The position numbers and the translations under genes were made by a program. This document shows positions 1-55,014 of a stretch of DNA of 55,014 bases, in pieces. Under the pieces are notes generated by a model. The model worked only from the letters and a program-made list of their open reading frames with translations. It was not told the DNA's origin and did not search any database. This stretch comes from Candidatus Aminicenantes bacterium JdFR-78 (lineage in GTDB: Bacteria; Acidobacteriota; Aminicenantia; JdFR-78): positions 1 to 55,014 of the forward strand of contig MTON01000002.1 of the NCBI GenBank assembly GCA_002010665.1. The letters are read 5' to 3'. Each line of letters opens with the position of its first letter. Positions within the stretch are counted from its first letter, which is position 1.

Positions 1-1
1 A

Positions 2-823
2 TTGGTTATTAATGGTCGGATTTCTGATAGTTCATTTAAAAAATATTATTTCTCTCGTTTTCTATTTAGAAAAGTGCTGGCAAATGTTTCTCTATTTCTT
101 GTTCAGACCACGAGGGACAAAGAGAAATTAGAAAAAATAGGAATTGAATCAGACAAAATTATTGTTTCAGGAAATTTGAAAGCCGATATTTCTATCAAAG
201 AATTTACTCCTCAAGAGATTGAAGAGTTGAAATATAAATTCGGGATAGATAATTCTAAAAAAGTTATTGTTGCGGGGAGCACTTTAAAAGGTGAGGAAGA
301 GAGAATATTGAATGCATTTATTGAAGCTCGAAAGTCTAATGAGAACCTTTTTTTAATACTGGCCCCAAGACATCCGGAAAGATTTAATGAAGTAGAAAAA
401 TTAGTCAAGAAATATCCATTGAAATATATACGTAAATCATGCTTTAAAAAAAGAAAAAAATGGGATATAATGTTACTTGATACTCTCGGAGAATTAGTAA
501 ACTTTTATGCTATTTGTAATTTAGCATTTGTGGGAGGAAGTCTGGTGCCAAAAGGGGGCCATAATATTTTAGAACCCGCTTTTTTCAAAAAACCTGTTTT
601 CTTTGGACCTCATTATAAAAATTTTCAAGATATTGCCGAGAAATTTTTGGCAAGTGGAGGAGCTCGAATAGTTAGAAATGAGAAGGATTTAATTGAAGCA
701 TTTTCTAGAATAGGGACAGAAGAATATATAGAAATGGGCGAAAGGGCATATGAAATTTTGAGTTCATTAAGAGGAGCTACTAAAATAACCCTTAAATATA
801 TACAAAAATTTATAAATTTATAA
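2..823 (+). CDS. waaA: 3-deoxy-D-manno-octulosonic acid (Kdo) transferase, C-terminal part
   Basis: This is the C-terminal 273 residues of a GT30 Kdo transferase, which adds Kdo to lipid IV-A at the cytoplasmic face of the inner membrane. The frame is open to the window edge and family members are usually about 420 residues, so the true start lies outside; the TTG at base 2 is just an internal Leu codon. Recognisable segments are NGRISDSSF near the start, the SGNLKAD stretch, APRHPER, and the GGSLVPKGGHNILEPA donor-site region with FGPHYKNF behind it. It implies an LPS-bearing outer membrane. The Rrf2 gene follows after 26 bases, so co-transcription is possible. Confidence 0.93.
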   Translation: MVINGRISDSSFKKYYFSRFLFRKVLANVSLFLVQTTRDKEKLEKIGIESDKIIVSGNLKADISIKEFTPQEIEELKYKFGIDNSKKVIVAGSTLKGEEERILNAFIEARKSNENLFLILAPRHPERFNEVEKLVKKYPLKYIRKSCFKKRKKWDIMLLDTLGELVNFYAICNLAFVGGSLVPKGGHNILEPAFFKKPVFFGPHYKNFQDIAEKFLASGGARIVRNEKDLIEAFSRIGTEEYIEMGERAYEILSSLRGATKITLKYIQKFINL

Positions 824-849
824 AAAATGACAATTTTTAGAGGTGTAAT

Positions 850-1290
850 ATGATAAAAATTTCAACCAAAGGTCGATATGGAACAAGGGCAATTATAGAC
901 TTGGCAATACATTACAGTAATAGACCTGTCCTTCTAAAAGATGTGGCTAAAAGAGAAGAAATTCCGATAAGATATCTTGAGCAAATTGTTATACCATTGA
1001 AAGTAGCTGGTCTTGTTAAAAGTGTGAGGGGAGCAAAGGGTGGATATAAACTTGCTCGTGCTCCTGAAGAAATTAAATTGAGTGAAGTTATTAATGCATT
1101 AGAAGGACCGTGTTGTCTTGTCGAATGTGTTAGTGATCCGGATTATTGTGATAGAATTGAAATATGTCCTGCTCATGAAGTATGGAAAATTGCAACAGAA
1201 AATCTGAGGAAATTATTTGATAGCATTACAATAAAGGATTTGGTAAGGATAGCAAAAGAGAAGAGAAGTAAAAAAGCATCAAGCTTGTAA
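850..1290 (+). CDS. Rrf2/IscR-family transcriptional regulator
   Basis: A 146-residue winged-helix regulator of the Rrf2 family. The N-terminus (ISTKGRYGTRAIIDLA), the YLEQI recognition-helix region and the RGAKGGYKLAR wing are typical. Cys93, Cys100 and Cys106 with His109 match the [2Fe-2S] ligand pattern of IscR-like members, so it probably senses iron-sulfur status, redox or NO. A GAGGT ribosome site sits just before the ATG. No isc/suf genes are in view. It precedes a radical-SAM protein and a corrinoid/Fe-S-like protein, both needing iron-sulfur clusters; that they are its targets is inference. Confidence 0.9.
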   Translation: MIKISTKGRYGTRAIIDLAIHYSNRPVLLKDVAKREEIPIRYLEQIVIPLKVAGLVKSVRGAKGGYKLARAPEEIKLSEVINALEGPCCLVECVSDPDYCDRIEICPAHEVWKIATENLRKLFDSITIKDLVRIAKEKRSKKASSL

Positions 1291-1317
1291 AATCTGGTCT
1301 TAAATTATTAAAAATTT

Positions 1318-2709
1318 ATGAAAAAGGGAAAGGTAATTTTATTAATAAATCCTTGGATTTTTGACTTTACAGCATATGATTTTTGGCTAAAACCTCTTGG
1401 TCTTTTATACATAGCAGGAATACTGAAAAAATATACAGATTTCAAATTGTTTTTTATTGATTGTCTTGATAGAACTCATCCTCTTTTACCAAAAAAATTA
1501 AAAAGCAAACCAGATGGTAGGGGGCCCTTTTTTAAAGAAGAAATCCAGAAACCTGAAATTTTAAAAGATATTCCGAGAAAATATTCTAAATATGGAATAA
1601 CAGTAGAAATCTTTCAATATGAATTAAATAAAGTAAAAAATCCTGATTTGATATTAATAACTTCTGGAATGACATATTGGTATCCTGGAGTTCAATTTAC
1701 AATAGAACTTCTTAGGAAAAGATTTAAAAATGTTCCAATTATATTGGGTGGAATATATGCAACATTAATGCCGGAGCATGCAAGAAAGCATTCAGGAGCA
1801 GATATTGTGGTTGAGGGTCCAGGCGAGAATAAAATTTTATCCCTTATAGAAGATATAATTGGTGTAAAAGTAGAAAAAGTTTACTTCAATAGTCTAGATG
1901 AAATTCCATATCCCAGCTATGAACTTCTTACAGAAAAGAAATACCTTCCTGTGTTAACTTCACGGGGGTGCCCTTTCAGGTGCACTTTTTGTGCTTCATA
2001 TTTATTAAATAAATCCTTTTATCAAAGAGAACCTGAAAAAGTTGTTGGAGAATTGCAGTATTATTATTCTAATTTTAATACAATTCATTTTGCCTTTTAT
2101 GATGATGCTCTTCTATTTAATAGGGAAAAACATATTAAGCCAATATTAAAAAGAATTCTGGAATTGAAATTACCTATTTTCTTTCACACACCAAATGGTT
2201 TGCACGCAAGGGAAATAGATTTTGAATTAGCTTGTCTTTTGAAAAAATCAGGTTTTAAAACAGTTAGATTGAGTCTTGAGTCTTCAAAGGAAGAATTGTT
2301 GAAACAAGTTAGTCCTAAAGTTACTCTCGAAGAATTTGAAAATGCATTAAAAAATTTAGAAAAAGCTGGCTATAAGAGGAACGAGATAGAGGTCTATATA
2401 ATTGTAGGGCTTCCTGAGCAGAAAAAAGAGGATATTGAAGAGAGTATTTATTATGTTTATGAACATGGAGCAAAATCAAGGCTTGCGTATTTTTCCCCAG
2501 TTCCAGGAACTCTTGAATGGAAGAGAATGGTCGAGGCAGGAGTGCTATCCGCGGACTCTGATCCCTTGTTACATAATAAACTCGCATTTTCATATATAAT
2601 AAGAACAATTCCACCTGAAGAGTTTGAGTATCTTAAAAATTTATCATTTAATTTAAATTCAAAATTGGATAATACTGGTTCATTGAAAGTCTCATCCTCA
2701 GGAATCTAA
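1318..2709 (+). CDS. B12-binding-domain-type radical SAM protein
   Basis: A 463-residue radical SAM enzyme. The cluster-binding motif CPFRCTFC lies at Cys218, Cys222 and Cys225, preceded by TSRG. The N-terminal ~190 residues look like the Rossmann-type B12-binding domain common in this class (GLLYIAGIL, ILGGIYATLMPEH, VVEGPGE), but no DxHxxG cobalamin-ligand motif is visible, so actual B12 binding is doubtful. A later VGLPEQ segment is typical of the barrel. The substrate cannot be told. It ends one base before the start of the reductive-dehalogenase-like gene, so the two are probably translated together. Confidence 0.85.
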   Translation: MKKGKVILLINPWIFDFTAYDFWLKPLGLLYIAGILKKYTDFKLFFIDCLDRTHPLLPKKLKSKPDGRGPFFKEEIQKPEILKDIPRKYSKYGITVEIFQYELNKVKNPDLILITSGMTYWYPGVQFTIELLRKRFKNVPIILGGIYATLMPEHARKHSGADIVVEGPGENKILSLIEDIIGVKVEKVYFNSLDEIPYPSYELLTEKKYLPVLTSRGCPFRCTFCASYLLNKSFYQREPEKVVGELQYYYSNFNTIHFAFYDDALLFNREKHIKPILKRILELKLPIFFHTPNGLHAREIDFELACLLKKSGFKTVRLSLESSKEELLKQVSPKVTLEEFENALKNLEKAGYKRNEIEVYIIVGLPEQKKEDIEESIYYVYEHGAKSRLAYFSPVPGTLEWKRMVEAGVLSADSDPLLHNKLAFSYIIRTIPPEEFEYLKNLSFNLNSKLDNTGSLKVSSSGI

Positions 2710-2710
2710 A

Positions 2711-4033
2711 ATGCACTGGATTGGAAGAATAATCCTTTTGCTATTCTCTATATTTTTTCTCACTTTTATTTTTTCAAATATAAAAGAAAAAGAAAAAAGA
2801 GCTTTAAAGCTTAGCATAATATTCTTTCTTTTTCTTGTTGCTGTATTGGTAAGTTCTTTCTTTTTTTCAGCTTATATCCAGAAAATAATCTCTTTAATGA
2901 GTGTGATTTTGTTTATTATCTTTATAATCTTATCTCTTATTCCATTTGAGAAAAAAGGAGATATTAAGGTTTATAAAATAGAAAGAGTGGACGAAAGAGA
3001 TGTAATTTTTGCAAGAGATGATTTAAAAGTTGGCAGTAAAAATTATGAAGAATATTATAGAAATCATCCAGAAAGAAAAAAAATAGATGATAGAATAAGA
3101 AAGTTACCACCTCTTTTAGAGCTAGGTTCTCTTTTTTATAATCCTCTACAGTCGAAGCTTGCAAGCTCCGAGTTTGATTTTTTAGAAGCTCAATTGAATC
3201 TCGTTAACGGAGAAGTTAGTAAGGAGAGAATAGATTTAAAAGCAGATGAAGCCTCAAGTCTTATAAAGAGGATAGCAAAGTATCTTGGTGCAAAGCTTGT
3301 GGGAATATGTGAAGTAAATAAAAATTTTTATTACACACATGTAGGAAGGGGCCCCGAACCATATGGGAAAAAGATTAATTTAAATCATCGCTATGGAATT
3401 GTATTTGCTGTGGAAATGTCTTTTGATAAAATTCTTAATGCGCCCTTCCCTCCTGTTATTATAGAAACAGGTAAACGATATGTTGAAGTAGCTAAAATTT
3501 CAATTATTCTGGCTAATTATATCCGTTCTCTGGGATATTCTGCTCGTGCTCACATTGCTGGAAGTAATTATCAGGCTATACTCCCCCCGCTTGGTTATCT
3601 TGCTGGTTTAGGTGAACTTGGCAGGCTTGGAATATTAATTACACCTCAATATGGGCCAAGAGTAAGACTAGGATTAGTGACTACAGATCTTCCCCTGATC
3701 CCTGATGGCAAAAAGATTTTTGGTGTTCAAAATTTCTGTGAGAAATGCCTTAAATGTGCTCTTAACTGTCCATCGCAGGCAATCGAATATGGGAAGAAAA
3801 TAAAAGTAAGAGGAGTTGAAAAATGGCCTTTAAAAGCAGAAAAATGTTACCAATTTTGGAAAAAGATCGGGACCGACTGTGCTATCTGTGTTCGTGTTTG
3901 TCCATATAGTAGGCCTAATAGCTTATTACACAATTTAATTCGTTCAGGTGTAAGAATGTCTTCATTTTTAAGATATATTTTCATAAAAGCAGACTTTTTC
4001 TTTTATGGAAAAAAAATTCCAAGAGAATGGTAA
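2711..4033 (+). CDS. Membrane-anchored reductive-dehalogenase-like iron-sulfur protein
   Basis: A 440-residue protein with three N-terminal hydrophobic helices (about residues 1-22, 32-53 and 57-78) and no twin-arginine signal. The remainder resembles the RdhA corrinoid/Fe-S family (also related to epoxyqueuosine reductase): HRYGIVFAVEM, then HIAGSNYQA, LGELGRLG and VRLGLVTTDLPL in the cobalamin-binding part. Two ferredoxin motifs follow, C343-x2-C346-x2-C349-x3-C353 and C379-x10-C390-x2-C393-x3-C397. Positive residues in the first loop and after helix 3 suggest that the catalytic domain faces the cytoplasm. Whether the substrate is a halogenated compound is unknown. No rdhB-type anchor gene is adjacent. 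Confidence 0.75.
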   Translation: MHWIGRIILLLFSIFFLTFIFSNIKEKEKRALKLSIIFFLFLVAVLVSSFFFSAYIQKIISLMSVILFIIFIILSLIPFEKKGDIKVYKIERVDERDVIFARDDLKVGSKNYEEYYRNHPERKKIDDRIRKLPPLLELGSLFYNPLQSKLASSEFDFLEAQLNLVNGEVSKERIDLKADEASSLIKRIAKYLGAKLVGICEVNKNFYYTHVGRGPEPYGKKINLNHRYGIVFAVEMSFDKILNAPFPPVIIETGKRYVEVAKISIILANYIRSLGYSARAHIAGSNYQAILPPLGYLAGLGELGRLGILITPQYGPRVRLGLVTTDLPLIPDGKKIFGVQNFCEKCLKCALNCPSQAIEYGKKIKVRGVEKWPLKAEKCYQFWKKIGTDCAICVRVCPYSRPNSLLHNLIRSGVRMSSFLRYIFIKADFFFYGKKIPREW

Positions 4034-4855
4034 TCACAATTCTATTGAAGAAATTAAAGAGGGATTGTGGAACAGATTTTTAATGCTTTTTTTATTTTTT
4101 TCCAAAAAATTCTTGACTGCTTTAAATCCAAGATATTTTCCTGCGCGGGGTGGGAGATTTAAATCAATATTTCCTATAGTATAAAATTTAATCAATTCTT
4201 CAAAGGAAAATTTTCCAGAGCAATAAATATTTCTTAAATAGTTTTCGTTTTTTAAACACCAATTATATAAATCCTTGGTGAAGAGAAAATGCTCATAAAT
4301 TCTATAATCTGGAAATACTGTAAAAGAAAAGTAAGTGCCAATCCCCTCTGATATAAGCAATTCTTTTATCTTTTCCCCAAAACTTATTTTTTCTCTGTTG
4401 ATATTTATTAAATAATGAGCATATTCGTGTGCAAATAATAATTTTAACAGTTTAAAATCTTTGAATCTCTCAAGCCCGAAACATATTACAGGTCTTCCTT
4501 TAAATTTAATAACAAAGGCATCAGGACTAAAGAATCCAAAGAAAAGATATATTTCAGGAGGTTGAGGGGGAGGGGCTAGTTTTTTACATTTTATGAAGGC
4601 ATCTTCTATTATTTTTTCAGGAGGATTTAGGGATATAAAATTTTTAATTAAAGAATAGTCAGAAATTTTTATAGATTCGACTCTATTTTTTAAACTCGAA
4701 AAATTTAAAAATGGAAAATAGGAAAAATAATTATCTAAAAATTCTTTATTAGGTGAATAATACAGTTTTAAATAGCCATCCCATTTAGAAGGAAAGTGTT
4801 GAATATTATCAAGAAATTTAAAAAAGTCTTTATATAATGAATTAATTTTTAACAT
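4034..4855 (-). CDS. Putative HExxH zinc-peptidase-like protein
   Basis: A 273-residue protein I cannot assign to a named gene. It carries HEYAH at residues 143-147 and a downstream Glu170 in the segment ISEGIGTYF, a spacing like that of gluzincin-type zinc peptidases and of predicted peptidases of the DUF2268 type. There is no signal peptide or membrane helix, so it is probably cytoplasmic. It abuts the stop codon of the convergent upstream gene with no spare base. No Shine-Dalgarno sequence precedes the ATG; the likely promoter at 4863-4891 would give an almost leaderless mRNA. Activity and substrate are unknown. Confidence 0.6.
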   Translation of the reverse strand: MLKINSLYKDFFKFLDNIQHFPSKWDGYLKLYYSPNKEFLDNYFSYFPFLNFSSLKNRVESIKISDYSLIKNFISLNPPEKIIEDAFIKCKKLAPPPQPPEIYLFFGFFSPDAFVIKFKGRPVICFGLERFKDFKLLKLLFAHEYAHYLININREKISFGEKIKELLISEGIGTYFSFTVFPDYRIYEHFLFTKDLYNWCLKNENYLRNIYCSGKFSFEELIKFYTIGNIDLNLPPRAGKYLGFKAVKNFLEKNKKSIKNLFHNPSLISSIEL

Positions 4856-4862
4856 CTATTCT

Positions 4863-4891
4863 ATTAAAAAATATTTTTAATTAAAGAGCAA
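4863..4891 (-). promoter_or_regulatory. Sigma70-type promoter for the HExxH gene
   Basis: On the minus strand TTGCTC (4886-4891) and TTTAAT (4863-4868) are separated by 17 bases. Transcription would begin about seven bases beyond the -10, next to the ATG at 4853-4855, giving a leader of roughly zero to three bases. The call rests on consensus match alone. Confidence 0.45.
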
Positions 4892-4893
4892 TA

Positions 4894-4922
4894 TTGATTT
4901 GTAGGAATTCTATGTTTATATT
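4894..4922 (+). promoter_or_regulatory. Sigma70-type promoter for the tricorn-like protease gene
   Basis: TTGATT (4894-4899) and TATATT (4917-4922) are 17 bases apart, followed by a GGAGG ribosome site at about 4934 and the ATG at 4946. Its -35 box lies two bases from the -35 box of the divergent promoter, so the two probably compete for polymerase or share a regulator. Confidence 0.5.
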
Positions 4923-4945
4923 AATAAAGAAATGGAGGTTAAAAA

Positions 4946-7900
4946 ATGAAAAGGAAATTTATTTTAGGAAGCATGGTTTTAGCTTTATTAGTATTTTCTT
5001 TTTCATTTCTGCATTCAGACGAATTTATATTTCCAAGATATCCTGCACCGTCTCCTGATGGTAAGGTAATTGTTTTCTCCTATGATGGGGATTTATGGAA
5101 AGTTTCTGTAAATGGTGGAGAAGCTCAGAGGCTAACAGTTCATCAGGCCTATGATTATCTTCCTCAATGGTCTCCTGATGGAAAAGAAATCGCTTTCAGT
5201 TCGAATCGCTATGGAAATGATGATATTTTTGTAATACCATCAGAAGGAGGATTGCCTATAAGATTAACTTATTTTTCAAATCCTGATCGTTTATGGGATT
5301 GGAGCCCTGATGGGAAGAGATTGATATTTTCTTCTCGCAGAAATTTTTATTATCATAGATTGCCTGTACTCTATCAGATAGACAGAGAAGGAGGAACACC
5401 ATTTGAACTTGTTCCAACATATGCAGATCAGGGGAAAATATCGCCGGATGGTAAATGGTTGGTATTTGTTAGAGGAAGAATTAATTGGGCTCGGAAGCAT
5501 TATAGAGGAAGTGGAAATACTGATATATGGCTTTATAATTTTGAAACAAGAAAATATATCCAATTAACGAATCATCTTGGAAATGATTATTTTCCGTTAT
5601 GGGGACCTGATAGTAAAACTATTTATTATGTCACAGATGAAGATGGAACGTTTAATCTCTGGGAAATTAATATTTTCAATAAAGATAGAAAACAATTAAC
5701 TTTTTTCAAAGATGACGGAGTAAGATTCCCAAATATTTCAAGAAACGGAGAAGTAATTGCATATGAGCAAGGAGATTCTATTTGGTGTTACTTTACAAAA
5801 TCAGGAGAAAACAAAAAATTGGTTATACATGGTCCGATTGATTACAAGATAAATCCTATTGAAAAGAGGACTTTCACCTCTGAAGCAACTGAAATGCAGG
5901 TTTCTCCTAATGGAAAAGAAATTGCATTTGTTGTTAGGGGCGAGATTTTTGTAATGAGCGAAGAAGGGGGTAAAGCGAATAGAATTACAGATAACCCAGC
6001 CCGTGATTATCAGATAAACTGGTCACCTGATGAGAAAAGTCTTGTTTTTGTATCTGATAGGGAGGGCAATAAGGATATATATCTGGTCAGGTCAGCTTCT
6101 CCTGATGAGAAAAGATTAAGTAAATGTTTAAAAAAGGAAATAATTCAATTAACAAAAACAAAAGAGAATGAGCATTTACCGAAATTTTCTCCAGATGGAG
6201 AGAAAATAGCATTTATTAGAGGGAATGGTGATTTGTGGATTATGGATAAAGATGGGAGGAATCAGAAAAGAATTTTGAAGGGATGGGCTACTCCCGATTA
6301 TTCATGGTCTCCGGATAGTAGATGGATTGCCTTTTCAAGAGATGACAATGAATTTAATACTGATGTTTTTATTATACCTGCAGAGGGCGGTGAACCAATA
6401 AATATAAGCCAGCATCCAGACGATGATGTTCATCCAGTATGGTCTAAAGATGGAAGGAAATTAGCTTTCTTTTCAAGAAGAATCGGGAACACCTATGATA
6501 TATGGTTTGTTTTTCTAAGAAAAATAGATGATGAGAAAAGTAAGGAAGAATGGGAAGAAGAGGAAAAGTTGAAAAAAGATAAAGGGAAAGAAGAAAAAAG
6601 GGTCACTGTTAGTATAGATTTCAAGAATATTCATAAAAGACTAAGAAGAGTTACAAGTCTTCCTGGAGATGAGACAGGGATTGTATTTTCTCCAGATGGG
6701 AAGACTTTTGCATTTCAGGCTGATGCAAAAGGGAAAAGAGATTTGTGGATAGTGAAATGGGATGGTTCGGGTTTAAAACAACTTACAATAGGTGGGGTAA
6801 ACCCGACCTTTATAACATGGAGTAAAGACGGGAAGAAAATATATTTTCTAAAAAGAGGAGGAACTATTACATCTGTTTCTATTAATAGTGGAAGATTAAA
6901 AACCATAAACTTTAAGGCTAAGATGGTTATTAATTATCCTGCTGAAAAGCTTCAAATGTTTGATGAAGCATGGCAGACATTGAATGATAGATTTTATGAT
7001 CCAAATTTTCACGGAGTTGATTGGAAGAAAATGAGAGAAAAATATAGACCTCTTGCCTCTAAGACACTGACACGAGAGGATTTTCATGATGTTATACGCT
7101 TAATGCTTGGAGAATTGAATGCCTCGCATTTAGGAATAAGTGCTCCTCGACCCCGAAATGCAGTTACAACTGGAATGTTGGGATTAAGATTTGATCCTGA
7201 TTACAAAGGAAGAGGTCTAAAAGTGAAAAGTGTTTTACCAGATGGTCCTTGTGATAAAGAGAGAGCTCGAGTTTATCCTGGTGAAATATTGATTTCAATT
7301 GATGGAAAGACAATAGAAAAAAATACAAATATACATCAATTATTAAATGATAAGGTCGGAGAAAAAGTCGAAATAGAGGTGATTGGCAGAAATGGGAAGA
7401 GAAGAAGTTTAATAGTAAAGCCAATTAATTATTTTCAATTCCTCCAGAAGGAATATGATAGATGGGTTGAAGAGAAAAGAGCGCTTGTTGAAAAATTAAG
7501 TAATGGAAAGTTGGGTTATATTCATATTCAGGCAATGAATGAGCCAAGTCTTGAAAGATTTGAGATGGAATTGTATTCTGCTGCTCATGGCAAGGAAGGG
7601 CTTGTAATAGATGTGAGAAATAATGGTGGTGGTTGGACAACTGATTATCTGTTAGCAATTCTTTCTCCTAAGCCTCATGCTATAACAGTTCCAAGGGATG
7701 GAGAAAAAGGTTATCCTCAGGATAGACGTCCACTTTATGCTTGGACAAAGCCTATTATTGTGTTGTGTAATGAATATTCCTACAGTAATGCTGAAATATT
7801 CTCTCATGCAATTAAAACTCTTAAGAGAGGAAAGGTAGTTGGTCAAGCAACCTCAGGTTCAGTAATTAGCACCGGTGGGATAACTTTAATTGATGGAAGT

Positions 7901-8074
7901 CGATTCAGGGTTCCATACAGGGGTTGGTACGTAATTACAACCGGAAAGAACATGGAAGGTAATGGATGTATTCCTGATATTATTGTCCCAGACTTTCCAC
8001 AGGATGTAGCAAATGGAGTTGATCGTCAACTCGAGAGAGCTGTAAAAGAATTACTAAAAGAAATAAAGAGCTAA
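4946..8074 (+). CDS. Exported tricorn protease homolog (peptidase S41)
   Basis: A 1042-residue tricorn-type serine protease. An N-terminal signal peptide (~25 residues) is followed by TolB/WD40-like propeller repeats, seen as recurrent SPDGK and SPDSR motifs up to about residue 660. Then come the helical core domain, a PDZ domain (~residues 745-840) and the S41 catalytic domain. By comparison with archaeal tricorn the active site is Ser727-His728 (ASHLGIS), nucleophile Ser947 (YSNAEIF) and Glu1004 (MEGNG). Archaeal tricorn is cytosolic and processes proteasome products; this one appears to be secreted to the periplasm, where it would trim peptides. A charged Lys/Glu-rich linker sits near residues 530-555. 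A GGAGG ribosome site supports the start. Confidence 0.93.
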   Translation: MKRKFILGSMVLALLVFSFSFLHSDEFIFPRYPAPSPDGKVIVFSYDGDLWKVSVNGGEAQRLTVHQAYDYLPQWSPDGKEIAFSSNRYGNDDIFVIPSEGGLPIRLTYFSNPDRLWDWSPDGKRLIFSSRRNFYYHRLPVLYQIDREGGTPFELVPTYADQGKISPDGKWLVFVRGRINWARKHYRGSGNTDIWLYNFETRKYIQLTNHLGNDYFPLWGPDSKTIYYVTDEDGTFNLWEINIFNKDRKQLTFFKDDGVRFPNISRNGEVIAYEQGDSIWCYFTKSGENKKLVIHGPIDYKINPIEKRTFTSEATEMQVSPNGKEIAFVVRGEIFVMSEEGGKANRITDNPARDYQINWSPDEKSLVFVSDREGNKDIYLVRSASPDEKRLSKCLKKEIIQLTKTKENEHLPKFSPDGEKIAFIRGNGDLWIMDKDGRNQKRILKGWATPDYSWSPDSRWIAFSRDDNEFNTDVFIIPAEGGEPINISQHPDDDVHPVWSKDGRKLAFFSRRIGNTYDIWFVFLRKIDDEKSKEEWEEEEKLKKDKGKEEKRVTVSIDFKNIHKRLRRVTSLPGDETGIVFSPDGKTFAFQADAKGKRDLWIVKWDGSGLKQLTIGGVNPTFITWSKDGKKIYFLKRGGTITSVSINSGRLKTINFKAKMVINYPAEKLQMFDEAWQTLNDRFYDPNFHGVDWKKMREKYRPLASKTLTREDFHDVIRLMLGELNASHLGISAPRPRNAVTTGMLGLRFDPDYKGRGLKVKSVLPDGPCDKERARVYPGEILISIDGKTIEKNTNIHQLLNDKVGEKVEIEVIGRNGKRRSLIVKPINYFQFLQKEYDRWVEEKRALVEKLSNGKLGYIHIQAMNEPSLERFEMELYSAAHGKEGLVIDVRNNGGGWTTDYLLAILSPKPHAITVPRDGEKGYPQDRRPLYAWTKPIIVLCNEYSYSNAEIFSHAIKTLKRGKVVGQATSGSVISTGGITLIDGSRFRVPYRGWYVITTGKNMEGNGCIPDIIVPDFPQDVANGVDRQLERAVKELLKEIKS

Positions 8075-8466
8075 CTTAAAACTTCGAAAGCTTTATTATT
8101 GTCACTGGTTTTAAATATTAAGAGAACTTCTCCTTTGCCAGAAGAACTTCCATAGCAGTATTCAATTTGAACTACAGCATTTTCGAGTAAAAGAGCTATT
8201 TCTGAAGCAACTCCAATTCTTTCTCTCACAAGAGTTGAAATTACTTCATTTCTTTTTACATTAAAGCCAGCTGCTTTTAAGGATTTTTCAGCCTTGTCAT
8301 TGTCGTTTGTAACGAGCAAGAATGTAATATTTTTTCCCTCTGGACGGGCACAAAATGCTCTCAGATTAACTCCTGCATTCGCTAATGTTCCTAGTATTCT
8401 TCCAGCAGTACCAATTATCCTTGGTGCATTTATTTCCAATTCTGTTTCTTTAGTTACTTTTAACAA
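8071..8466 (-). CDS. Tandem ACT-domain protein
   Basis: A 131-residue protein made of two ACT domains (about residues 5-65 and 70-130), a fold that binds amino acids and regulates amino-acid metabolism. Free-standing two-ACT proteins of this length occur in anaerobes near amino-acid or ferredoxin-dependent enzymes, but their ligands are mostly unknown. The start is TTG: a GGAGG sits nine bases upstream on the minus strand (8476-8480) and no ATG is better placed. Its stop overlaps the stop of the convergent protease gene. Confidence 0.8.
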   Translation of the reverse strand: MLKVTKETELEINAPRIIGTAGRILGTLANAGVNLRAFCARPEGKNITFLLVTNDNDKAEKSLKAAGFNVKRNEVISTLVRERIGVASEIALLLENAVVQIEYCYGSSSGKGEVLLIFKTSDNNKAFEVLS

Positions 8467-8575
8467 TTTTTTCTACCTCCATTCTAAGTAAAACTAAAAA
8501 CTTAAAATGAAAAACTAAAAATTACAATTAAAAATTTAAAATTATCTTTCTTCCATAACCAAATCATTTTAAAAG
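8467..8575. repeat. AT-rich spacer with repeated AAAAACTAAAAA-like units
   Basis: The spacer between the ACT gene and queA carries loose repeats of an A-rich unit (ACTAAAAA at about 8491 and 8513, then AATTAAAAA-like copies to 8545). No hairpin with a U-tract and no gene is evident. It probably contains the start signals of the ACT gene. Confidence 0.35.
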
Positions 8576-9637
8576 TTAGAGTATTAGCATGCAATCTCCA
8601 TAACTATAAAATCTATATTTTCGTTTAATCGCTTCTTTATAAGCTTTTTTAATTAATTTAATGCCTTCTTCAGGATTCTGAGAAGCAAAAGCTGAAACCA
8701 GCATTAAAAGTGTGGATTTAGGTAAATGGAAATTGGTAAGAAGTGCATCTACTACCTTGAACTTATATCCAGGATAGATAAAGAGCTCGGTTTTGTTAAA
8801 ACCTGGTTCAAGATAGTTATCTTTCCATGCACTTTCAAGGGCTCTTACTGTTGTTGTACCGACTGCTATAATCCTTCTCTTATCTTTTTTAGCGAGATTT
8901 ATTTTATTTGCAACCTCTTCTTTAATATGAAAATATTCCTCTCCCATTTTATGCTCTTCAATTTTTTTAGTCTTCACAGGTCTGAATGTAGCTTCGCCTA
9001 CATGAAGAGTTATTTCTAATACCTCAACCCCTTTTTCCTTAATTTTATCAATAACTTTAGGAGTGAAATGAAGTCCTGCAGTTGGTGCTGCAATTGAACC
9101 TTCTTCTTTTGCGTAAATTGTTTGATAGCGATTCAAATCAAATTCTTTATATTTAATCGCTTCCTCGTTTTTTCTTTTAATATATGGTGGTAAAGGTGCA
9201 AATCCTATTTTTCTGATTAAATTTATTAAATCATTTCCTTTTCTATTAAACTGAATTAATCTCTTTCCATAATCATTAATTCTTATTATTTCTCCTTCAA
9301 GTCCCTCGCTAAATTTTATTTTCTTCCCTGTCTTTACTTTCCGAGCAGGATGAAAAATTCCTTCCCAAGTATCTTCATTGATTTTTTTTGTTAATAAACA
9401 ATCTATAAAACTTCCATTCAAAGAACCTATTAATCTTGCTGGAATTACTTTTGAGTTATTGATTATTAACAGGTCTCCCTCCTTTAAATATTCAGGGAGA
9501 TTTCTAAAATGAGAGTGTATTATTTTACATTCTCTTCTTATCAGAATGAGTAACCTTGACTGATCCCTATCAGGCAAGGGAAATCGAGCAATAAGTTCCT
9601 TTGGTAGATTATAGTCAAATAGACTTAAATCTATCAT
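8576..9637 (-). CDS. queA: S-adenosylmethionine:tRNA ribosyltransferase-isomerase
   Basis: A 353-residue QueA, of usual length, which transfers the ribose of SAM to preQ1 in tRNA to form epoxyqueuosine. Typical segments are FDYNLPKELIA at the N-terminus, NNSKVIPARL, SIAAPTAGLHFT, VGTTTVRALES and LTNFHLPKSTLLMLV. It is the last gene of yebC-ruvCAB-queA, starting nine bases after ruvB. There is no Shine-Dalgarno sequence before the ATG, so translation is probably coupled to ruvB. No separate epoxyqueuosine reductase gene lies in the window. Confidence 0.97.
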   Translation of the reverse strand: MIDLSLFDYNLPKELIARFPLPDRDQSRLLILIRRECKIIHSHFRNLPEYLKEGDLLIINNSKVIPARLIGSLNGSFIDCLLTKKINEDTWEGIFHPARKVKTGKKIKFSEGLEGEIIRINDYGKRLIQFNRKGNDLINLIRKIGFAPLPPYIKRKNEEAIKYKEFDLNRYQTIYAKEEGSIAAPTAGLHFTPKVIDKIKEKGVEVLEITLHVGEATFRPVKTKKIEEHKMGEEYFHIKEEVANKINLAKKDKRRIIAVGTTTVRALESAWKDNYLEPGFNKTELFIYPGYKFKVVDALLTNFHLPKSTLLMLVSAFASQNPEEGIKLIKKAYKEAIKRKYRFYSYGDCMLIL

Positions 9638-9646
9638 TTTTAAAAA

Positions 9647-10663
9647 TTAAAACAGTTTTTTTTGCTTCGGGTTATTATAGGGTATTCCGAAATGTTCATA
9701 AGCTTTTGCTGTAGCTTTTCTTCCCTTGGGTGTTCTATCTATAAATCCAGATTGAATTAAAAAAGGTTCATATATAGATTCGATGGTTTCCTTCTCTTCA
9801 TTTATTGCGGCTGCAATTGCTTTAATGCCTACTGGACCTCCATTAAATTTTTTGATAATTGTAAGGAGGATTTTTCTATCAATTTCATCAAAACCGCAGG
9901 AATCCACTTCAAGCATTTCAAGTGCTGCAAGAGCAACTTCTTTATTTATTTTTCCATCACCCATGACTTGTGCATAATCCCTAATTCTTCTCAATAATCG
10001 ATTTGCAATTCTTGGAGTTCCTCGAGAACGAAGAGCAATTTCTTTTGCACCAAGGCTGTCGATTTCAACTTTCAAGATCGATGCTGACCTTTTTATAATT
10101 AATTCGAGCTCTTCTGGGGTGTAAAAACCAATTCTAAAAATTATACCAAATCTGCTCCTCAAAGGAGGAGTAATCATTCCAGCACGGGTTGTAGCCCCGA
10201 TTAAAGTAAATCTTAATAGAGCGAGTTTTAAAGTTCTTGCATTTGGTCCTTGGCCAATTACTATATCCAATTTAAAATCTTCCATTGCAGGATAGAGGAT
10301 TTCCTCCACTGATGGGTGGAGGCGATGGATTTCGTCTATGAAGAGTATGGATTTATCTTGAAGATTCGTTAGAATTGCAGCTAAATCTCCTGCTTTTTCA
10401 ATTACTGGTCCTGATGTTGCCTTAATTGGAACACCAAGTTCCTTTGCTATTAAATGGGCAAGAGTAGTTTTTCCAAGTCCGGGTGGACCGTAAAGAAGGA
10501 CATGATCTAAGTGTTCATTTCTCTTTTTTGCGGCTTCAATAAATATTTTCAAATTTTTTTTGATATTTTCTTGACCTATAAATTCATTTAATGATCGGGG
10601 TCTTAATTTATCTTCAAAGATTGTGTCTTCGCTGGTTTTTATAGGAGTAGCTAATCTTGTCAT
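9647..10663 (-). CDS. ruvB: Holliday junction branch-migration helicase RuvB
   Basis: A 338-residue AAA+ ATPase, the motor of Holliday-junction branch migration together with RuvA. It shows [12 protein letters not shown], the Walker A segment GPPGLGKT, the Walker B segment LFIDEIHRL, the sensor-1 region with ATTRAGMI and the C-terminal winged helix with [10 protein letters not shown]. Three bases separate it from ruvA. Length and order are as expected. Confidence 0.98.
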
Positions 10664-10666
10664 TTT

Positions 10667-11254
10667 TTATAATTTTGATAATTTTTTCAAACTTTCCTGA
10701 AATAATTTTTCGAATTCAGTCCCTTTTGGGAAAGAATTGATTGTATCATCAACTATTTTCTCAACCTCTTTTCTTTTGAATCCTAAGTTTATTAAAGCAG
10801 AAATAATTTCCTCTTTTTCTTTTGATTCAGGACTTGTTAGAACCCTTTTTTTCTCTTCAAATTTTTCTTGAAGTTCAAGGGCAATCCTTAAGGCTGTTTT
10901 TCTTCCTATGCCAGGTATTGCAGTTAATCGAGTAAAATCATTTTTCCTAATAGCTTCTTCAAGCTCTTCGGGTCCAAGTCCTGAAAGAATGTTTAGAGCC
11001 AGCTTGGGACCAATTCCAGAGATTGATATAAGCTTTGTAAAAATCTCTTTTTCCTCCTTTGTAAAAAAACCAAATAAAGAAATGCAGTCATCCCTTAAAT
11101 GAGTATAAATAAAAAGTTCAACCGGCTCCTTAAAATTTCCTATTTTTGAATAGGTTGACAAAGGAATAAATACTTGGTAGCCAACACCTCCCACGTCAAT
11201 TGTAACTTCGTTTGGAGATTTGTCCAGAAGAATACCTTTTAAAAAAGAAATCAT
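10667..11254 (-). CDS. ruvA: Holliday junction DNA-binding protein RuvA
   Basis: A 195-residue RuvA, which forms the tetrameric platform that binds the junction and recruits RuvB. It has the N-terminal OB fold (VTIDVGGVGYQVFIP), two helix-hairpin-helix motifs (SGIGPKLALNIL and PGIGRKTALRI) and the C-terminal RuvB-interacting three-helix domain. It sits two bases downstream of ruvC and three upstream of ruvB. Confidence 0.97.
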   Translation of the reverse strand: MISFLKGILLDKSPNEVTIDVGGVGYQVFIPLSTYSKIGNFKEPVELFIYTHLRDDCISLFGFFTKEEKEIFTKLISISGIGPKLALNILSGLGPEELEEAIRKNDFTRLTAIPGIGRKTALRIALELQEKFEEKKRVLTSPESKEKEEIISALINLGFKRKEVEKIVDDTINSFPKGTEFEKLFQESLKKLSKL

Positions 11255-11256
11255 TT

Positions 11257-11751
11257 TTACTTATTTTTAATTTTCTCAAGAAAACTTATTGAATTTAAGT
11301 GACAGAGAGCAATGGCCAGTGCATCAGTAACATCCTTTTCAATCTCTTTATTCTCAATTCCTATCAAATTAAAAACCATCTCTTTTACCTGAGTTTTTCC
11401 AGCTCTTCCATATCCCGTGACTGCCTTTTTTACTTCAAGGGGAGAATATTCAAAAATTGGACATTCATGAGTCGCTAATACAGATAAAATCACTCCTCTT
11501 ACCCCACCAAGTACAATTGCTGTTTTTACATTTTGTGCATAAAACAAATTTTCCAGAGCAGCTGCTTCAGGATTATATTTTGAAACTATTTCTTCAAGAC
11601 ACTCTTTTATTTCTCTTAATTTTTCTGCAAGAGAAAGATTCGTTTTCGGTCTTATTGTTCCATAGTCAATAATTTCATATTTATTATCTTTCAATTCAAT
11701 AATACCAAAACCAGTTGCTTTAGTACCTGGATCTATTCCAATTACTTTCAT
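11257..11751 (-). CDS. ruvC: Holliday junction resolvase RuvC
   Basis: A 164-residue RuvC endonuclease that cuts Holliday junctions. The RNase H-like fold is clear: IGIDPGTKATGFG carries the first catalytic Asp, ALENLFYAQN the catalytic Glu, and the C-terminal KDVTDALAIALCH the last acidic pair. It lies between the yebC-like gene and ruvA in the common order. Confidence 0.97.
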   Translation of the reverse strand: MKVIGIDPGTKATGFGIIELKDNKYEIIDYGTIRPKTNLSLAEKLREIKECLEEIVSKYNPEAAALENLFYAQNVKTAIVLGGVRGVILSVLATHECPIFEYSPLEVKKAVTGYGRAGKTQVKEMVFNLIGIENKEIEKDVTDALAIALCHLNSISFLEKIKNK

Positions 11752-11766
11752 TTATTTATGGGATGT

Positions 11767-12522
11767 TCATTCGTTTGCTGCAAATCTGGAAATTTCCTCT
11801 TCTTCAATATCAAAATTGGACCATACTTTTTTTACATCATCATGGTCTTCCAAGGCTGATAATAGTTTTAACAATTGTTCAGCCTCTTTACCCTGAAGTT
11901 TCACATAGTTTTGAGGGATAAAGGCAAGACTTGAGGTCGCAATGGAAATATTGTTTCTTTTGATAGCATCCACTACTGAGTCGAATTTTTCAGGCGGAGT
12001 GAAAACTTCCCAATTACTCCCGTCATCTCTCATATCCTCTGCCCCGCTTTCAAGGATTATTTCAAGAAGTTTGTCCTCTGATACTTTGCTTTTTTCAATG
12101 ACTATATAACCTTTGCGAGAAAACAACCAGGAAACACACCCAGGCTCTCCAAGCCGACCGCCATATTTTGTAAAAATATGCCTTAATTCTGCAACAGTCC
12201 TATTTTTATTGTCAGTAAGTGCTTCTACAAAAATTGCAACACCTCCAGGTCCGTATCCTTCATAGAAAACTTCTTCGTACTGGGCTCCTTCGATTTCACC
12301 AGTTCCTCTTTGTATTGCTCTTTTAATATTTTCAGCAGGCATATTGACACTTTTTGCATCTTCTATAGCTTTTCTAAGTCTTGGATTAGCTTCTGGATCT
12401 CCACCTCCTATCCGAGCTGCAACGACGATTTCTCTTATAACCTTTGTAAAAATTTTTCCTCTTTTTGCGTCTTGAGCTGCTTTTTTATGTCTTATAGAAT
12501 GCCATTTGGAATGCCCTGACAT
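11767..12522 (-). CDS. YebC/PmpR-family DNA-binding / translation-associated protein
   Basis: A 251-residue YebC/PmpR (TACO1) family protein, complete from the MSGHSKWHSIRHKKAA start to the acidic end. Members have been described as transcriptional regulators (PmpR), and relatives help ribosomes through proline-rich stretches. Typical segments are NPRLRKAIEDAKS, MPAENIKRAIQRG, YEGYGPGGVAIFVE and FSRKGYIVIE. A strong AAGGAG ribosome site supports the start. It heads the ruvCAB-queA operon, a widely conserved position. Confidence 0.96.
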   Translation of the reverse strand: MSGHSKWHSIRHKKAAQDAKRGKIFTKVIREIVVAARIGGGDPEANPRLRKAIEDAKSVNMPAENIKRAIQRGTGEIEGAQYEEVFYEGYGPGGVAIFVEALTDNKNRTVAELRHIFTKYGGRLGEPGCVSWLFSRKGYIVIEKSKVSEDKLLEIILESGAEDMRDDGSNWEVFTPPEKFDSVVDAIKRNNISIATSSLAFIPQNYVKLQGKEAEQLLKLLSALEDHDDVKKVWSNFDIEEEEISRFAANE

Positions 12523-12602
12523 CCCTCATCTCCTTTTAATTTTTTCAAGAATTTTAACACAATTTAATTTATTATGCAAATAGCTAACTATTTTGAAGTC
12601 TG

Positions 12603-13736
12603 TTAGAAATATATTTGCAATAAGGCAGAAAATCTTGTTTGTTTTTCTATCTTTACAGGATTCTCAAAGATAAAATAAGAAGAATTAATTTGAATCTTTA
12701 AAAAATGCTTATGGATAAAATAATTTATTCCCGTAGTTAATTCTTGTTTGGTATCCTTGTCTCTCTGAGTACTTGGATTTAGGAAAGAATATCTGAATAC
12801 AATCTCAAATTTTTTAGAAAACAAATAACCAGTCTGGATTCTGAAGCCAAAGGCTTGAATATTTTTAATCTCTGGTTTTTCAGGATTGATATTCCTAAAA
12901 TGAACATCCCCTTCAAATGAGAAACCTTTATATTTAACTCCTATATCACCTGTTATTTGAAGTATATCACTTTTTAAATTACCAATTTCTTTTCTGACTG
13001 AGGAGGCAAGTTTTTTTCGGTCGTCTATATTTTCTCTTGATGGATCAAAATTAGGAAAATATAGAATTCCTAAGCCAATTGCTAATTTTCTCTTCTTTGG
13101 AAAATCCAATGAAGATTGTGAATAGGAAAATTTTCCATTTGGTGTGAACATGATTCTGCCTGCATAGAGAAACTTGTTGTCGAGATTCTTTGTGTTTTTA
13201 CCCGATCCATTGAACACTCCTATGCTATATTCAATTCTTTCAGAAATGTTTCCATCAACTGAAAAGCCTATATCCCTTCCAACACTGAATTCTTCATTCG
13301 TTATAGAACGGTCTATCAATTGAAGGTATGCAGAAGATGTGAGATATTCCCTATTGAATGGGACTTTGAATTGCCCGATTTTAGGGTGCAATTCTTTAAA
13401 AATAGAAAAATCTATTATCAAATCTCTAAGAGAAATTTGGGATTTCTCCATCTGAAGCTGAATTTTATAATTGATCCAGGAATAAAAGGCATTTCCACTA
13501 AAATAAATTCTTGCTCTCTTTATTTGAAAACTTCTCTGAGAAGGTTTTAAGCCATTATAAATATTGTAAAATGTCAAAAATTGAATGCGATTTTTCAGTT
13601 TTAGAGAAAAACTACCATCTTTAGTTTTAATATAAAATCCGTTTTGATAACCGCTTTCTATCTCCATAGAATAAATATAAGATGAGGATATGATTATCCA
13701 TATACTGAGAAATAAAATCTTAGAAATTTTCATCAT
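12603..13736 (-). CDS. Phosphate-selective-porin-like (OprO/OprP) outer-membrane protein
   Basis: A 377-residue beta-barrel protein of the OprO/OprP type. It has a signal peptide (about residues 1-23), an N-terminal stretch FYIKTKDGSFSLKLKNRIQ, then alternating amphipathic strands (RRARIYFSGNAF-like arginine/aromatic pattern, GQFKVPFNREYLTSS, AGRIMFTPNG) and a C-terminal aromatic residue as usual for outer-membrane barrels. Members form anion-selective channels; the solute here cannot be deduced. The ribosome site AGGAGG is good. It is divergent from the serine hydrolase gene. Confidence 0.85.
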   Translation of the reverse strand: MMKISKILFLSIWIIISSSYIYSMEIESGYQNGFYIKTKDGSFSLKLKNRIQFLTFYNIYNGLKPSQRSFQIKRARIYFSGNAFYSWINYKIQLQMEKSQISLRDLIIDFSIFKELHPKIGQFKVPFNREYLTSSAYLQLIDRSITNEEFSVGRDIGFSVDGNISERIEYSIGVFNGSGKNTKNLDNKFLYAGRIMFTPNGKFSYSQSSLDFPKKRKLAIGLGILYFPNFDPSRENIDDRKKLASSVRKEIGNLKSDILQITGDIGVKYKGFSFEGDVHFRNINPEKPEIKNIQAFGFRIQTGYLFSKKFEIVFRYSFLNPSTQRDKDTKQELTTGINYFIHKHFLKIQINSSYFIFENPVKIEKQTRFSALLQIYF

Positions 13737-13800
13737 TGCCTCCTAAGAACATTAAAAATTAGCAGTTTTTGACAAAATTAGCAACTCCTTAATAAAAAAG

Positions 13801-13827
13801 TTTACTTTGACATAAAGTCTATATAAT
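13801..13827 (+). promoter_or_regulatory. Possible promoter for the serine hydrolase gene
   Basis: A perfect TATAAT (13822-13827) lies 22 bases before the ATG and just ahead of a strong GGAGGAG ribosome site. The -35 is uncertain: TTTACT at 13801 gives 15-base spacing, while the better TTGACA at 13807 is only nine bases away. Confidence 0.35.
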
Positions 13828-13848
13828 ATTTGAAAAGGGAGGAGAGAG

Positions 13849-15453
13849 ATGATTAAGTTTTCGGGTTTAAAAAGGGTTATAGGAATTTCATGTTTTATTA
13901 TTTTGTTTTTGTTTTTTGAAGTTACATCTGTACCAGCTTCTGAGGATTTCTTTAAAACCTTAGACTCCTATATTGAAAAGGTTCGCAAAGAATGGGAAGT
14001 TCCAGGCTTGGCTGTGGCACTGGTTAAAGATAGGAAGATGATTTTTGCAAAAGGTTATGGTGTTCGTAAATTAGGAGAATATACACCAGTAACTCCAGAG
14101 ACACTTTTTGGAATTGCCTCTAATACAAAGGCTTTTACTGCAGCTGCACTTGCAATTCTTGTTGACGAAGGAAAAATTAAATGGGATGATCCAGTTATTA
14201 AATATCTTCCAGATTTTTGTATGTATGATCCATATGTAACACGGGAAATCACTGTACGGGATTTGTTGACGCATCGCAGTGGTCTTGGGTTAGGAGCAGG
14301 AGACCTTCTCTACTGGCCTCAATCCACATATTCTCGGAAAGAAATAATCTATCGAGTGCGTTTTATCAAACCAGCTTTTAGTTTTCGAAGCAGATTTGCT
14401 TATTGCAACATTCTTTATATTGTGGCAGGAGAAATTATACCTGCAGTAACAGGAAAGACTTGGTCTGAGTTCATAAAAGAACGAATTTTTAAACCACTTG
14501 GTATGACTTTCAGTAACACGAGTATCAAGGAATTTTGTACAGGTGGCAATATTGCTTCTCCGCATACAAGATTTAATGGGCAAATTAAACCTATAGCTTA
14601 TGAGAATTTGGATAGCATTGGTCCTGCAGGAGCTATTAATTCAAATGTAATTGATATGTCAAAATGGATTATTGTTCAACTCAATTCAGGACTAATTCGG
14701 AATACTAAAAGAGGACAAGTACGTTTATTCAGTGCCGATGCATCAAAAGAAATGTGGTTTCCTCAAACAATTATTCCAATTCGAGAATATCCACCTGAAC
14801 TTTCCAAAATTAAGCCAAATTTTTTTGCATATGGCTTGGGATGGATGTTAAGAGATTATTATGGACACAAAATAGTTTACCATACAGGTTCTATTAGGGG
14901 TATGGTATCTAAGGTCACTCTCGTCCCTGATTTAAAATTAGGCATAGTTGTTCTTACAAATCAGGAAGCGAGACAAGCATATGAAGCAATTACTTATTAT
15001 ATATTGGATTATTATCTTGGTGTCTCTCCTATTGACTGGATTACTGCATTTAAACAAGCAGAGCAAAGAACTAAAAAAAGGATTGCTGAAATTGAGAAAA
15101 ACCTACGTCTTAAAAGAGTCAAAAATACAAAACCTTCTCTTGATATTTCAAAATATACTGGTCGCTATATTGATCAATGGTATGGAGAAATGGTGATCGA
15201 GGAAATAAATAATAAGCTTGTAATGCGATTTCTACATACACCTGCTTTAGTAGGAGATTTGGAGCACTGGCATTATGATACCTTTATCGTGCGATGGAGA
15301 GATCGTAGTCTTAATGCTGATGCTTTTGTAACTTTTATACTCAATTATAAAGGAGAGGTTGAAGAGGTAAAAATGCTTCCTGTTTCGCCACTCACTGATT
15401 TCAGTTTTGATTTTCAAGACCTTCTTTTTAAACCCGTAGGAAAAAAGAGATAG
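13849..15453 (+). CDS. Class-C beta-lactamase-fold serine hydrolase with C-terminal DUF3471-like domain
   Basis: A 534-residue secreted or membrane-anchored serine hydrolase (signal peptide about residues 1-30). The penicillin-binding/class C fold is marked by Ser91-x-x-Lys94 (SNTK), Tyr185-x-Asn187 (YCN) and His345-Thr-Gly (HTG), all present, so it should be active. Residues ~420-525 form a separate lipocalin-like domain of the DUF3471 type. Such proteins are esterases, D-aminopeptidases or peptidoglycan-peptide hydrolases; true beta-lactamase activity is not implied. The GGAGG site fixes the start. It stands alone between a divergent porin gene and a promoter-bearing gap. Confidence 0.88.
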   Translation: MIKFSGLKRVIGISCFIILFLFFEVTSVPASEDFFKTLDSYIEKVRKEWEVPGLAVALVKDRKMIFAKGYGVRKLGEYTPVTPETLFGIASNTKAFTAAALAILVDEGKIKWDDPVIKYLPDFCMYDPYVTREITVRDLLTHRSGLGLGAGDLLYWPQSTYSRKEIIYRVRFIKPAFSFRSRFAYCNILYIVAGEIIPAVTGKTWSEFIKERIFKPLGMTFSNTSIKEFCTGGNIASPHTRFNGQIKPIAYENLDSIGPAGAINSNVIDMSKWIIVQLNSGLIRNTKRGQVRLFSADASKEMWFPQTIIPIREYPPELSKIKPNFFAYGLGWMLRDYYGHKIVYHTGSIRGMVSKVTLVPDLKLGIVVLTNQEARQAYEAITYYILDYYLGVSPIDWITAFKQAEQRTKKRIAEIEKNLRLKRVKNTKPSLDISKYTGRYIDQWYGEMVIEEINNKLVMRFLHTPALVGDLEHWHYDTFIVRWRDRSLNADAFVTFILNYKGEVEEVKMLPVSPLTDFSFDFQDLLFKPVGKKR

Positions 15454-15489
15454 TATAACTGCACTCCTGAGATTCTATCGGGAAAAGTA

Positions 15490-15518
15490 TTGAAAGATAA
15501 TTAATTGAAAAATATGAT
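15490..15518 (+). promoter_or_regulatory. Sigma70-type promoter ahead of the ATP-grasp/exopolysaccharide genes
   Basis: TTGAAA (15490-15495) and TATGAT (15513-15518) with a 17-base spacer, each matching five of six consensus bases, in the 167-base gap after the serine hydrolase. It would give an untranslated leader of about 95 bases for the ATP-grasp gene. No hairpin or riboswitch-like structure was recognised in that leader. Confidence 0.5.
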
Positions 15519-15620
15519 GATTTTATGTATTCTATGGGAAGAAGCGTGTGTAATTCAACTGAATGAGATACAGGGGTGTGAAAGGGTTAAATTATTTTAT
15601 GAACATGTTTCAGGATAATA

Positions 15621-16526
15621 ATGGGTGAGAATATGGAGATATATCTCAAAAAGCAAAGAAAGATTTTAATAACTGGTGTTGGAGGACCAGCAGGAAAAGC
15701 ATGTGTTCGTTTTTTTAAAGAAAAGGGATTTTATGTGGTAGGAATAGACATGAGAGAAGTAGAAACAGAAGCAGACAATTTCAAAAAAGTTCCTCCTGCA
15801 TTAGATCCCGCATACATTTCTTGTTTACTCTCTTTAATAAAAGAATTCAATATCTCGCTATTGATACCTACTGTAACTGAAGAGTTGGTATTTGTGGCAC
15901 GAATAAAAGAAGAATTTGAGAAATTGGGGTGTTGTATTTTTATCTCTTCCCCAGAAATCGCTGAAATAGCAAATGATAAATTTTTGACTGCCAAATTTTT
16001 AGAGGAAAAAGGAATTCCAGTGCCTAAAACAGTTCTTCAAGAAAGTTTAAAGTCTTTAAATGCTCTAACCGATATTTTTAAATTTCCAATACTTTCTAAA
16101 CCTCGATTTGGAAGAGGGGGGAGAGGAGTGAAGATATATTATTCTGAAAAGGATTTACTTGAAGAAGAGAGAGAAGGTCTTGTTTTTCAAGAATTCATTC
16201 CAGGCGACGAGTATAATCCCAATCTTTTCGTTTTTCCAGAATCAAGTGTGCTGGTAAATGTAACTTTAAAAAAAACGGCATTGAAAAATGGAATTTTTGG
16301 GAATGCCCTTTCAGTTATAAGAGAAAATAATCCCAAAATCTCTGAGATTTCTAAAGAAGTAGGAGAGATTATGAGACTCCAAGGACCGATTGATATTGAT
16401 CTAAGATTAAGAGCGGATAATGCGCCTGTGATACTTGAGGTAAATGCTCGAGTTGGAGCTAATGTATTGGAAGCACCTGAAGTTTTGGAAACATTACTTG
16501 AAAAATGGTTTGAAATTTCAAGATAA
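15621..16526 (+). CDS. ATP-grasp enzyme, carbamoyl-phosphate-synthase-like
   Basis: A 301-residue ATP-grasp protein. It has an N-terminal Rossmann-like domain (ILITGVGGPAGKACV, VVGIDM), the ATP-binding core (FPILSKPRFGRGGRGV, VFQEFIPGDEY) and a metal-binding end (DIDLRL, ILEVNARVGAN). This is the layout of CarB-like ligases that join a carboxylate to an amine or another nucleophile via an acyl phosphate. It is far shorter than CarB and is not carbamoyl-phosphate synthase; the substrate is unknown. An alternative ATG at 15633 has a GGTGA site in front. It lies 45 bases upstream of the exopolysaccharide-like genes, so a role in making or modifying a sugar is possible but unproven. Confidence 0.8.
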   Translation: MGENMEIYLKKQRKILITGVGGPAGKACVRFFKEKGFYVVGIDMREVETEADNFKKVPPALDPAYISCLLSLIKEFNISLLIPTVTEELVFVARIKEEFEKLGCCIFISSPEIAEIANDKFLTAKFLEEKGIPVPKTVLQESLKSLNALTDIFKFPILSKPRFGRGGRGVKIYYSEKDLLEEEREGLVFQEFIPGDEYNPNLFVFPESSVLVNVTLKKTALKNGIFGNALSVIRENNPKISEISKEVGEIMRLQGPIDIDLRLRADNAPVILEVNARVGANVLEAPEVLETLLEKWFEISR

Positions 16527-16571
16527 TGATAATAGTATAATTTTTCGCTTTAAATTACGATTGGAGTAATT

Positions 16572-17879
16572 ATGAGAAAAAAAATTTTATTACTGGTTGC
16601 TTTAAATTTGTTTTTAAGCCAATTTCTTCTTTCCAAAGATGTTCTGCAAGAATATTATAAACAGGCTCAGGAGGCTTTAAAGAATAAAAATCTTATTAAA
16701 GCGGAGAATCTTTTTCAGTATCTCATCTCACAAGACCCTGAAAATTCGATTTATCATGTGGGATTGGCAGAGACTTATAAGTTGAAAGGAGAGTTTGAAC
16801 ACGCAATTGTAGAGTATAAAAGGGCTCTCGAGCTTAAAAAAGAAAAAGATTTATCAATTATGAACAACATAGCAACTCTATACAAATGGATTAGAAAATA
16901 TAAGGAGTCCGCATCCTGGTTAAATAAGATACTTGAAATTGATCCCGCACATAAAGAGTCCCTTCAGGATATGGAAAATCTTAGATTAAGAAGAGGCCTT
17001 CATTTCGAAATAAACTCCGGAGGATGGGAGGTGGATTATACAAAGAAGGGTTATGACATGCGATTATTCGTGGGCAAGATAGATTGGATTGATATTTATA
17101 TTGGATACTCTAAGGCTGAAAGAATTTTCTATGAAAGGGAAGAACTTTTCGCTAAATTCTATTTTTTTCCCAAATATACAACTTACTTGAAGTTGGAATT
17201 TCAGGATAAAAATTATGATTATCCAAATAATCCTGATCCTGATAGCACTTCTTATGACCATACCCCAGGTATTGAGATAGAAGTTTCGCATATAATTAAT
17301 TCAAAATATAAATTGTCAATTTTATATAAATTTTTTAATCCAAATTTTTACTGGGATGAATTTATGAGGGCATATAATCATAAAATAGAGGGAAGATTTT
17401 CTTCCAAATGGTTTGATTTATTGGAAACCGAAGTTTTTTTTGCTTTGTTAAGAGACCCGGATTCAGCTACTTTTACTGTAAATAAGAATTTAAGAAAAGT
17501 TGCGAGATTTGATTATAAGACGAGATTTTTATTAGGGGGAAATATTCAAATTTCAACAGAGACATTCGAGACAGAAATAAAATACATTCCAAATCGAGAT
17601 CTTGATGATTCATTAAGTTATTCCTTTTTCTTTAACATAGAAAAAGAAATAATAAATAAAAGTATATCTTTTCCTGTCATAATAAGAATGGATTATATTT
17701 ATGACAAATATTCTCAATATAGTTATTTAAGTGGAAAAAGTTCAAAGGTTTATATGTTTACCTTAATAGGTGAACCTTTTTCTTTCTTGAGATTAAAATT
17801 TGGGGGAAAATTTCTTATCAGGCCTCAGAGAAATGAATTTGGATTCTTTATCGGTTTAGTTTATAAATTAAAACTGTGA
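16572..17879 (+). CDS. TPR-containing outer-membrane beta-barrel protein (YaiO/PgaA-like)
   Basis: A 435-residue exported protein: signal peptide (residues ~1-21), three or four tetratricopeptide repeats (~25-145; GLAETYKLKGEFEHAIVEYKRALEL is one, NNIATLYKW the next), then ~290 residues of alternating aromatic strands ending in VYKLKL, as in an outer-membrane barrel. This TPR-then-barrel layout is that of YaiO and, in a larger form, PgaA, the exporter of poly-N-acetylglucosamine. Because the next two genes encode a deacetylase and a processive glycosyltransferase, I infer that it is the outer-membrane outlet for their polysaccharide. Its stop overlaps the next start (TGATG). Confidence 0.78.
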   Translation: MRKKILLLVALNLFLSQFLLSKDVLQEYYKQAQEALKNKNLIKAENLFQYLISQDPENSIYHVGLAETYKLKGEFEHAIVEYKRALELKKEKDLSIMNNIATLYKWIRKYKESASWLNKILEIDPAHKESLQDMENLRLRRGLHFEINSGGWEVDYTKKGYDMRLFVGKIDWIDIYIGYSKAERIFYEREELFAKFYFFPKYTTYLKLEFQDKNYDYPNNPDPDSTSYDHTPGIEIEVSHIINSKYKLSILYKFFNPNFYWDEFMRAYNHKIEGRFSSKWFDLLETEVFFALLRDPDSATFTVNKNLRKVARFDYKTRFLLGGNIQISTETFETEIKYIPNRDLDDSLSYSFFFNIEKEIINKSISFPVIIRMDYIYDKYSQYSYLSGKSSKVYMFTLIGEPFSFLRLKFGGKFLIRPQRNEFGFFIGLVYKLKL

Positions 17880-19744
17880 TGAGAAAAATCTTTCCAGCTG
17901 TAACTATAATTTTATTAATTATTTTTAACTTTTCCTGGTCTCAAAAATATCTTCAGGAATATGAAGAAGGTTATAAGTTATTTAAAGAAAAAAAATATAT
18001 TCAGGCAAAAGAATATCTTGAAAAAGTTCTTCTTAATAATCCAACTCATATTCCTTCATTAAAGCTCCTTGCAGAGATTTACACTCGTCTGAATAGATAT
18101 GAGGAAGCTATTTTTCATTATAAGAGGGTTCTTTTGATTAATCCTTTAGATATCAATACAAAAATAAATTTAGGATATGTATATGCATGGAGTGGAAAAT
18201 ACGACCGTTCAATTGCAATTTTTAAGGAAGTTATAGAAGAGGAACCAGAAAATATAGCTGCGAAAAAGGGACTGGCTACTGTTCTTAGATGGGCTCATCG
18301 TTTTGAAGAGGCGGAAAATATATATTTAGAAATTTTAAAGAAAGATTCTGAAAATATTGATGCTTTGATGGGATTAGCAAAAGTATATTCATTTTTGGGA
18401 AGATTCTCAATAGCCCTGAACTTAATAGAAAAAGCAATAAGAATTTCTCCGGATAATTCTGAATTATATAAAGCAAAAGGTGAAATACTTGCTTGGCAAA
18501 ATCGCTTTCAAGAAGCAGAAATAATTTATCGAAAGGCTCTTACTCTAAATCCAAGAGATCCAGAAATATATCACAATTTAGGAAATCTATATAGCTGGAG
18601 TAAAAAATTTCCAAAAGCAATATTAGCTTATGAGAAAGCTTATCAGCTTGCTCCTTCAAATACAACCTCCCTTCTTGAAATGGCAAAAGTTTATTTGCAG
18701 TGGAATAAAATTTCCCACGCAAAAAAAGTTTTACTTAAAATTTTAAAAATTGATTCAAAAAATGCTCAAGCGCTCAAGCTTCTTCAAGAAATAAAGCAGA
18801 AATCAAAGTGGAATATTAAACAAATTATAGATAAATTCATAGAACCTGTTTTTTTCATTCTAATCCTTTTTTTGGTTCTAATTTATTATTATAAGAAAAA
18901 ACATATACTTAAAAGAAGAAATAAATTCTATCAAATTTTTATTCAATTTTTACTCCCATTTCTTTTATTTATAACTATGGGTGGTTTTGCTCTATTTAAT
19001 TTTGTAGAAATGATCCAGCCATATGCGGATTTCTATATAAAAATTTTAAAGCTAATTATTATTGGTATTCTTGCAATAAGCTTTTATATTTTAGCTCGTT
19101 TCGGAAGTTCTCCAAAACAGAGGAAAAACGTAATTTTAGCAATTGGAGCACATCCAGATGATATTGAGTTAGGATGTGGTGGAACTCTTGCAAAGTTTAA
19201 AGATCAGGGCAGTAAAATTTATGGGATTATTTTTTCTTCAGGAGAAAAGGGAGTTAAAGCCCTAAAAGGAAAAGAAAAAAGAAAAAAGGAAGCTTATAAA
19301 GTTGCAAGGTATCTTGGTTTTGATTATTTATGGATTTGCGAATTCAAGGATACAGAATTGCAAGAGAACATTCCTCAAATGGTTAAAGAAATTGAAGATA
19401 GAATTAGACAACTTAAACCCGATATAGTTTTTACACATTCTCCAGAGGATATACATCAAGATCATAGAGCTGTATTTGAAGCAACAAAAATTGCTTCAAG
19501 AGAAAATGTATCTCTTCTTTGTTATGAGGATGTGAGGACTTCTCACGAATTTATTCCCAATTTTTTTGTAGATATTGAAGATTATATCGACGATAAATTA
19601 AAATTAATTAAATTTCATAAATCACAAAGAAAAAAGCAGTATATGGATTTAGAGTGTATAAAAGGGAGAGCAGCTCATAGAGGATTACAGGCGGGAGTAA
19701 AATATGCTGAAGCATTTTATGTTTATAAAATAGTAGAAAAATAA
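17879..19744 (+). CDS. TPR - transmembrane - PIG-L (LmbE) deacetylase fusion protein
   Basis: A 621-residue three-part protein. A signal/anchor helix is followed by about eight tetratricopeptide repeats (~25-305), three membrane helices (~321-338, 352-375, 387-407) and a C-terminal PIG-L/LmbE domain. The zinc site is AHPDD (~424-428) plus the HSPEDIHQDH segment (~520-529). PIG-L enzymes remove N-acetyl groups from GlcNAc-type substrates. The basic stretches KKKHILKRRNK and SPKQRKN put the deacetylase in the cytoplasm and the TPRs in the periplasm. The ATG at 17879 overlaps the previous stop (TGATG); a GTG three bases earlier is less likely. The next gene overlaps as TAATG, so all three are translationally coupled. 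It probably edits the polymer precursor; the substrate is inferred. Confidence 0.8.
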   Translation: MRKIFPAVTIILLIIFNFSWSQKYLQEYEEGYKLFKEKKYIQAKEYLEKVLLNNPTHIPSLKLLAEIYTRLNRYEEAIFHYKRVLLINPLDINTKINLGYVYAWSGKYDRSIAIFKEVIEEEPENIAAKKGLATVLRWAHRFEEAENIYLEILKKDSENIDALMGLAKVYSFLGRFSIALNLIEKAIRISPDNSELYKAKGEILAWQNRFQEAEIIYRKALTLNPRDPEIYHNLGNLYSWSKKFPKAILAYEKAYQLAPSNTTSLLEMAKVYLQWNKISHAKKVLLKILKIDSKNAQALKLLQEIKQKSKWNIKQIIDKFIEPVFFILILFLVLIYYYKKKHILKRRNKFYQIFIQFLLPFLLFITMGGFALFNFVEMIQPYADFYIKILKLIIIGILAISFYILARFGSSPKQRKNVILAIGAHPDDIELGCGGTLAKFKDQGSKIYGIIFSSGEKGVKALKGKEKRKKEAYKVARYLGFDYLWICEFKDTELQENIPQMVKEIEDRIRQLKPDIVFTHSPEDIHQDHRAVFEATKIASRENVSLLCYEDVRTSHEFIPNFFVDIEDYIDDKLKLIKFHKSQRKKQYMDLECIKGRAAHRGLQAGVKYAEAFYVYKIVEK

Positions 19745-22104
19745 TGAAAGTTCTACTAAGCCTATTTTATGCATTTGGATTGATTGCATTCATACTTGGT
19801 CTTCAAAGTCTTTTTTTCTTTCCTTTAACATTAATTTATGAAGTTTGGAAATTCAGATTTTTTAAAAAAAGAGGAAGGAACTTTACTCCATCTATTAGCG
19901 TTATTGTTCCTGCTTTTAATGAGGAAGATACTATACGAGAATGTGTTGAGTCAATTCTACGATCAGATTATCCAGAGTTCGAAGTGATTGTTGTGAATGA
20001 TGGCTCAACAGATGGTACAGAAAAGGTTATCAAGGATTTAATAGATTCAAAAAAAATTATGTATATAAAAAAACAGAATGAGGGAAAGGCGAGTGCTCTA
20101 AATAAAGGAATTGAAATTGCAAAAGGGGAAATAATAGTTTATACAGATGCTGATAGTATATTTCTTCCAGACACCTTAAGAAATTTGGCTCGCTGGTTTA
20201 TTGACCCTAAAATTCATGCCGTTTGTGGTAATGACACCCCGCTTTCCCCAAAGTCTCCAATACAAAAGTTACTAGTAATTACAACTCATATTGGAACAGG
20301 TTTCGTTAGAAGAGCCTTAAGTATTATTTCTTCTTTACATATCATTACAGGGAATTTAGGTGCTGTTAGAAAAGAGACTATTAAGTCAGTAGGAGGGTTT
20401 ATTACCATCTGGGGAGAGGATTTAGAATTCACTTTCCGGCTTCAAAAAGCGAGAAAAAGGATTATTTATGACTCCTCTCCAATGGTTCTTGCAGAATGCC
20501 CGGGTAATCTTAAAAGTCTTTGGAAACAAAGAGTCAGATGGCTGAGAAGCTATATTAAAGTATGCACCATGCATAAAGATATTTTTTTCAATCCAAAATA
20601 TGCTCCATTCTCTTTCTATCTTCCATTAAACTTTGCATCATTAGTTATAGTCCCTATTCTGCAGCTCCTTACCTTTATTATGCTTCCTTTCTTTCTGAGA
20701 AATGGGGATATAAGCTTCAGTAATATATGGAGTATATTAGCTTACACAGGTTTAATTTTTTTCTTCATTGTTTCAACCTATAGCTGTATTTTGGATAAAA
20801 GTTTCAAAGATCTTCGTTTTCTCCTCCCTTATGGACTTTTAATCCTTCCACTTTCTTATTTCTACAATTTTGTTGTTATTTATTCCCTTTTCAAGGAAAT
20901 AAAAAGGGCAGAAGAAAGGTGGGAAAAACTAGAGAGGAAAAAAACAGCTGAAGTCCGGCCACTTGAGAAGACATTAATAGCTTCATTTGTAAGTATATTT
21001 CTGATTTTAATAATCTCAATATTTATATATTCGATTTATAGAGGACATAAGACCTCTTTCAGCCCTATAAAAATTTCTCCTAAATCAATATTCGCTATTT
21101 CAACACATTTCGATGCATGGGCCGATTGGAGAAAAGCAATCGATTCAGTAATTAATAGCCCTGGTAAAGAATTTATTAATATGATAGGAGTAGGGGCAGG
21201 GAGAGCTGAATGGACTTATTTCAAATGGAAGGCACATAGAGAAAGCTGGAGCAATCATCAGAAAGGAACAGACAGAGATTTATTGCTTCAGGCAATAAAA
21301 TATTTTCATAAAGAAGGTTGGCCAGTAATTGCAATAGTAGATTTCTATGCTCCAAATTATGTTAAAAAGCATCCAGAAAAAGCTGCTACGGGATTTAATG
21401 GGATAAAAAGCTCAAAACAGGTGTGTTTTTTGGAACTTGTTGAGGGCGAATATGGGAAACTAATGCTGGAAATGATAGAATATTTGGCAAAAGAATATCC
21501 GATTAAAGCAATCAATCTTACAGAATTAAACTATTATTCATATTGTTATGACAGTAGATGCTTAAAATCTTATACTAATTTTACAGGAAGAAAAGAATGG
21601 CCAAAGCATTTTTTAACTAAAAAAATATTAAGAGAACACCCGAGTATTGGAGAGTGGAAGTCATATATGATGTCCAAATTCATAAAGAGAGTTTCCAATA
21701 TTGTGCATAAATATAAGAAGGAGCTTTATGTTGATGTCCCTGTGAGCTGGAGAAATTTTCATAATAATGCAAAGGAATATGGATTGGATTATAACTTAAT
21801 TCTTGCTCATGCAGATAAAATAATAATCTGGAATTATTTTTACCTTAAAGGGAAAAGTCCTGAAATTTCCCGTCAATTATCAGAATATCTTGTAAAAAAT
21901 TTCGATTCTAGAAAAATAATAATGTCGATTGGTCTGTGGGGGAAAAGGGAGCATGTTTCCCCTAATGAAATGGCTATAGCGATTTTTCAGACTTTAAAGG
22001 GAGGAACTACTAATTTATGGATTACTCCAAATCATCTTTTAACTCGCGGACATTGGATTAAAATGAGAGAAATTTTAAATTTAAGAAGTTCTGGAAATTT
22101 CTAA
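19744..22104 (+). CDS. Processive GT2 glycosyltransferase fused to a C-terminal hydrolase-like domain
   Basis: A 786-residue membrane protein. Residues 1-30 are a membrane helix and ~48-280 a processive GT2 domain with NDGSTDG (Asp86), TDADS (Asp135/Asp137), GED (225-226) and QRVRW (262-266), the pattern of PgaC/NodC/hyaluronan-type synthases. Three or four helices follow to ~395, then a helix at ~412-432 leading to a ~350-residue C-terminal domain. That domain resembles TIM-barrel glycoside-hydrolase-like proteins (IVDFYAPNY, INLTELNYYSY with a candidate acidic residue, KIIIWNYFYL). In PgaB a hydrolase domain is fused to the deacetylase; here one appears on the synthase. The C-terminal domain probably faces the periplasm. 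The hydrolase assignment is less certain than the GT2 part. Confidence 0.82.
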   Translation: MKVLLSLFYAFGLIAFILGLQSLFFFPLTLIYEVWKFRFFKKRGRNFTPSISVIVPAFNEEDTIRECVESILRSDYPEFEVIVVNDGSTDGTEKVIKDLIDSKKIMYIKKQNEGKASALNKGIEIAKGEIIVYTDADSIFLPDTLRNLARWFIDPKIHAVCGNDTPLSPKSPIQKLLVITTHIGTGFVRRALSIISSLHIITGNLGAVRKETIKSVGGFITIWGEDLEFTFRLQKARKRIIYDSSPMVLAECPGNLKSLWKQRVRWLRSYIKVCTMHKDIFFNPKYAPFSFYLPLNFASLVIVPILQLLTFIMLPFFLRNGDISFSNIWSILAYTGLIFFFIVSTYSCILDKSFKDLRFLLPYGLLILPLSYFYNFVVIYSLFKEIKRAEERWEKLERKKTAEVRPLEKTLIASFVSIFLILIISIFIYSIYRGHKTSFSPIKISPKSIFAISTHFDAWADWRKAIDSVINSPGKEFINMIGVGAGRAEWTYFKWKAHRESWSNHQKGTDRDLLLQAIKYFHKEGWPVIAIVDFYAPNYVKKHPEKAATGFNGIKSSKQVCFLELVEGEYGKLMLEMIEYLAKEYPIKAINLTELNYYSYCYDSRCLKSYTNFTGRKEWPKHFLTKKILREHPSIGEWKSYMMSKFIKRVSNIVHKYKKELYVDVPVSWRNFHNNAKEYGLDYNLILAHADKIIIWNYFYLKGKSPEISRQLSEYLVKNFDSRKIIMSIGLWGKREHVSPNEMAIAIFQTLKGGTTNLWITPNHLLTRGHWIKMREILNLRSSGNF

Positions 22105-22186
22105 AAAGCTTAAAATTTATTTATTCCTCGTATCTTTTAATTTTAAAAATATCAATCATTTCATTTTCCTTTCCTAAAAGTTATGT

Positions 22187-22215
22187 TAATATCATTCTTT
22201 CAAATGAGGATATTA
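22187..22215. promoter_or_regulatory. Inverted repeat upstream of the first hdrA promoter
   Basis: TAATATC (22187-22193) and GATATTA (22209-22215) form a perfect 7-base inverted repeat, with inner CATT/AATG arms also pairing apart from a two-base bulge. It ends five bases before the -35 box, a usual place for an activator or repressor. The sequence does not match a Rex or Fnr consensus known to me. Confidence 0.4.
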
Positions 22216-22219
22216 GCAC

Positions 22220-22246
22220 TTGACAAAAAAAAAATTATACTATAAT
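22220..22246 (+). promoter_or_regulatory. Promoter for the first Hdr operon (near-leaderless)
   Basis: TTGACA (22220-22225) and TATAAT (22241-22246) both match consensus exactly, with a short 15-base spacer; TATACT at 22236 overlaps but is only ten bases from the -35. The ATG at 22259 is only 12 bases after the -10, so the leader would be five to seven bases and no ribosome site is present. Confidence 0.6.
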
Positions 22247-22258
22247 AAATAAGCGAAA

Positions 22259-24211
22259 ATGAAGAATATTGGAGTATTCATTTGTCATTGCGGAATTAAT
22301 ATAGCAGGAACAGTGGATGTAAAAAGGCTTGCTGAAGAGGTAACCGAGTTTGACGATGTTAAAATGGCGATTGACTATGTATATATGTGTTCGGACCCTG
22401 GTCAGAATTTAATTAAAGAAAAGATTAAAGAGCAGGAATTAAATAAAGTCATTATAGCATGTTGTTCTCCTTCTCTCCATGAAGTTACTTTCCGTAACAC
22501 AGTTCAATCTGTTGGACTGAATCCATATCAGTGTGAAATTGCTAATATAAGAGAACAGTGTAGTTGGGTTCATGCAGATAAACAAAAAGCGACGCAAAAA
22601 GCAAAGGAAATTATTGCTGCTGTAATTGAAAAAATAAAATTAAATGAATCTCTTTCGCCAATAAAGGTTCCAGTAATAAAAAGAGCTCTTATAATTGGTG
22701 GAGGGGTAAGTGGAATTCATGCAGCTCTAAGCATAGCATATAATGGTTATGAAGTAGTTTTGGTTGAGCGAGAAGCTTCAATTGGTGGGCACATGGCAGA
22801 ACTTTCAGAGACTTATTTAACTCAGGAATGCTCTCCTTGTCTCTTATCATCTAAGATTGTTGAAGTTCAAAATCATCCTTTAATAACAATTCTTACTAAT
22901 TCAGAAATAGAAGAACTTGATGGTTATGTAGGAAATTTCAAAGTGAAAATAAAAACTAAAGCTACTTTTGTGGACCAAGAGAAATGTGATGGTTGTGGGA
23001 TATGTGTGGAAAAATGCCCTGTCTCTATCCCCTGGCAATCAGAGGAGATTTCTGGTAAAACTCGTGCTATATATATTCCATATCCTCAGACTATAGGAAA
23101 TAAAGCAGTAATTGATAAAAAAATCTGTAAATATTTCACCGAAGGATGTACTAAGTGTAAAGAAGCCTGTCCAAAAAATGCTATTAATTTTAAACAAACA
23201 GACAAAATTAGAGAGGAAGCAGTGGGATCAATAATAGTGGCAACTGGTTACAGTCTTTATCCGAAAGAAAAACTGGGTGAATATGGCTATGGAAGGTATA
23301 AAGATGTTATAGATGGGCTACAATTTGAGAGACTAATCTCAGTTTGGGGGCAGCAAAATCGAGAAATAAGAAGACCATCAGATGGTAAAATACCTCGAGA
23401 AGTTGTATTTATTCAATGTGTAGGATCTCGAGATCCAGAACATGGAGTTCCATATTGTTCAAAAATTTGCTGTATGTATGTGGCAAAGCATGCAAAACTT
23501 TATAAGCAAGCAGTACCTGAAGGGCAAGCCTATATTTTTTATATAGATGTAAGAGCAGGAGGAAAGGGTTATGATGAATTCGTGCAAAATGCTATAGAAG
23601 AAGACGGACTTTATTATATAAGAGGGAAAGTTTCAAAAATTTTTCAAGAGAATGGAAAGATTATCGTGTGGGGTGTTGATACACTTGCTGGGAGACAAAT
23701 TGAAATTGCAGCTGATCTTGTTGTTTTGGCCACTGCAATTATTCCAAGTAAAGGTGCAAAAGAATTAGCTAATAAACTAAAAATTTCTTCGGATGAATAT
23801 GGTTTCTTTTCCGAAGTTCATCCAAAGCTTAGACCTGTAGAAAGTCCTACTCCAGGCATTTATCTTGCGGGTTGTGCCCAAGCTCCAAGAGATATCCCGG
23901 AGTCAGTTTCTCATGCATTAGGTGCAGCGAGTAAAGTTGCAGGTCTATTTTCAGAAGATTTACTTTCTCATGAGCCAATAGTTGTATGGGTAGATGAAGA
24001 TTTGTGTAAGGCTTGTGGAATTTGTGTTGAAGTATGTCCTTATAAAGCAAGAGAAATTGATAAATGGAAAAAAATAGCAAAAGTTATTGAAGTTCTTTGT
24101 CAAGGATGTGGAGCGTGTGTAACTGCATGTCCAAATAGTGCCACTCAACAGCGAAATCTTACTTCTAAACAAGTATTTAATATGATAGATGCAGCAATTT
24201 CTATTAAATAA
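22259..24211 (+). CDS. hdrA: Heterodisulfide reductase subunit A-like bifurcating flavoprotein (HdrA, copy 1)
   Basis: A 650-residue HdrA of full normal length. Order: N-terminal domain (GVFICHCGINIAG), FAD-binding GGGVSG followed by GGHMAEL and the cysteine pair in ECSPC, an inserted two-cluster ferredoxin domain (CDGCGICVEKCP and CKYFTEGCTKCKEACP), the thioredoxin-reductase-like remainder, and a C-terminal two-[4Fe-4S] ferredoxin domain (CKACGICVEVCP, CQGCGACVTACP). In methanogens the HdrA flavin splits electron pairs between ferredoxin and the heterodisulfide. No methanogenesis genes are here, so the physiological acceptor differs. The start matches the paralog at 37456 residue by residue. 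hdrC follows after six bases. Confidence 0.95.
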   Translation: MKNIGVFICHCGINIAGTVDVKRLAEEVTEFDDVKMAIDYVYMCSDPGQNLIKEKIKEQELNKVIIACCSPSLHEVTFRNTVQSVGLNPYQCEIANIREQCSWVHADKQKATQKAKEIIAAVIEKIKLNESLSPIKVPVIKRALIIGGGVSGIHAALSIAYNGYEVVLVEREASIGGHMAELSETYLTQECSPCLLSSKIVEVQNHPLITILTNSEIEELDGYVGNFKVKIKTKATFVDQEKCDGCGICVEKCPVSIPWQSEEISGKTRAIYIPYPQTIGNKAVIDKKICKYFTEGCTKCKEACPKNAINFKQTDKIREEAVGSIIVATGYSLYPKEKLGEYGYGRYKDVIDGLQFERLISVWGQQNREIRRPSDGKIPREVVFIQCVGSRDPEHGVPYCSKICCMYVAKHAKLYKQAVPEGQAYIFYIDVRAGGKGYDEFVQNAIEEDGLYYIRGKVSKIFQENGKIIVWGVDTLAGRQIEIAADLVVLATAIIPSKGAKELANKLKISSDEYGFFSEVHPKLRPVESPTPGIYLAGCAQAPRDIPESVSHALGAASKVAGLFSEDLLSHEPIVVWVDEDLCKACGICVEVCPYKAREIDKWKKIAKVIEVLCQGCGACVTACPNSATQQRNLTSKQVFNMIDAAISIK

Positions 24212-24217
24212 ATAAAA

Positions 24218-24760
24218 ATGATTATAATTAATGGCAATAATTTATTAAATTTAGTTCAAAAGGAAAGCGGTCAGGATATTCAAGCATGTTATTATTGTCA
24301 TAAATGTGTAGTTGGTTGTCCTGTTTCTAAATATATGGATATCCCTCCCAATGCCATACTTCGAATGATTCAATACGGAGAAAAAGAAAAGATTTTAAAG
24401 AGCGCTACAATTTGGTTATGTACAGCATGTGAAACTTGTGGAACTCGGTGCCCTAATAATATAGATATTGCTAAAGTAATGGATGTTTTAAAGCAAATGG
24501 CAGTTAAAGAAGGGGTAAAAGGTAAAGAGAAGACTATTCAAATAATGCACAAAGCATTTTTAGCTGGCATAGAAAAACGAGGTCGAATGCATGAATTGAG
24601 TTTAATAAGAGACTTAAAATTGAGAAGTGGAGGTTTATTTAAAGATATAAAATTAGGAATTAAAATGTTTCAACTAGGAAAATTTTCCATTTTTCCTGAA
24701 AAGGTAAGAAACGTTAAAGAAATAAAAAAGATTTTTAAAAAAATTCGGAGTATTGAATGA
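24218..24760 (+). CDS. hdrC: Heterodisulfide reductase subunit C-like ferredoxin (copy 1)
   Basis: A 180-residue HdrC-type iron-sulfur protein with two [4Fe-4S] motifs, Cys24-27-30-34 (CYYCHKCVVGCP) and Cys68-71-74-78 (CTACETCGTRCP). HdrC relays electrons between HdrA and the noncubane clusters of HdrB. The C-terminal ~90 residues are helical and basic, longer than the minimal family. The start overlaps no gene but has no ribosome site; the gene ends with a 4-base overlap onto hdrB, the usual pairing. Confidence 0.92.
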   Translation: MIIINGNNLLNLVQKESGQDIQACYYCHKCVVGCPVSKYMDIPPNAILRMIQYGEKEKILKSATIWLCTACETCGTRCPNNIDIAKVMDVLKQMAVKEGVKGKEKTIQIMHKAFLAGIEKRGRMHELSLIRDLKLRSGGLFKDIKLGIKMFQLGKFSIFPEKVRNVKEIKKIFKKIRSIE

Positions 24761-25602
24761 TTTATTCGTATTATCCTGGTTGTTCTTTACATGGAAGTGC
24801 AAAGGAATACAACCATTCGACTAAGGCTGTTTGCGAGAAGTTGGGGGTCGAGTTGAGAGAGCTTCCTGATTGGATATGTTGTGGAGCATCTTCTGGACAT
24901 AGTTTGAATAAAATCCTTGAAATAGTATTACCTGCTCAGAATCTGAAAATTGCAGAAAAAATTGGTCATGATTTAGTCGTTCCTTGTGCAGCTTGTTACA
25001 ATCGATTAAAAGTAGCTAAAAATGAATTGAGAGAAAAGGAAGAAATTAGAAAGCAAATAAAAGATTTAATAAATTTTGATTTTCAGAATAATATTGAAAT
25101 TTTGAATTTAATTGAATTAATAAAAAATCGAATTGGTTTAGAGACTATTCGTTCCAAAGTAGTTAAGCCCCTTAAAGGTTTAAAAGTTGCTTGCTATTAT
25201 GGTTGTCTTCTTGTTAGACCTCCTACAATAATGGATTTTGATAATCCAGAACATCCAATGTCTCTTGATGAAATAATGAGGGTTATAGGAGCTGAACCAA
25301 TTAATTGGTCATTTAAAACCGAGTGTTGTGGTGGGAGTTTATCTCTGTCCAGAGACGATATTGTTAAAAGTTTAGTAGGAAATATTATAAGAATGGCAGA
25401 AGAGGCTGGGGCTCATATTATAGTTACATTGTGTCCTTTATGTATGGAAAATCTTGATATACGCCAGCCTAATTACAATTTCCCTATTTTATATCTCACC
25501 GAACTTCTCGCTCTTGCTTTTAATTTAAAGGAGAGCGAGAATTTTATTACAAAACATATTGTTAATCCTCTGCCAGTTTTAGAGTCATTGGAGTTATTAT
25601 AA
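24757..25602 (+). CDS. hdrB: Heterodisulfide reductase subunit B-like protein (copy 1)
   Basis: A 281-residue HdrB with two complete CCG domains: Cys9, Cys41-Cys42, Cys77, Cys80, and Cys150, Cys190-Cys191, Cys226, Cys229. In methanogen HdrB these hold two noncubane [4Fe-4S] clusters that cleave the disulfide. All ligands are kept, so it should be catalytic; the substrate in this bacterium is unknown. It overlaps hdrC by four bases and its last base is the first of the next ATG (TAATG), showing tight coupling. Confidence 0.93.
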   Translation: MIYSYYPGCSLHGSAKEYNHSTKAVCEKLGVELRELPDWICCGASSGHSLNKILEIVLPAQNLKIAEKIGHDLVVPCAACYNRLKVAKNELREKEEIRKQIKDLINFDFQNNIEILNLIELIKNRIGLETIRSKVVKPLKGLKVACYYGCLLVRPPTIMDFDNPEHPMSLDEIMRVIGAEPINWSFKTECCGGSLSLSRDDIVKSLVGNIIRMAEEAGAHIIVTLCPLCMENLDIRQPNYNFPILYLTELLALAFNLKESENFITKHIVNPLPVLESLELL

Positions 25603-26486
25603 TGAAAGAGAAAAAAACAATTGGTTCTGTATTGGTTATAGGAGGTGGAATTGGAGGAATGCAGTCAGCCTTAGATTTAGCAGAATCTGGATTTAAAGTA
25701 TACTTGCTTGATTCTGCGCCTGCAATTGGTGGAACAATGGCTGCATTAGACAAAACTTTTCCTACGAATGACTGTGCTATGTGTATTATGGCTCCGAAGT
25801 TAGTGGAATGCGCACGCCATTTAAACATTGAGATTATAACTTGGGCAGATGTGGAATCAGTTCAGGGAGAACCAGGAAATTTCAGAGTTACGTTGAGACA
25901 TCGTCCTCGATATGTAGACTTAGACAAATGCACAGGATGCGGACTCTGTGCAGCTAATTGTCCAGTCAGAAATGTTCCCCATTTTGAACAAGATAGTATA
26001 CCAGAACCAGAATTTAAAAAAGAAGATTTCGAAAAGATAACTGAAATACTAAACAAGCATAGAGAAGATAGAAGCTCTCTTGTTGCAATACTTCAGGATG
26101 TTAATGAAGAATTTAGATATTTACCAGAAGATATATTAAAGTTTATTTCAATAAAATTTGGAATACCGTTAAGTGAAATATATAATATGGCAACATTTTA
26201 TAAAGCCTTTAGTTTGAAACCAAGAGGAAAACATGTAATTTCGGTTTGTCTTGGTACTGCCTGTCACGTTCGAGGTGCACCAAGAATTTTGGAAGAAATC
26301 AAAAGAATATTGAATATCAAAGAAGGAGAGACCACAGAAGATAGATTGTTTACTTTGGAAACTGTAAACTGCCTTGGAGCTTGTGCCTTGGGTCCAATAG
26401 TTGTTGTTGATAATAAATATCACGGGCAAATGACCATAAGAAAGACGAGTAAACTTATTGAAAGGATAAAAGAAACGGAAAAGTAA
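25602..26486 (+). CDS. HdrA N-terminal half fused to a NuoE-like [2Fe-2S] subunit
   Basis: A 294-residue hybrid. Residues ~8-130 match the FAD-binding part of HdrA: GGGIGGM, AIGGTMA, the cysteine pair Cys58/Cys61 in NDCAMCI, and one ferredoxin motif Cys110-113-116-120. HdrA homology then stops. Residues ~142-290 are a thioredoxin-like NuoE/HoxE-type domain with [2Fe-2S] ligands Cys216, Cys221, Cys257 and Cys261. The HdrA segment missing here begins in the NuoG-like fusion at 28368, so the two proteins together can form one complete HdrA. It lies between hdrB and the NuoF-like gene, two bases from the latter. Confidence 0.88.
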   Translation: MKEKKTIGSVLVIGGGIGGMQSALDLAESGFKVYLLDSAPAIGGTMAALDKTFPTNDCAMCIMAPKLVECARHLNIEIITWADVESVQGEPGNFRVTLRHRPRYVDLDKCTGCGLCAANCPVRNVPHFEQDSIPEPEFKKEDFEKITEILNKHREDRSSLVAILQDVNEEFRYLPEDILKFISIKFGIPLSEIYNMATFYKAFSLKPRGKHVISVCLGTACHVRGAPRILEEIKRILNIKEGETTEDRLFTLETVNCLGACALGPIVVVDNKYHGQMTIRKTSKLIERIKETEK

Positions 26487-26488
26487 AA

Positions 26489-28348
26489 ATGGAGAGAAAA
26501 AAATTAAAAGGTATTGCTGAATTAAAGAAATTAAGAGAAGAACTAAAAAAGACATATAAACCAATAAAGCAGTGGATAACTGTTTGTAGTGGAACAGGAT
26601 GTCAGGCTTATGGCTGTAAAGATGTAACCAAAGCTTTTGAAGAAGAAATTAAAGCTCAAAATTTACAGGATGAAATAGGTTTGAGAACAACAGGTTGTCA
26701 TGGATTCTGCGAAAGAGGACCTATAGTGGTCATTCATCCAGAAGGAGCATTCTATCAGAAGGTGCAGCCAAAGGATGCTAAAGAAATTATAACCCAAACA
26801 ATAATAAATAAGAAAATTATAGACCGGTTTCTTTATGTTGATCCTTTAACTGGGAAGAAAATCACTTTAGAAAAAGAAGTTCCATTTTATAAAAAACAAA
26901 TGAGGCTAATTTTTGGAATGAATGGATTAATAGATCCAACTAAAATTGAAGATTATATAGCAATTGGAGGGTATGAAGCATTAGGAAAAGTTTTAAGCAG
27001 CATGAAACAAAAACAAGTCATAGAAGAAGTTAAAAAATCAGGTTTAAGAGGAAGAGGTGGAGCTGGGTTCCCAACTGGTAAAAAATGGGAAATTTGCAAA
27101 AATGCAAAGGGTAATCCTAAATATATAATATGCAATTGTGACGAAGGTGACCCAGGTGCTTATATGGATAGAAGTTTATTGGAAGGTAATCCTCATTTAG
27201 TAATAGAAGGAATGATTATTGGCGCATATGCTATAGGAGCTTCAAAAGGTTATATATATGTTAGAGCAGAATATCCATTAGCTGTGCATAATGCCTCAAT
27301 TGCTTTAAAACAAGCAAAAGAATATGGATTACTTGGGAAAAATATTTTGGGCTTTAATTTTGACTTTGAGATCGAAATTAGTAAAGGAGCTGGAGCTTTT
27401 GTCTCTGGAGAAGAAACTGCACTTATAGCTGCAATTGAGGGAAGACCTCCTGAGCCAAGGCTAAGACCTCCATTTCCAGCAGAAAGTGGACTATGGGGCA
27501 AACCGACTAATATAAATAATGTTGAAACATGGGCAAATGTTCCTTTTATTATAAATAAAGGGGCGGAATGGTATTCAAAAATAGGAACTAATGGGAGTAA
27601 AGGAACAAAAATATTTTCCCTTGTTGGAAAGATCAATAATACAGGATTAGTGGAAGTTCCTATGGGAATGACTTTGAGAGAAATAATTTATGAGATTGGA
27701 GGGGGTATCCCTGGAGGAAAAGAGTTTAAAGCTGTGCAAACAGGAGGTCCTTCAGGAGGATGTATTCCAAAACAACTTTTAGATTTACCAATTGATTTTG
27801 AAAGCTTAACACAAGCAGGCTCAATGATGGGGTCAGGTGGAATGATTGTAATGGATGAAAATACATGCATGGTTGATGTAGCTAGGTATTTTCTTGATTT
27901 TTTAAGGGGCGAATCATGTGGAAAATGTACTTCGTGTAGGGAAGGAATTCAAATAATGTATGAAATTTTGGTCAATATATGCGAAGGTAAAGGTAAACCA
28001 GAAGATATTGAACTCTTAAAAGAAATTGCAGAGGCAGTTAAAGATGCCTCATTATGTGGACTCGGCAAAACAGCATCTAATCCTGTTTTAAGTACATTAC
28101 GTTACTTTATGGATGAATATAAAGCTCATATATATTCAAAAAAATGTCCAGCAGGTGTATGTAAGGAATTGATAATTTATAGGATTGATAAGGAAAAGTG
28201 TACTGGATGTATGGTGTGTTTGAGAAGTTGTTCAGTAAATGCAATAAGTGGTGAAAAACAAAAACCGCACGAAATAAATATAGAAAAATGTATTAAATGT
28301 GGTTCTTGTTTTGAAGTTTGTAGATTCAATGCAGTAATAATTGAGTAA
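26489..28348 (+). CDS. NuoF/HydB-like NAD(H)- and FMN-binding iron-sulfur subunit
   Basis: A 619-residue protein of the kind found in NAD-dependent [FeFe]-hydrogenases and related bifurcating enzymes. Residues ~28-110 are a thioredoxin-like [2Fe-2S] domain (Cys33, Cys38, Cys70, Cys74). The 51-kDa core follows, with GLRGRGGAGFPTG (~187) for FMN/NADH binding and CNCDEGDPGA. CGKCTSCREG then binds a [4Fe-4S] cluster. Two further ferredoxin motifs close the protein (CTGCMVCLRSC, CIKCGSCFEVC). It should be the NADH entry or exit point of block 1. No hydrogenase catalytic subunit is nearby. Confidence 0.93.
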   Translation: MERKKLKGIAELKKLREELKKTYKPIKQWITVCSGTGCQAYGCKDVTKAFEEEIKAQNLQDEIGLRTTGCHGFCERGPIVVIHPEGAFYQKVQPKDAKEIITQTIINKKIIDRFLYVDPLTGKKITLEKEVPFYKKQMRLIFGMNGLIDPTKIEDYIAIGGYEALGKVLSSMKQKQVIEEVKKSGLRGRGGAGFPTGKKWEICKNAKGNPKYIICNCDEGDPGAYMDRSLLEGNPHLVIEGMIIGAYAIGASKGYIYVRAEYPLAVHNASIALKQAKEYGLLGKNILGFNFDFEIEISKGAGAFVSGEETALIAAIEGRPPEPRLRPPFPAESGLWGKPTNINNVETWANVPFIINKGAEWYSKIGTNGSKGTKIFSLVGKINNTGLVEVPMGMTLREIIYEIGGGIPGGKEFKAVQTGGPSGGCIPKQLLDLPIDFESLTQAGSMMGSGGMIVMDENTCMVDVARYFLDFLRGESCGKCTSCREGIQIMYEILVNICEGKGKPEDIELLKEIAEAVKDASLCGLGKTASNPVLSTLRYFMDEYKAHIYSKKCPAGVCKELIIYRIDKEKCTGCMVCLRSCSVNAISGEKQKPHEINIEKCIKCGSCFEVCRFNAVIIE

Positions 28349-28367
28349 ATAGAAAGGTTATTAAGAA

Positions 28368-31300
28368 ATGGTTAATATAATAATTAATAATCAAAAAATT
28401 AAAATAGAAGAAGGAAAAACTATTTTAGAAGCTGCTGAAAAGGCAGGAATAAGCATACCAACTTTATGTTATCATAAAGCTTTGAGTCCATATGGAGCTT
28501 GCCGTATATGTTTAGTCGAAATCGTTGGAGGGGGGAGACCGGGACTAGTTGCTTCTTGCCAATATCCTGTTAAAGAAGGTCTGGTTATAGAAACTGATAC
28601 AGAAAGAGTACGTAAAACGAGAAAGATAATGCTTGAATTAATATTAGCTCGAAATCCAAATTTTGAAAGGGCAAAAGAAATTGCAAGAGAATATGGAATA
28701 ATAAAGAGTAGGATAGAAAAAAAGGAGAAAGATGATTGTATTCTTTGTGGACTTTGTGTTCGAATTTGTAAAGAACGCATGGGACAGAGTGTATTAAGTT
28801 TTATAAATCGCGGATATGAAAGAAAAATCGGTAGCCCATTTGATAAAAAGTCTCCTATATGTATGGGTTGTGGGGCTTGTGCTTTCATATGTCCAACTGG
28901 TGCTATTAAATCTGAAGCTTTTTGTGAGAAGGATTTAATTCCCTTATTGTCTGAGTTTGAAAAGGGTATGGGCACAAGACCTGTAATAAATATTCTGTAT
29001 CCTCAAGCAGTCCCAAATGCACCTGTAATTGATAAAGAACACTGCATTTACTTTAATAAGGAAAAATGCCAAATTTGTAAAGCTGTATGTGAAGCAGATG
29101 CTATTGATTATACAATGGAAGAGAAGAAAGGATATCTTGATGTGGGTGCTATAATTTTTAGCCCAGGTTTTGACCTTTTTGACCCACATTTGAAAGGAGA
29201 GTATGGATACGGCATTTACAAGAATGTAATAACGAGTAGACAATTTGAACGTCTATTAAGTGCTTCTGGTCCATCTCAAGGTGAGATTATTAGACCTTCG
29301 GATGGAAAACATCCAAAAAAAATCGCTTTCATTTCATGCGTGGGTTCAAGAGATATTGTTTGTGGAAATGAGTATTGCTCTTCAGTTTGTTGTATGTATT
29401 CAACTAAGGAAGCTATTATTGCAAAAGAGCATGACCCAGAAATAGAGGCCACTATTTTCTATATGGATATTCGTGCTTTTGGAAAAGGATTTGAGCGATA
29501 TTTTAACAGTGCAAGGGATAATTATGGTATTCGTTATATTAAATGCATGCCTTCCAAAATAATAGAATTGCAACAATCAAAGAATTTGAGAATAACTTAT
29601 AGAAATGATAATAATTCATTTGTAGAAGAAGAATTTGATTTAGTAGTATTAGCAACAGGTATGAAGCCTTCCGAGGAAGTGAAAAAATTAGCTTCTAAAT
29701 TAGGTTTAGAACTTAATGAATATGGTTTTTGTGAAAAAACAGATTTCTTTCCTACCCAAACAAAAACCCCAGGGATTTTTATTTGTGGTGCAATTGGTGA
29801 ACCGAAGGATATTCCAGAGACAATTGTGGAAGCAAGTAGCGCAGCTGCAGAAGCATCGAAATTATTATCTCAAGCCCGAGGTACATTGATATCTAAAAAA
29901 GAATATCCGGAGGAAAAACCTTTTATTGATGAAGAGCCTCGAATTGGAGTTTTTATTTGTCACTGTGGACGAAATATTGGGGGTGTTATTGATGTACCAA
30001 AAGTTGTTGAATATGCTCGTAGTTTACCGTATGTAGTTTTTGCTGAGGAATATTTATATACATGTTCTCAAGATTCTTTAGAAAAAATCAAAGAAGAAAT
30101 TAAAAGACAAAACCTTACTCGTGTAGTAGTAGCCTCATGTACTCCCACTACTCATGCTCCTCTTTTTAGAGATACTATTCGTGAGGCTGGGCTTAATCCA
30201 TATTTATTTGAAATGGCAAGTATTAGAGAACATTGCTCTTGGGTACATATGAAAGAACCGGGAAAGGCTACTGAAAAAGCGAAGGAACTTGTTGCTATGG
30301 CAGTAGCAAAGGCTGCTCTGCTTTCTCCAATCAGACAAGTATCGGTGGAAGTTAATAAAGATGGATTGATTATAGGAGGAGGAATAACAGGAATGATTAC
30401 TGCGATTTCATTGGCTGATCAAGGTTTTGATGTTCATCTTATAGAAAAAACAAATCAATTAGGAGGACATGCAAATAATTTGTATTTTACAATAGATGGA
30501 AAGAATATTCAGGAATTTCTTAAAAGAATAATTGAGAAAGTTGAAAAGCATGAACGAATTCATGTGTATTTGAATGCTGAAGTGAAAGAAATCTCTGGTT
30601 ATCTTGGTAATTACAAAACAATAATTCACTTGAAAGATGAAAATAAATCTATGGAATTACTTCATGGAATCATTGTAATTGCTACAGGTGCAAAAGAATA
30701 TAAACCAACTGAATATTTCTACGGAAAGAATCCTAATGTTATTACACAAACAGAATTTGAGAAGAAATTAGTTAAAAAGGATATTTCAGGTCTTAATAAA
30801 GTTGTTATGATTCAATGCGTTGGCTCAAGAGATGAAGAGCACCCCTATTGCAGTCGAATTTGCTGTTCTCATGCTATAAAGAATGCATTGAAATTAAAGG
30901 AAATAAATCCAGAGGCCCAGATTATAATACTCTATCGTGATATACGTACTTATGGATTTCGAGAAAAATATTATTTGGAAGCAAGAAGAAAAGGGGTACT
31001 CTTTATTCAGTACAATGAAAAAGAAAAGCCAAAAGTGAATGAAGTGAATGGAAAATTACAGGTTAAAGTTAATGACCCGGTAATTGGTGAGGAAGTAATT
31101 TTTGAGCCTGATTTACTTGTTCTTAGCGCTGGAATTTACGCAGATAATGAAGAGCTAAGTCAAACTTTAAAATTACCGTTAACAGAAGATGGATTTTTTA
31201 TGGAAGCTCACGCTAAAATACGTCCTTTAGATTTCACGACTGATGGTATATTTGTTGCTGGATTAGCTCATTCACCCAGAACTATTGAAGAGTCAATTGC

Positions 31301-31595
31301 TCAAGCTAATGGTGCATCAATAAGGGCTGTTTCAATACTATCTAAGGACAAAATTTTAGCTAAAGCTGAAATACCTAAGGTTAATGAAAAATGGTGTTCT
31401 GGATGTGGTATTTGTGAGGAAGTATGTCCATATAATGCTCGGAAGGTGGATCCTGAGACAAAGATAGCTGAAGTAATAGAGGTTTTATGTCAGGCCTGTG
31501 GAGCTTGTGCAATGGCATGTCCAAATGGAGTTTCTCAACAAAGATATTTTGAAATGAAAGAGATATTTGCTATAATAGATACTGCTTTAGGTTAA
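28368..31595 (+). CDS. NuoG N-domain - HdrA C-terminal half - second HdrA triple fusion
   Basis: A 1075-residue protein. Residues 1-80 are a NuoG-type [2Fe-2S] domain (Cys34, Cys45, Cys48, Cys64). No His-Cys3 cluster motif follows. Two [4Fe-4S] motifs are at Cys124-127-130-134 and Cys165-168-171-175. Residues ~203-515 match HdrA only from the second inserted cluster onward (Cys226, 234, 237, 241), ending with FFPTQTKTPGIFICGA. At ~524 a further HdrA begins (RIGVFICHCGRNIGG), with its own GGGITGM flavin site (~670) and C-terminal two-cluster domain (CSGCGICEEVCP, CQACGACAMACP). That second HdrA lacks both the inserted ferredoxin domain and the cysteine pair after GGHANN. It is probably the scaffold of a large NADH-linked Hdr complex. 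Confidence 0.9.
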   Translation: MVNIIINNQKIKIEEGKTILEAAEKAGISIPTLCYHKALSPYGACRICLVEIVGGGRPGLVASCQYPVKEGLVIETDTERVRKTRKIMLELILARNPNFERAKEIAREYGIIKSRIEKKEKDDCILCGLCVRICKERMGQSVLSFINRGYERKIGSPFDKKSPICMGCGACAFICPTGAIKSEAFCEKDLIPLLSEFEKGMGTRPVINILYPQAVPNAPVIDKEHCIYFNKEKCQICKAVCEADAIDYTMEEKKGYLDVGAIIFSPGFDLFDPHLKGEYGYGIYKNVITSRQFERLLSASGPSQGEIIRPSDGKHPKKIAFISCVGSRDIVCGNEYCSSVCCMYSTKEAIIAKEHDPEIEATIFYMDIRAFGKGFERYFNSARDNYGIRYIKCMPSKIIELQQSKNLRITYRNDNNSFVEEEFDLVVLATGMKPSEEVKKLASKLGLELNEYGFCEKTDFFPTQTKTPGIFICGAIGEPKDIPETIVEASSAAAEASKLLSQARGTLISKKEYPEEKPFIDEEPRIGVFICHCGRNIGGVIDVPKVVEYARSLPYVVFAEEYLYTCSQDSLEKIKEEIKRQNLTRVVVASCTPTTHAPLFRDTIREAGLNPYLFEMASIREHCSWVHMKEPGKATEKAKELVAMAVAKAALLSPIRQVSVEVNKDGLIIGGGITGMITAISLADQGFDVHLIEKTNQLGGHANNLYFTIDGKNIQEFLKRIIEKVEKHERIHVYLNAEVKEISGYLGNYKTIIHLKDENKSMELLHGIIVIATGAKEYKPTEYFYGKNPNVITQTEFEKKLVKKDISGLNKVVMIQCVGSRDEEHPYCSRICCSHAIKNALKLKEINPEAQIIILYRDIRTYGFREKYYLEARRKGVLFIQYNEKEKPKVNEVNGKLQVKVNDPVIGEEVIFEPDLLVLSAGIYADNEELSQTLKLPLTEDGFFMEAHAKIRPLDFTTDGIFVAGLAHSPRTIEESIAQANGASIRAVSILSKDKILAKAEIPKVNEKWCSGCGICEEVCPYNARKVDPETKIAEVIEVLCQACGACAMACPNGVSQQRYFEMKEIFAIIDTALG

Positions 31596-31596
31596 T

Positions 31597-32028
31597 ATGG
31601 AGAGAAAGATGGAATTTGAACCAAAAATTATAGCATTTGTATGTAATTGGTGTACATATGCAGCTGCGGATTTGGCTGGGACCTCAAGAATTCAATATCC
31701 TCCAAATGTCCGCATTATACGCTTAATGTGCAGTGGAGCTGTAGACCCCATTTATATTCTTAAAGCTTTATTAGATGGTGCAGATGGAGTTTTAATAGGA
31801 GGATGTCACCCTGGCGACTGTCATTATCAAAATGGAAATTATAAAGCAAGACGTCGTTTTGCTATTTTAAGAACAATTTTAAGGGATTTAGGAATCCCGG
31901 ATGAAAGGGTTAGATTAGAATGGATTAGTGCAAGCGAAGGAAAGAAGTTTGCAGATACGATTACAAATATGGTAGAAGAATTAAAAAAGCTTGGTCCCAG
32001 TCCATTTAAAACTATGTGGGAAATTTAA
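31597..32028 (+). CDS. mvhD: MvhD-like [2Fe-2S] electron-transfer subunit (copy 1)
   Basis: A 143-residue MvhD/VhuD-type protein. Its conserved Cys are Cys16 and Cys19 (CNWC), Cys45 (LMCSG), and Cys70 and Cys75 (GGCHPGDCHY). In methanogens MvhD passes electrons from hydrogenase or formate dehydrogenase to HdrA. Here it directly follows the HdrA fusion (one base gap). An in-frame ATG at 31609, preceded by GGAGAG, is an alternative start that would remove four residues. The electron donor is not encoded beside it. Confidence 0.93.
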   Translation: MERKMEFEPKIIAFVCNWCTYAAADLAGTSRIQYPPNVRIIRLMCSGAVDPIYILKALLDGADGVLIGGCHPGDCHYQNGNYKARRRFAILRTILRDLGIPDERVRLEWISASEGKKFADTITNMVEELKKLGPSPFKTMWEI

Positions 32029-32062
32029 AAAATTTAATATAAATTAAAAAAAGGAGTAATAA

Positions 32063-33151
32063 ATGATTATACCTTTAAAGGATGGTGATATAGAGGAGAC
32101 TCTAAACAAATTCTTTAAAGATATTTTAGAAAAAAAAATCGTTGATGCTCTATTTATTCCTCAGTCGATTTTTTCTGGAAGAAGTTATGCTTATACTTTA
32201 GTTAAAGACCCATCTAAAATTAAAAACGTTCAACCCTTTTTACCAATTTTAATGAATAATGGTGCGAAGTTGATTTCCTCGCTCACTTTCTGGGATCCTA
32301 AGCAGAAAATAGGTGCAGTGTTGAGGTCTTGTGAAATTCGAGGTGTTATAGAACTTGCTAAATTTAAACAAATTACTCTTGACCGACTTTTTCTTATAGG
32401 GGTTGATTGTTTAGGAACGATGGAAATAGAGGACTTTGAGAAAGTTCTAAATAGCAAGGAAGGGTTTAAATTGGAGAAATTTCTCTCTGATTTAATTTCT
32501 GGTGCTCCGGTTAATATAAGAAAAGCTTGTCAGATTTGTTCTTCTCCTGTTCCACAAAATGTATTAATGAATTTGGGATTTATTGGAGTTGACATTAAAA
32601 AAGAAATTTTTATACATACTTCTGATGAATTAGCTCAGGAGCTTGGGATTGAGAAAAAGAGTAATCCTGATAAAAGAGAGGAAGTTCTATCACAAATTGT
32701 TGCAAAAAAGAAGAAACAACGAGATCAATTTCTTGCTGAATTAAGGAAAAAGTTTAAATCAATATCAGATTTATTAAATGAATTTGCTCGATGCAAGCGT
32801 TGTTATAATTGTAGAGTAGAATGTCCCATTTGTTATTGTAAAGAATGTGTTTTCCTGACGAATGTTTTTGAACATCGACCAGAACAATATTTAAAATGGG
32901 CGGAAAGAAAAGGACTCATAAAATTTCCATATGACACATTACTTTTCCACCTTACAAGATTAAATCATATTGCAGCTTCATGTATAAGTTGTGGCCAATG
33001 TAGTAGTGCTTGTCCCAATAATCTACCAGTCTTTGAACTCTTTCAACTTGTAGGAAATGATGTACAGAAATTGTTTGAGTATGAACCAGGAAATAATATC
33101 GATGAAAGACCCCCAATAATTACATTTAAAGAAGAACTTGAGCCTCTATAG
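32063..33151 (+). CDS. FrhB/FdhB-like iron-sulfur protein
   Basis: A 362-residue protein. The N-terminal ~220 residues resemble the beta subunit of coenzyme-F420 hydrogenase/formate dehydrogenase (LRSCEIRGVIELAKF, FLIGVDCLGTM, KACQICSSP). The C-terminal part has two ferredoxin-type motifs, Cys244-247-250-254 and Cys307-310-313-317, with three extra cysteines (257, 259, 262) after the first. Such proteins often accompany HdrA-MvhD and may carry flavin and exchange electrons with a soluble donor. F420 use is not implied. A clear AAAGGAG site precedes it. It appears to end block 1. Confidence 0.78.
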   Translation: MIIPLKDGDIEETLNKFFKDILEKKIVDALFIPQSIFSGRSYAYTLVKDPSKIKNVQPFLPILMNNGAKLISSLTFWDPKQKIGAVLRSCEIRGVIELAKFKQITLDRLFLIGVDCLGTMEIEDFEKVLNSKEGFKLEKFLSDLISGAPVNIRKACQICSSPVPQNVLMNLGFIGVDIKKEIFIHTSDELAQELGIEKKSNPDKREEVLSQIVAKKKKQRDQFLAELRKKFKSISDLLNEFARCKRCYNCRVECPICYCKECVFLTNVFEHRPEQYLKWAERKGLIKFPYDTLLFHLTRLNHIAASCISCGQCSSACPNNLPVFELFQLVGNDVQKLFEYEPGNNIDERPPIITFKEELEPL

Positions 33152-33192
33152 GTTCTACAAGCCAACATAGGGGAAAATCTTAGAATTTCTTC

Positions 33193-33221
33193 TTGACAAA
33201 ATATTCTATTTGTGCTGTACT
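33193..33221 (+). promoter_or_regulatory. Promoter for the second Hdr operon
   Basis: A perfect TTGACA (33193-33198) and TGTACT (33216-33221) lie 17 bases apart, 31 bases before the hdrC ATG at 33253, with an AGAGGT ribosome site between. The same TTG could be read as an upstream start codon of the hdrC frame, but it is better explained as the -35 box. Confidence 0.5.
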
Positions 33222-33252
33222 AAAATGTAAAGATTCGCAAGAGGTCAACCAC

Positions 33253-33660
33253 ATGAGAATAGAACTCAATGGGGAAAAAATAAGAAATAATTTTGTAGCT
33301 AAAATTTCTGAAATTAGTGGACAGAATCTCCTTGCTTGTTATCAGTGTGGAAAGTGTTCCGCGGGTTGTCCATTGGTTTCCGAGATGGATATTTTGCCTA
33401 ATCAAGTTATCCGTTTTGCGCAACTTGGGCTTATAGAAGAATTATTATCTTGTAAGTCTATCTGGATTTGTGCTTCTTGTTTAACATGCAATACCAGATG
33501 CCCTCGAGGAGTTAATATCGCTGAAGTAATGGAGGCAATTCGTTTAATCCTTCTTCGCAAAAATATTGATAATTTAAAAATCATAGAATTAAATGAAAAA
33601 AGAAGGGTAGAACTACCTCAAATAGCATTAGTAAGTAGTTTTAGAAAAAAAACAGCGTAA
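33253..33660 (+). CDS. hdrC: Heterodisulfide reductase subunit C-like ferredoxin (copy 2)
   Basis: A 135-residue HdrC with Cys29-32-35-39 (CYQCGKCSAGCP) and Cys73-76-79-83 (CASCLTCNTRCP). The frame is open upstream to a TTG at 33193, but ATG 33253 has AGAGGT in front and aligns with the family start, so I use it. It is shorter at the C-terminus than copy 1. It pairs with the hdrB copy 44 bases downstream and is the first gene of block 2. Confidence 0.9.
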   Translation: MRIELNGEKIRNNFVAKISEISGQNLLACYQCGKCSAGCPLVSEMDILPNQVIRFAQLGLIEELLSCKSIWICASCLTCNTRCPRGVNIAEVMEAIRLILLRKNIDNLKIIELNEKRRVELPQIALVSSFRKKTA

Positions 33661-33704
33661 TAATATGTTAATATTTAATAATTTATTTTTAGTGAGGATT
33701 AATA

Positions 33705-34583
33705 ATGAAAATATCTTATTATCCAGGGTGCACTTTAAAGGTAAATGCAAAGAATTTTGAAGATTCAACTATAGCCAGTCTTAAAGAATTAGATGTGGAG
33801 CTTGAAGAACTCCCGCGATGGAATTGTTGCGGAACAGTTTATTCTCTTTCCACGGATGATTTAATTCATCACGTTGCTCCTATCCGTAATCTCCTCCGAG
33901 TAAAGGAACAAAATAATAATAAAGTAGTTACCCTTTGTGCGATGTGTTTTAATACTCTTAAAAGAGCAAATCTTAAAGTTAGAGAGGAACCCGATAGTCT
34001 CGAAAAAATAAATAATTTGATGTATTTAGAGAAGTTGAAGTATGAAGGAGATGTGGAAGTATTACATTTAATTGAGGTCTTGCGAAATGAGGTGGGTTTC
34101 TCAACATTGAGACAAAAAATCACTCGCCCTTTAAGAAATCTAAAGGTAGCTAGTTACTATGGCTGTCTATTAGTTAGACCAAGAGAAATAGGAATTGATG
34201 ATCCAGAAAATCCTACAATTATGGAAGAATTGGTAAAAAATTTAGGAGGAGACCCCATTGATTTTCCCTATAAAACCGAATGTTGTGGAGCATATCAGAC
34301 AGTGGATCATCCAGAAATAGTAATTAGTAGAACATATAGCATAATTTCTTCAGCTCAAGTAAATGGAGCAGAAGTTATAATGGTAAGTTGCCCTCTTTGT
34401 GCTTTTAATCTTGACCATCGCCAGAAAGAAACAAAACAGAAATATTTGGAATTTAGACCTATGCCAATTTTATATTTTACACAATTATTAGCAATTGCTT
34501 TAAATTGTCCTGAGAATGTATTAAAATTTGATTTGCATTATGTCGATCCCAAGCCTATTTTAAAAGAAAAAGGTTTAATTTAA
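33705..34583 (+). CDS. hdrB: Heterodisulfide reductase subunit B-like protein (copy 2)
   Basis: A 292-residue HdrB with both noncubane cluster sites intact: Cys9, Cys41-42, Cys78, Cys81, and Cys154, Cys193-194, Cys229, Cys232. It is clearly paralogous to copy 1 (YYGCLLVRP, ECCG and CPLC shared). A GAGG ribosome site precedes it. It is followed two bases later by the KorD-like ferredoxin, so HdrBC and the 2-oxoacid oxidoreductase are made together. Confidence 0.93.
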   Translation: MKISYYPGCTLKVNAKNFEDSTIASLKELDVELEELPRWNCCGTVYSLSTDDLIHHVAPIRNLLRVKEQNNNKVVTLCAMCFNTLKRANLKVREEPDSLEKINNLMYLEKLKYEGDVEVLHLIEVLRNEVGFSTLRQKITRPLRNLKVASYYGCLLVRPREIGIDDPENPTIMEELVKNLGGDPIDFPYKTECCGAYQTVDHPEIVISRTYSIISSAQVNGAEVIMVSCPLCAFNLDHRQKETKQKYLEFRPMPILYFTQLLAIALNCPENVLKFDLHYVDPKPILKEKGLI

Positions 34584-34585
34584 AA

Positions 34586-34861
34586 ATGATTTATTTTGGA
34601 GACTTAAAACCTAAAAAAGGTAAAATTCATATATTAAAAGATAGATGTAAGGGGTGTGGATTCTGTGTAGAATATTGCCCGAGAGATGTACTTGAATTGT
34701 CAGAGGAGTTTAATATTAAAGGGTATCACCCCCCGTATGTTAAGAATGAAGATGAATGCTGTTATTGTCAGCTTTGTGAGACTATATGCCCTGAATTTGC
34801 TATATTTGTAACCTTAAAAGAGGAGGAAAGAAAAAGTGAAAAAGATTACCGCAGACCCTAA
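34586..34861 (+). CDS. korD: 2-oxoacid:ferredoxin oxidoreductase delta subunit (ferredoxin)
   Basis: A 91-residue two-[4Fe-4S] ferredoxin (CKGCGFCVEYCPRDVL and CCYCQLCETICP) of the KorD/OorD type, which takes electrons from the thiamine enzyme. Gene order delta-alpha-beta-gamma is normal for 2-oxoglutarate enzymes. It overlaps korA by 26 bases in another frame; the ribosome site of korA lies inside its 3' end. Confidence 0.92.
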   Translation: MIYFGDLKPKKGKIHILKDRCKGCGFCVEYCPRDVLELSEEFNIKGYHPPYVKNEDECCYCQLCETICPEFAIFVTLKEEERKSEKDYRRP

Positions 34862-36002
34862 GGGAGTTTTAACTGGAGTCCATTATTTGGATGGTGACTT
34901 TGCAATAGCTGAAGGCGCATTAGCAGCAGGGTGTCGTTTCTTTGCTGGGTATCCTATAACACCTTCAACTGAAGTTGCAGAAAGATTTGCAGAAAGAATT
35001 CCTTTAATTGGAGGAGTTTTTATACAAATGGAAGATGAGCTTGGTTCAATTGCTGCAGTAATTGGGGCTTCATGGGCTGGAGTTAAAGCTATGACTGTAA
35101 CCTCAGGTCCTGGTTTCTCTCTCATGATGGAAAACATCGGTTTAGCAGCAATGATGGAAGTCCCGTGTGTAATTGCTAATGTGCAGAGAGGGGGGCCTTC
35201 AACCGGTTTACCAACATTACCCGGCCAGGGAGACATGATGCAGGTTAGATGGGGTTCCCATGGGGATTATGAAATTATTGCTCTTTCTCCTAATTCTCCA
35301 CAAGAATGTTTCGACCTTACAATTGAAGCATTTAATCTTTCTGAAATGTATAGAGTCCCTGTTTTTATTATGACGGATGAATGTGTAGGACATATGCATG
35401 AAAGAGTTGTTATCCCGCCCCCTGAAGAAATTGAACTCATTGAAAGAAAATGGTATGAGGGACCAAAAGACAAGTATTTACCTTACAAACCTGATAAAGA
35501 TATGATTCCATTTATGGTGAAAGCTGGAGATGGATATCGTTTCCATACTACAGGGTTAACTCATGATGAAAGAGGTTATCCTGTTATTAATGCAGAATGC
35601 CAAAATATTTTAGTCCCTCGTCTTGTTGAAAAAATAAAAAAGAATGCGGATAAAATTATAAAATTTGAAGAAGAGGAGACAGATACAGCAGAGGTTATAG
35701 TTATTTCATATGGAATAACTTCAAGAGTTGCTATTAAAGCAGTACAAGAAGCAAGAGAAAAAGGTATGAAAGTGGGAACTTTGAGATTGATTACCGTATG
35801 GCCTTTTCCTGAAAAACGAGTGAAAGAACTTGCTGAAAAAGTAAAAGCATTTATTGTCCCTGAAATTAATTATGGTCAGATTGTATTAGAAGTAGAACGC
35901 TGTGCTGGTGGAAAAGCTTCAGTTATTGGAGTGCCCCATTGCGGAGGCGGAGTCCATGATCCAGATATTATTTTTAATGCAATTAAGGAGGCTTTAAAAT
36001 GA
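34836..36002 (+). CDS. korA: 2-oxoglutarate:ferredoxin oxidoreductase alpha subunit
   Basis: A 388-residue alpha subunit of a 2-oxoacid:ferredoxin oxidoreductase, with GDFAIAEGALAAGCRFFAGYPITPSTE-type N-terminus (best match: 2-oxoglutarate class), GPGFSLMMENIG, RGGPSTGLPTLPGQGD and the C-terminal domain ending in HCGGGVHDPD. It uses a GTG start, supported by AGGAGG about eight bases upstream and the overlap with korD. It converts 2-oxoglutarate and CoA to succinyl-CoA plus reduced ferredoxin, or the reverse. Substrate choice between 2-oxoglutarate and other 2-oxoacids is inferred from gene set and sequence resemblance. Confidence 0.92.
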   Translation: MKKITADPKGVLTGVHYLDGDFAIAEGALAAGCRFFAGYPITPSTEVAERFAERIPLIGGVFIQMEDELGSIAAVIGASWAGVKAMTVTSGPGFSLMMENIGLAAMMEVPCVIANVQRGGPSTGLPTLPGQGDMMQVRWGSHGDYEIIALSPNSPQECFDLTIEAFNLSEMYRVPVFIMTDECVGHMHERVVIPPPEEIELIERKWYEGPKDKYLPYKPDKDMIPFMVKAGDGYRFHTTGLTHDERGYPVINAECQNILVPRLVEKIKKNADKIIKFEEEETDTAEVIVISYGITSRVAIKAVQEAREKGMKVGTLRLITVWPFPEKRVKELAEKVKAFIVPEINYGQIVLEVERCAGGKASVIGVPHCGGGVHDPDIIFNAIKEALK

Positions 36003-36880
36003 AGAAAGAAGTAGAGAGCGGGGAGAAAAACCCAATAGAAAGCTTTCTTAGAATGGATAGAATTCCTCATATATGGTGTCCTGGTTGTGGAATTGGGATT
36101 GTTGTAACTTCTTTTGTTGATGCGCTTCGGAAAAGTGATATTGATTTAGATAAGGTATGTGTTGTATCAGGAATTGGATGTACTGGAAGAGTAGCTGGTT
36201 ATTTAAAATTAGATTCATTTCATACTACTCATGGCCGTGCTATTCCTTTTGCAACAGGACTAAAGCTTGCTAATCCTGAATTAAAAGTTGTTGTTTTCAG
36301 TGGAGATGGAGATTTAATTGCAATTGGTGGGAATCATTTTATTCATGCAGCCCGTAGAAATATGGATTTAGTTATAATATGTGTAAATAACTTCAACTAT
36401 GCTATGACAGGTGGTCAATTAGGTCCTACAACTCCACTTGAGGCTAATCTCTCAACCGCTCCTTATGGTAATTTTGAATATCCATTTAATCTCCCATACC
36501 TTGCGGAAGCATGCGGTGCAACTTATGTTGCTCGATGGACTGCTCTTCACTTAAGAAGACTTTCAAAATCTATCCAAGAGGCTTTATCACATAAAGGTTT
36601 TTCCTTTATCGAAGTTATAACACCATGTGTAACTTTATATGCCAGAAGAAATCGCCTTGGTAGCGGACTGAATTTATTAAAATATTATCATGACAATTCT
36701 GAAATTCAACACGGAGCAGATACAAAGACTCTTGATATAAGTTTTCAAGGGAAACTTATTGTAGGAAAATTTGTAGAAAAGGAAAAACCTACGTTTCTTG
36801 ATGCCATGAATCAACGTCTTAGTAGAGTTTTAGGAGATAAATACCAGTTATATGGGAGAATAAATGATGATAGAGATTAG
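35999..36880 (+). CDS. korB: 2-oxoglutarate:ferredoxin oxidoreductase beta subunit
   Basis: A 293-residue thiamine-diphosphate-binding beta subunit. The TPP motif GDGDLIAIGGNHFIHAARRN is followed by NNFNYAMTGGQ. Cysteines in WCPGCGIG and GIGCTGR, with the later TPCVTLY, can hold the [4Fe-4S] cluster. It overlaps korA by four bases (ATGA) and korC by 17. Length is normal. Confidence 0.94.
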   Translation: MKKEVESGEKNPIESFLRMDRIPHIWCPGCGIGIVVTSFVDALRKSDIDLDKVCVVSGIGCTGRVAGYLKLDSFHTTHGRAIPFATGLKLANPELKVVVFSGDGDLIAIGGNHFIHAARRNMDLVIICVNNFNYAMTGGQLGPTTPLEANLSTAPYGNFEYPFNLPYLAEACGATYVARWTALHLRRLSKSIQEALSHKGFSFIEVITPCVTLYARRNRLGSGLNLLKYYHDNSEIQHGADTKTLDISFQGKLIVGKFVEKEKPTFLDAMNQRLSRVLGDKYQLYGRINDDRD

Positions 36881-37415
36881 ATTTTCTGGTTTTGGTGGGC
36901 AAGGAATTATTAGATGTGGTTTAATCACAGGAAAAGCATTGGCACTTTTTGATAATAAACATGCAACCATGACTCAAAGTTTTGGACCAGAAGCGAGGGG
37001 CTCTGCCTGTAGTTCCCAACTTGTAGTTTCAGAGGATAAAGTTCTTTATCCTTACGTTACGAATCCTCATATACTGGTAGCAATGTCTCAAGATGCGTAT
37101 GAAAAATATTATCCTGAACTGAGAGATGGAGGAACCCTTATAGTAGATGGAGATCTTGTTAAGGTTAAACCTGATAAAAGGAATATAAAAATTTATTCCA
37201 TACCAGCAACACGTTTTGCAGAAGAACTAGGGAATAAAATAATTGCTAATCTCGTGATGCTTGGATTTTTTACTGCAGTTACTAAAATTGTTTCCCCAGA
37301 TGCTATGAAAAAAGCACTCCCTGGATTAGTTCCAGACAGATTTCTAGATTTAAATTTGAAGGCATTTGATCGTGGATATGAATATGGAAAGCAAATATTA
37401 ACTTCGCAAAAATGA
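36864..37415 (+). CDS. korC: 2-oxoglutarate:ferredoxin oxidoreductase gamma subunit
   Basis: A 183-residue gamma subunit (FSGFGGQGIIRCGLITGKA, TQSFGPEARGSACSSQLVVS, then VPDRFLDLNLKAFDRGYEYG). It binds CoA with the other subunits. GGGAG precedes the start; ATG codons at 36864 and 36867 are equally possible. It completes the four-subunit enzyme and is followed by the second hdrA 40 bases later. Confidence 0.93.
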   Translation: MMIEIRFSGFGGQGIIRCGLITGKALALFDNKHATMTQSFGPEARGSACSSQLVVSEDKVLYPYVTNPHILVAMSQDAYEKYYPELRDGGTLIVDGDLVKVKPDKRNIKIYSIPATRFAEELGNKIIANLVMLGFFTAVTKIVSPDAMKKALPGLVPDRFLDLNLKAFDRGYEYGKQILTSQK

Positions 37416-37455
37416 AAATTGTTATTGATAATCAGTTATTAAACCTGGAGGAGAA

Positions 37456-39405
37456 ATGAAAAGAATTGGAGTATTTATTTGCCATTGTGGTGTAAATATT
37501 GCAGGAACAGTTAATGTAAAAGAAGTATCCGAAGAACTTTCTAAATATAAAGGGGTTGTTCTATCTACAGATTATGTATATATGTGTTCAGATCCTGGAC
37601 AAAAACTAATAATTGATTCTATAAAAAATCATAAATTAGAAGGAATTGTAATAGGATGTTGTTCTCCTAATCTCCATGAATCAACTTTTAGAAATGCGGT
37701 TAAGAAGGGAGGATTGAATCCATATCTATGTGAAATAGCAAATATTAGAGAACAATGTAGTTGGGTACACGTAGAAAAGGATGTAGCAACCACAAAAGCC
37801 ATAAAGATCGTTAAAAGTATGGTGGAAAAGGCTTTAAGAAACAAACCTCTTCAGCCCATTAAAGTTCCAATTACAAAGAGGGCACTTGTTATAGGTGGTG
37901 GAATTAGTGGTATTCAAGCTACATTAGATATTGCAAATGGCGGATATGAAGTTATATTAGTGGAGAAGTCTCCATCAATAGGTGGACATATGATTCAGCT
38001 TTCTGAAACTTTTCCAACTCTTGACTGCTCACAATGTATTTTAACTCCAAAAATGGTAGAAGTATCCAGACATCCTAATATTAAACTAATGACATATTCT
38101 GAAGTTCAGGAAATTTCTGGTTTTGTTGGAAATTTCAAAGTTAAAATCTTAAAAAAAGCTCGGTATGTGAGAGAGGATAAATGTACACTATGCGGTGAGT
38201 GTACAAAGGTTTGTCCAATTGTAGTCCCAAATGAATTTGATTTAGGTTTAACTGGAAGAAGAGCTATATATATTCCTTTCCCTCAAGCGATTCCTCCTTC
38301 GTATACTATTGATCCAGAGGCTTGTCCAGGATTTTTTCCTATTGCTTGTGGAAAATGTGCAGATGTTTGTGAAGCAAATGCAATAGATTTTGATATGAAA
38401 CCTGAAATTGTTGAAGAGGAAGTGGGAGCTATAGTTGTAGCTACAGGTTATGATTTATATAGTAAAGAAAAAATAGCAGAATATGGTTCTGGCAAATATC
38501 CGGATGTGATTGATGGGCTTCAATTCGAAAGACTCTTATCTGCTTCAGGACCAACTATGGGAAAGATTTTGAGACCTTCGGATCATAAGGAACCAAAAGA
38601 AGTTGTTTTTATTCAGTGTGCTGGTTCTCGGGACCCTGAGCTTCATAATGCATATTGTTCCAAAATTTGTTGTATGTATACTGCTAAACATGCCATGCTT
38701 TATAAACATCGAGTCCCAGATGGTCGTGCATATATTTTCTATATTGATGTTCGTTCAGCCGGAAAAGGATATGAAGAATTTGTTCAAAGAGCAGTAGAGG
38801 AGGATGGAGTTGTTTATCTTAGAGGTAAAGTTTCAAAAATATTCCAAGAAAATGGGAAAATTAAAGTATGGGGAGTAGATACTCTCACAGGTAAAGATGT
38901 TGAAATAGATGCTGATATGGTTGTATTAGCAATGGCTATAAAACCTTCTAAAGGTGCACAGGAATTAGCAAAAAAGCTTAAGATAGCAATAGATAGGGAT
39001 GGATTTTTCTCCGAAGTTCATCCAAAATTAAGACCAGTAGAGAGTCCCACTGCAGGGGTTTTTCTTGCTGGAGCAGCTCAAGCACCTAAAGATATTCCGG
39101 AAGCAGTAGCTCAAGCAAGTGGAGCAGCAAGTAAAGTTTTAGCATTATTTTCTTCAGAACAGCTTTATCATGATCCAATAATAGCTGAAGTGAATGAAGA
39201 AATATGTAGTGGATGTAAACTTTGTATTTCAGTTTGTCCCTATGATGCTCGAGTTTATGATAAAGAAAAAAATATTGTAACAGTGAACGAGATTCTTTGC
39301 GAGGGTTGTGGAGCATGTGTATCAGCTTGTCCTTCAGGCGCAACCCAACAACACAATTTCACAGATGAACAAATTTGTTCTATGATAAATGCAATATTAA
39401 GTTAA
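37456..39405 (+). CDS. hdrA: Heterodisulfide reductase subunit A-like bifurcating flavoprotein (HdrA, copy 2)
   Basis: A 649-residue HdrA, collinear with copy 1: GVFICHCGVNIAG, flavin motif GGGISG, GGHMIQL and the canonical LDCSQCILTPK, inserted clusters (CTLCGECTKVCP; CPGFFPIACGKCADVC), and C-terminal clusters (CSGCKLCISVCP, CEGCGACVSACP). A GGAGG site precedes it. Because it sits between korC and mvhD and near hdrCB copy 2, it should receive or deliver low-potential electrons via the Kor ferredoxin. The pair of C-terminal ferredoxins is the usual ferredoxin-reducing branch. Confidence 0.95.
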   Translation: MKRIGVFICHCGVNIAGTVNVKEVSEELSKYKGVVLSTDYVYMCSDPGQKLIIDSIKNHKLEGIVIGCCSPNLHESTFRNAVKKGGLNPYLCEIANIREQCSWVHVEKDVATTKAIKIVKSMVEKALRNKPLQPIKVPITKRALVIGGGISGIQATLDIANGGYEVILVEKSPSIGGHMIQLSETFPTLDCSQCILTPKMVEVSRHPNIKLMTYSEVQEISGFVGNFKVKILKKARYVREDKCTLCGECTKVCPIVVPNEFDLGLTGRRAIYIPFPQAIPPSYTIDPEACPGFFPIACGKCADVCEANAIDFDMKPEIVEEEVGAIVVATGYDLYSKEKIAEYGSGKYPDVIDGLQFERLLSASGPTMGKILRPSDHKEPKEVVFIQCAGSRDPELHNAYCSKICCMYTAKHAMLYKHRVPDGRAYIFYIDVRSAGKGYEEFVQRAVEEDGVVYLRGKVSKIFQENGKIKVWGVDTLTGKDVEIDADMVVLAMAIKPSKGAQELAKKLKIAIDRDGFFSEVHPKLRPVESPTAGVFLAGAAQAPKDIPEAVAQASGAASKVLALFSSEQLYHDPIIAEVNEEICSGCKLCISVCPYDARVYDKEKNIVTVNEILCEGCGACVSACPSGATQQHNFTDEQICSMINAILS

Positions 39406-39406
39406 A

Positions 39407-39814
39407 ATGAGAAAAGAGATTTTTGAACCCAAAATAGTTTGTTTTGCGTGTAAGTGGTGTACTTCAGCAGGGGCTGATTTAGCAGGAACATTAAGATTTA
39501 AATACAAACCAAATGGAATAATTATAAAGATTATGTGTTCTTCTCGAGTAGATCCTCAGCATGTTTTATGGGCTTTTAAACAAAAAGCTGACGGAATATT
39601 AATAGGAGGATGCCATCCTGGTGACTGTCATTATCAAAATGGAAATCTTAAAACTATGCGCCGTGTCATGCTTTTGAAAAAATTATTAAATGATTTTGGA
39701 GTAGAGCCGGAAAGGCTTCATTTAGAGTGGATTTCTGCATCCGAAGGCAAAAAATTTGTAAAAACTATGGACAATTTTATTGAAAAAATTAGGAAACTTG
39801 GTCCCTTAAAATGA
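39407..39814 (+). CDS. mvhD: MvhD-like [2Fe-2S] electron-transfer subunit (copy 2)
   Basis: A 135-residue MvhD, paralogous to copy 1, with CKWC near residue 15, IMCSSRVDP and GGCHPGDCHY. It begins one base after the hdrA stop with no ribosome site, so it is translationally coupled. Its neighbours downstream are a fumarate-reductase-like pair rather than a hydrogenase or formate dehydrogenase, which suggests that it connects HdrA with that enzyme. Confidence 0.93.
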   Translation: MRKEIFEPKIVCFACKWCTSAGADLAGTLRFKYKPNGIIIKIMCSSRVDPQHVLWAFKQKADGILIGGCHPGDCHYQNGNLKTMRRVMLLKKLLNDFGVEPERLHLEWISASEGKKFVKTMDNFIEKIRKLGPLK

Positions 39815-39863
39815 GAGATATGGAAAGTAAAAAGAAAGAAAAGAGGGGTATTGGAGGGTAGTC

Positions 39864-40559
39864 ATGGAAGTAAAAAGAGAAATGGTAACCATTTATATTA
39901 TGGGTAAAGCTTATAAAGTTCCTGCTGATGCTACAATTATGGGAGCTTTAGAGTATGCCGGTTATCAATTAAAAAGAGGAGCTGGATGCAGAGAAGGCTT
40001 CTGTGGAGCATGTGCAACTGTATATAGATTACCAAAAGATTACAAACTTTACACTGGTTTAGCTTGTTCAACCCTTGTTAAGGATGGAATGTATTTAACT
40101 CAGATTCCTTTTGTTCCTGCAGATAAACCAGTTTATGATATTAATAAACTTGAACCAACAGTTGTAACTTTTCAGAAAATTTATCCAGAAGTTTTTAGAT
40201 GTGTAGCATGCAATACTTGTACAAAAGCTTGCCCACAAGATTTGGAAGTAATGGATTATATTCAAGCAATAATAAGAGGAGATATAGCTAAAGCAGCAGA
40301 CCTTTCCTTTGATTGCATATGTTGTGGGTTATGTGCAATTCGCTGTCCTGCAGAAATTGTTCAATATAACGTGGGATTATTGGCAAGAAGACTTTACGGG
40401 AAATATTTGAACTCAAAGAGTAAGCAACTTGATAAAAGAATTGAGGAGATAAAACAAGGTAAATTCGATGAAGAAATTTCTAAATTGATGAAAATGAGTC
40501 GTGATGAACTTCAGAAAAAATATTATGAAAGAGACTTGGAAGCCCAGGTTGGAGACTAA
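39864..40559 (+). CDS. Fumarate reductase/succinate dehydrogenase-like iron-sulfur subunit (TfrB/FrdB-like)
   Basis: A 231-residue iron-sulfur subunit. A [2Fe-2S] plant-ferredoxin-like domain (Cys42, 47, 50, 68) is followed by two motifs, Cys113-116-119-123 and Cys151-154-157-161. In classical FrdB the last cluster is [3Fe-4S]; here all four cysteines are present, allowing [4Fe-4S]. There is no membrane-anchor gene and no CCG domain, unlike methanogen TfrB. GGAGGGT precedes the ATG. It pairs with the flavoprotein downstream and probably passes electrons to it from MvhD/HdrA. Confidence 0.85.
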   Translation: MEVKREMVTIYIMGKAYKVPADATIMGALEYAGYQLKRGAGCREGFCGACATVYRLPKDYKLYTGLACSTLVKDGMYLTQIPFVPADKPVYDINKLEPTVVTFQKIYPEVFRCVACNTCTKACPQDLEVMDYIQAIIRGDIAKAADLSFDCICCGLCAIRCPAEIVQYNVGLLARRLYGKYLNSKSKQLDKRIEEIKQGKFDEEISKLMKMSRDELQKKYYERDLEAQVGD

Positions 40560-40614
40560 TATTTTTTTATGAACAAGGAAGATTTAGAAAATAAATATAT
40601 GGAGGTTATTTAAA

Positions 40615-42282
40615 ATGTATCCAGAATATATGAGAGAATCAATAAAAAAAGTTGAGCAAACTAGGCAGAAAAGGCTTGAACTTGCAAAATCAGGCAAAGA
40701 AGTTTATCCACCTATGAATGCAAAAGAAAGAGAAGAAGTTTTATATAAATTTCATCCTGATTATAGAGAAGGAGCTCGAAGAGTTGTAAGAGTAGGTCCA
40801 AATAAAGGAGAGAGTCTAACAACTGAGGTTGCTGATTTATTAGAAGCACATTCAAGAATAAAGCCTGAATTATTTGACTTGACAAATCCAGATTATGAAA
40901 CAGATTTATTAATTATCGGAGGAGGTGGAGCAGGTTGTGCAGCTGCACTTACTGCTATAGAAGAAGGTGTGAATGTAATTATAGTTACCAAATTAAGACT
41001 TGGGGACGCAAATTCAATGATGTCTCAAGGAGGAATGCAGGCAGCTGTTAATCCTAATGATTCACCTACTATTCATTATTTAGATGCTATCGGAGGAGGA
41101 CATTTTGATAATAAGCCCGAATTAGTTAAAGCCTTAGTAATTGATGCTCCAGAAGTTGTAAAGTGGCTTGAAGAACTTGGAGTAATGTGGGATAAATTGC
41201 CAGATGGTTCACTACAGACAATTCATGGAGGCGGAACTTCTAGGAGAAGAATGCTTTCATGCAGGGACTATACAGGAGCTGCAATAATGAGAACATTGAT
41301 GGATGAAGTTAGGAATCATCCAGATAAAATAAAAGTAATTGAGTTTAATCCTGCTATTGAATTAATTATGGATGACAAAGGACAATGTGCTGGAGCAGTA
41401 ATTTATAATTTAGAAACCGAAGAATATAGCACTATTAAAGCCAAAGCAACAATAATTGCAACAGGAGGATTTGGTCGTCTTCATATTAGAGGATTTGATA
41501 CTACAAATCATTATGGTGCAACAGCTGATGGCGTTGTTATTGCCTATAGAGCAGGGGCAAAATTACTATATATGGATTCTGTTCAATATCATCCTACCGG
41601 AGCTGTTTTCCCAGAGCAAATAGCTGGTTTTTTAGTTACTGAAAAAATAAGAGGAGCAGGCGGACAACCAGTAAATAAGGATGGAGAACTTTTTGTTTTT
41701 CCAAGAGAACCAAGAGATGTTGAATCAGCTGCAATTATTAGAGAATGTGTGGAAAGAAAGAAGGGCGTTGTTACTCCAAGTGGAAGAGTTGGAGTATGGC
41801 TTGACTCTCCTTTGATCGACATGATTCATGGTGAAGGATTTATTAAAAAACAGTTTCCTGCAATGTACAGACAGTTTTATAGATACGGCATTGATATTAC
41901 AAAAGAACCGATACTTGTTTATCCATCACTTCACTATCAAAATGGAGGAGTAGAAATTAATGAGAAATGTGAAACAAATATTCCTGGTTTATATGTAGCA
42001 GGAGAGGCCTCTGGTGGTGTTCATGGAAGAAATCGTCTAATGGGAAATTCTGTTCTGGATTATAATGTATTTGGAAGAAGAGCAGGGCGTTATGCTGCTG
42101 AATATGCTAAAAAAGTAAAATTAGGAAAGCTGACTTTAGAACATGTAAAAAAATACGAAAAAGAACTTGAAGAAGCTGGGATTAAAACAAACAGAATATC
42201 CCCAATTTTATTGCCACTTTATACACCTGAAGAAGTCAGAAAAAGACAGTTGACAGCCCACTATGAGGGAACTTTAAGGTAA
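40615..42282 (+). CDS. Fumarate reductase/succinate dehydrogenase-like flavoprotein subunit (TfrA/FrdA-like)
   Basis: A 555-residue flavoprotein. After a ~95-residue N-terminal extension of unknown role comes the FAD motif GGGGAG (~101-106). The covalent-FAD histidine of SdhA/FrdA is replaced (ANSMMSQGG), so FAD is probably noncovalent, as in NadB and soluble fumarate reductases. QYHPTGAVFP, REPRDVESAAI, SLHYQNGGV and GEASGGVHGRNRLMGNS are the family's active-site and flavin segments. It would interconvert fumarate and succinate in the cytoplasm. L-aspartate oxidase is excluded by the partnered Fe-S subunit, but a different enoate substrate is possible. A GGAGG site precedes it. Confidence 0.86.
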   Translation: MYPEYMRESIKKVEQTRQKRLELAKSGKEVYPPMNAKEREEVLYKFHPDYREGARRVVRVGPNKGESLTTEVADLLEAHSRIKPELFDLTNPDYETDLLIIGGGGAGCAAALTAIEEGVNVIIVTKLRLGDANSMMSQGGMQAAVNPNDSPTIHYLDAIGGGHFDNKPELVKALVIDAPEVVKWLEELGVMWDKLPDGSLQTIHGGGTSRRRMLSCRDYTGAAIMRTLMDEVRNHPDKIKVIEFNPAIELIMDDKGQCAGAVIYNLETEEYSTIKAKATIIATGGFGRLHIRGFDTTNHYGATADGVVIAYRAGAKLLYMDSVQYHPTGAVFPEQIAGFLVTEKIRGAGGQPVNKDGELFVFPREPRDVESAAIIRECVERKKGVVTPSGRVGVWLDSPLIDMIHGEGFIKKQFPAMYRQFYRYGIDITKEPILVYPSLHYQNGGVEINEKCETNIPGLYVAGEASGGVHGRNRLMGNSVLDYNVFGRRAGRYAAEYAKKVKLGKLTLEHVKKYEKELEEAGIKTNRISPILLPLYTPEEVRKRQLTAHYEGTLR

Positions 42283-42322
42283 AAATAAATATTTAAGTTC
42301 TGAAAAGACTAAAAAAGAGTTA

Positions 42323-44392
42323 TTATTGTTCCTCAACGATTTTAGAAAAATCCGCTAATTTAAAGAATAGTCTCGATATTTCTTGAAGTAAGGCGATTCT
42401 ATTTTCTCTTAGTTTTTTATCTTCTGTCATAACTAAAACTTTATCAAAGAAATTGTCAATAAATGGTCTGAGGCTTACTATAACTTCAAAGGTTTTCTCA
42501 AATTCACCTGACTTGATTAATGGCAAGACCTCAGCTTCTACTGTTTTAAATATATCATATAGTTCCTTTTCTTCTTTTTCCTTTAATAAATTAACTTTTA
42601 ATGAGAATTCAGGCTGATTCTGAATTATGTTATTTACCCTTTTTGATGAAATTATAAGGGGTTTGAAGTTTTTACTCTCTTTTATTTTATTCAGGGCATC
42701 TAGTCTTAAAGAGGTATAATATATGTTTTCAATACCTACTCCCAAGGAGGCATTTATTAAGTCATATCTATAATTCTGGGATTGATAATACATTTTTAAT
42801 CTATTCTCAATGAATTCAAGAACAATATTTTTTATTTTTTCAGATGGTAATATAATTTTTTCACTATATAATTTTATGGCATTATCAATAAGATTCGAAA
42901 AGGAGAATGATAGACTGTTATCAATTATGCTCTTACATATTCCATATGCCAATCTACGGAGTCCAAAGGGATCCTTTGAGCCAGTAACTTCTAATCCTAT
43001 TCCAACAGCTCCGACAAGGGAATCAGTTTTATCAGCAATAGAAATAAGTGCTCCTATTAAACTAACAGGAGATTTATCATCAGGATTTACAGGTTGATAA
43101 TGTTCATAAACTGCTAACCATACTTCTTCAGGATATCCCTCTTCTTTTAAATAAAGCCCCCCGATTTTCCCCTGTAAATTCGGGAATTCTTTCACCATTT
43201 CTGTTGTTAAATCCACCTTTGCAAGTTCTGCAGCTTCCAGTGCAAAGTTTTTTATTCTTGAAAGTTTTAGTTCCTTTACAAGTATTTCTATAAGTGATTT
43301 AATTCTTTCCTTTTTATCAAAATAATTTCCAAGTTTTTCGTGAAAAATTATTTTTTCCAATTCTTTAACTCTTTCCTTCATAGGTTTTTTGCGATCTTCA
43401 TTCCAGAAGAATTCTGCATCTTCTAATCTAGCGATCAGAACCTTTTCATTTCCAGTTTTTATATAATCCTTCGGATCCTCTGGTGCATCTGCCACCCCAA
43501 TAAAATATGGTAACTGCTTATTTTCTTTTAACACAGAAAATAGATTCTGACCTTCTTTAAGTGCAGTGCTTGTAACTTCCAATGGCAAGTTCAGATATTT
43601 CTCTGGGAAAGAACCCAGAAAAACATAAGGATATTCTATAGAAAAAACTATTTTTTCAAGTAATTCTTCATCCATCTTGAGTTCTGCACCAATCTCTAAT
43701 AGCCTATCATTTATGTTCTTTAAAATAATTTCTTTTCTTTGTTCCTGATCAATAATAACAAAATTTTTCAGTAATAGTTCACTGTATTTTTTAAAAGAAT
43801 TGACCGTGAATTTATGCGGACTAAATGTTTTATGCCCAAATGAAAAATCTGTTGATTTTAAATTTTCAATTTCAAATTCGATTAATTTACCATTCATTAT
43901 ACAGAGAATATTTCTTATAGGTCGGGAAAATTTGATGTTATAATTACCCCATTTCATTGACTTAGGAAATGTTAGTGATTTTATAATTTGGGGAATGATT
44001 TGAGATAGAACATCTTCTGTAGGTTTTCCCTTGAGTTTTTTTATATAACCAATATATTCGCCTTTTTCTGTTTGAAAAACCTTTAACTGCTTGACCTTTA
44101 TTCCGTGAGAACGAGCAAATCCTTCAGCTGCAGATGTAGGTTTTCCATCCTTATCAAAAGCCACAGATTTGGGTGGACCAAGTATTTGTTCTTTACCCTC
44201 TGCCTGTTTTTTGGATATTTCTTCAATGTGGACAATTAATCTTCTTGGGGTTCCATATGTCTTTATTTGTGAAAATTCTATTCTATTTTCCTTTAGGTAT
44301 TTATTAAAAAGATTTTTCAATTGTTCAAGCCCATTTTTTACATGGGATGAAGGCATTTCTTCAGTATAAATTTCAAGTAAAAATTCACTCAA
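42323..44392 (-). CDS. glyS: Glycyl-tRNA synthetase beta subunit
   Basis: A 689-residue GlyS of the bacterial alpha2beta2 type, from MSEFLLEIYTEEMPSSHV through GTPRRLIVHI, AEGFARSHGI, TFPKSMKW, RNILCIM, DKTDSLVGAVGIG and TGSKDPFGLRRLAYG to the C-terminal anticodon-binding domain. The beta subunit binds tRNA-Gly and is needed with GlyQ. It overlaps glyQ by eight bases and ends the gcv-gly operon, facing the Hdr block tail-to-tail with a 40-base gap and no visible terminator hairpin. Confidence 0.97.
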   Translation of the reverse strand: MSEFLLEIYTEEMPSSHVKNGLEQLKNLFNKYLKENRIEFSQIKTYGTPRRLIVHIEEISKKQAEGKEQILGPPKSVAFDKDGKPTSAAEGFARSHGIKVKQLKVFQTEKGEYIGYIKKLKGKPTEDVLSQIIPQIIKSLTFPKSMKWGNYNIKFSRPIRNILCIMNGKLIEFEIENLKSTDFSFGHKTFSPHKFTVNSFKKYSELLLKNFVIIDQEQRKEIILKNINDRLLEIGAELKMDEELLEKIVFSIEYPYVFLGSFPEKYLNLPLEVTSTALKEGQNLFSVLKENKQLPYFIGVADAPEDPKDYIKTGNEKVLIARLEDAEFFWNEDRKKPMKERVKELEKIIFHEKLGNYFDKKERIKSLIEILVKELKLSRIKNFALEAAELAKVDLTTEMVKEFPNLQGKIGGLYLKEEGYPEEVWLAVYEHYQPVNPDDKSPVSLIGALISIADKTDSLVGAVGIGLEVTGSKDPFGLRRLAYGICKSIIDNSLSFSFSNLIDNAIKLYSEKIILPSEKIKNIVLEFIENRLKMYYQSQNYRYDLINASLGVGIENIYYTSLRLDALNKIKESKNFKPLIISSKRVNNIIQNQPEFSLKVNLLKEKEEKELYDIFKTVEAEVLPLIKSGEFEKTFEVIVSLRPFIDNFFDKVLVMTEDKKLRENRIALLQEISRLFFKLADFSKIVEEQ

Positions 44393-45233
44393 TTTTTTCT
44401 CCTTCTTTATATTTTTTTGCTATAACACAAACAATATTTCTTATTCTATTAATAAATTTAACCCTTTCAGTTACACTTATTGCACCTCTTGAATCAAGGA
44501 GATTGAATATATGAGAACATTTAAGACAATAATCATATGCAGGTAATAGTAAATTGTGGTTAAGAGAATTTATAGCTTCTTTTTCGTATATCTCAAATAG
44601 ATTATTCAACAATTTAATATTTGCCTTGTTAAAATTATATTCAGAAAATTCCTTTTCTTCTTGAAATCGGAGATCACCATACTTTACATTTTCAGACCAA
44701 TCTAAGTCATAAAAATTATCTTTATTTTCAAGGAACATTTCCAGTCTTTCAATGCCATAGGTAATTTCAACCGGAACAGGGAAGATATCAATACCCCCCA
44801 CTTGCTGGAAGTATGTAAATTGAGTTATCTCCAATCCATCTAAAAGAATCTGCCATCCTACTCCCCACGCCCCGATTGTCGGTGATTCCCAGTCATCTTC
44901 ATCAAACCTGATATCGTGTTCTGTTATTTTTATGCCAAGAGATTCAAGACTATTTAAGTAGATTTGCTGTATGTCATCAGGTGAAGGTTTTATTATAACC
45001 TGGAATTGAAGATGTTTCTGAACACGATGCGGATTCTCTCCATATCTTCCATCAGTTGGTCTTCTTGCTGGTTGAACATAAGCTACCTTCCAATCTCTGT
45101 TATCTAGGACCCTGAAAAATGTATCTGGAGTCATTGTTCCAGCACCAACCTCAATGTCATAGGGTTGTGCTATATAACATCCTTGTTGTGCCCAAAATTT
45201 TTCCAGTTTCATTATTAAATCTTGAAGACTCAT
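44385..45233 (-). CDS. glyQ: Glycyl-tRNA synthetase alpha subunit
   Basis: A 282-residue class II catalytic alpha subunit, recognised by FWAQQGCYIAQPYDIEVGAGTM, ARRPTDGRYGENPHR, EDDWESPTIGAWGVGW and TYFQQVGG. It activates glycine and charges tRNA-Gly together with GlyS. It starts four bases after the stop of gcvPB, so it appears to belong to the glycine-cleavage operon. Confidence 0.98.
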   Translation of the reverse strand: MSLQDLIMKLEKFWAQQGCYIAQPYDIEVGAGTMTPDTFFRVLDNRDWKVAYVQPARRPTDGRYGENPHRVQKHLQFQVIIKPSPDDIQQIYLNSLESLGIKITEHDIRFDEDDWESPTIGAWGVGWQILLDGLEITQFTYFQQVGGIDIFPVPVEITYGIERLEMFLENKDNFYDLDWSENVKYGDLRFQEEKEFSEYNFNKANIKLLNNLFEIYEKEAINSLNHNLLLPAYDYCLKCSHIFNLLDSRGAISVTERVKFINRIRNIVCVIAKKYKEGEKIE

Positions 45234-45237
45234 TTTC

Positions 45238-46683
45238 TTATTTACTCCATTTTAAGATAAGATTCCTTGCTGCCCGAACTTCATCCAGTCTTCTTACCGG
45301 GGTTTTATGCGGTGCGGATTTTAATAATTCTGGATTTTCTTTTGCTTCCTGAGCAATCTTTCTCATTGCTTGAATGAATTCATCAAGTTCCTGTTTGCTT
45401 TCAGTTTCAGTTGGTTCTATCATAAGTGCACCAGAAACAATTAAAGGAAAATAAATTGTTGGTGGATGAAATCCATAATCCATCAGCCTTTTGGCTATAT
45501 CAAGGGTTTTTATCCCAAATTCATTTTGCCATTTATCAGAGAAAACACATTCATGAAGAGTGGGCGATTTATAGGGGAGATAATAAAATTTTTCCAGAGA
45601 TTTTCTAATATAATTTGAGTTTAAAACAGCTATTTGAGAGACTCTTTTTAGTCCTTCAGGACCCATTGAAAGAATATATGCAAGTGCTTTTATAACAACT
45701 AGAAAGTTTCCATAGAAAGCTCTAATTCTTCCTATGGATTTTGGTCTATTATAATCAAGAAAATATTTTCCTTCTTTTTTCTCTATTCTAGGAATAGGCA
45801 AGAAGTCTATTAATTTGTCCCTTACACCGACAGGACCACTTCCAGGACCTCCACCTCCATGAGGAGTTGAAAAGGTTTTATGCAAATTAAGATGTATAAC
45901 ATCCACACCCATTTCCCTTGGCCTTGTTATTCCCATTAAAGCGTTTAGATTTGCTCCGTCCATATACAAAAGAGCTCCTTTTGAATGGAGAACTTCTGAA
46001 ATTTCAGAAATTTCATCCTCAAATACCCCAAGAGTATTAGGATTTGTAATCATTAATGCTGCAACATCTTCATTAATTCTTTCCTTTAATTTTTTTACAT
46101 CTACTGTTCCCCTTTCATTTGATGGTATTTCCTCTATTTCATAACCGGAAAAATGGGCGCTTGCAGGATTTGTGCCATGAGCTGAGTCAGGAATTAGAAC
46201 TTTTTTCCTTCGCTCTTCTTTAGAGTCATGATAAGCTCTAATAATCATCATTCCAGTAAGTTCTCCGTGAGCTCCTGCAGATGGAAAAAGAGTGAAAGCA
46301 TCCATTCCAGTAATTTCACATAGAAGTTCTTCAGTAATTTTTAATATTTCCAGATTTCCCTGAATTAATTCTTCTGGAAAATATGGATGTGAGTTTAAAA
46401 AATCAGGTATTAAAGCAATTTTTTCATTTATTTTTGGGCTGTATTTCATAGTGCAGGAACCAAGAGGATAAAGCCCTATATCAACACAATAATTCATTTG
46501 AGAAAGTCGGGTAAAATGTCTTATAATTTCATTCTCACTTAATTGTGGAAAACCTTTTATTTCTTCTCTCATAATTGATTTGTCAAGAATATCTTTTTCA
46601 GCTGGAACATCGAGATGAGGAAGTTGAAATGCTCTTTTATCTTCTGAACTTAATTCAAAAATTAAAGGTTCTTTTTTTATCAT
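45238..46683 (-). CDS. gcvPB: Glycine dehydrogenase (decarboxylating) subunit 2
   Basis: A 481-residue C-terminal-type half of the two-subunit P-protein, which decarboxylates glycine with pyridoxal phosphate and loads the aminomethyl group on GcvH. The PLP lysine lies in NLHKTFSTPHGGGGPG. PDSAHGTNPASA and LYMDGANLNA are also typical. It follows gcvPA by nine bases. Confidence 0.97.
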   Translation of the reverse strand: MIKKEPLIFELSSEDKRAFQLPHLDVPAEKDILDKSIMREEIKGFPQLSENEIIRHFTRLSQMNYCVDIGLYPLGSCTMKYSPKINEKIALIPDFLNSHPYFPEELIQGNLEILKITEELLCEITGMDAFTLFPSAGAHGELTGMMIIRAYHDSKEERRKKVLIPDSAHGTNPASAHFSGYEIEEIPSNERGTVDVKKLKERINEDVAALMITNPNTLGVFEDEISEISEVLHSKGALLYMDGANLNALMGITRPREMGVDVIHLNLHKTFSTPHGGGGPGSGPVGVRDKLIDFLPIPRIEKKEGKYFLDYNRPKSIGRIRAFYGNFLVVIKALAYILSMGPEGLKRVSQIAVLNSNYIRKSLEKFYYLPYKSPTLHECVFSDKWQNEFGIKTLDIAKRLMDYGFHPPTIYFPLIVSGALMIEPTETESKQELDEFIQAMRKIAQEAKENPELLKSAPHKTPVRRLDEVRAARNLILKWSK

Positions 46684-46692
46684 CCCTCACTC

Positions 46693-48042
46693 CTAATTTA
46701 CTAAAATATTCTTAAGATTTTCTGCAAGTTTATCAATATCATTCTTCTTATGTATTTCAGTTATACATAAAAGCATGCAATTTTCAAGTTCAGGATAATA
46801 TCTTTTTAAGCAAAGTCCTCCTATAATCCCATTTTTCTTCAGTTCCTCATTGATCCATTCAGGGTCTTTTTCAAACTCTACCACAAATTCATTGAAAAAA
46901 TAATTATTGAATTTAATATTTATACCATCTATTTTGCTCAATTCTTTTTTTGCATAATTCGCTTTTTGAATGTTTTGCCAGGCAACTTCTCTAAGACCTT
47001 TTTTACCCATGACAGATAAATAAATTGTAGCTCTAATTGCACACCATGCCTGATTAGTACATATGTTTGAAGTAGCTCTTTCTCTTCTGATGTGCTGTTC
47101 CCTTGTTGAAAGAGTTAACACATAGCCTCTTTCACCCTCCATGTCCTGTGTTTCTCCAACAATTCTTCCAGGCATCTGTCGGACAAATTCAGATTTACAT
47201 GCTAGAATTCCGAGATATGGACCTCCGAAACTGAGTGGCAGACCAAAAGATTGTCCTTCTCCTGCAACAATATCAACACCGCAATCGCCGGGTGGTTTTA
47301 ATATAGCCAATGAAAGAAATTCAGGAATTGTGACAATCATTATAGCTCCAAAAGAATGCGCTATTTCTGAGATATTTTCAATCTTTTCGATTATGCCGAA
47401 GAAATTTGGAGATTGGATAATTATCCCAGCTACTTTATCATCTATTTTTTCTTTTAATTCATTAAGATCTGTTTCTCCATTTTGATTATAATTTATCTCT
47501 ATTAGTTCAATATTCAAATTTTTAAAATAAGTTTTTGCAACTTCTCTATATTCAGGATGTATTGTGCGAGAAAGCAAAATTTTTGGTTTATTCTTAATTC
47601 TCCAAGCCATTAAGGCAGCTTCCACCATTGCTGTGGAGCCATCATATAATGAGGCATTAGATACATCCATTCCTGTTAATTGACAAATTAATGTTTGAAA
47701 TTCAAAAGTAATCTGTAAAGTACCTTGGCTTAATTCTGGTTGATATGGAGTATAAGGAGTCAAAAATTCACCCCTTTGACTAAGATAGTCGACTATATAT
47801 GGGATGAGATGAGGATAAGCACCTGCACCAAGGAAAGATAAAAATTCTGTGGATTTGTTCTTGGAAGCTAAGTTTTCAAAATAATTAATTAATTCTGGTT
47901 CGCTTAATGGCCCAGGAATTTTTAATTCATGTTTTAATTTGATTTTTTCAGGGATAGATTTGAAAAGGTCTTCTACACTCTCAACTCCGATTGTCTTAAG
48001 CATTTCCTTTATTTCTTTTTTGCTTAAGGGTAGATGATTCAT
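46693..48042 (-). CDS. gcvPA: Glycine dehydrogenase (decarboxylating) subunit 1
   Basis: A 449-residue N-terminal-type half of the split P-protein (FLGAGAYPHLIPYIVD, TPYQPELSQGTLQ, NASLYDGSTAMVEAALMA, QSFGLPLSFGGPYLG, RRERATSNICTNQA). It forms the active heterotetramer with GcvPB. The start has AAAGGAG upstream. It sits 14 bases after gcvH. Confidence 0.97.
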   Translation of the reverse strand: MNHLPLSKKEIKEMLKTIGVESVEDLFKSIPEKIKLKHELKIPGPLSEPELINYFENLASKNKSTEFLSFLGAGAYPHLIPYIVDYLSQRGEFLTPYTPYQPELSQGTLQITFEFQTLICQLTGMDVSNASLYDGSTAMVEAALMAWRIKNKPKILLSRTIHPEYREVAKTYFKNLNIELIEINYNQNGETDLNELKEKIDDKVAGIIIQSPNFFGIIEKIENISEIAHSFGAIMIVTIPEFLSLAILKPPGDCGVDIVAGEGQSFGLPLSFGGPYLGILACKSEFVRQMPGRIVGETQDMEGERGYVLTLSTREQHIRRERATSNICTNQAWCAIRATIYLSVMGKKGLREVAWQNIQKANYAKKELSKIDGINIKFNNYFFNEFVVEFEKDPEWINEELKKNGIIGGLCLKRYYPELENCMLLCITEIHKKNDIDKLAENLKNILVN

Positions 48043-48056
48043 TTTGAAACTCCTTT

Positions 48057-48440
48057 TTATTTCTGGCCTTCTATGAATTTTTCATATTCAGAGGCTGTCA
48101 TTAAATTTTGGAGTTCACTATCATCAGCAATTTTTATTTTCGCAATCCAGCCTTTTCCATGAGGATCTTGGTTTATTAATTCAGGTGTATTTGACAATTC
48201 CTCGTTGACTTCAACTACTTCACCGGATACAGGTGAATATATATCTGCCACAGCCTTTACAGATTCAATGGTTCCTAGAATCTGACGATATTTTACTTTT
48301 GTCCCAATCTTTGGAAGTTCAATATAAACAATATCTCCTAAATGGCTTTGTGCAAAATCTGTTACACCTACTACTCCTGTATCTCCTTTTACCTGTATCC
48401 ATTCATGGTCTTTTGTGTAATAAAAATCTTTTGGATACAT
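48057..48440 (-). CDS. gcvH: Glycine cleavage system H protein
   Basis: A 127-residue lipoyl carrier. The lipoylated lysine lies in ESVKAVADIYSPVSGEVVEVN. The N-terminus YTKDHEWIQV and the LGDIVYIELP segment are standard. It shuttles the aminomethyl group from GcvP to GcvT and then electrons to dihydrolipoamide dehydrogenase, which is not in the window. A GGAGG site precedes the start. Confidence 0.98.
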   Translation of the reverse strand: MYPKDFYYTKDHEWIQVKGDTGVVGVTDFAQSHLGDIVYIELPKIGTKVKYRQILGTIESVKAVADIYSPVSGEVVEVNEELSNTPELINQDPHGKGWIAKIKIADDSELQNLMTASEYEKFIEGQK

Positions 48441-48494
48441 TTTATTCCTCCCTCATTAGAAATTGAAAATTAGAGATTTTTAAAATTTTATTTT

Positions 48495-49583
48495 TCATTT
48501 TTTTCTTTTATAAAATGGAGTTGGAACTACTTCTGCTTTTACTACATGATTTCTTATTCCAATTTCAAATTGGGTTCCTATTTCTGTATATTCAATAGGT
48601 AAATAGGTTAGTCCTATGCTCTTTTTTAAATATGGGGCAAATGTTCCTGAGGTTACTTCAGAAACTTTATTTCCATTTATGAAAACAGGGTAATGCGGAC
48701 GAGCAATTCCTTTTTCTTTTACTTCAAAACCCACAATTTTTCTTTTTATACCTTCTTCCTTTTGCTTTAAAAGTGCTTCTTTCCCAAGAAAATCTGGTTT
48801 TTCAAATTTAACCATCCATCCCAGATCTGCTTCAAGAACAGTAGTGGTTTCATCAATATCATTTCCATAAAGCATCATTTTTGCTTCCAATCTTAATGTA
48901 TCCCTTGCCCCTAAACCAGCTGGTTTTAAACCATATTTTTTGCCTTCTTCTGTAATAGCATACCATATTTTTTCTGGTTCATGATTGGTAGTATAAATTT
49001 CAAAACCATCCTCACCAGTATAACCTGTTCTTGAAACTATTGAGTCAATCCCCGCCACTTTACCGAATTTAAACCAATAGTATTTGATTTCAGAAAGATC
49101 TAAATTAGTTAAAGGCTGTAGAATTTCCTGAGCTTTTGGTCCCTGAAGAGCAATCTGGGTATAATTATCAGATTCATTTCTGACTTCTGCTGAAAATTTA
49201 CCCTTGTTCTTGAGAATCCACTCATAATCTTTATCAGAATTTATTGCATTCACTACTAACATGTATTCTTTTTCATCTAAACGATAAACTAAAAGGTCAT
49301 CCACAAAAGTTCCTTTCGGTGTTGTTAAAGCCGAATATTGAGCTTTACCTATCACAAGACGAGAAGCATCATTTGGAGTTAAATATTGAATTAAGTCAAG
49401 TGCATCGTCTCCTTTTATTATTATTTCTCCCATATGAGAAACATCGAAAATTCCAGCTTTTTCTCTAACTGCAAGATGTTCAAGTATAATTCCTTCATAT
49501 TCTACTGGCATTTCATAGCCAGCAAATTCAATCATTTTCCCCCCTAATTCCTTATGCACTTTGTTTAGGCGTGTTTTCTTCAT
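48495..49583 (-). CDS. gcvT: Glycine cleavage system T protein (aminomethyltransferase)
   Basis: A 362-residue T protein that moves the one-carbon unit from aminomethyl-GcvH to tetrahydrofolate, releasing ammonia. Recognised by MIEFAGYEMPVEY, REKAGIFDVSHMGE, QIALQGPKA, SRTGYTGEDGFEIY, LGARDTLRLEAKM and the C-terminal SGTFAPYLKKSIGL. GAGGAG lies upstream of the ATG. First gene of the gcvTH-PA-PB-glyQS operon; no glycine riboswitch was recognised in the 179-base gap upstream. Confidence 0.97.
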   Translation of the reverse strand: MKKTRLNKVHKELGGKMIEFAGYEMPVEYEGIILEHLAVREKAGIFDVSHMGEIIIKGDDALDLIQYLTPNDASRLVIGKAQYSALTTPKGTFVDDLLVYRLDEKEYMLVVNAINSDKDYEWILKNKGKFSAEVRNESDNYTQIALQGPKAQEILQPLTNLDLSEIKYYWFKFGKVAGIDSIVSRTGYTGEDGFEIYTTNHEPEKIWYAITEEGKKYGLKPAGLGARDTLRLEAKMMLYGNDIDETTTVLEADLGWMVKFEKPDFLGKEALLKQKEEGIKRKIVGFEVKEKGIARPHYPVFINGNKVSEVTSGTFAPYLKKSIGLTYLPIEYTEIGTQFEIGIRNHVVKAEVVPTPFYKRKK

Positions 49584-49638
49584 TTTAGGTTCTCCTCATT
49601 TGAATTTATTAAGTTATCATATATTCCTTATTTAAGCA

Positions 49639-49654
49639 AGCATACTATTATGCT
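49639..49654. promoter_or_regulatory. 16-base palindrome in the gcvT-iorA divergent gap
   Basis: AGCATA and TATGCT form a perfect 6-base inverted repeat around CTAT. It lies 56 bases upstream of the gcvT start and ahead of the possible iorA promoter. Without GC-rich arms or a U-tract it is more likely an operator than a terminator. The regulator is unknown. Confidence 0.4.
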
Positions 49655-49673
49655 ATTAAAATTTAAAAAAATA

Positions 49674-49702
49674 TTGCATGACGAGAAAAAATTAAATAAA
49701 CT
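49674..49702 (+). promoter_or_regulatory. Possible promoter for iorAB
   Basis: TTGCAT (49674-49679) and TAAACT (49697-49702) with a 17-base spacer, 60 bases before the iorA ATG. Each box matches four of six consensus bases, so the call is weak. Confidence 0.3.
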
Positions 49703-49762
49703 AAAATGTGGATTTCTCTCATATCTTATTCTCAAAAATAATTAGTTAATGGAGGATTATCA

Positions 49763-51529
49763 ATGAAAGCATTATTATCTGGGAATGAAGCGGTAGCAAG
49801 AGGAGCTTGGGAAGGAGGGGTGAAAGTTGCAACAGCATATCCAGGAACACCAAGTACTGAAATTCTTGAGGAAATAGCAAAATATAAAAAAGATATTTAC
49901 TGTGAATGGTCTACAAATGAAAAGGTTGCCCTTGAAGTTGCTCTTGGAGCAAGTTATGCAGGAGTAAGAGCATTAACAGCAATGAAACATGTTGGATTGA
50001 ATGTAGCAGCAGACCCTCTTTTCTCTGCAAGTTATATAGGTGCAACAGGTGGACTTGTTATTGTAAGCTGTGATGATCCTGGAATGCACAGCTCTCAAAA
50101 TGAGCAAGATAATCGTCACTATGCTCGCTCAGCTAAAATTCCTTTACTGGAGCCAAGCGACAGTCAAGAGGCAAAGGATTTTGCGATTTTGGGCTTTGAA
50201 ATAAGTGAAGAGTTTGATACTCCGGTGCTCCTCCGTTTAACAACGAGAATTTCTCATTCAAAAAGTATTGTTGAGTTAAATGTAAGAAGGGATATCCCTA
50301 TAAAAGGATATAAAAAGGATTTCTCAAAGAGAGTTTTACTTCCAGCAGTTGCTAGAGAAAGACACGTATTTGTTGAAGAGAGATTACGCAGATTAAAAGA
50401 ATTTGCCGAGAATTTTCCTTTTAATAGAATTGAAGAGGGTAAGTCTGAAATTGGAGTGATAGCAAGTGGTGTTGCCTATCAATATGCAAAGGAAGTATTT
50501 CCAGATGCCTGGTTTCTTAAACTTTCATTCTCATATCCACTCCCTGAAAATTTGATAAAAAAATTTGCCTCTCTTGTTAAAAAGATTTATATCGTGGAAG
50601 AAAATGATCCTTTTCTGGAAACTGAAATCAGGGCCATGGGTATTAAAGTGATTGGAAAAGAGAAAATACCTCAGATTGGAGAGCTTAATCCCACGATACT
50701 AAGGAGAAGTCTTGGGTTTGAAAAGAAAAAGAAAATTTATGATCTCCCTCACATTCCTAAGAGACCACCTGCTCTTTGTCCTGGCTGCCCCCATACCCCT
50801 GTTTATTATGCTTTAAGCAGATTAAAAGTAATTGTTACAGGGGATATAGGTTGCTATACATTGGGGGCTTTACCTCCTTTAAACACAACTGATAGCTGTG
50901 CAGAAATGGGAGCAAGTATTAGTAATGCTCTTGGGCTAGAAAAGGCATTACATGGAATGGAACATCCAAAAGTAGTAGCAGTTATTGGAGATTCTACTTT
51001 TCTTCATTCAGGAATTACTCCACTAATAGATATGGTTTATAATAAGGGGACTTCTACTGTAATTATTCTGGATAATTCTACAACTGCTATGACGGGTCAT
51101 CAGGATCATCCAGGAACAGGACGAACTTTAATGGGTGAAGAAACTACTAAAATTTCTCTAGAAAGGTTATGTAAGGCTATAGGAATTAAACATACTTACG
51201 TAATCGATCCCTATGATGTAAAACAGACAAAGGAAATAATAAACAGAGAAATACATAGGCCTGAGCCTTCAGTTATAATAACCAATAGACCCTGTGTTCT
51301 TCTTTTTAGAGGTAAGAAATGGACACCTGCAATAATAAATCAAGAGCTTTGTACTGGATGTAAGTTATGTCTGAAATTGGGCTGTCCTGCAATTTCTTTA
51401 AGAGGAGATAAACTTTTCATCGATGAATTTTTATGTTCAGGATGTGAGGTATGTATTGAAATGTGCCCATTGAAAGCTATTAAATTGAAAGACCCGCAAG
51501 GTGAAACAGTTAAGAACCCGAAATCATAA
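49763..51529 (+). CDS. iorA: Indolepyruvate:ferredoxin oxidoreductase alpha subunit
   Basis: A 588-residue IorA, which oxidatively decarboxylates aryl pyruvates from aromatic amino acids to acyl-CoA and reduced ferredoxin. N-terminal GNEAVARGAWEGGVKVATAYPGTPSTE, the TPP-binding part (CPGCPHTP, GDIGCYTLG, IGDSTFLHSGI, LDNSTTAMTGHQDHPGTG) and a C-terminal two-cluster ferredoxin domain (CTGCKLCLKLGCP, CSGCEVCIEMCP) are all in place. GGAGG precedes the start. It forms an operon with iorB. Confidence 0.96.
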   Translation: MKALLSGNEAVARGAWEGGVKVATAYPGTPSTEILEEIAKYKKDIYCEWSTNEKVALEVALGASYAGVRALTAMKHVGLNVAADPLFSASYIGATGGLVIVSCDDPGMHSSQNEQDNRHYARSAKIPLLEPSDSQEAKDFAILGFEISEEFDTPVLLRLTTRISHSKSIVELNVRRDIPIKGYKKDFSKRVLLPAVARERHVFVEERLRRLKEFAENFPFNRIEEGKSEIGVIASGVAYQYAKEVFPDAWFLKLSFSYPLPENLIKKFASLVKKIYIVEENDPFLETEIRAMGIKVIGKEKIPQIGELNPTILRRSLGFEKKKKIYDLPHIPKRPPALCPGCPHTPVYYALSRLKVIVTGDIGCYTLGALPPLNTTDSCAEMGASISNALGLEKALHGMEHPKVVAVIGDSTFLHSGITPLIDMVYNKGTSTVIILDNSTTAMTGHQDHPGTGRTLMGEETTKISLERLCKAIGIKHTYVIDPYDVKQTKEIINREIHRPEPSVIITNRPCVLLFRGKKWTPAIINQELCTGCKLCLKLGCPAISLRGDKLFIDEFLCSGCEVCIEMCPLKAIKLKDPQGETVKNPKS

Positions 51530-51586
51530 AAATATAAGTTATATATGTAGCTTTTAAATGCAAAATTTGAAAAAGAGAGGTGAAAA

Positions 51587-52165
51587 ATGCAGACAGAAAG
51601 TATTATAATTTGTGGAGTAGGGGGGCAAGGAATTTTGTTGGCAAGCGATATATTAGCTGAAGTTTGTCTGGAGGCAGGTTATGATGTTAAAAAAAGTGAA
51701 GTTCATGGAATGAGTCAGAGAGGTGGAGATGTAATTTCTACAGTTCGTTATGGAAAAAAGGTTTATTCTCCTATTATTGGTGAAAATTCAGCAGATATAA
51801 TTTTAGCTCTTGAAAAATTAGAAGCTTTGCGTAATATTTCTTATTTGAAGGATAGTGGCAAAATCATTGTAAATGATTACCGCTGGGACCCTCTTCCTGT
51901 GGCTTCTGGTCTTGATTCATATCCTGAGAATGTTATAGAAGTATTAAAATCTAATGTGAAGAATGTTTATGTGGTAAATGGGGCAGAGCTTGCTGAAAAG
52001 GCTGGTAGTTTAAGAACCATGAATGTGGTTTTGCTGGGAACTTTATCCCTTTTTCTTGATTTTCCTAAAGAAATATGGATTAAAGTGATTGAAAAGAAAA
52101 TTCCCTCTAAATATCTTGAAATTAATCTTGAAGCATTTGAAAAAGGCAGAGATATAAAAATTTGA
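51587..52165 (+). CDS. iorB: Indolepyruvate:ferredoxin oxidoreductase beta subunit
   Basis: A 192-residue IorB (CGVGGQGILLASDILAE, SEVHGMSQRGGDVISTVRYG), the gamma-type partner that completes the enzyme. It has an AGAGGTG ribosome site and lies 57 bases after iorA. Length is normal. The glycosyltransferase gene begins one base after its stop. Confidence 0.95.
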   Translation: MQTESIIICGVGGQGILLASDILAEVCLEAGYDVKKSEVHGMSQRGGDVISTVRYGKKVYSPIIGENSADIILALEKLEALRNISYLKDSGKIIVNDYRWDPLPVASGLDSYPENVIEVLKSNVKNVYVVNGAELAEKAGSLRTMNVVLLGTLSLFLDFPKEIWIKVIEKKIPSKYLEINLEAFEKGRDIKI

Positions 52166-52166
52166 A

Positions 52167-53003
52167 ATGCCGGAGGTAAGTGTAATAATTCCAACATATA
52201 ATAGAGCCTCTTTTCTTAAAGAGGCAATAGAATCAGTTTTAAACCAAGAATATTCTGATTTTGAACTAATAATTATTGATGATGGTTCTACAGATAATAC
52301 AAAAGAAATCATCAAACAATACGAGGGAAAATTAAAATATTATTATCAGTCTCATAAAGGTGTTAGCCCTGCTCGAAATGCAGGCTTAAAGCTTGCAAGA
52401 GGTGATTTTATTGCTTTTCTTGATTCAGATGATTTATGGAAAAAAGAGAAATTAAAAATTCAAGTGGAATTCATGAAGAGTCATCCTGAGATTATGGTGT
52501 GTTATACAGAGGAAATCTGGATTAGAAAAGGAGTAAGAGTTAATCCTAAGAAAAAACATAAAAAATATTCTGGGTGGATATTTGATAAAGTTGTCCCCAT
52601 TTGTTTACTCAGTCTTTCTTCTGCTCTTTTCAGAAAAAAGTTATTCGAAGAGGTAGGGGTTTTTGATGAAAATCTACCCGCTTGCGAAGATTATGACCTT
52701 GGATTAAGAATCGCCTGTAAATACCCAATTCATTTAATAAAAGAACCCTTGATTATAAAAAGAGGTGGACATCCTGATCAGCTATCCAAAAAGTACTGGG
52801 GAATGGATAGATTTAGAATAATGGCTCTTGAGAAGATTTTGAAAGAAAATCTGCGCAAAGAATGGAGAGAACTCGTTATTAAAGAAATAATTAAAAAATG
52901 CACAATTTTGGCAAATGGTTGTCTTAAGAGAAATAAAAAGGAAGAGGCGGAGAAATACTTTAAAAAAATTGATATATATACCAAATTCTTAAATCAGAGC
53001 TAA
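52167..53003 (+). CDS. Family 2 glycosyltransferase
   Basis: A 278-residue soluble GT2 enzyme: VSVIIPTYNRASFLKEAIES, the nucleotide-sugar site IIDDGSTDNT, GVSPARNAGL and the DxD-type FLDSDD. The C-terminal part with CEDYDLGLRIA is typical of transferases that extend LPS or other surface glycans. There are no membrane helices. It is packed against iorB, but the functional link is unclear; sugar and acceptor are unknown. Confidence 0.85.
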   Translation: MPEVSVIIPTYNRASFLKEAIESVLNQEYSDFELIIIDDGSTDNTKEIIKQYEGKLKYYYQSHKGVSPARNAGLKLARGDFIAFLDSDDLWKKEKLKIQVEFMKSHPEIMVCYTEEIWIRKGVRVNPKKKHKKYSGWIFDKVVPICLLSLSSALFRKKLFEEVGVFDENLPACEDYDLGLRIACKYPIHLIKEPLIIKRGGHPDQLSKKYWGMDRFRIMALEKILKENLRKEWRELVIKEIIKKCTILANGCLKRNKKEEAEKYFKKIDIYTKFLNQS

Positions 53004-53018
53004 AAACTGAAAATGTTA

Positions 53019-53046
53019 CGATTTCCGATTTTCGATTTCCGATTTT
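53019..53046. repeat. Two exact 14-base tandem repeats
   Basis: CGATTTCCGATTTT occurs twice in tandem (53019-53032, 53033-53046), followed by a decayed partial copy CAATTTTCATC. It fills most of the gap between the glycosyltransferase and nitroreductase genes. No hairpin is formed. Confidence 0.8.
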
Positions 53047-53074
53047 CAATTTTCATCAATTAAGGAGGGTCATT

Positions 53075-53593
53075 ATGGGTGTATTAGATGTTATTAGAAA
53101 AAGAAAGAGTGTAAGAAAATATAAATCTGATTCAATTCCAGAGGATGTACTTATGAGAGTGCTGGAAGCTGCTCGATTGGCGCCTTCTGCAAAAAATCTC
53201 CAACCTTGGAAATTCATTATTGTAAAGGATGAAAAAATTAAAGAAAAATTAGTCGAAGCATGTTTGAATCAGCGTTTCATAGCAGAAGCGCCAATTGTTA
53301 TAGTCGCATGTGGATTTCCTAATGAGTGTTATGCCAAACAAGGAAGATATATGAAATCTTGGCCAATAGATGTTGCAATTGCAATGGAGCATTTGATACT
53401 TCAGGCTGCAGAAGAGGGCCTGGGAACCTGCTGGATAGGAGCATTTGAGGAATCTAAAGTAAAGGAAATTTTAGGAGTGCCGGAAAATGTAAAAGTTGTT
53501 GCCTTAACTCCACTTGGTTATCCTGCACATGAGCCAAAGGATAGAGGAAGGAAGAAAATGGAAGAAATTATCTGCTATGATAGATACCAATAA
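53075..53593 (+). CDS. Nitroreductase-family flavoprotein
   Basis: A 172-residue FMN-dependent nitroreductase-fold protein: RKRKSVRKYKSDSIPEDVLMRVLEAARLAPSAKNLQPWKF at the N-terminus binds FMN phosphate, and GLGTCWIGAF and LTPLGYPAHEPKDRGRK lie at the C-terminus. Members reduce quinones, nitro compounds or flavins with NAD(P)H; the true substrate is not evident. AAGGAGG precedes the ATG. Short, single-domain form. Confidence 0.92.
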   Translation: MGVLDVIRKRKSVRKYKSDSIPEDVLMRVLEAARLAPSAKNLQPWKFIIVKDEKIKEKLVEACLNQRFIAEAPIVIVACGFPNECYAKQGRYMKSWPIDVAIAMEHLILQAAEEGLGTCWIGAFEESKVKEILGVPENVKVVALTPLGYPAHEPKDRGRKKMEEIICYDRYQ

Positions 53594-53619
53594 AAAACAA
53601 TAAAGGAAATTTAATTTAG

Positions 53620-54327
53620 ATGCAAGATAGAATTTATGTTATCTTATCTCAGCCCCAAAAGCCTGAAAATCTAGGACTTGTTGCTCGCAATATGAAGAAT
53701 ACTGGATTTAAAAACCTTAGAATAATTAAACCAGCAAATATAACCAAAAAATCCTATATAGTTGCTGTTCATTCCAAAGAAATCTTGGAAAGTGCTCAAT
53801 TTTTTGATGATTTACAGAGTGCAATTAAAGACCTTGATGTAATATTTGCTTCTACATCAAAAAAAAGAAGTAATTTTACCCTTATCCCTCTTGATGAAGC
53901 CATAAGAATTATATGTAGCCTTCCTCCTTCAACAAAAATAGGTCTGCTTTTCGGGAATGAGAGAACAGGATTGACTTCAGAGGAGGTGAAACATTCAAAT
54001 TATTTGTTTTATATACCTCAAGCTGTGAAAAAGCCGTCCTATAATTTAGCTTCTGCTGTTTTACTCACTCTCTTTCATATTTTTATCTTGAATTTCCAGA
54101 TACCAGAGGGGATGATTGATAAGCCTATTTCAAAAAGTGAACAGGAAAAAATGATTGAATTAATAATTAAAAAACTTGAAGAAAAGGGTGTAATTCATTC
54201 AACAAATAAGAGACATGTAGAGGAAATGGTATACGATATTTTTGGAAAAGCATATTTAACAGAGAGAAATAAAAGACTTTTACTTTCCATTTTCTCTAAA
54301 GGTATAGATTCTAAAACTTCAGGTTAA
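53620..54327 (+). CDS. TrmJ-like SPOUT tRNA/rRNA methyltransferase
   Basis: A 235-residue SpoU/TrmH-family group 1 methyltransferase. LSQPQKPENLGLVARNMKNTGF is the N-terminal motif 1, LLFGNERTGLTSEEV and IPQAVKKPSYNLASAVLLTLF are the knot motifs that bind SAM. The C-terminal ~75-residue extension resembles TrmJ, which 2'-O-methylates tRNA position 32; rRNA targets are also possible. Its stop overlaps the stop of the convergent gene. Confidence 0.9.
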   Translation: MQDRIYVILSQPQKPENLGLVARNMKNTGFKNLRIIKPANITKKSYIVAVHSKEILESAQFFDDLQSAIKDLDVIFASTSKKRSNFTLIPLDEAIRIICSLPPSTKIGLLFGNERTGLTSEEVKHSNYLFYIPQAVKKPSYNLASAVLLTLFHIFILNFQIPEGMIDKPISKSEQEKMIELIIKKLEEKGVIHSTNKRHVEEMVYDIFGKAYLTERNKRLLLSIFSKGIDSKTSG

Positions 54328-54833
54328 AATGATGAAGAAATTGCTGTAATTATACCTGTGAGGAAAAGAATAATTATTCCCAAAATAAAACTTGTTATTA
54401 AAAGATTCAATTGTAATTTTTGAAATTTAGATAAATCTGGTGAAGGTCCTTTTTTAGTAAGTCTTGAAAGTTTTGGAAAAAGACACTCAAATATATAAAT
54501 TGCAAGAATTATGAAAAATATTGTGAGAATATGTTTGATTAGCGTAAGAACAGTCCATGTGTTTCCAAATCGCATAAAACCTTGATAATTTTTATTAAAA
54601 ATATTCATAAATATTCCAGTAATAATCAACACTCCTATGCTAATGTAAATTAAAACTCTAAATCTTTTCATTATAGCTCCCATTAATTTTCCCATATTCG
54701 GGGGATCTAACACTTTTCCCATAGAAGGCAATAAAACTAAAAAATTAGTAGTAATGCCACCTATCCAAATTACTGTGGCAAATAAATGGAGCCAATTTAC
54801 AAAACCCATTAAAAATAGAAAATTGAGATTCAT
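54324..54833 (-). CDS. CopD-like integral membrane protein
   Basis: A 169-residue protein with four membrane helices (about residues 9-32, 55-77, 89-112 and 140-165). HLFATVIWIGGI near the N-terminus and the helix pattern match the CopD-like family, which often has histidine ligands for heme or copper; His16 and His98 are candidates. Function unknown. A strong AAGGAGG ribosome site precedes the ATG. Confidence 0.65.
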   Translation of the reverse strand: MNLNFLFLMGFVNWLHLFATVIWIGGITTNFLVLLPSMGKVLDPPNMGKLMGAIMKRFRVLIYISIGVLIITGIFMNIFNKNYQGFMRFGNTWTVLTLIKHILTIFFIILAIYIFECLFPKLSRLTKKGPSPDLSKFQKLQLNLLITSFILGIIILFLTGIITAISSSF

Positions 54834-55014
54834 TGCTAGCCTCCTTTTTTAAATGAAAATGCTACTTTTGCTGTAACACAAAAGAAATTTCATGTCAAAT
54901 ATTCTCTAGTTCTGAAACCAAAATAGATATAGACATATTTACCAGTTAGAGAGGAAAAAGTTAATAAAGAGAGTTGAGGCTGCCCATCACATCCTGGTTA
55001 TAATAAAGAGTTTG
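54834..55014. other. Gene-poor right edge
   Basis: No complete gene. On the minus strand a TTGACA (54894-54899) with a poor -10 (TACAGC, 54871-54876) 17 bases away could drive the CopD-like gene. At the edge a TATAAT (54999-55004) lies 19 bases after TTGAGG. The minus-strand frame from 55014 to the stop at 54961-54963 is open for 17 codons and could be the end of an outside gene, but is too short to call. Confidence 0.3.

Follow-up and report, generated by a model that had tools for sequence, protein, structure and literature searches.

A probable variant of synthase-dependent exopolysaccharide secretion with a predicted cytoplasmic PIG-L deacetylase in Candidatus Aminicenantes

Introduction

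What polymer, if any, is made by a run of four genes in Candidatus Aminicenantes bacterium JdFR-78, and on which side of the membrane are its sugars deacetylated? The run lies on the forward strand of a 55,014-nucleotide stretch of contig MTON01000002.1 (hereafter the window). A reading of the letters, the original prediction, had taken it for a reorganised exopolysaccharide synthesis and export system with the functional parts of the Pga (poly-GlcNAc) system. Here, we ask how far that comparison carries, which genes belong to the set, and what the set would do.

The cassette and its recurrence

All four genes of 15621-22104 are open reading frames in tandem. Their features are as follows, with domain calls made with Pfam at curated cut-offs.

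15621..16526, +, ATP-grasp carboxylate-amine ligase, 301 aa (PylC-like N domain and ATP-grasp_3; Pfam, above cut-off)
16572..17879, +, predicted outer-membrane export protein with signal peptide, TPR and β-barrel (TPR matches, AF2, Foldseek)
about 16635-16991, +, about four TPR of the export protein (Pfam TPR matches)
about 17004-17876, +, predicted β-barrel of the export protein (AF2, Foldseek)
17876..19744, +, fusion of TPR, three transmembrane (TM) helices and PIG-L de-N-acetylase, 622 aa, GTG start (Pfam TPR and PF02585, hydropathy)
18836..19093, +, three TM helices, residues 321-406, between TPR predicted to be periplasmic and PIG-L predicted to be cytoplasmic (hydropathy 2.2-2.7)
19127..19741, +, PIG-L (CE14-type) catalytic domain (PF02585, 105.7 bits)
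19744..22104, +, GT2 synthase fused to a TIM-barrel hydrolase-like domain, 786 aa (Pfam, models)
19885..20553, +, processive GT2 catalytic domain (Pfam; DGS, DAD, GEDLE and QRVRW motifs)
20965..21033, +, last TM helix of the GT2 protein, anchor of its C-terminal domain (hydropathy 2.85)
21064..22101, +, TIM barrel of PgaB/GH153-like fold, predicted to be periplasmic (AF2, Foldseek)
codon 21523-21525, +, candidate catalytic Glu594 (NLTEL) at the end of β-4 of the TIM barrel (Glu invariant in six homologues)

The TPR-PIG-L gene overlaps the stop of the export protein gene by 4 nt and is itself overlapped by the GT2-hydrolase gene by 1 nt. The three coupled genes described in the original prediction, coding for a TPR-barrel outer-membrane protein, a TPR-membrane-deacetylase and a GT2 with a tail, stand with their coordinates unchanged. 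Promoter- and terminator-like sites are no more frequent than in shuffled sequences.

An identical four-gene order with similar small overlaps is found in two metagenome-assembled genomes (MAGs) of the phylum Nitrospirota, both of which keep the barrel. In an archaeal MAG and on an Arthrobacter plasmid, PIG-L, ATP-grasp, GT2 and TIM barrel are encoded as four separate genes, and these loci lack both the TPR and the outer-membrane parts, as would be expected for single-membrane cells and in keeping with an export role for the missing parts. Co-occurrence in other genomes had been put forward as the check on the proposed set, and the architectures are indeed found together in two more genomes and the functions in two others. 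This distribution rules out chance juxtaposition. The four components have identity matrices that correlate with one another at 0.79-0.93, a pattern in keeping with joint inheritance. The cassette appears to be rare and to be passed on as a block. No homologues were found in viral contigs or phages. Within the phylum of the window itself, the tail has no orthologue among 396 genomes, and the export protein finds matches at the level of its TPR only.

A processive synthase with a hydrolase-like tail

The GT2 domain (Glycos_transf_2, 126.5 bits) is most similar to the synthases of poly-GlcNAc. Its best model is TIGR03937 (PgaC_IcaA) at 160.9 bits, below the cut-off of 422, and it is 29% identical to E. 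coli PgaC over 279 aa. The DGS, DAD, GEDLE and QRVRW motifs are invariant in five homologues, and the processive QxxRW motif is accompanied by C-terminal TM helices.

The original prediction of a hydrolase-like tail on this protein was supported by modelling at the level of fold. Pfam gives only a sub-threshold match to GHL6 (E 0.03), whereas the AF2 model, the alignment for which left out the Arthrobacter row, is a TIM barrel with a pLDDT of 82.7 and a pTM of 0.86. Foldseek places it closest, among PDB entries, to the C-terminal hydrolase domain of PgaB (4p7o; E 1.2e-10, TM 0.64, 13% identity). A relation to PgaB at the level of sequence was sought with hhalign and none was found (E 0.57); the link to GH153 is one of fold, seen without a Pfam sequence match, and as fold matches of TIM barrels are unspecific, the tail is best described as hydrolase-like in modelled fold only. 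The catalytic Asp474 of PgaB aligns with the catalytic aspartates of GH20 and GH18 enzymes (PMC5933820).

The count of hydropathy peaks in the GT2 protein is ambiguous as to the side of the membrane on which the tail lies. Of the unfused homologues, that of Arthrobacter is a predicted lipoprotein (LTGVAAC), and that of the archaeon has an N-terminal signal-like segment. Together with the charges in the loop that precedes the last helix, these signals lead us to predict a periplasmic location.

A TPR-barrel protein for export

The AF2 model of the export protein (pLDDT 71) comprises eight helices followed by some 16-17 strands. Structure prediction, advised in the original prediction, thus yields TPR plus a PelB/PgaA-like barrel here and a PgaB-like TIM barrel for the tail. 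The best PDB match of the barrel is PelBC (9h80), with the PgaA barrel (4y25) also among the matches; fold matches of outer-membrane barrels are unspecific, however, and the likeness to PelB and PgaA is to be read at the level of the modelled fold. The PgaA TPR porin model TIGR03939 scores 14.5 bits against a cut-off of 366.65, over the TPR part only.

With a processive GT2, a TPR scaffold, a barrel and a modifying enzyme in one operon, the modelled architecture is that of the broad class of synthase-dependent exopolysaccharide secretion systems.

The deacetylase and its side of the membrane

That the deacetylase is a PIG-L protein and not of the polysaccharide deacetylase fold of PgaB was correctly recognised from the outset: PF02585 scores 105.7 bits against a cut-off of 28.2, and the cassette has no Pfam match to CE4, the family of the PgaB N domain. 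The zinc/catalytic motifs AHPDD and DxHxDH do not vary among five homologues and likewise assign it to PIG-L/CE14 by sequence. The closest PDB relatives are the diacetylchitobiose deacetylases 8bgn and 3we7.

The deacetylase of PgaB is periplasmic. The PIG-L domain seems, from its sequence context, to lie on the opposite, cytoplasmic side. It is preceded by three TM helices, the successive loops around which contain 7, 1 and 4 Lys and Arg residues, and the same positive-inside arrangement recurs in all five homologues. A role for PIG-L as a periplasmic substitute for the PgaB deacetylase is therefore disfavoured, and the earlier idea of an in-place PgaB counterpart is not supported.

The site of action of CE14 enzymes is the non-reducing end (PMC9779004), and it has been proposed that PgaC extends its chain at that end (PMC9384988). 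Because PIG-L enzymes work on the very ends at which such synthases add sugars, we propose that deacetylation occurs during synthesis.

PIG-L enzymes classically work on single GlcNAc conjugates, and the one in the window is membrane-bound, both of which also suit a glycolipid. The GT2 would then add a single GlcNAc to a membrane lipid, PIG-L would deacetylate it in the cytoplasm, the ATP-grasp ligase would aminoacylate the amine, and transport or trimming of the lipid-linked sugar would fall to the barrel and TIM barrel. A precedent exists in gpgSDF of Pseudomonas, in which a glycosyltransferase is paired with a deacetylase thought to be cytoplasmic, giving glucosaminyl-PG (PMC12713373). That system, however, places a single sugar on a lipid and has a putative flippase, but no export barrel and no hydrolase. 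For a lipid product, a PgaC-like GT2 with a processive motif and C-terminal TM helices, an extracytoplasmic domain of polymer-hydrolase fold, and an exporter of TPR and barrel that most resembles PelB and PgaA would all be superfluous, and we regard this explanation as unlikely.

The ATP-grasp ligase as a component

The original prediction had the ATP-grasp gene merely preceding the set. Its position was right, but its status as a bystander is ruled out by its recurrence. We count the ligase as a core component because it is found with its partners at four further loci in two domains of life, namely the two Nitrospirota MAGs, the archaeal MAG and the Arthrobacter plasmid. ATP-grasp_3 and PylC-like_N both score above their Pfam cut-offs. 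The SKPRFGRGGR, GPIDIDLR and LEVNAR motifs are intact at all five partner-bearing loci, the window among them, which keep the ATP/Mg-binding residues (KP, RGGR, LE[IV]NAR) without exception. In sister genomes lacking the three other genes, by contrast, the signature residues of the orphan ATP-grasps are altered in six out of six. These orphans retain open frames with a dN/dS of 0.19-0.23, which suggests that the ligase, or a non-catalytic version of it, may serve another role too.

Relation to known systems

Pga/Hms/Bps systems, which make PNAG, share with the cassette a processive GT2, a TPR and outer-membrane barrel, a TIM barrel, in the cassette closest in modelled fold to the PgaB C-terminal domain, and a de-N-acetylase. 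What stood of the original comparison is the fold of the tail, the best match of the GT2 to PgaC/IcaA and the barrel, which is closest to PelBC and has PgaA among its matches; the Pga equivalog thresholds are not reached. The comparison, at the level of modelled structure, appears sound but incomplete. In Pga, the deacetylase is a periplasmic CE4 enzyme, whereas here it is a CE14 enzyme predicted to be cytoplasmic; the hydrolase-like domain is fused to the synthase, an ATP-grasp ligase is always present, and neither hydrolase nor barrel resembles PgaB or PgaA in sequence. As first envisaged, the cassette would be a divergent Pga system whose product is ordinary, partially deacetylated PNAG; a periplasmic PIG-L would replace the PgaB deacetylase, and the ATP-grasp gene would be an unrelated neighbour. 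This reading would explain the function-by-function correspondence to PgaA, PgaB and PgaC. Against it stand the predicted topology of PIG-L in five of five homologues, the constancy of the ligase, scores below cut-off for all Pga equivalog models and the lack of a PgaD candidate within the cassette at any of the five loci, and we consider it improbable, slightly more so than a glycolipid.

The Pel synthase belongs to another family than the GT2 of the cassette. Pel (PelA, PelB, PelF) shares processing by deacetylase and hydrolase as well as TPR-barrel export, and PelB is the best fold match of our barrel. Deacetylation in Pel is periplasmic, by PelA (PMC12022489), as opposed to the predicted cytoplasmic location here.

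Among named systems, the uncharacterised yaiS-yaiP-yaiX-yaiO cluster of E. coli is the closest relative and a precedent for pairing PIG-L with a synthase; it unites genes for PIG-L, GT2, an acyl-group enzyme and an outer-membrane barrel. The PIG-L of the window shares 37% identity with YaiS (E 4e-28), which appears to be soluble. These likenesses raise the possibility, which we hold tentatively, that PIG-L and an acyl-transferring enzyme exchange the N-acyl substituent of the nucleotide sugar ahead of polymerisation, with the ATP-grasp ligase replacing the acetyltransferase. This is a variant of the polymer reading set out below, differing in the substrate of PIG-L, and is imaginable for yaiSPXO itself. 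Against it, the GT2 is nearer to PgaC (121 bits) than to YaiP (69 bits), the barrel has neither an NCBIfam YaiO match nor a blastp match to YaiO, no acetyltransferase is encoded in the gene run of the window, and the yai loci have neither TPR nor hydrolase domain.

Literature on PIG-L, LmbE or ATP-grasp proteins with exopolysaccharide synthases yielded no characterised system of this kind, in line with the view that the arrangement is without characterised precedent.

Proposed mode of operation

We favour, with a probability of roughly 0.6, a synthase-dependent exopolysaccharide system in which an amino-sugar polymer, most likely derived from GlcNAc, is N-deacetylated on the cytoplasmic side. 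By analogy with its family, the GT2 would extend the chain from a UDP-sugar at the cytoplasmic face and push it across the inner membrane. The membrane-tethered PIG-L domain beside it would deacetylate the growing non-reducing-end sugar or the sugar nucleotide, the side being supported by topology and the substrate being conjectural. At the amine so exposed, the ATP-grasp ligase may then attach a carboxylic acid, for instance an amino acid; of all the steps of the scheme, this one is the weakest. In the periplasm, the PgaB-like TIM barrel could cut the emerging chain, an activity suggested by its fold, and the TPR of the deacetylase protein may span the distance to the barrel protein, the putative exporter. 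In single-membrane organisms, these four enzymes would operate with neither TPR nor barrel.

Significance

The cassette is probably a variant among synthase-dependent exopolysaccharide systems, by which an amino-sugar polymer is made and exported. In known poly-GlcNAc systems, deacetylation follows the passage of the polymer out of the cytoplasm. With a deacetylase on the side of the synthase, the cell would be able to set the pattern of free and re-acylated amines while the chain is being made, and such co-synthetic deacetylation would constitute a distinct logic for amino-sugar polymers. More speculatively, and with somewhat less confidence than we grant to exchange at the monomer, the system may work across domains of life by deacetylating the chain end during synthesis and charging every amine thus released with an amino acid or another acid. 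The resulting patterned N-acyl (e.g. aminoacyl) polyglucosamine would, if real, be unlike any known exopolysaccharide. The diderm form occurs in two bacterial phyla and a simpler one in an archaeon and an actinobacterium, the outer-membrane parts being confined to cells that possess such a membrane. Small complete sets, such as the four genes of Arthrobacter, are suited to expression tests, and the cassette gives the yai cluster of E. coli a wider family context.

A recurring four-gene core

The proposed exopolysaccharide cassette consists of four tandem genes:

15621-16526, +, gene 1: ATP-grasp protein (Pfam ATP-grasp_3 with a PylC-like N domain)
16572-17879, +, gene 2: outer-membrane protein, OMP (Pfam TPRs)
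17876-19744, +, gene 3: TPR-3TM-PIG-L protein; GTG start, 4 nt overlap with the OMP stop
19744-22104, +, gene 4: GT2 synthase plus C-terminal domain; 1 nt overlap with the PIG-L gene

The PIG-L domain scores 105.7 bits against a Pfam cut-off of 28.2, and the synthase matches Glycos_transf_2 at 126.5 bits; its top NCBIfam family is PgaC_IcaA, at 160.9 bits, under the cut-off of 422. The sole Pfam match of its C-terminal 346 residues is GHL6 (E 0.03).

Immediately 5' of the cassette lies a beta-lactamase-family serine hydrolase with DUF3471 (13849-15453), which has no counterpart beside related cassettes. Positions 22259-42282 hold a long run of HdrA-like, HdrB/C-like, NuoF/G-like, MvhD-like and 2-oxoacid:ferredoxin oxidoreductase genes, in which repeated HdrA-like copies (22259, 28368 and 37456) suggest several electron-bifurcating complexes. 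Elsewhere in the genome (contig C6, L032 1544-3550), its second PIG-L protein adjoins a convergent GT4-like glycosyltransferase, possibly a BshA/BshB-like pair.

No homologue of the synthase's C-terminal domain was found among the 60 nearest genomes or, the window's own genome excepted, among 396 genomes of its phylum. Three loci came from scanning 84,980 species genomes with patterns able to detect close relatives only. All four genes occur in the window's order in a Nitrospirae MAG (L003; overlaps of 25, 1 and 4 nt) and, when 396 genomes from the latter's phylum were searched, in a second Nitrospirota-phylum cassette (G468; 14, 1 and 4 nt), whose OMP is without the TPR part. In a Euryarchaeota MAG (L004) the order is PIG-L, ATP-grasp, GT2, TIM barrel; here the TIM barrel is a protein of its own and bears a signal, the PIG-L protein has three TM helices and no TPR, and there is no outer-membrane protein. 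The archaeal origin of this MAG is supported by its second TIM-barrel gene (L005 4845-6098), which has no synthase genes alongside and lies directly 3' of an frhADGB-like F420-hydrogenase operon. Arthrobacter sp. StoSoilB13 (L013), which emerged from a plasmid search, carries the archaeon's four genes in the archaeon's order, and its TIM barrel is predicted to be a lipoprotein.

Across the five loci, the identity matrices of the four components are correlated pairwise (r = 0.79-0.93). This correlation, together with the recurrence, defines a core of ATP-grasp, PIG-L, GT2 and TIM barrel. The ATP-grasp gene, originally taken merely to precede the others, is a member of the set in the four other loci too. 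The diderm form is this core with an added barrel and TPR, and with the TIM barrel fused onto the synthase.

Predicted folds and topology

The TIM-barrel model (pLDDT 82.7, pTM 0.86) has as its top match the C-terminal domain of E. coli PgaB (4p7o, E 1.2e-10, TM 0.64), with more PgaB entries in its top nine, and hhalign detected no sequence similarity to PgaB; the earlier view of this domain as a Pga-type part is supported by fold and not by sequence. Its invariant Glu594 (NLTEL) lies at the beta-4 end in the model, and would be equivalent in position to PgaB Asp474, the proposed catalytic residue that aligns with catalytic Asp residues in GH20 and GH18 enzymes (PMC5933820). The OMP model is weaker (pLDDT 71, pTM 0.60), with the PelBC exporter as top match and the PgaA barrel matched as well. 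The nearest PDB relatives of the PIG-L domain are diacetylchitobiose deacetylases.

Each of the five PIG-L proteins has three hydrophobic helices ahead of its catalytic domain, with 3-9 K/R between helices 1 and 2, 0-1 between helices 2 and 3, and 2-5 past helix 3. Judged by these charges and by an N-terminal signal peptide and TPR placed outside in the diderm proteins, the PIG-L domain is predicted to be cytoplasmic. The TIM barrel should be extracytoplasmic, because its unfused homologues bear a lipobox or signal-like segment. The 10 K/R in the loop preceding the fused synthase's last helix are consistent with that helix as a retained signal anchor, though simple counts of hydropathy peaks in the GT2 are ambiguous.

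ATP-grasp with and without partners

Eight of 236 Nitrospirota-phylum genomes carry an ATP-grasp orthologue (E <= 1e-90), and of these only the two with cassettes also have the other three genes. Profile search of 396 genomes of the phylum detected no TIM barrel in the remaining six, nor was a close PIG-L found in them (one weak match, E 8e-19).

Orphan ATP-grasp orthologues in Nitrospirota-phylum genomes (catalytic signatures altered in all; exopolysaccharide partner genes alongside none)
L048 6555-7436
L049 6765-7673
L050 2458-3426
L051 6241-7128
L052 485-1375
L053 6485-7477

All six sit behind DUF6502 and DUF5666 genes, as does that of G468. The order VIT1, DHH/CBS/DRTGG pyrophosphatase, DUF6502, DUF5666, ATP-grasp (L010 1512-6032) is kept in several genomes of the phylum. 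The orphan-bearing G463 and G468 are sisters (ATP-grasp identity 88%), and their DNA matches at 91-92% until the first bases of the OMP gene and again from 24 bp past the synthase stop; the OMP, PIG-L and synthase genes are therefore either all there or all missing, as one block.

The KP, RGGR and LE[IV]NAR signatures are unaltered in all five partner-bearing loci, and each of the six orphans, whose frames remain open, has at least one signature residue altered, the changes differing among them.

Signature changes in orphan ATP-grasps
G463: R153W, E261D, N263H
G423: G155E
G478: N263K
G441: R153M, G155S, D246N
G432 and G457: E261D with others

For the G463/G468 pair, ATP-grasp dN/dS is 0.19-0.23; it is 0.06-0.13 for the neighbouring pyrophosphatase, DUF6502 and aminotransferase genes and 0.30-0.44 for DUF5666. 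The plain count of 5/5 against 6/6 overstates the case, since in a leave-one-out control partner-bearing ATP-grasps also break invariant columns outside the signatures, and the lineages share kinship. The pattern is suggestive, rather than proof, of relaxed catalytic constraint where the partners are missing.

Proposed mechanism and relation to known systems

The gene set, its conservation and the folds are observed here, and the membrane sides predicted; the sugar, the polymer, the order of steps and the ligase substrate we infer. CE14 enzymes act on the non-reducing end (PMC9779004), and PgaC is proposed to extend its chain from that end (PMC9384988), so a cytoplasmic PIG-L beside the synthase could deacetylate the growing end, or else the sugar nucleotide. 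The ATP-grasp protein might then re-acylate the freed amine, given its family's role in joining carboxylates to amines.

In the yai cluster of E. coli, an acetyltransferase accompanies PIG-L and GT2, a parallel to this re-acylation, but the cassette lacks both the YaiO and the acetyltransferase features. Intact yaiS-yaiP-acetyltransferase-yaiO clusters are found on E. coli plasmids (L016 6959-10157; L017 6977-10174), unlike in K-12, where yaiX is interrupted by IS2. A survey of exopolysaccharide operons nowhere mentions PIG-L, LmbE or ATP-grasp; it does report GT domains fused with PgaB-type deacetylases (PMC7112194), a partial precedent for a polymer-modifying domain on the synthase. Because the cassette scores below the Pga equivalog cut-offs and its hydrolase-like domain is linked to PgaB through fold alone, we do not class it with the Pga systems, even though it should in large part function as they do. 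The description that suits it best is a synthase-dependent exopolysaccharide system differing from both the Pga and the yai types.

Follow-up and report, generated by a model that had tools for sequence, protein, structure and literature searches.

An HdrA unit divided between NuoE- and NuoG-fused chains, with a probable Bfu-type module inside it

In Candidatus Aminicenantes bacterium JdFR-78, a stretch of 55,014 nucleotides (contig MTON01000002.1, positions 1 to 55,014; hereafter the window) encodes an HdrA that is split in two. Its front half is fused to NuoE in one protein (E) and its back half follows a NuoG start in another (G). The same cut recurs in other microbes, suggesting that the halves probably come together, one on each chain, as a single machine. 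We consider it likely, with a probability of roughly 70%, that a Bfu module sits inside the first unit of a tandem HdrA and that E, NuoF and G form one bifurcating complex in which the HdrA halves are reassembled in trans. GltD insertion, tandem HdrA and the pairing of Bfu with Hdr are already known; a split HdrA fused to NuoE or NuoG was not found described in the openly licensed papers searched.

Two complementary HdrA halves around a NuoF gene

Residues 6-122 of E align to residues 139-255 of the intact HdrA at 22259 (40% identity, E-value 5e-30), residues 11-122 share 50% identity with the HdrA at 37456, and residues 146-290 form a full NuoE domain (PF01257, 163 bits). These matches, including the comparison with the HdrA at 22259 that had been proposed as a check, bear out the initial annotation of E as HdrA up to the first inserted cluster followed by NuoE. 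In G, residues 1-100 make up the NuoG [2Fe-2S] domain, the NuoG 2x[4Fe-4S] motifs lie at residues 124-134 and 165-175, and HdrA sequence proper begins in the linker ahead of C226. That G starts as NuoG and contains HdrA from the second inserted cluster onward had been recognised correctly, but a second, complete HdrA without an inserted ferredoxin (approximately residues 524-1075) had been overlooked. Hence, the HdrA is a tandem one, and the split affects its first unit only.

Placed on one HdrA model, E residues 6-129 cover positions 138-262 and G residues 195-503 cover positions 259-563. The halves thus share only four model positions and are complementary, as originally proposed, with the NuoF gene between them (Table 1). 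The HdrA features, namely the GxGxxG of the FAD domain, the CxnCX3CC motif and both inserted-ferredoxin motifs, are present only when E and G are combined. Among 82 intact HdrA rows, 71 columns are near-invariant (at least 95% identical), and E and G of the window together keep all of them (71/71). Since the first unit is spread over two genes and HdrA is otherwise one polypeptide, we describe it as a variant of tandem type II HdrA and not as a member. In the single-chain model of E, confidence is lowest just past its motif (mean pLDDT 55 at residues 121-130); that of G is weakest over its NuoG portion, where block means go down to 27, and reaches only 55-70 at the HdrA motif. Among the matches listed in a PDB fold comparison, NuoE hits fill the list for E and all hits for G fall in the second HdrA. 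The genes are closely packed, with gaps of 2 bases between E and NuoF, 19 bases between NuoF and G, and 1 base between G and MvhD.

Table 1. Features of the split HdrA locus and its surroundings (positions in the window)
Feature	Position	Strand	Basis
Intact HdrA, 650 aa; neighbour and alignment reference	22259..24211	+	
HdrC-like, 4Fe-4S dicluster	24218..24760	+	named by gene order and sequence
HdrB-like, CCG domains; 1-base overlap with E start	24757..25602	+	
E, HdrA front half fused to NuoE (BfuC-like), 294 aa	25602..26486	+	
HdrA front half in E, residues 9-122: FAD-binding Rossmann part to first inserted-ferredoxin motif	25626..25967	+	
First inserted-ferredoxin motif CX2CX2CX3C, Cys110-113-116-120 of E	25929..25961	+	
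NuoE domain of E	26037..26471	+	PF01257
NuoF, HydB/BfuB type: N-terminal thioredoxin-like [2Fe-2S], FMN part, C-terminal 2x[4Fe-4S]	26489..28348	+	
G, NuoG start, HdrA back half and second complete HdrA, 1075 aa	28368..31595	+	
NuoG [2Fe-2S] domain of G	28368..28658	+	
NuoG 2x[4Fe-4S] motifs of G, Cys124-134 and Cys165-175	28737..28892	+	
HdrA back half in G, residues 205-500	28980..29867	+	
Second inserted-ferredoxin motif, Cys226, 234, 237, 241 of G	29043..29090	+	
Second HdrA unit of G, residues 524-1075: N-domain, FAD domain without inserted ferredoxin, C-terminal ferredoxin	29937..31592	+	
MvhD (FlpD)	31597..32028	+	PF02662
FdhB/ElpB-like protein, homologue of subunit in solved Hdr complexes	32063..33151	+	
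Second HdrC-HdrB pair	33193..34583	+	
Putative 2-oxoacid:ferredoxin oxidoreductase subunits, KorDABC-like	34586..37415	+	
Second intact HdrA, 649 aa	37456..39405	+	
Second MvhD	39407..39814	+	
SdhB/TfrB-like and SdhA/TfrA-like fumarate reductase or succinate dehydrogenase subunits	39864..42282	+	

Recurrence of the split and conservation of its ligands

A survey of genomes for the same split point, as the initial annotation had suggested, found 22 NuoG-HdrA fusions with it in the phylum, spread over 19 of 297 genomes, and also found it in four named records, one of them archaeal. At the loci examined, the split point is common to all NuoG-HdrA fusions (26/26) and all front-NuoE fusions (8/8), and its recurrence in 26 NuoG-HdrA fusions is more than chance would produce. 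A front half is present in the same genome or record for each of the 26, on the same stretch for 23; within the phylum sample, a truncated front half accompanies 22/22 NuoG-back fusions, 19 on the same stretch and three on another contig. Relatives in which one half is routinely absent had been named as evidence that would speak against the proposal. Such an absence is clear once among the matches listed and is not the rule: the named locus L063 has the front half, NuoE and NuoF, and its NuoG is joined to a GcvH-like domain, the HdrA back half being absent. At least five further front halves have no visible back half; in four (L057, L064, G211, G258) the contig ends before one could appear, and in L062 none follows in the remaining 2.3 kb.

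The cluster ligands are kept. Six long-type split pairs retain 417 of 426 near-invariant HdrA positions, the first inserted motif is intact in 28/28 truncated or NuoE-fused fronts among the matches listed, and none of the 26 NuoG-HdrA fusions has lost the second HdrA motif or either NuoG motif. Before concatenation, 7 of the 122 unsplit rows carrying both halves were removed as long or broken; 3 of 20 short-type backs (L135, L142, L140) lack a front in the row set. E356 and K409, given as marks of bifurcating HdrA in the excerpted text of PMC9430772, are kept in 23/23 split pairs and also in 115/115 other rows, and are thus non-discriminating in this set; the split HdrA may carry a bifurcating FAD. 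The halves are complementary and collinear (front-NuoE, NuoF, NuoG-back), keep their ligands and nearly always occur together, as trans assembly predicts. The earlier proposal that the HdrA flavin domain assembles in trans gains from each of these points, and the physical packing of the halves and their cofactor binding are what we infer from them.

It is scarcely credible that an intact HdrA only looks split through an annotation error, a frameshift or misassembly: the assembly is a draft and some related loci are broken across contigs, but each ORF is whole from start to stop, an intact NuoF occupies the 1.9 kb between them, and the arrangement recurs in many genomes. The halves might instead be relics that serve only for docking or as electron-relay arms, with bifurcation left to the intact HdrAs and the second HdrA of G; G would then build its own ferredoxin from Cys165-175 and Cys226-241, and the front half in E would no longer complete the FAD site. 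The last NuoG motif of G (C165-C175) indeed occupies the position of the first inserted motif of HdrA, where BLAST and phmmer also place it, the front half of L063 stands without a back half, and the two intact HdrA genes flanking the split one (22259, 37456) could bifurcate instead. We nevertheless regard relics of this kind as quite unlikely. The near-invariant positions kept by the long-type pairs and the intact motifs of fronts and fusions argue against them, as do the short-type loci, which retain the front half as a separate gene upstream of the back half. Moreover, no motif is left unpaired only if the motif of E pairs with Cys226-241.

A probable Bfu-type module within the first HdrA unit

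The initial annotation placed an NADH dehydrogenase module on HdrA. NuoE, NuoF and NuoG are indeed joined to the halves or lie between them, but the module is not a plain complex-I module, as its NuoF is BfuB-like and has extra clusters compared with the N-module of complex I. Residues 29-616 of this NuoF (588 of 619) align with BfuB of the electron-bifurcating hydrogenase 7t2r, and complex-I NuoF chains among the matches listed align only over approximately residues 149-554. It combines the N-terminal [2Fe-2S] part and the C-terminal 2x[4Fe-4S] of BfuB, and BfuC is present as well. Membrane-arm families of complex I were absent from the 40 window proteins scanned. Like members of the Bfu family, the module has a core of BfuB and BfuC; its BfuA lacks the His-Cys3 motif, as in Type 2. 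The cluster missing in Type 2 BfuA, A3, we take to be the His-Cys3 one. Unlike E and G, the enzymes covered in section 5 of PMC9304861 include no BfuA or BfuC fused to HdrA.

Because NuoF aligns almost end to end with BfuB, the module may itself bifurcate between NAD and ferredoxin. An ordinary, non-bifurcating entry of the complex-I type that only feeds NADH electrons to the HdrA flavin, the direct route of the initial annotation, would agree with the names and domains of NuoEFG. It would also fit the GltD-type domain found at the same site in relatives, which points to a simple entry of NAD(P)H electrons, the role put forward in PMC12054007 for type III HdrA with a GltD insert. We judge a plain entry unlikely, given the clusters at both ends of NuoF and its long alignment to BfuB; non-bifurcating homologues, according to PMC9304861, are without clusters B2-B5.

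In the preferred reading, one bifurcating complex would work as follows. NuoE would be BfuC, NuoF BfuB and the start of NuoG BfuA, together a Bfu-type NADH/ferredoxin module within the first unit of the tandem HdrA. In the genes, the nuoE-nuoF-nuoG cassette sits inside hdrA, fused in-frame on either side and flanked by the two cysteine motifs of the inserted ferredoxin, which leaves the HdrA front half on NuoE and the back half on NuoG. Assembly of NuoE, NuoF and NuoG would then bring the halves together, so that two chains jointly form one FAD site and one ferredoxin with two clusters. Electrons would move between the FMN of BfuB, the clusters of NuoG, the reassembled ferredoxin and the flavin of HdrA. 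The remaining ports would be HdrC/HdrB and MvhD, the latter with the FdhB-like protein; the far partners here are probably the SdhA/SdhB-like pair, which would provide a link to fumarate, and a ferredoxin-using 2-oxoacid enzyme. In the excerpted text of a structural paper (PMC12350162), the inserted ferredoxin of HdrA is treated as an anticipated electron exit. As the module links to this ferredoxin, both directions of electron flow are conceivable.

More tentatively, and at somewhat less than even odds, the inserted ferredoxin would be a port for NAD(P)H modules into which Bfu was spliced. Its clusters would be cross-chain, two bifurcation sites (the BfuBC FMN and the trans-assembled HdrA FAD) would operate in one machine, and the arrangement would have spread by cassette swaps from one HdrA gene to another. 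Each [4Fe-4S] cluster would take cysteines from both chains, through the ligand swap usual in ferredoxins.

Relatives, origins and significance

In L061, the nearest intact relative found, the two inserted-ferredoxin motifs enclose a GltD-type NAD(P)H domain. The HdrA parts of L061 are 82/70/80/69/73% identical to those of the window and several neighbours are in common; the GltD-type domain (Fer4_20), present in L061, has no match in E or G. In the preferred reading, the Bfu module would have taken the place of GltD at the HdrA ferredoxin port. L061 shares its build with type III HdrA and with the HdrA of Moorella thermoacetica (HdrABC-MvhD-MetVF cluster). In type III HdrA, however, the insert is one domain in one chain, whereas the window has a three-gene Bfu module and a first HdrA unit of two chains. 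The HdrABC-MvhAGD and Fdh-/Elp-Hdr complexes of methanogens share the HdrA fold, HdrB/HdrC, MvhD and an FdhB/ElpB-like partner; in the excerpts of their descriptions, HdrA is a single chain with the inserted ferredoxin open to polyferredoxin or ferredoxin, in contrast to the split in the window. In the Bam complex (class II benzoyl-CoA reductase), according to PMC9304861, the BamGHI Bfu module works with an HdrA-type module. A bam-like cluster in G113, a genome in which the split form coexists, keeps an intact tandem HdrA beside separate, intact NuoE, NuoF and NuoG, which are fused to HdrA halves or lie between them in the window. An AFOR domain (BamB-like tungsten enzyme) was not found in the 40 larger window proteins compared with Pfam; such an enzyme could lie in another part of the genome.

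Trees of the parts differ. For the HdrA halves, the test on 53 hand-picked rows rejects a single clade of the six long-type splits (p-AU 0.005), and L061 is the partner of the window in the tree (SH-aLRT 100); a larger tree comprised 117 of 138 rows. A single clade of seven long-type NuoF rows (L063 and L064 excluded) is likewise rejected (p-AU 0.0006), and the window NuoF stands next to that of L174, a stand-alone Bfu from the same genome (82% identity, SH-aLRT 91). For the NuoG starts, a single clade is not rejected for all 26 (p-AU 0.47) or for the six long-type rows (L063 excluded; 0.36), and the window groups with L058 and L141 (SH-aLRT 95); as the NuoG part is short, this tree has little power. 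The best NuoE matches are a mixture of long-type, front-only and stand-alone loci. HdrA-half, NuoF and NuoG data disagree on the number of origins. In our reading of the trees, cassette exchange together with single-gene replacement may underlie the discordance.

How Bfu hands electrons over to HdrA, for example in the benzoyl-CoA reductase complex, is unsolved; PMC9304861 states that the true nature of bifurcation in that complex could not be demonstrated. The split locus bears on this question: both Bfu ends are covalently fused to halves of the inserted ferredoxin, which points to the contact site and to a compact complex. The findings suggest that different NAD(P)H modules can be exchanged at the inserted ferredoxin of HdrA. 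If the preferred reading is true, the locus would be an example from nature of two chains that together form a bifurcating flavin domain and a two-cluster ferredoxin.

Complementary HdrA halves on two chains

The window contains a densely packed Hdr cluster in which HdrA is divided between two proteins (table). Protein E (294 aa) consists of the HdrA front half followed by NuoE, and protein G (1075 aa) of a NuoG start, the HdrA back half and then a second complete HdrA without inserted ferredoxin. A single HdrA profile is matched at positions 138-262 by E and at 259-563 by the back half in G. Thus, the halves abut and hardly overlap, which bears out their complementarity as proposed in the initial annotation. 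The NuoG start and HdrA back half described there for G also stand, but the second complete HdrA had been overlooked, and the split unit is hence the first of a tandem pair. Residues 146-262 of the solved HdrA 5odc correspond to E residues 10-127, and residues 246-510 to G residues 165-447, the initial stretch being a NuoG motif aligned on the first motif of HdrA. The second HdrA unit of G corresponds to 5odc 2-235 and 502-646 and matches the HdrA-like protein 6tjr in fold comparison (Z 38.6).

Coordinates of the features discussed
Feature	Locus	Position	Remark
Hdr cluster, first part	window	E 25602; NuoF 26489; G 28368	order HdrA, HdrC, HdrB, E, NuoF, G, MvhD
Hdr cluster after MvhD	window		FdhB/ElpB-like, HdrC, HdrB, 2-oxoacid:ferredoxin oxidoreductase subunits, HdrA, MvhD, SdhB-like, SdhA-like
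Second HdrA unit of G	window	29937-31592	complete FAD fold without inserted ferredoxin
SdhB/SdhA-like pair	window	39864-42282	in Hdr cluster
Second split HdrA, short type	L041, own genome, contig 9	3347-16777	beside NiFe hydrogenase genes
NuoG-GcvH-like fusion	L063	12758-14035	adjoins free-standing HdrA front half
NuoF with C-terminal GltD-type domain	L039	7474-10665	locus with front-NuoE fusion
NuoF with C-terminal GltD-type domain	L062	8830-11904	locus with front-NuoE fusion
Stand-alone NuoE-NuoF-NuoG operon	L174, own genome, contig 4	209-4869	followed by glutamate synthase-like protein

In all eight front-NuoE fusions among the loci compared, HdrA ends right after the first motif of the inserted ferredoxin, CX2CX2CX3C, and a short linker leads into NuoE. 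The last motif of the NuoG part is likewise CX2CX2CX3C in 26 of 26 NuoG-HdrA fusions, and HdrA begins in the linker before its second motif. The cut therefore falls within the inserted ferredoxin and separates its two motifs, and in G the last NuoG motif takes the place of the first HdrA motif.

Both halves are well conserved. Of the alignment columns, 71 (30 front, 41 back) show at least 95% identity across 82 intact rows, and the window keeps them all; six long-type pairs, which carry a second HdrA, keep 417 of 426, and 17 short-type pairs, which lack it, 1134 of 1207. The cluster motifs are complete throughout: the front motif in 28/28 truncated or NuoE-fused fronts, the back-half motif CxnCX3CC in 23/23 pairs, and the second HdrA motif and both NuoG motifs in 26/26 fusions. 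Judged from the motifs, the four would yield two two-cluster ferredoxins only if that of E is partnered by the second HdrA motif of G. In ordinary ferredoxins with two clusters, each motif donates its last cysteine to the other cluster; given this pairing, both clusters would thus join the two chains. Single-chain models of E and G are of low confidence around the cluster motifs, which fits missing partners but also thin or misplaced alignment rows there. E356 and K409 (Methanothermococcus numbering), reported to mark bifurcating HdrA (PMC9430772), are kept in 138 of 138 rows, split and unsplit, and hence do not discriminate in this data set.

Recurrence of the split

The split arrangement is real and conserved. 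When 297 genomes of the phylum were searched with the junction region of G (E-value up to 1e-35), at least 22 fusions spanning NuoG and HdrA were recovered in 19 genomes, a lower bound because at most nine candidates per genome were scored. Three are of the long type found in the window; the other 19 are short, mostly of about 585 aa comprising NuoG, the HdrA back half and a C-terminal ferredoxin. Of the 22, 19 share their stretch with a truncated HdrA front, and the remaining three (G132, G195, G091) have one elsewhere in the genome, on a different contig. In short-type systems of this sample, the front half forms a gene of its own that includes the HdrA N-domain, separate from NuoE. Scanning named genomes (best 80 of 182 matching stretches, 77 loci) added three long-type loci, L058, L059 and L121, the last from a Thermoplasmata archaeon. 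It also added L060 from Cloacimonadota, which is short but has NuoE fused to the front. This brings the total to at least 26 fusions, and a front half was found for each. The window's own genome contains a second split HdrA in an apparent Hdr-Bfu-Mvh cluster (L041).

Conversely, some fronts were seen without a back half. In L063, a free-standing HdrA front of 137 aa occurs together with NuoE, NuoF and a NuoG in which a GcvH-like domain replaces the HdrA back half, and broken HdrA pieces lie downstream. L064 starts in the same way and its contig stops within NuoF. In L057 and L062, the front is fused to NuoE and the remaining contig shows no back half. The genomes compared are drafts, and the contigs with the truncated fronts of G211 and G258 (L053, L056) stop before any partner could show; the matches listed in the phylum search include no full-length NuoG-HdrA fusion from these two genomes. 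In genome G113, a split locus (L039) coexists with an intact tandem HdrA that has NuoE, NuoF and NuoG behind it as separate genes. This unsplit cluster, which we take to resemble the bam cluster, also encodes an HdrD-like protein and an aldehyde ferredoxin oxidoreductase-family protein.

Character and origin of the inserted module

Residues 29-616 of the 619 in the window NuoF align with BfuB of the bifurcating NiFe hydrogenase 7t2r (848 bits), and the alignment of complex-I NuoF chains is confined to the middle. The top fold match of NuoE is the BfuC-type chain 9mqx_C (Z 19.4, rmsd 2.9, 154 residues), followed closely by further Bfu chains and one formate dehydrogenase subunit, and residues 2-181 of G match chain A of 9mqx. 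The inserted module is thus of the Bfu type, the HydABC-like electron-bifurcating family. The His-Cys3 motif, presumably that of the A3 cluster of Bfu enzymes, is absent from the NuoG part of G. In this it is like the Type 2 Bfu enzymes (PMC9304861). L039 and L062 combine both NAD(P)H modules, Bfu and GltD-type, in one system.

Among the matches listed, the window HdrA parts are most closely related to one continuous protein of L061, about 1477 aa long (Gemmatimonadota; identity 82% for the front, 70% back, 80% N-domain, 69% second FAD domain, 73% C-terminal ferredoxin). A GltD-type NAD(P)H domain of about 500 residues, comprising Fer4_20 and Pyr_redox_2, lies between the same two motifs of this protein. 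HdrC, HdrB, an FdhB-like protein, SdhB and SdhA are neighbours in both loci, and the 20 kb of L061 contain no match to the window NuoE, NuoF, NuoG, MvhD or 2-oxoacid enzyme. HdrA trees join the window and L061 (SH-aLRT 100), adjoining GltD-carrying proteins. On the simplest account of these sequences, a Bfu cassette would have taken the place of GltD at the same port. Insertion of GltD is already known from Moorella HdrA and archaeal type III HdrA (PMC12054007).

That the long-type splits form a single clade is rejected in trees both for the HdrA halves (p-AU 0.005) and for NuoF (p-AU 0.0006); for the short NuoG parts, a single clade of all 26 fusions is not rejected (p-AU 0.47). In the NuoF trees, the window adjoins a stand-alone Bfu operon that its genome also encodes (82% identity); its NuoG part groups with L058 and L141. 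Cassette exchange with later single-gene replacement would fit the three sets of trees. The stand-alone operon with its glutamate synthase-like protein (L174) is itself a Bfu type; by eye, similar 526-aa proteins lie beside the operons of L176, L177 and L183.

Proposed working and meaning

The fusion would place the NuoG clusters at the inserted-ferredoxin port of HdrA. By homology to solved Hdr complexes, in which they serve for docking, MvhD with the FdhB-like protein, and HdrC/HdrB, would be the remaining ports. Electrons could exit HdrA into the Bfu module, reducing NAD and ferredoxin, or could enter from NADH and ferredoxin. Entry from both has been proposed for Bam-Bfu (PMC9304861).

The gene neighbourhood suggests a coupling of fumarate/succinate, NADH and ferredoxin because an SdhA/SdhB-like pair and a 2-oxoacid:ferredoxin enzyme lie nearby. 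The pair, which may act as a soluble fumarate reductase or succinate dehydrogenase linked to Hdr, is common to the window, L061 and L071; the 2-oxoacid enzyme is not shared with the latter two. We found no earlier description of the split arrangement in the openly licensed literature searched. As far as this literature shows, HdrA with an NAD(P)H module at the inserted ferredoxin takes a new form here, unusual in that HdrA is split over two chains of a Bfu-type enzyme.
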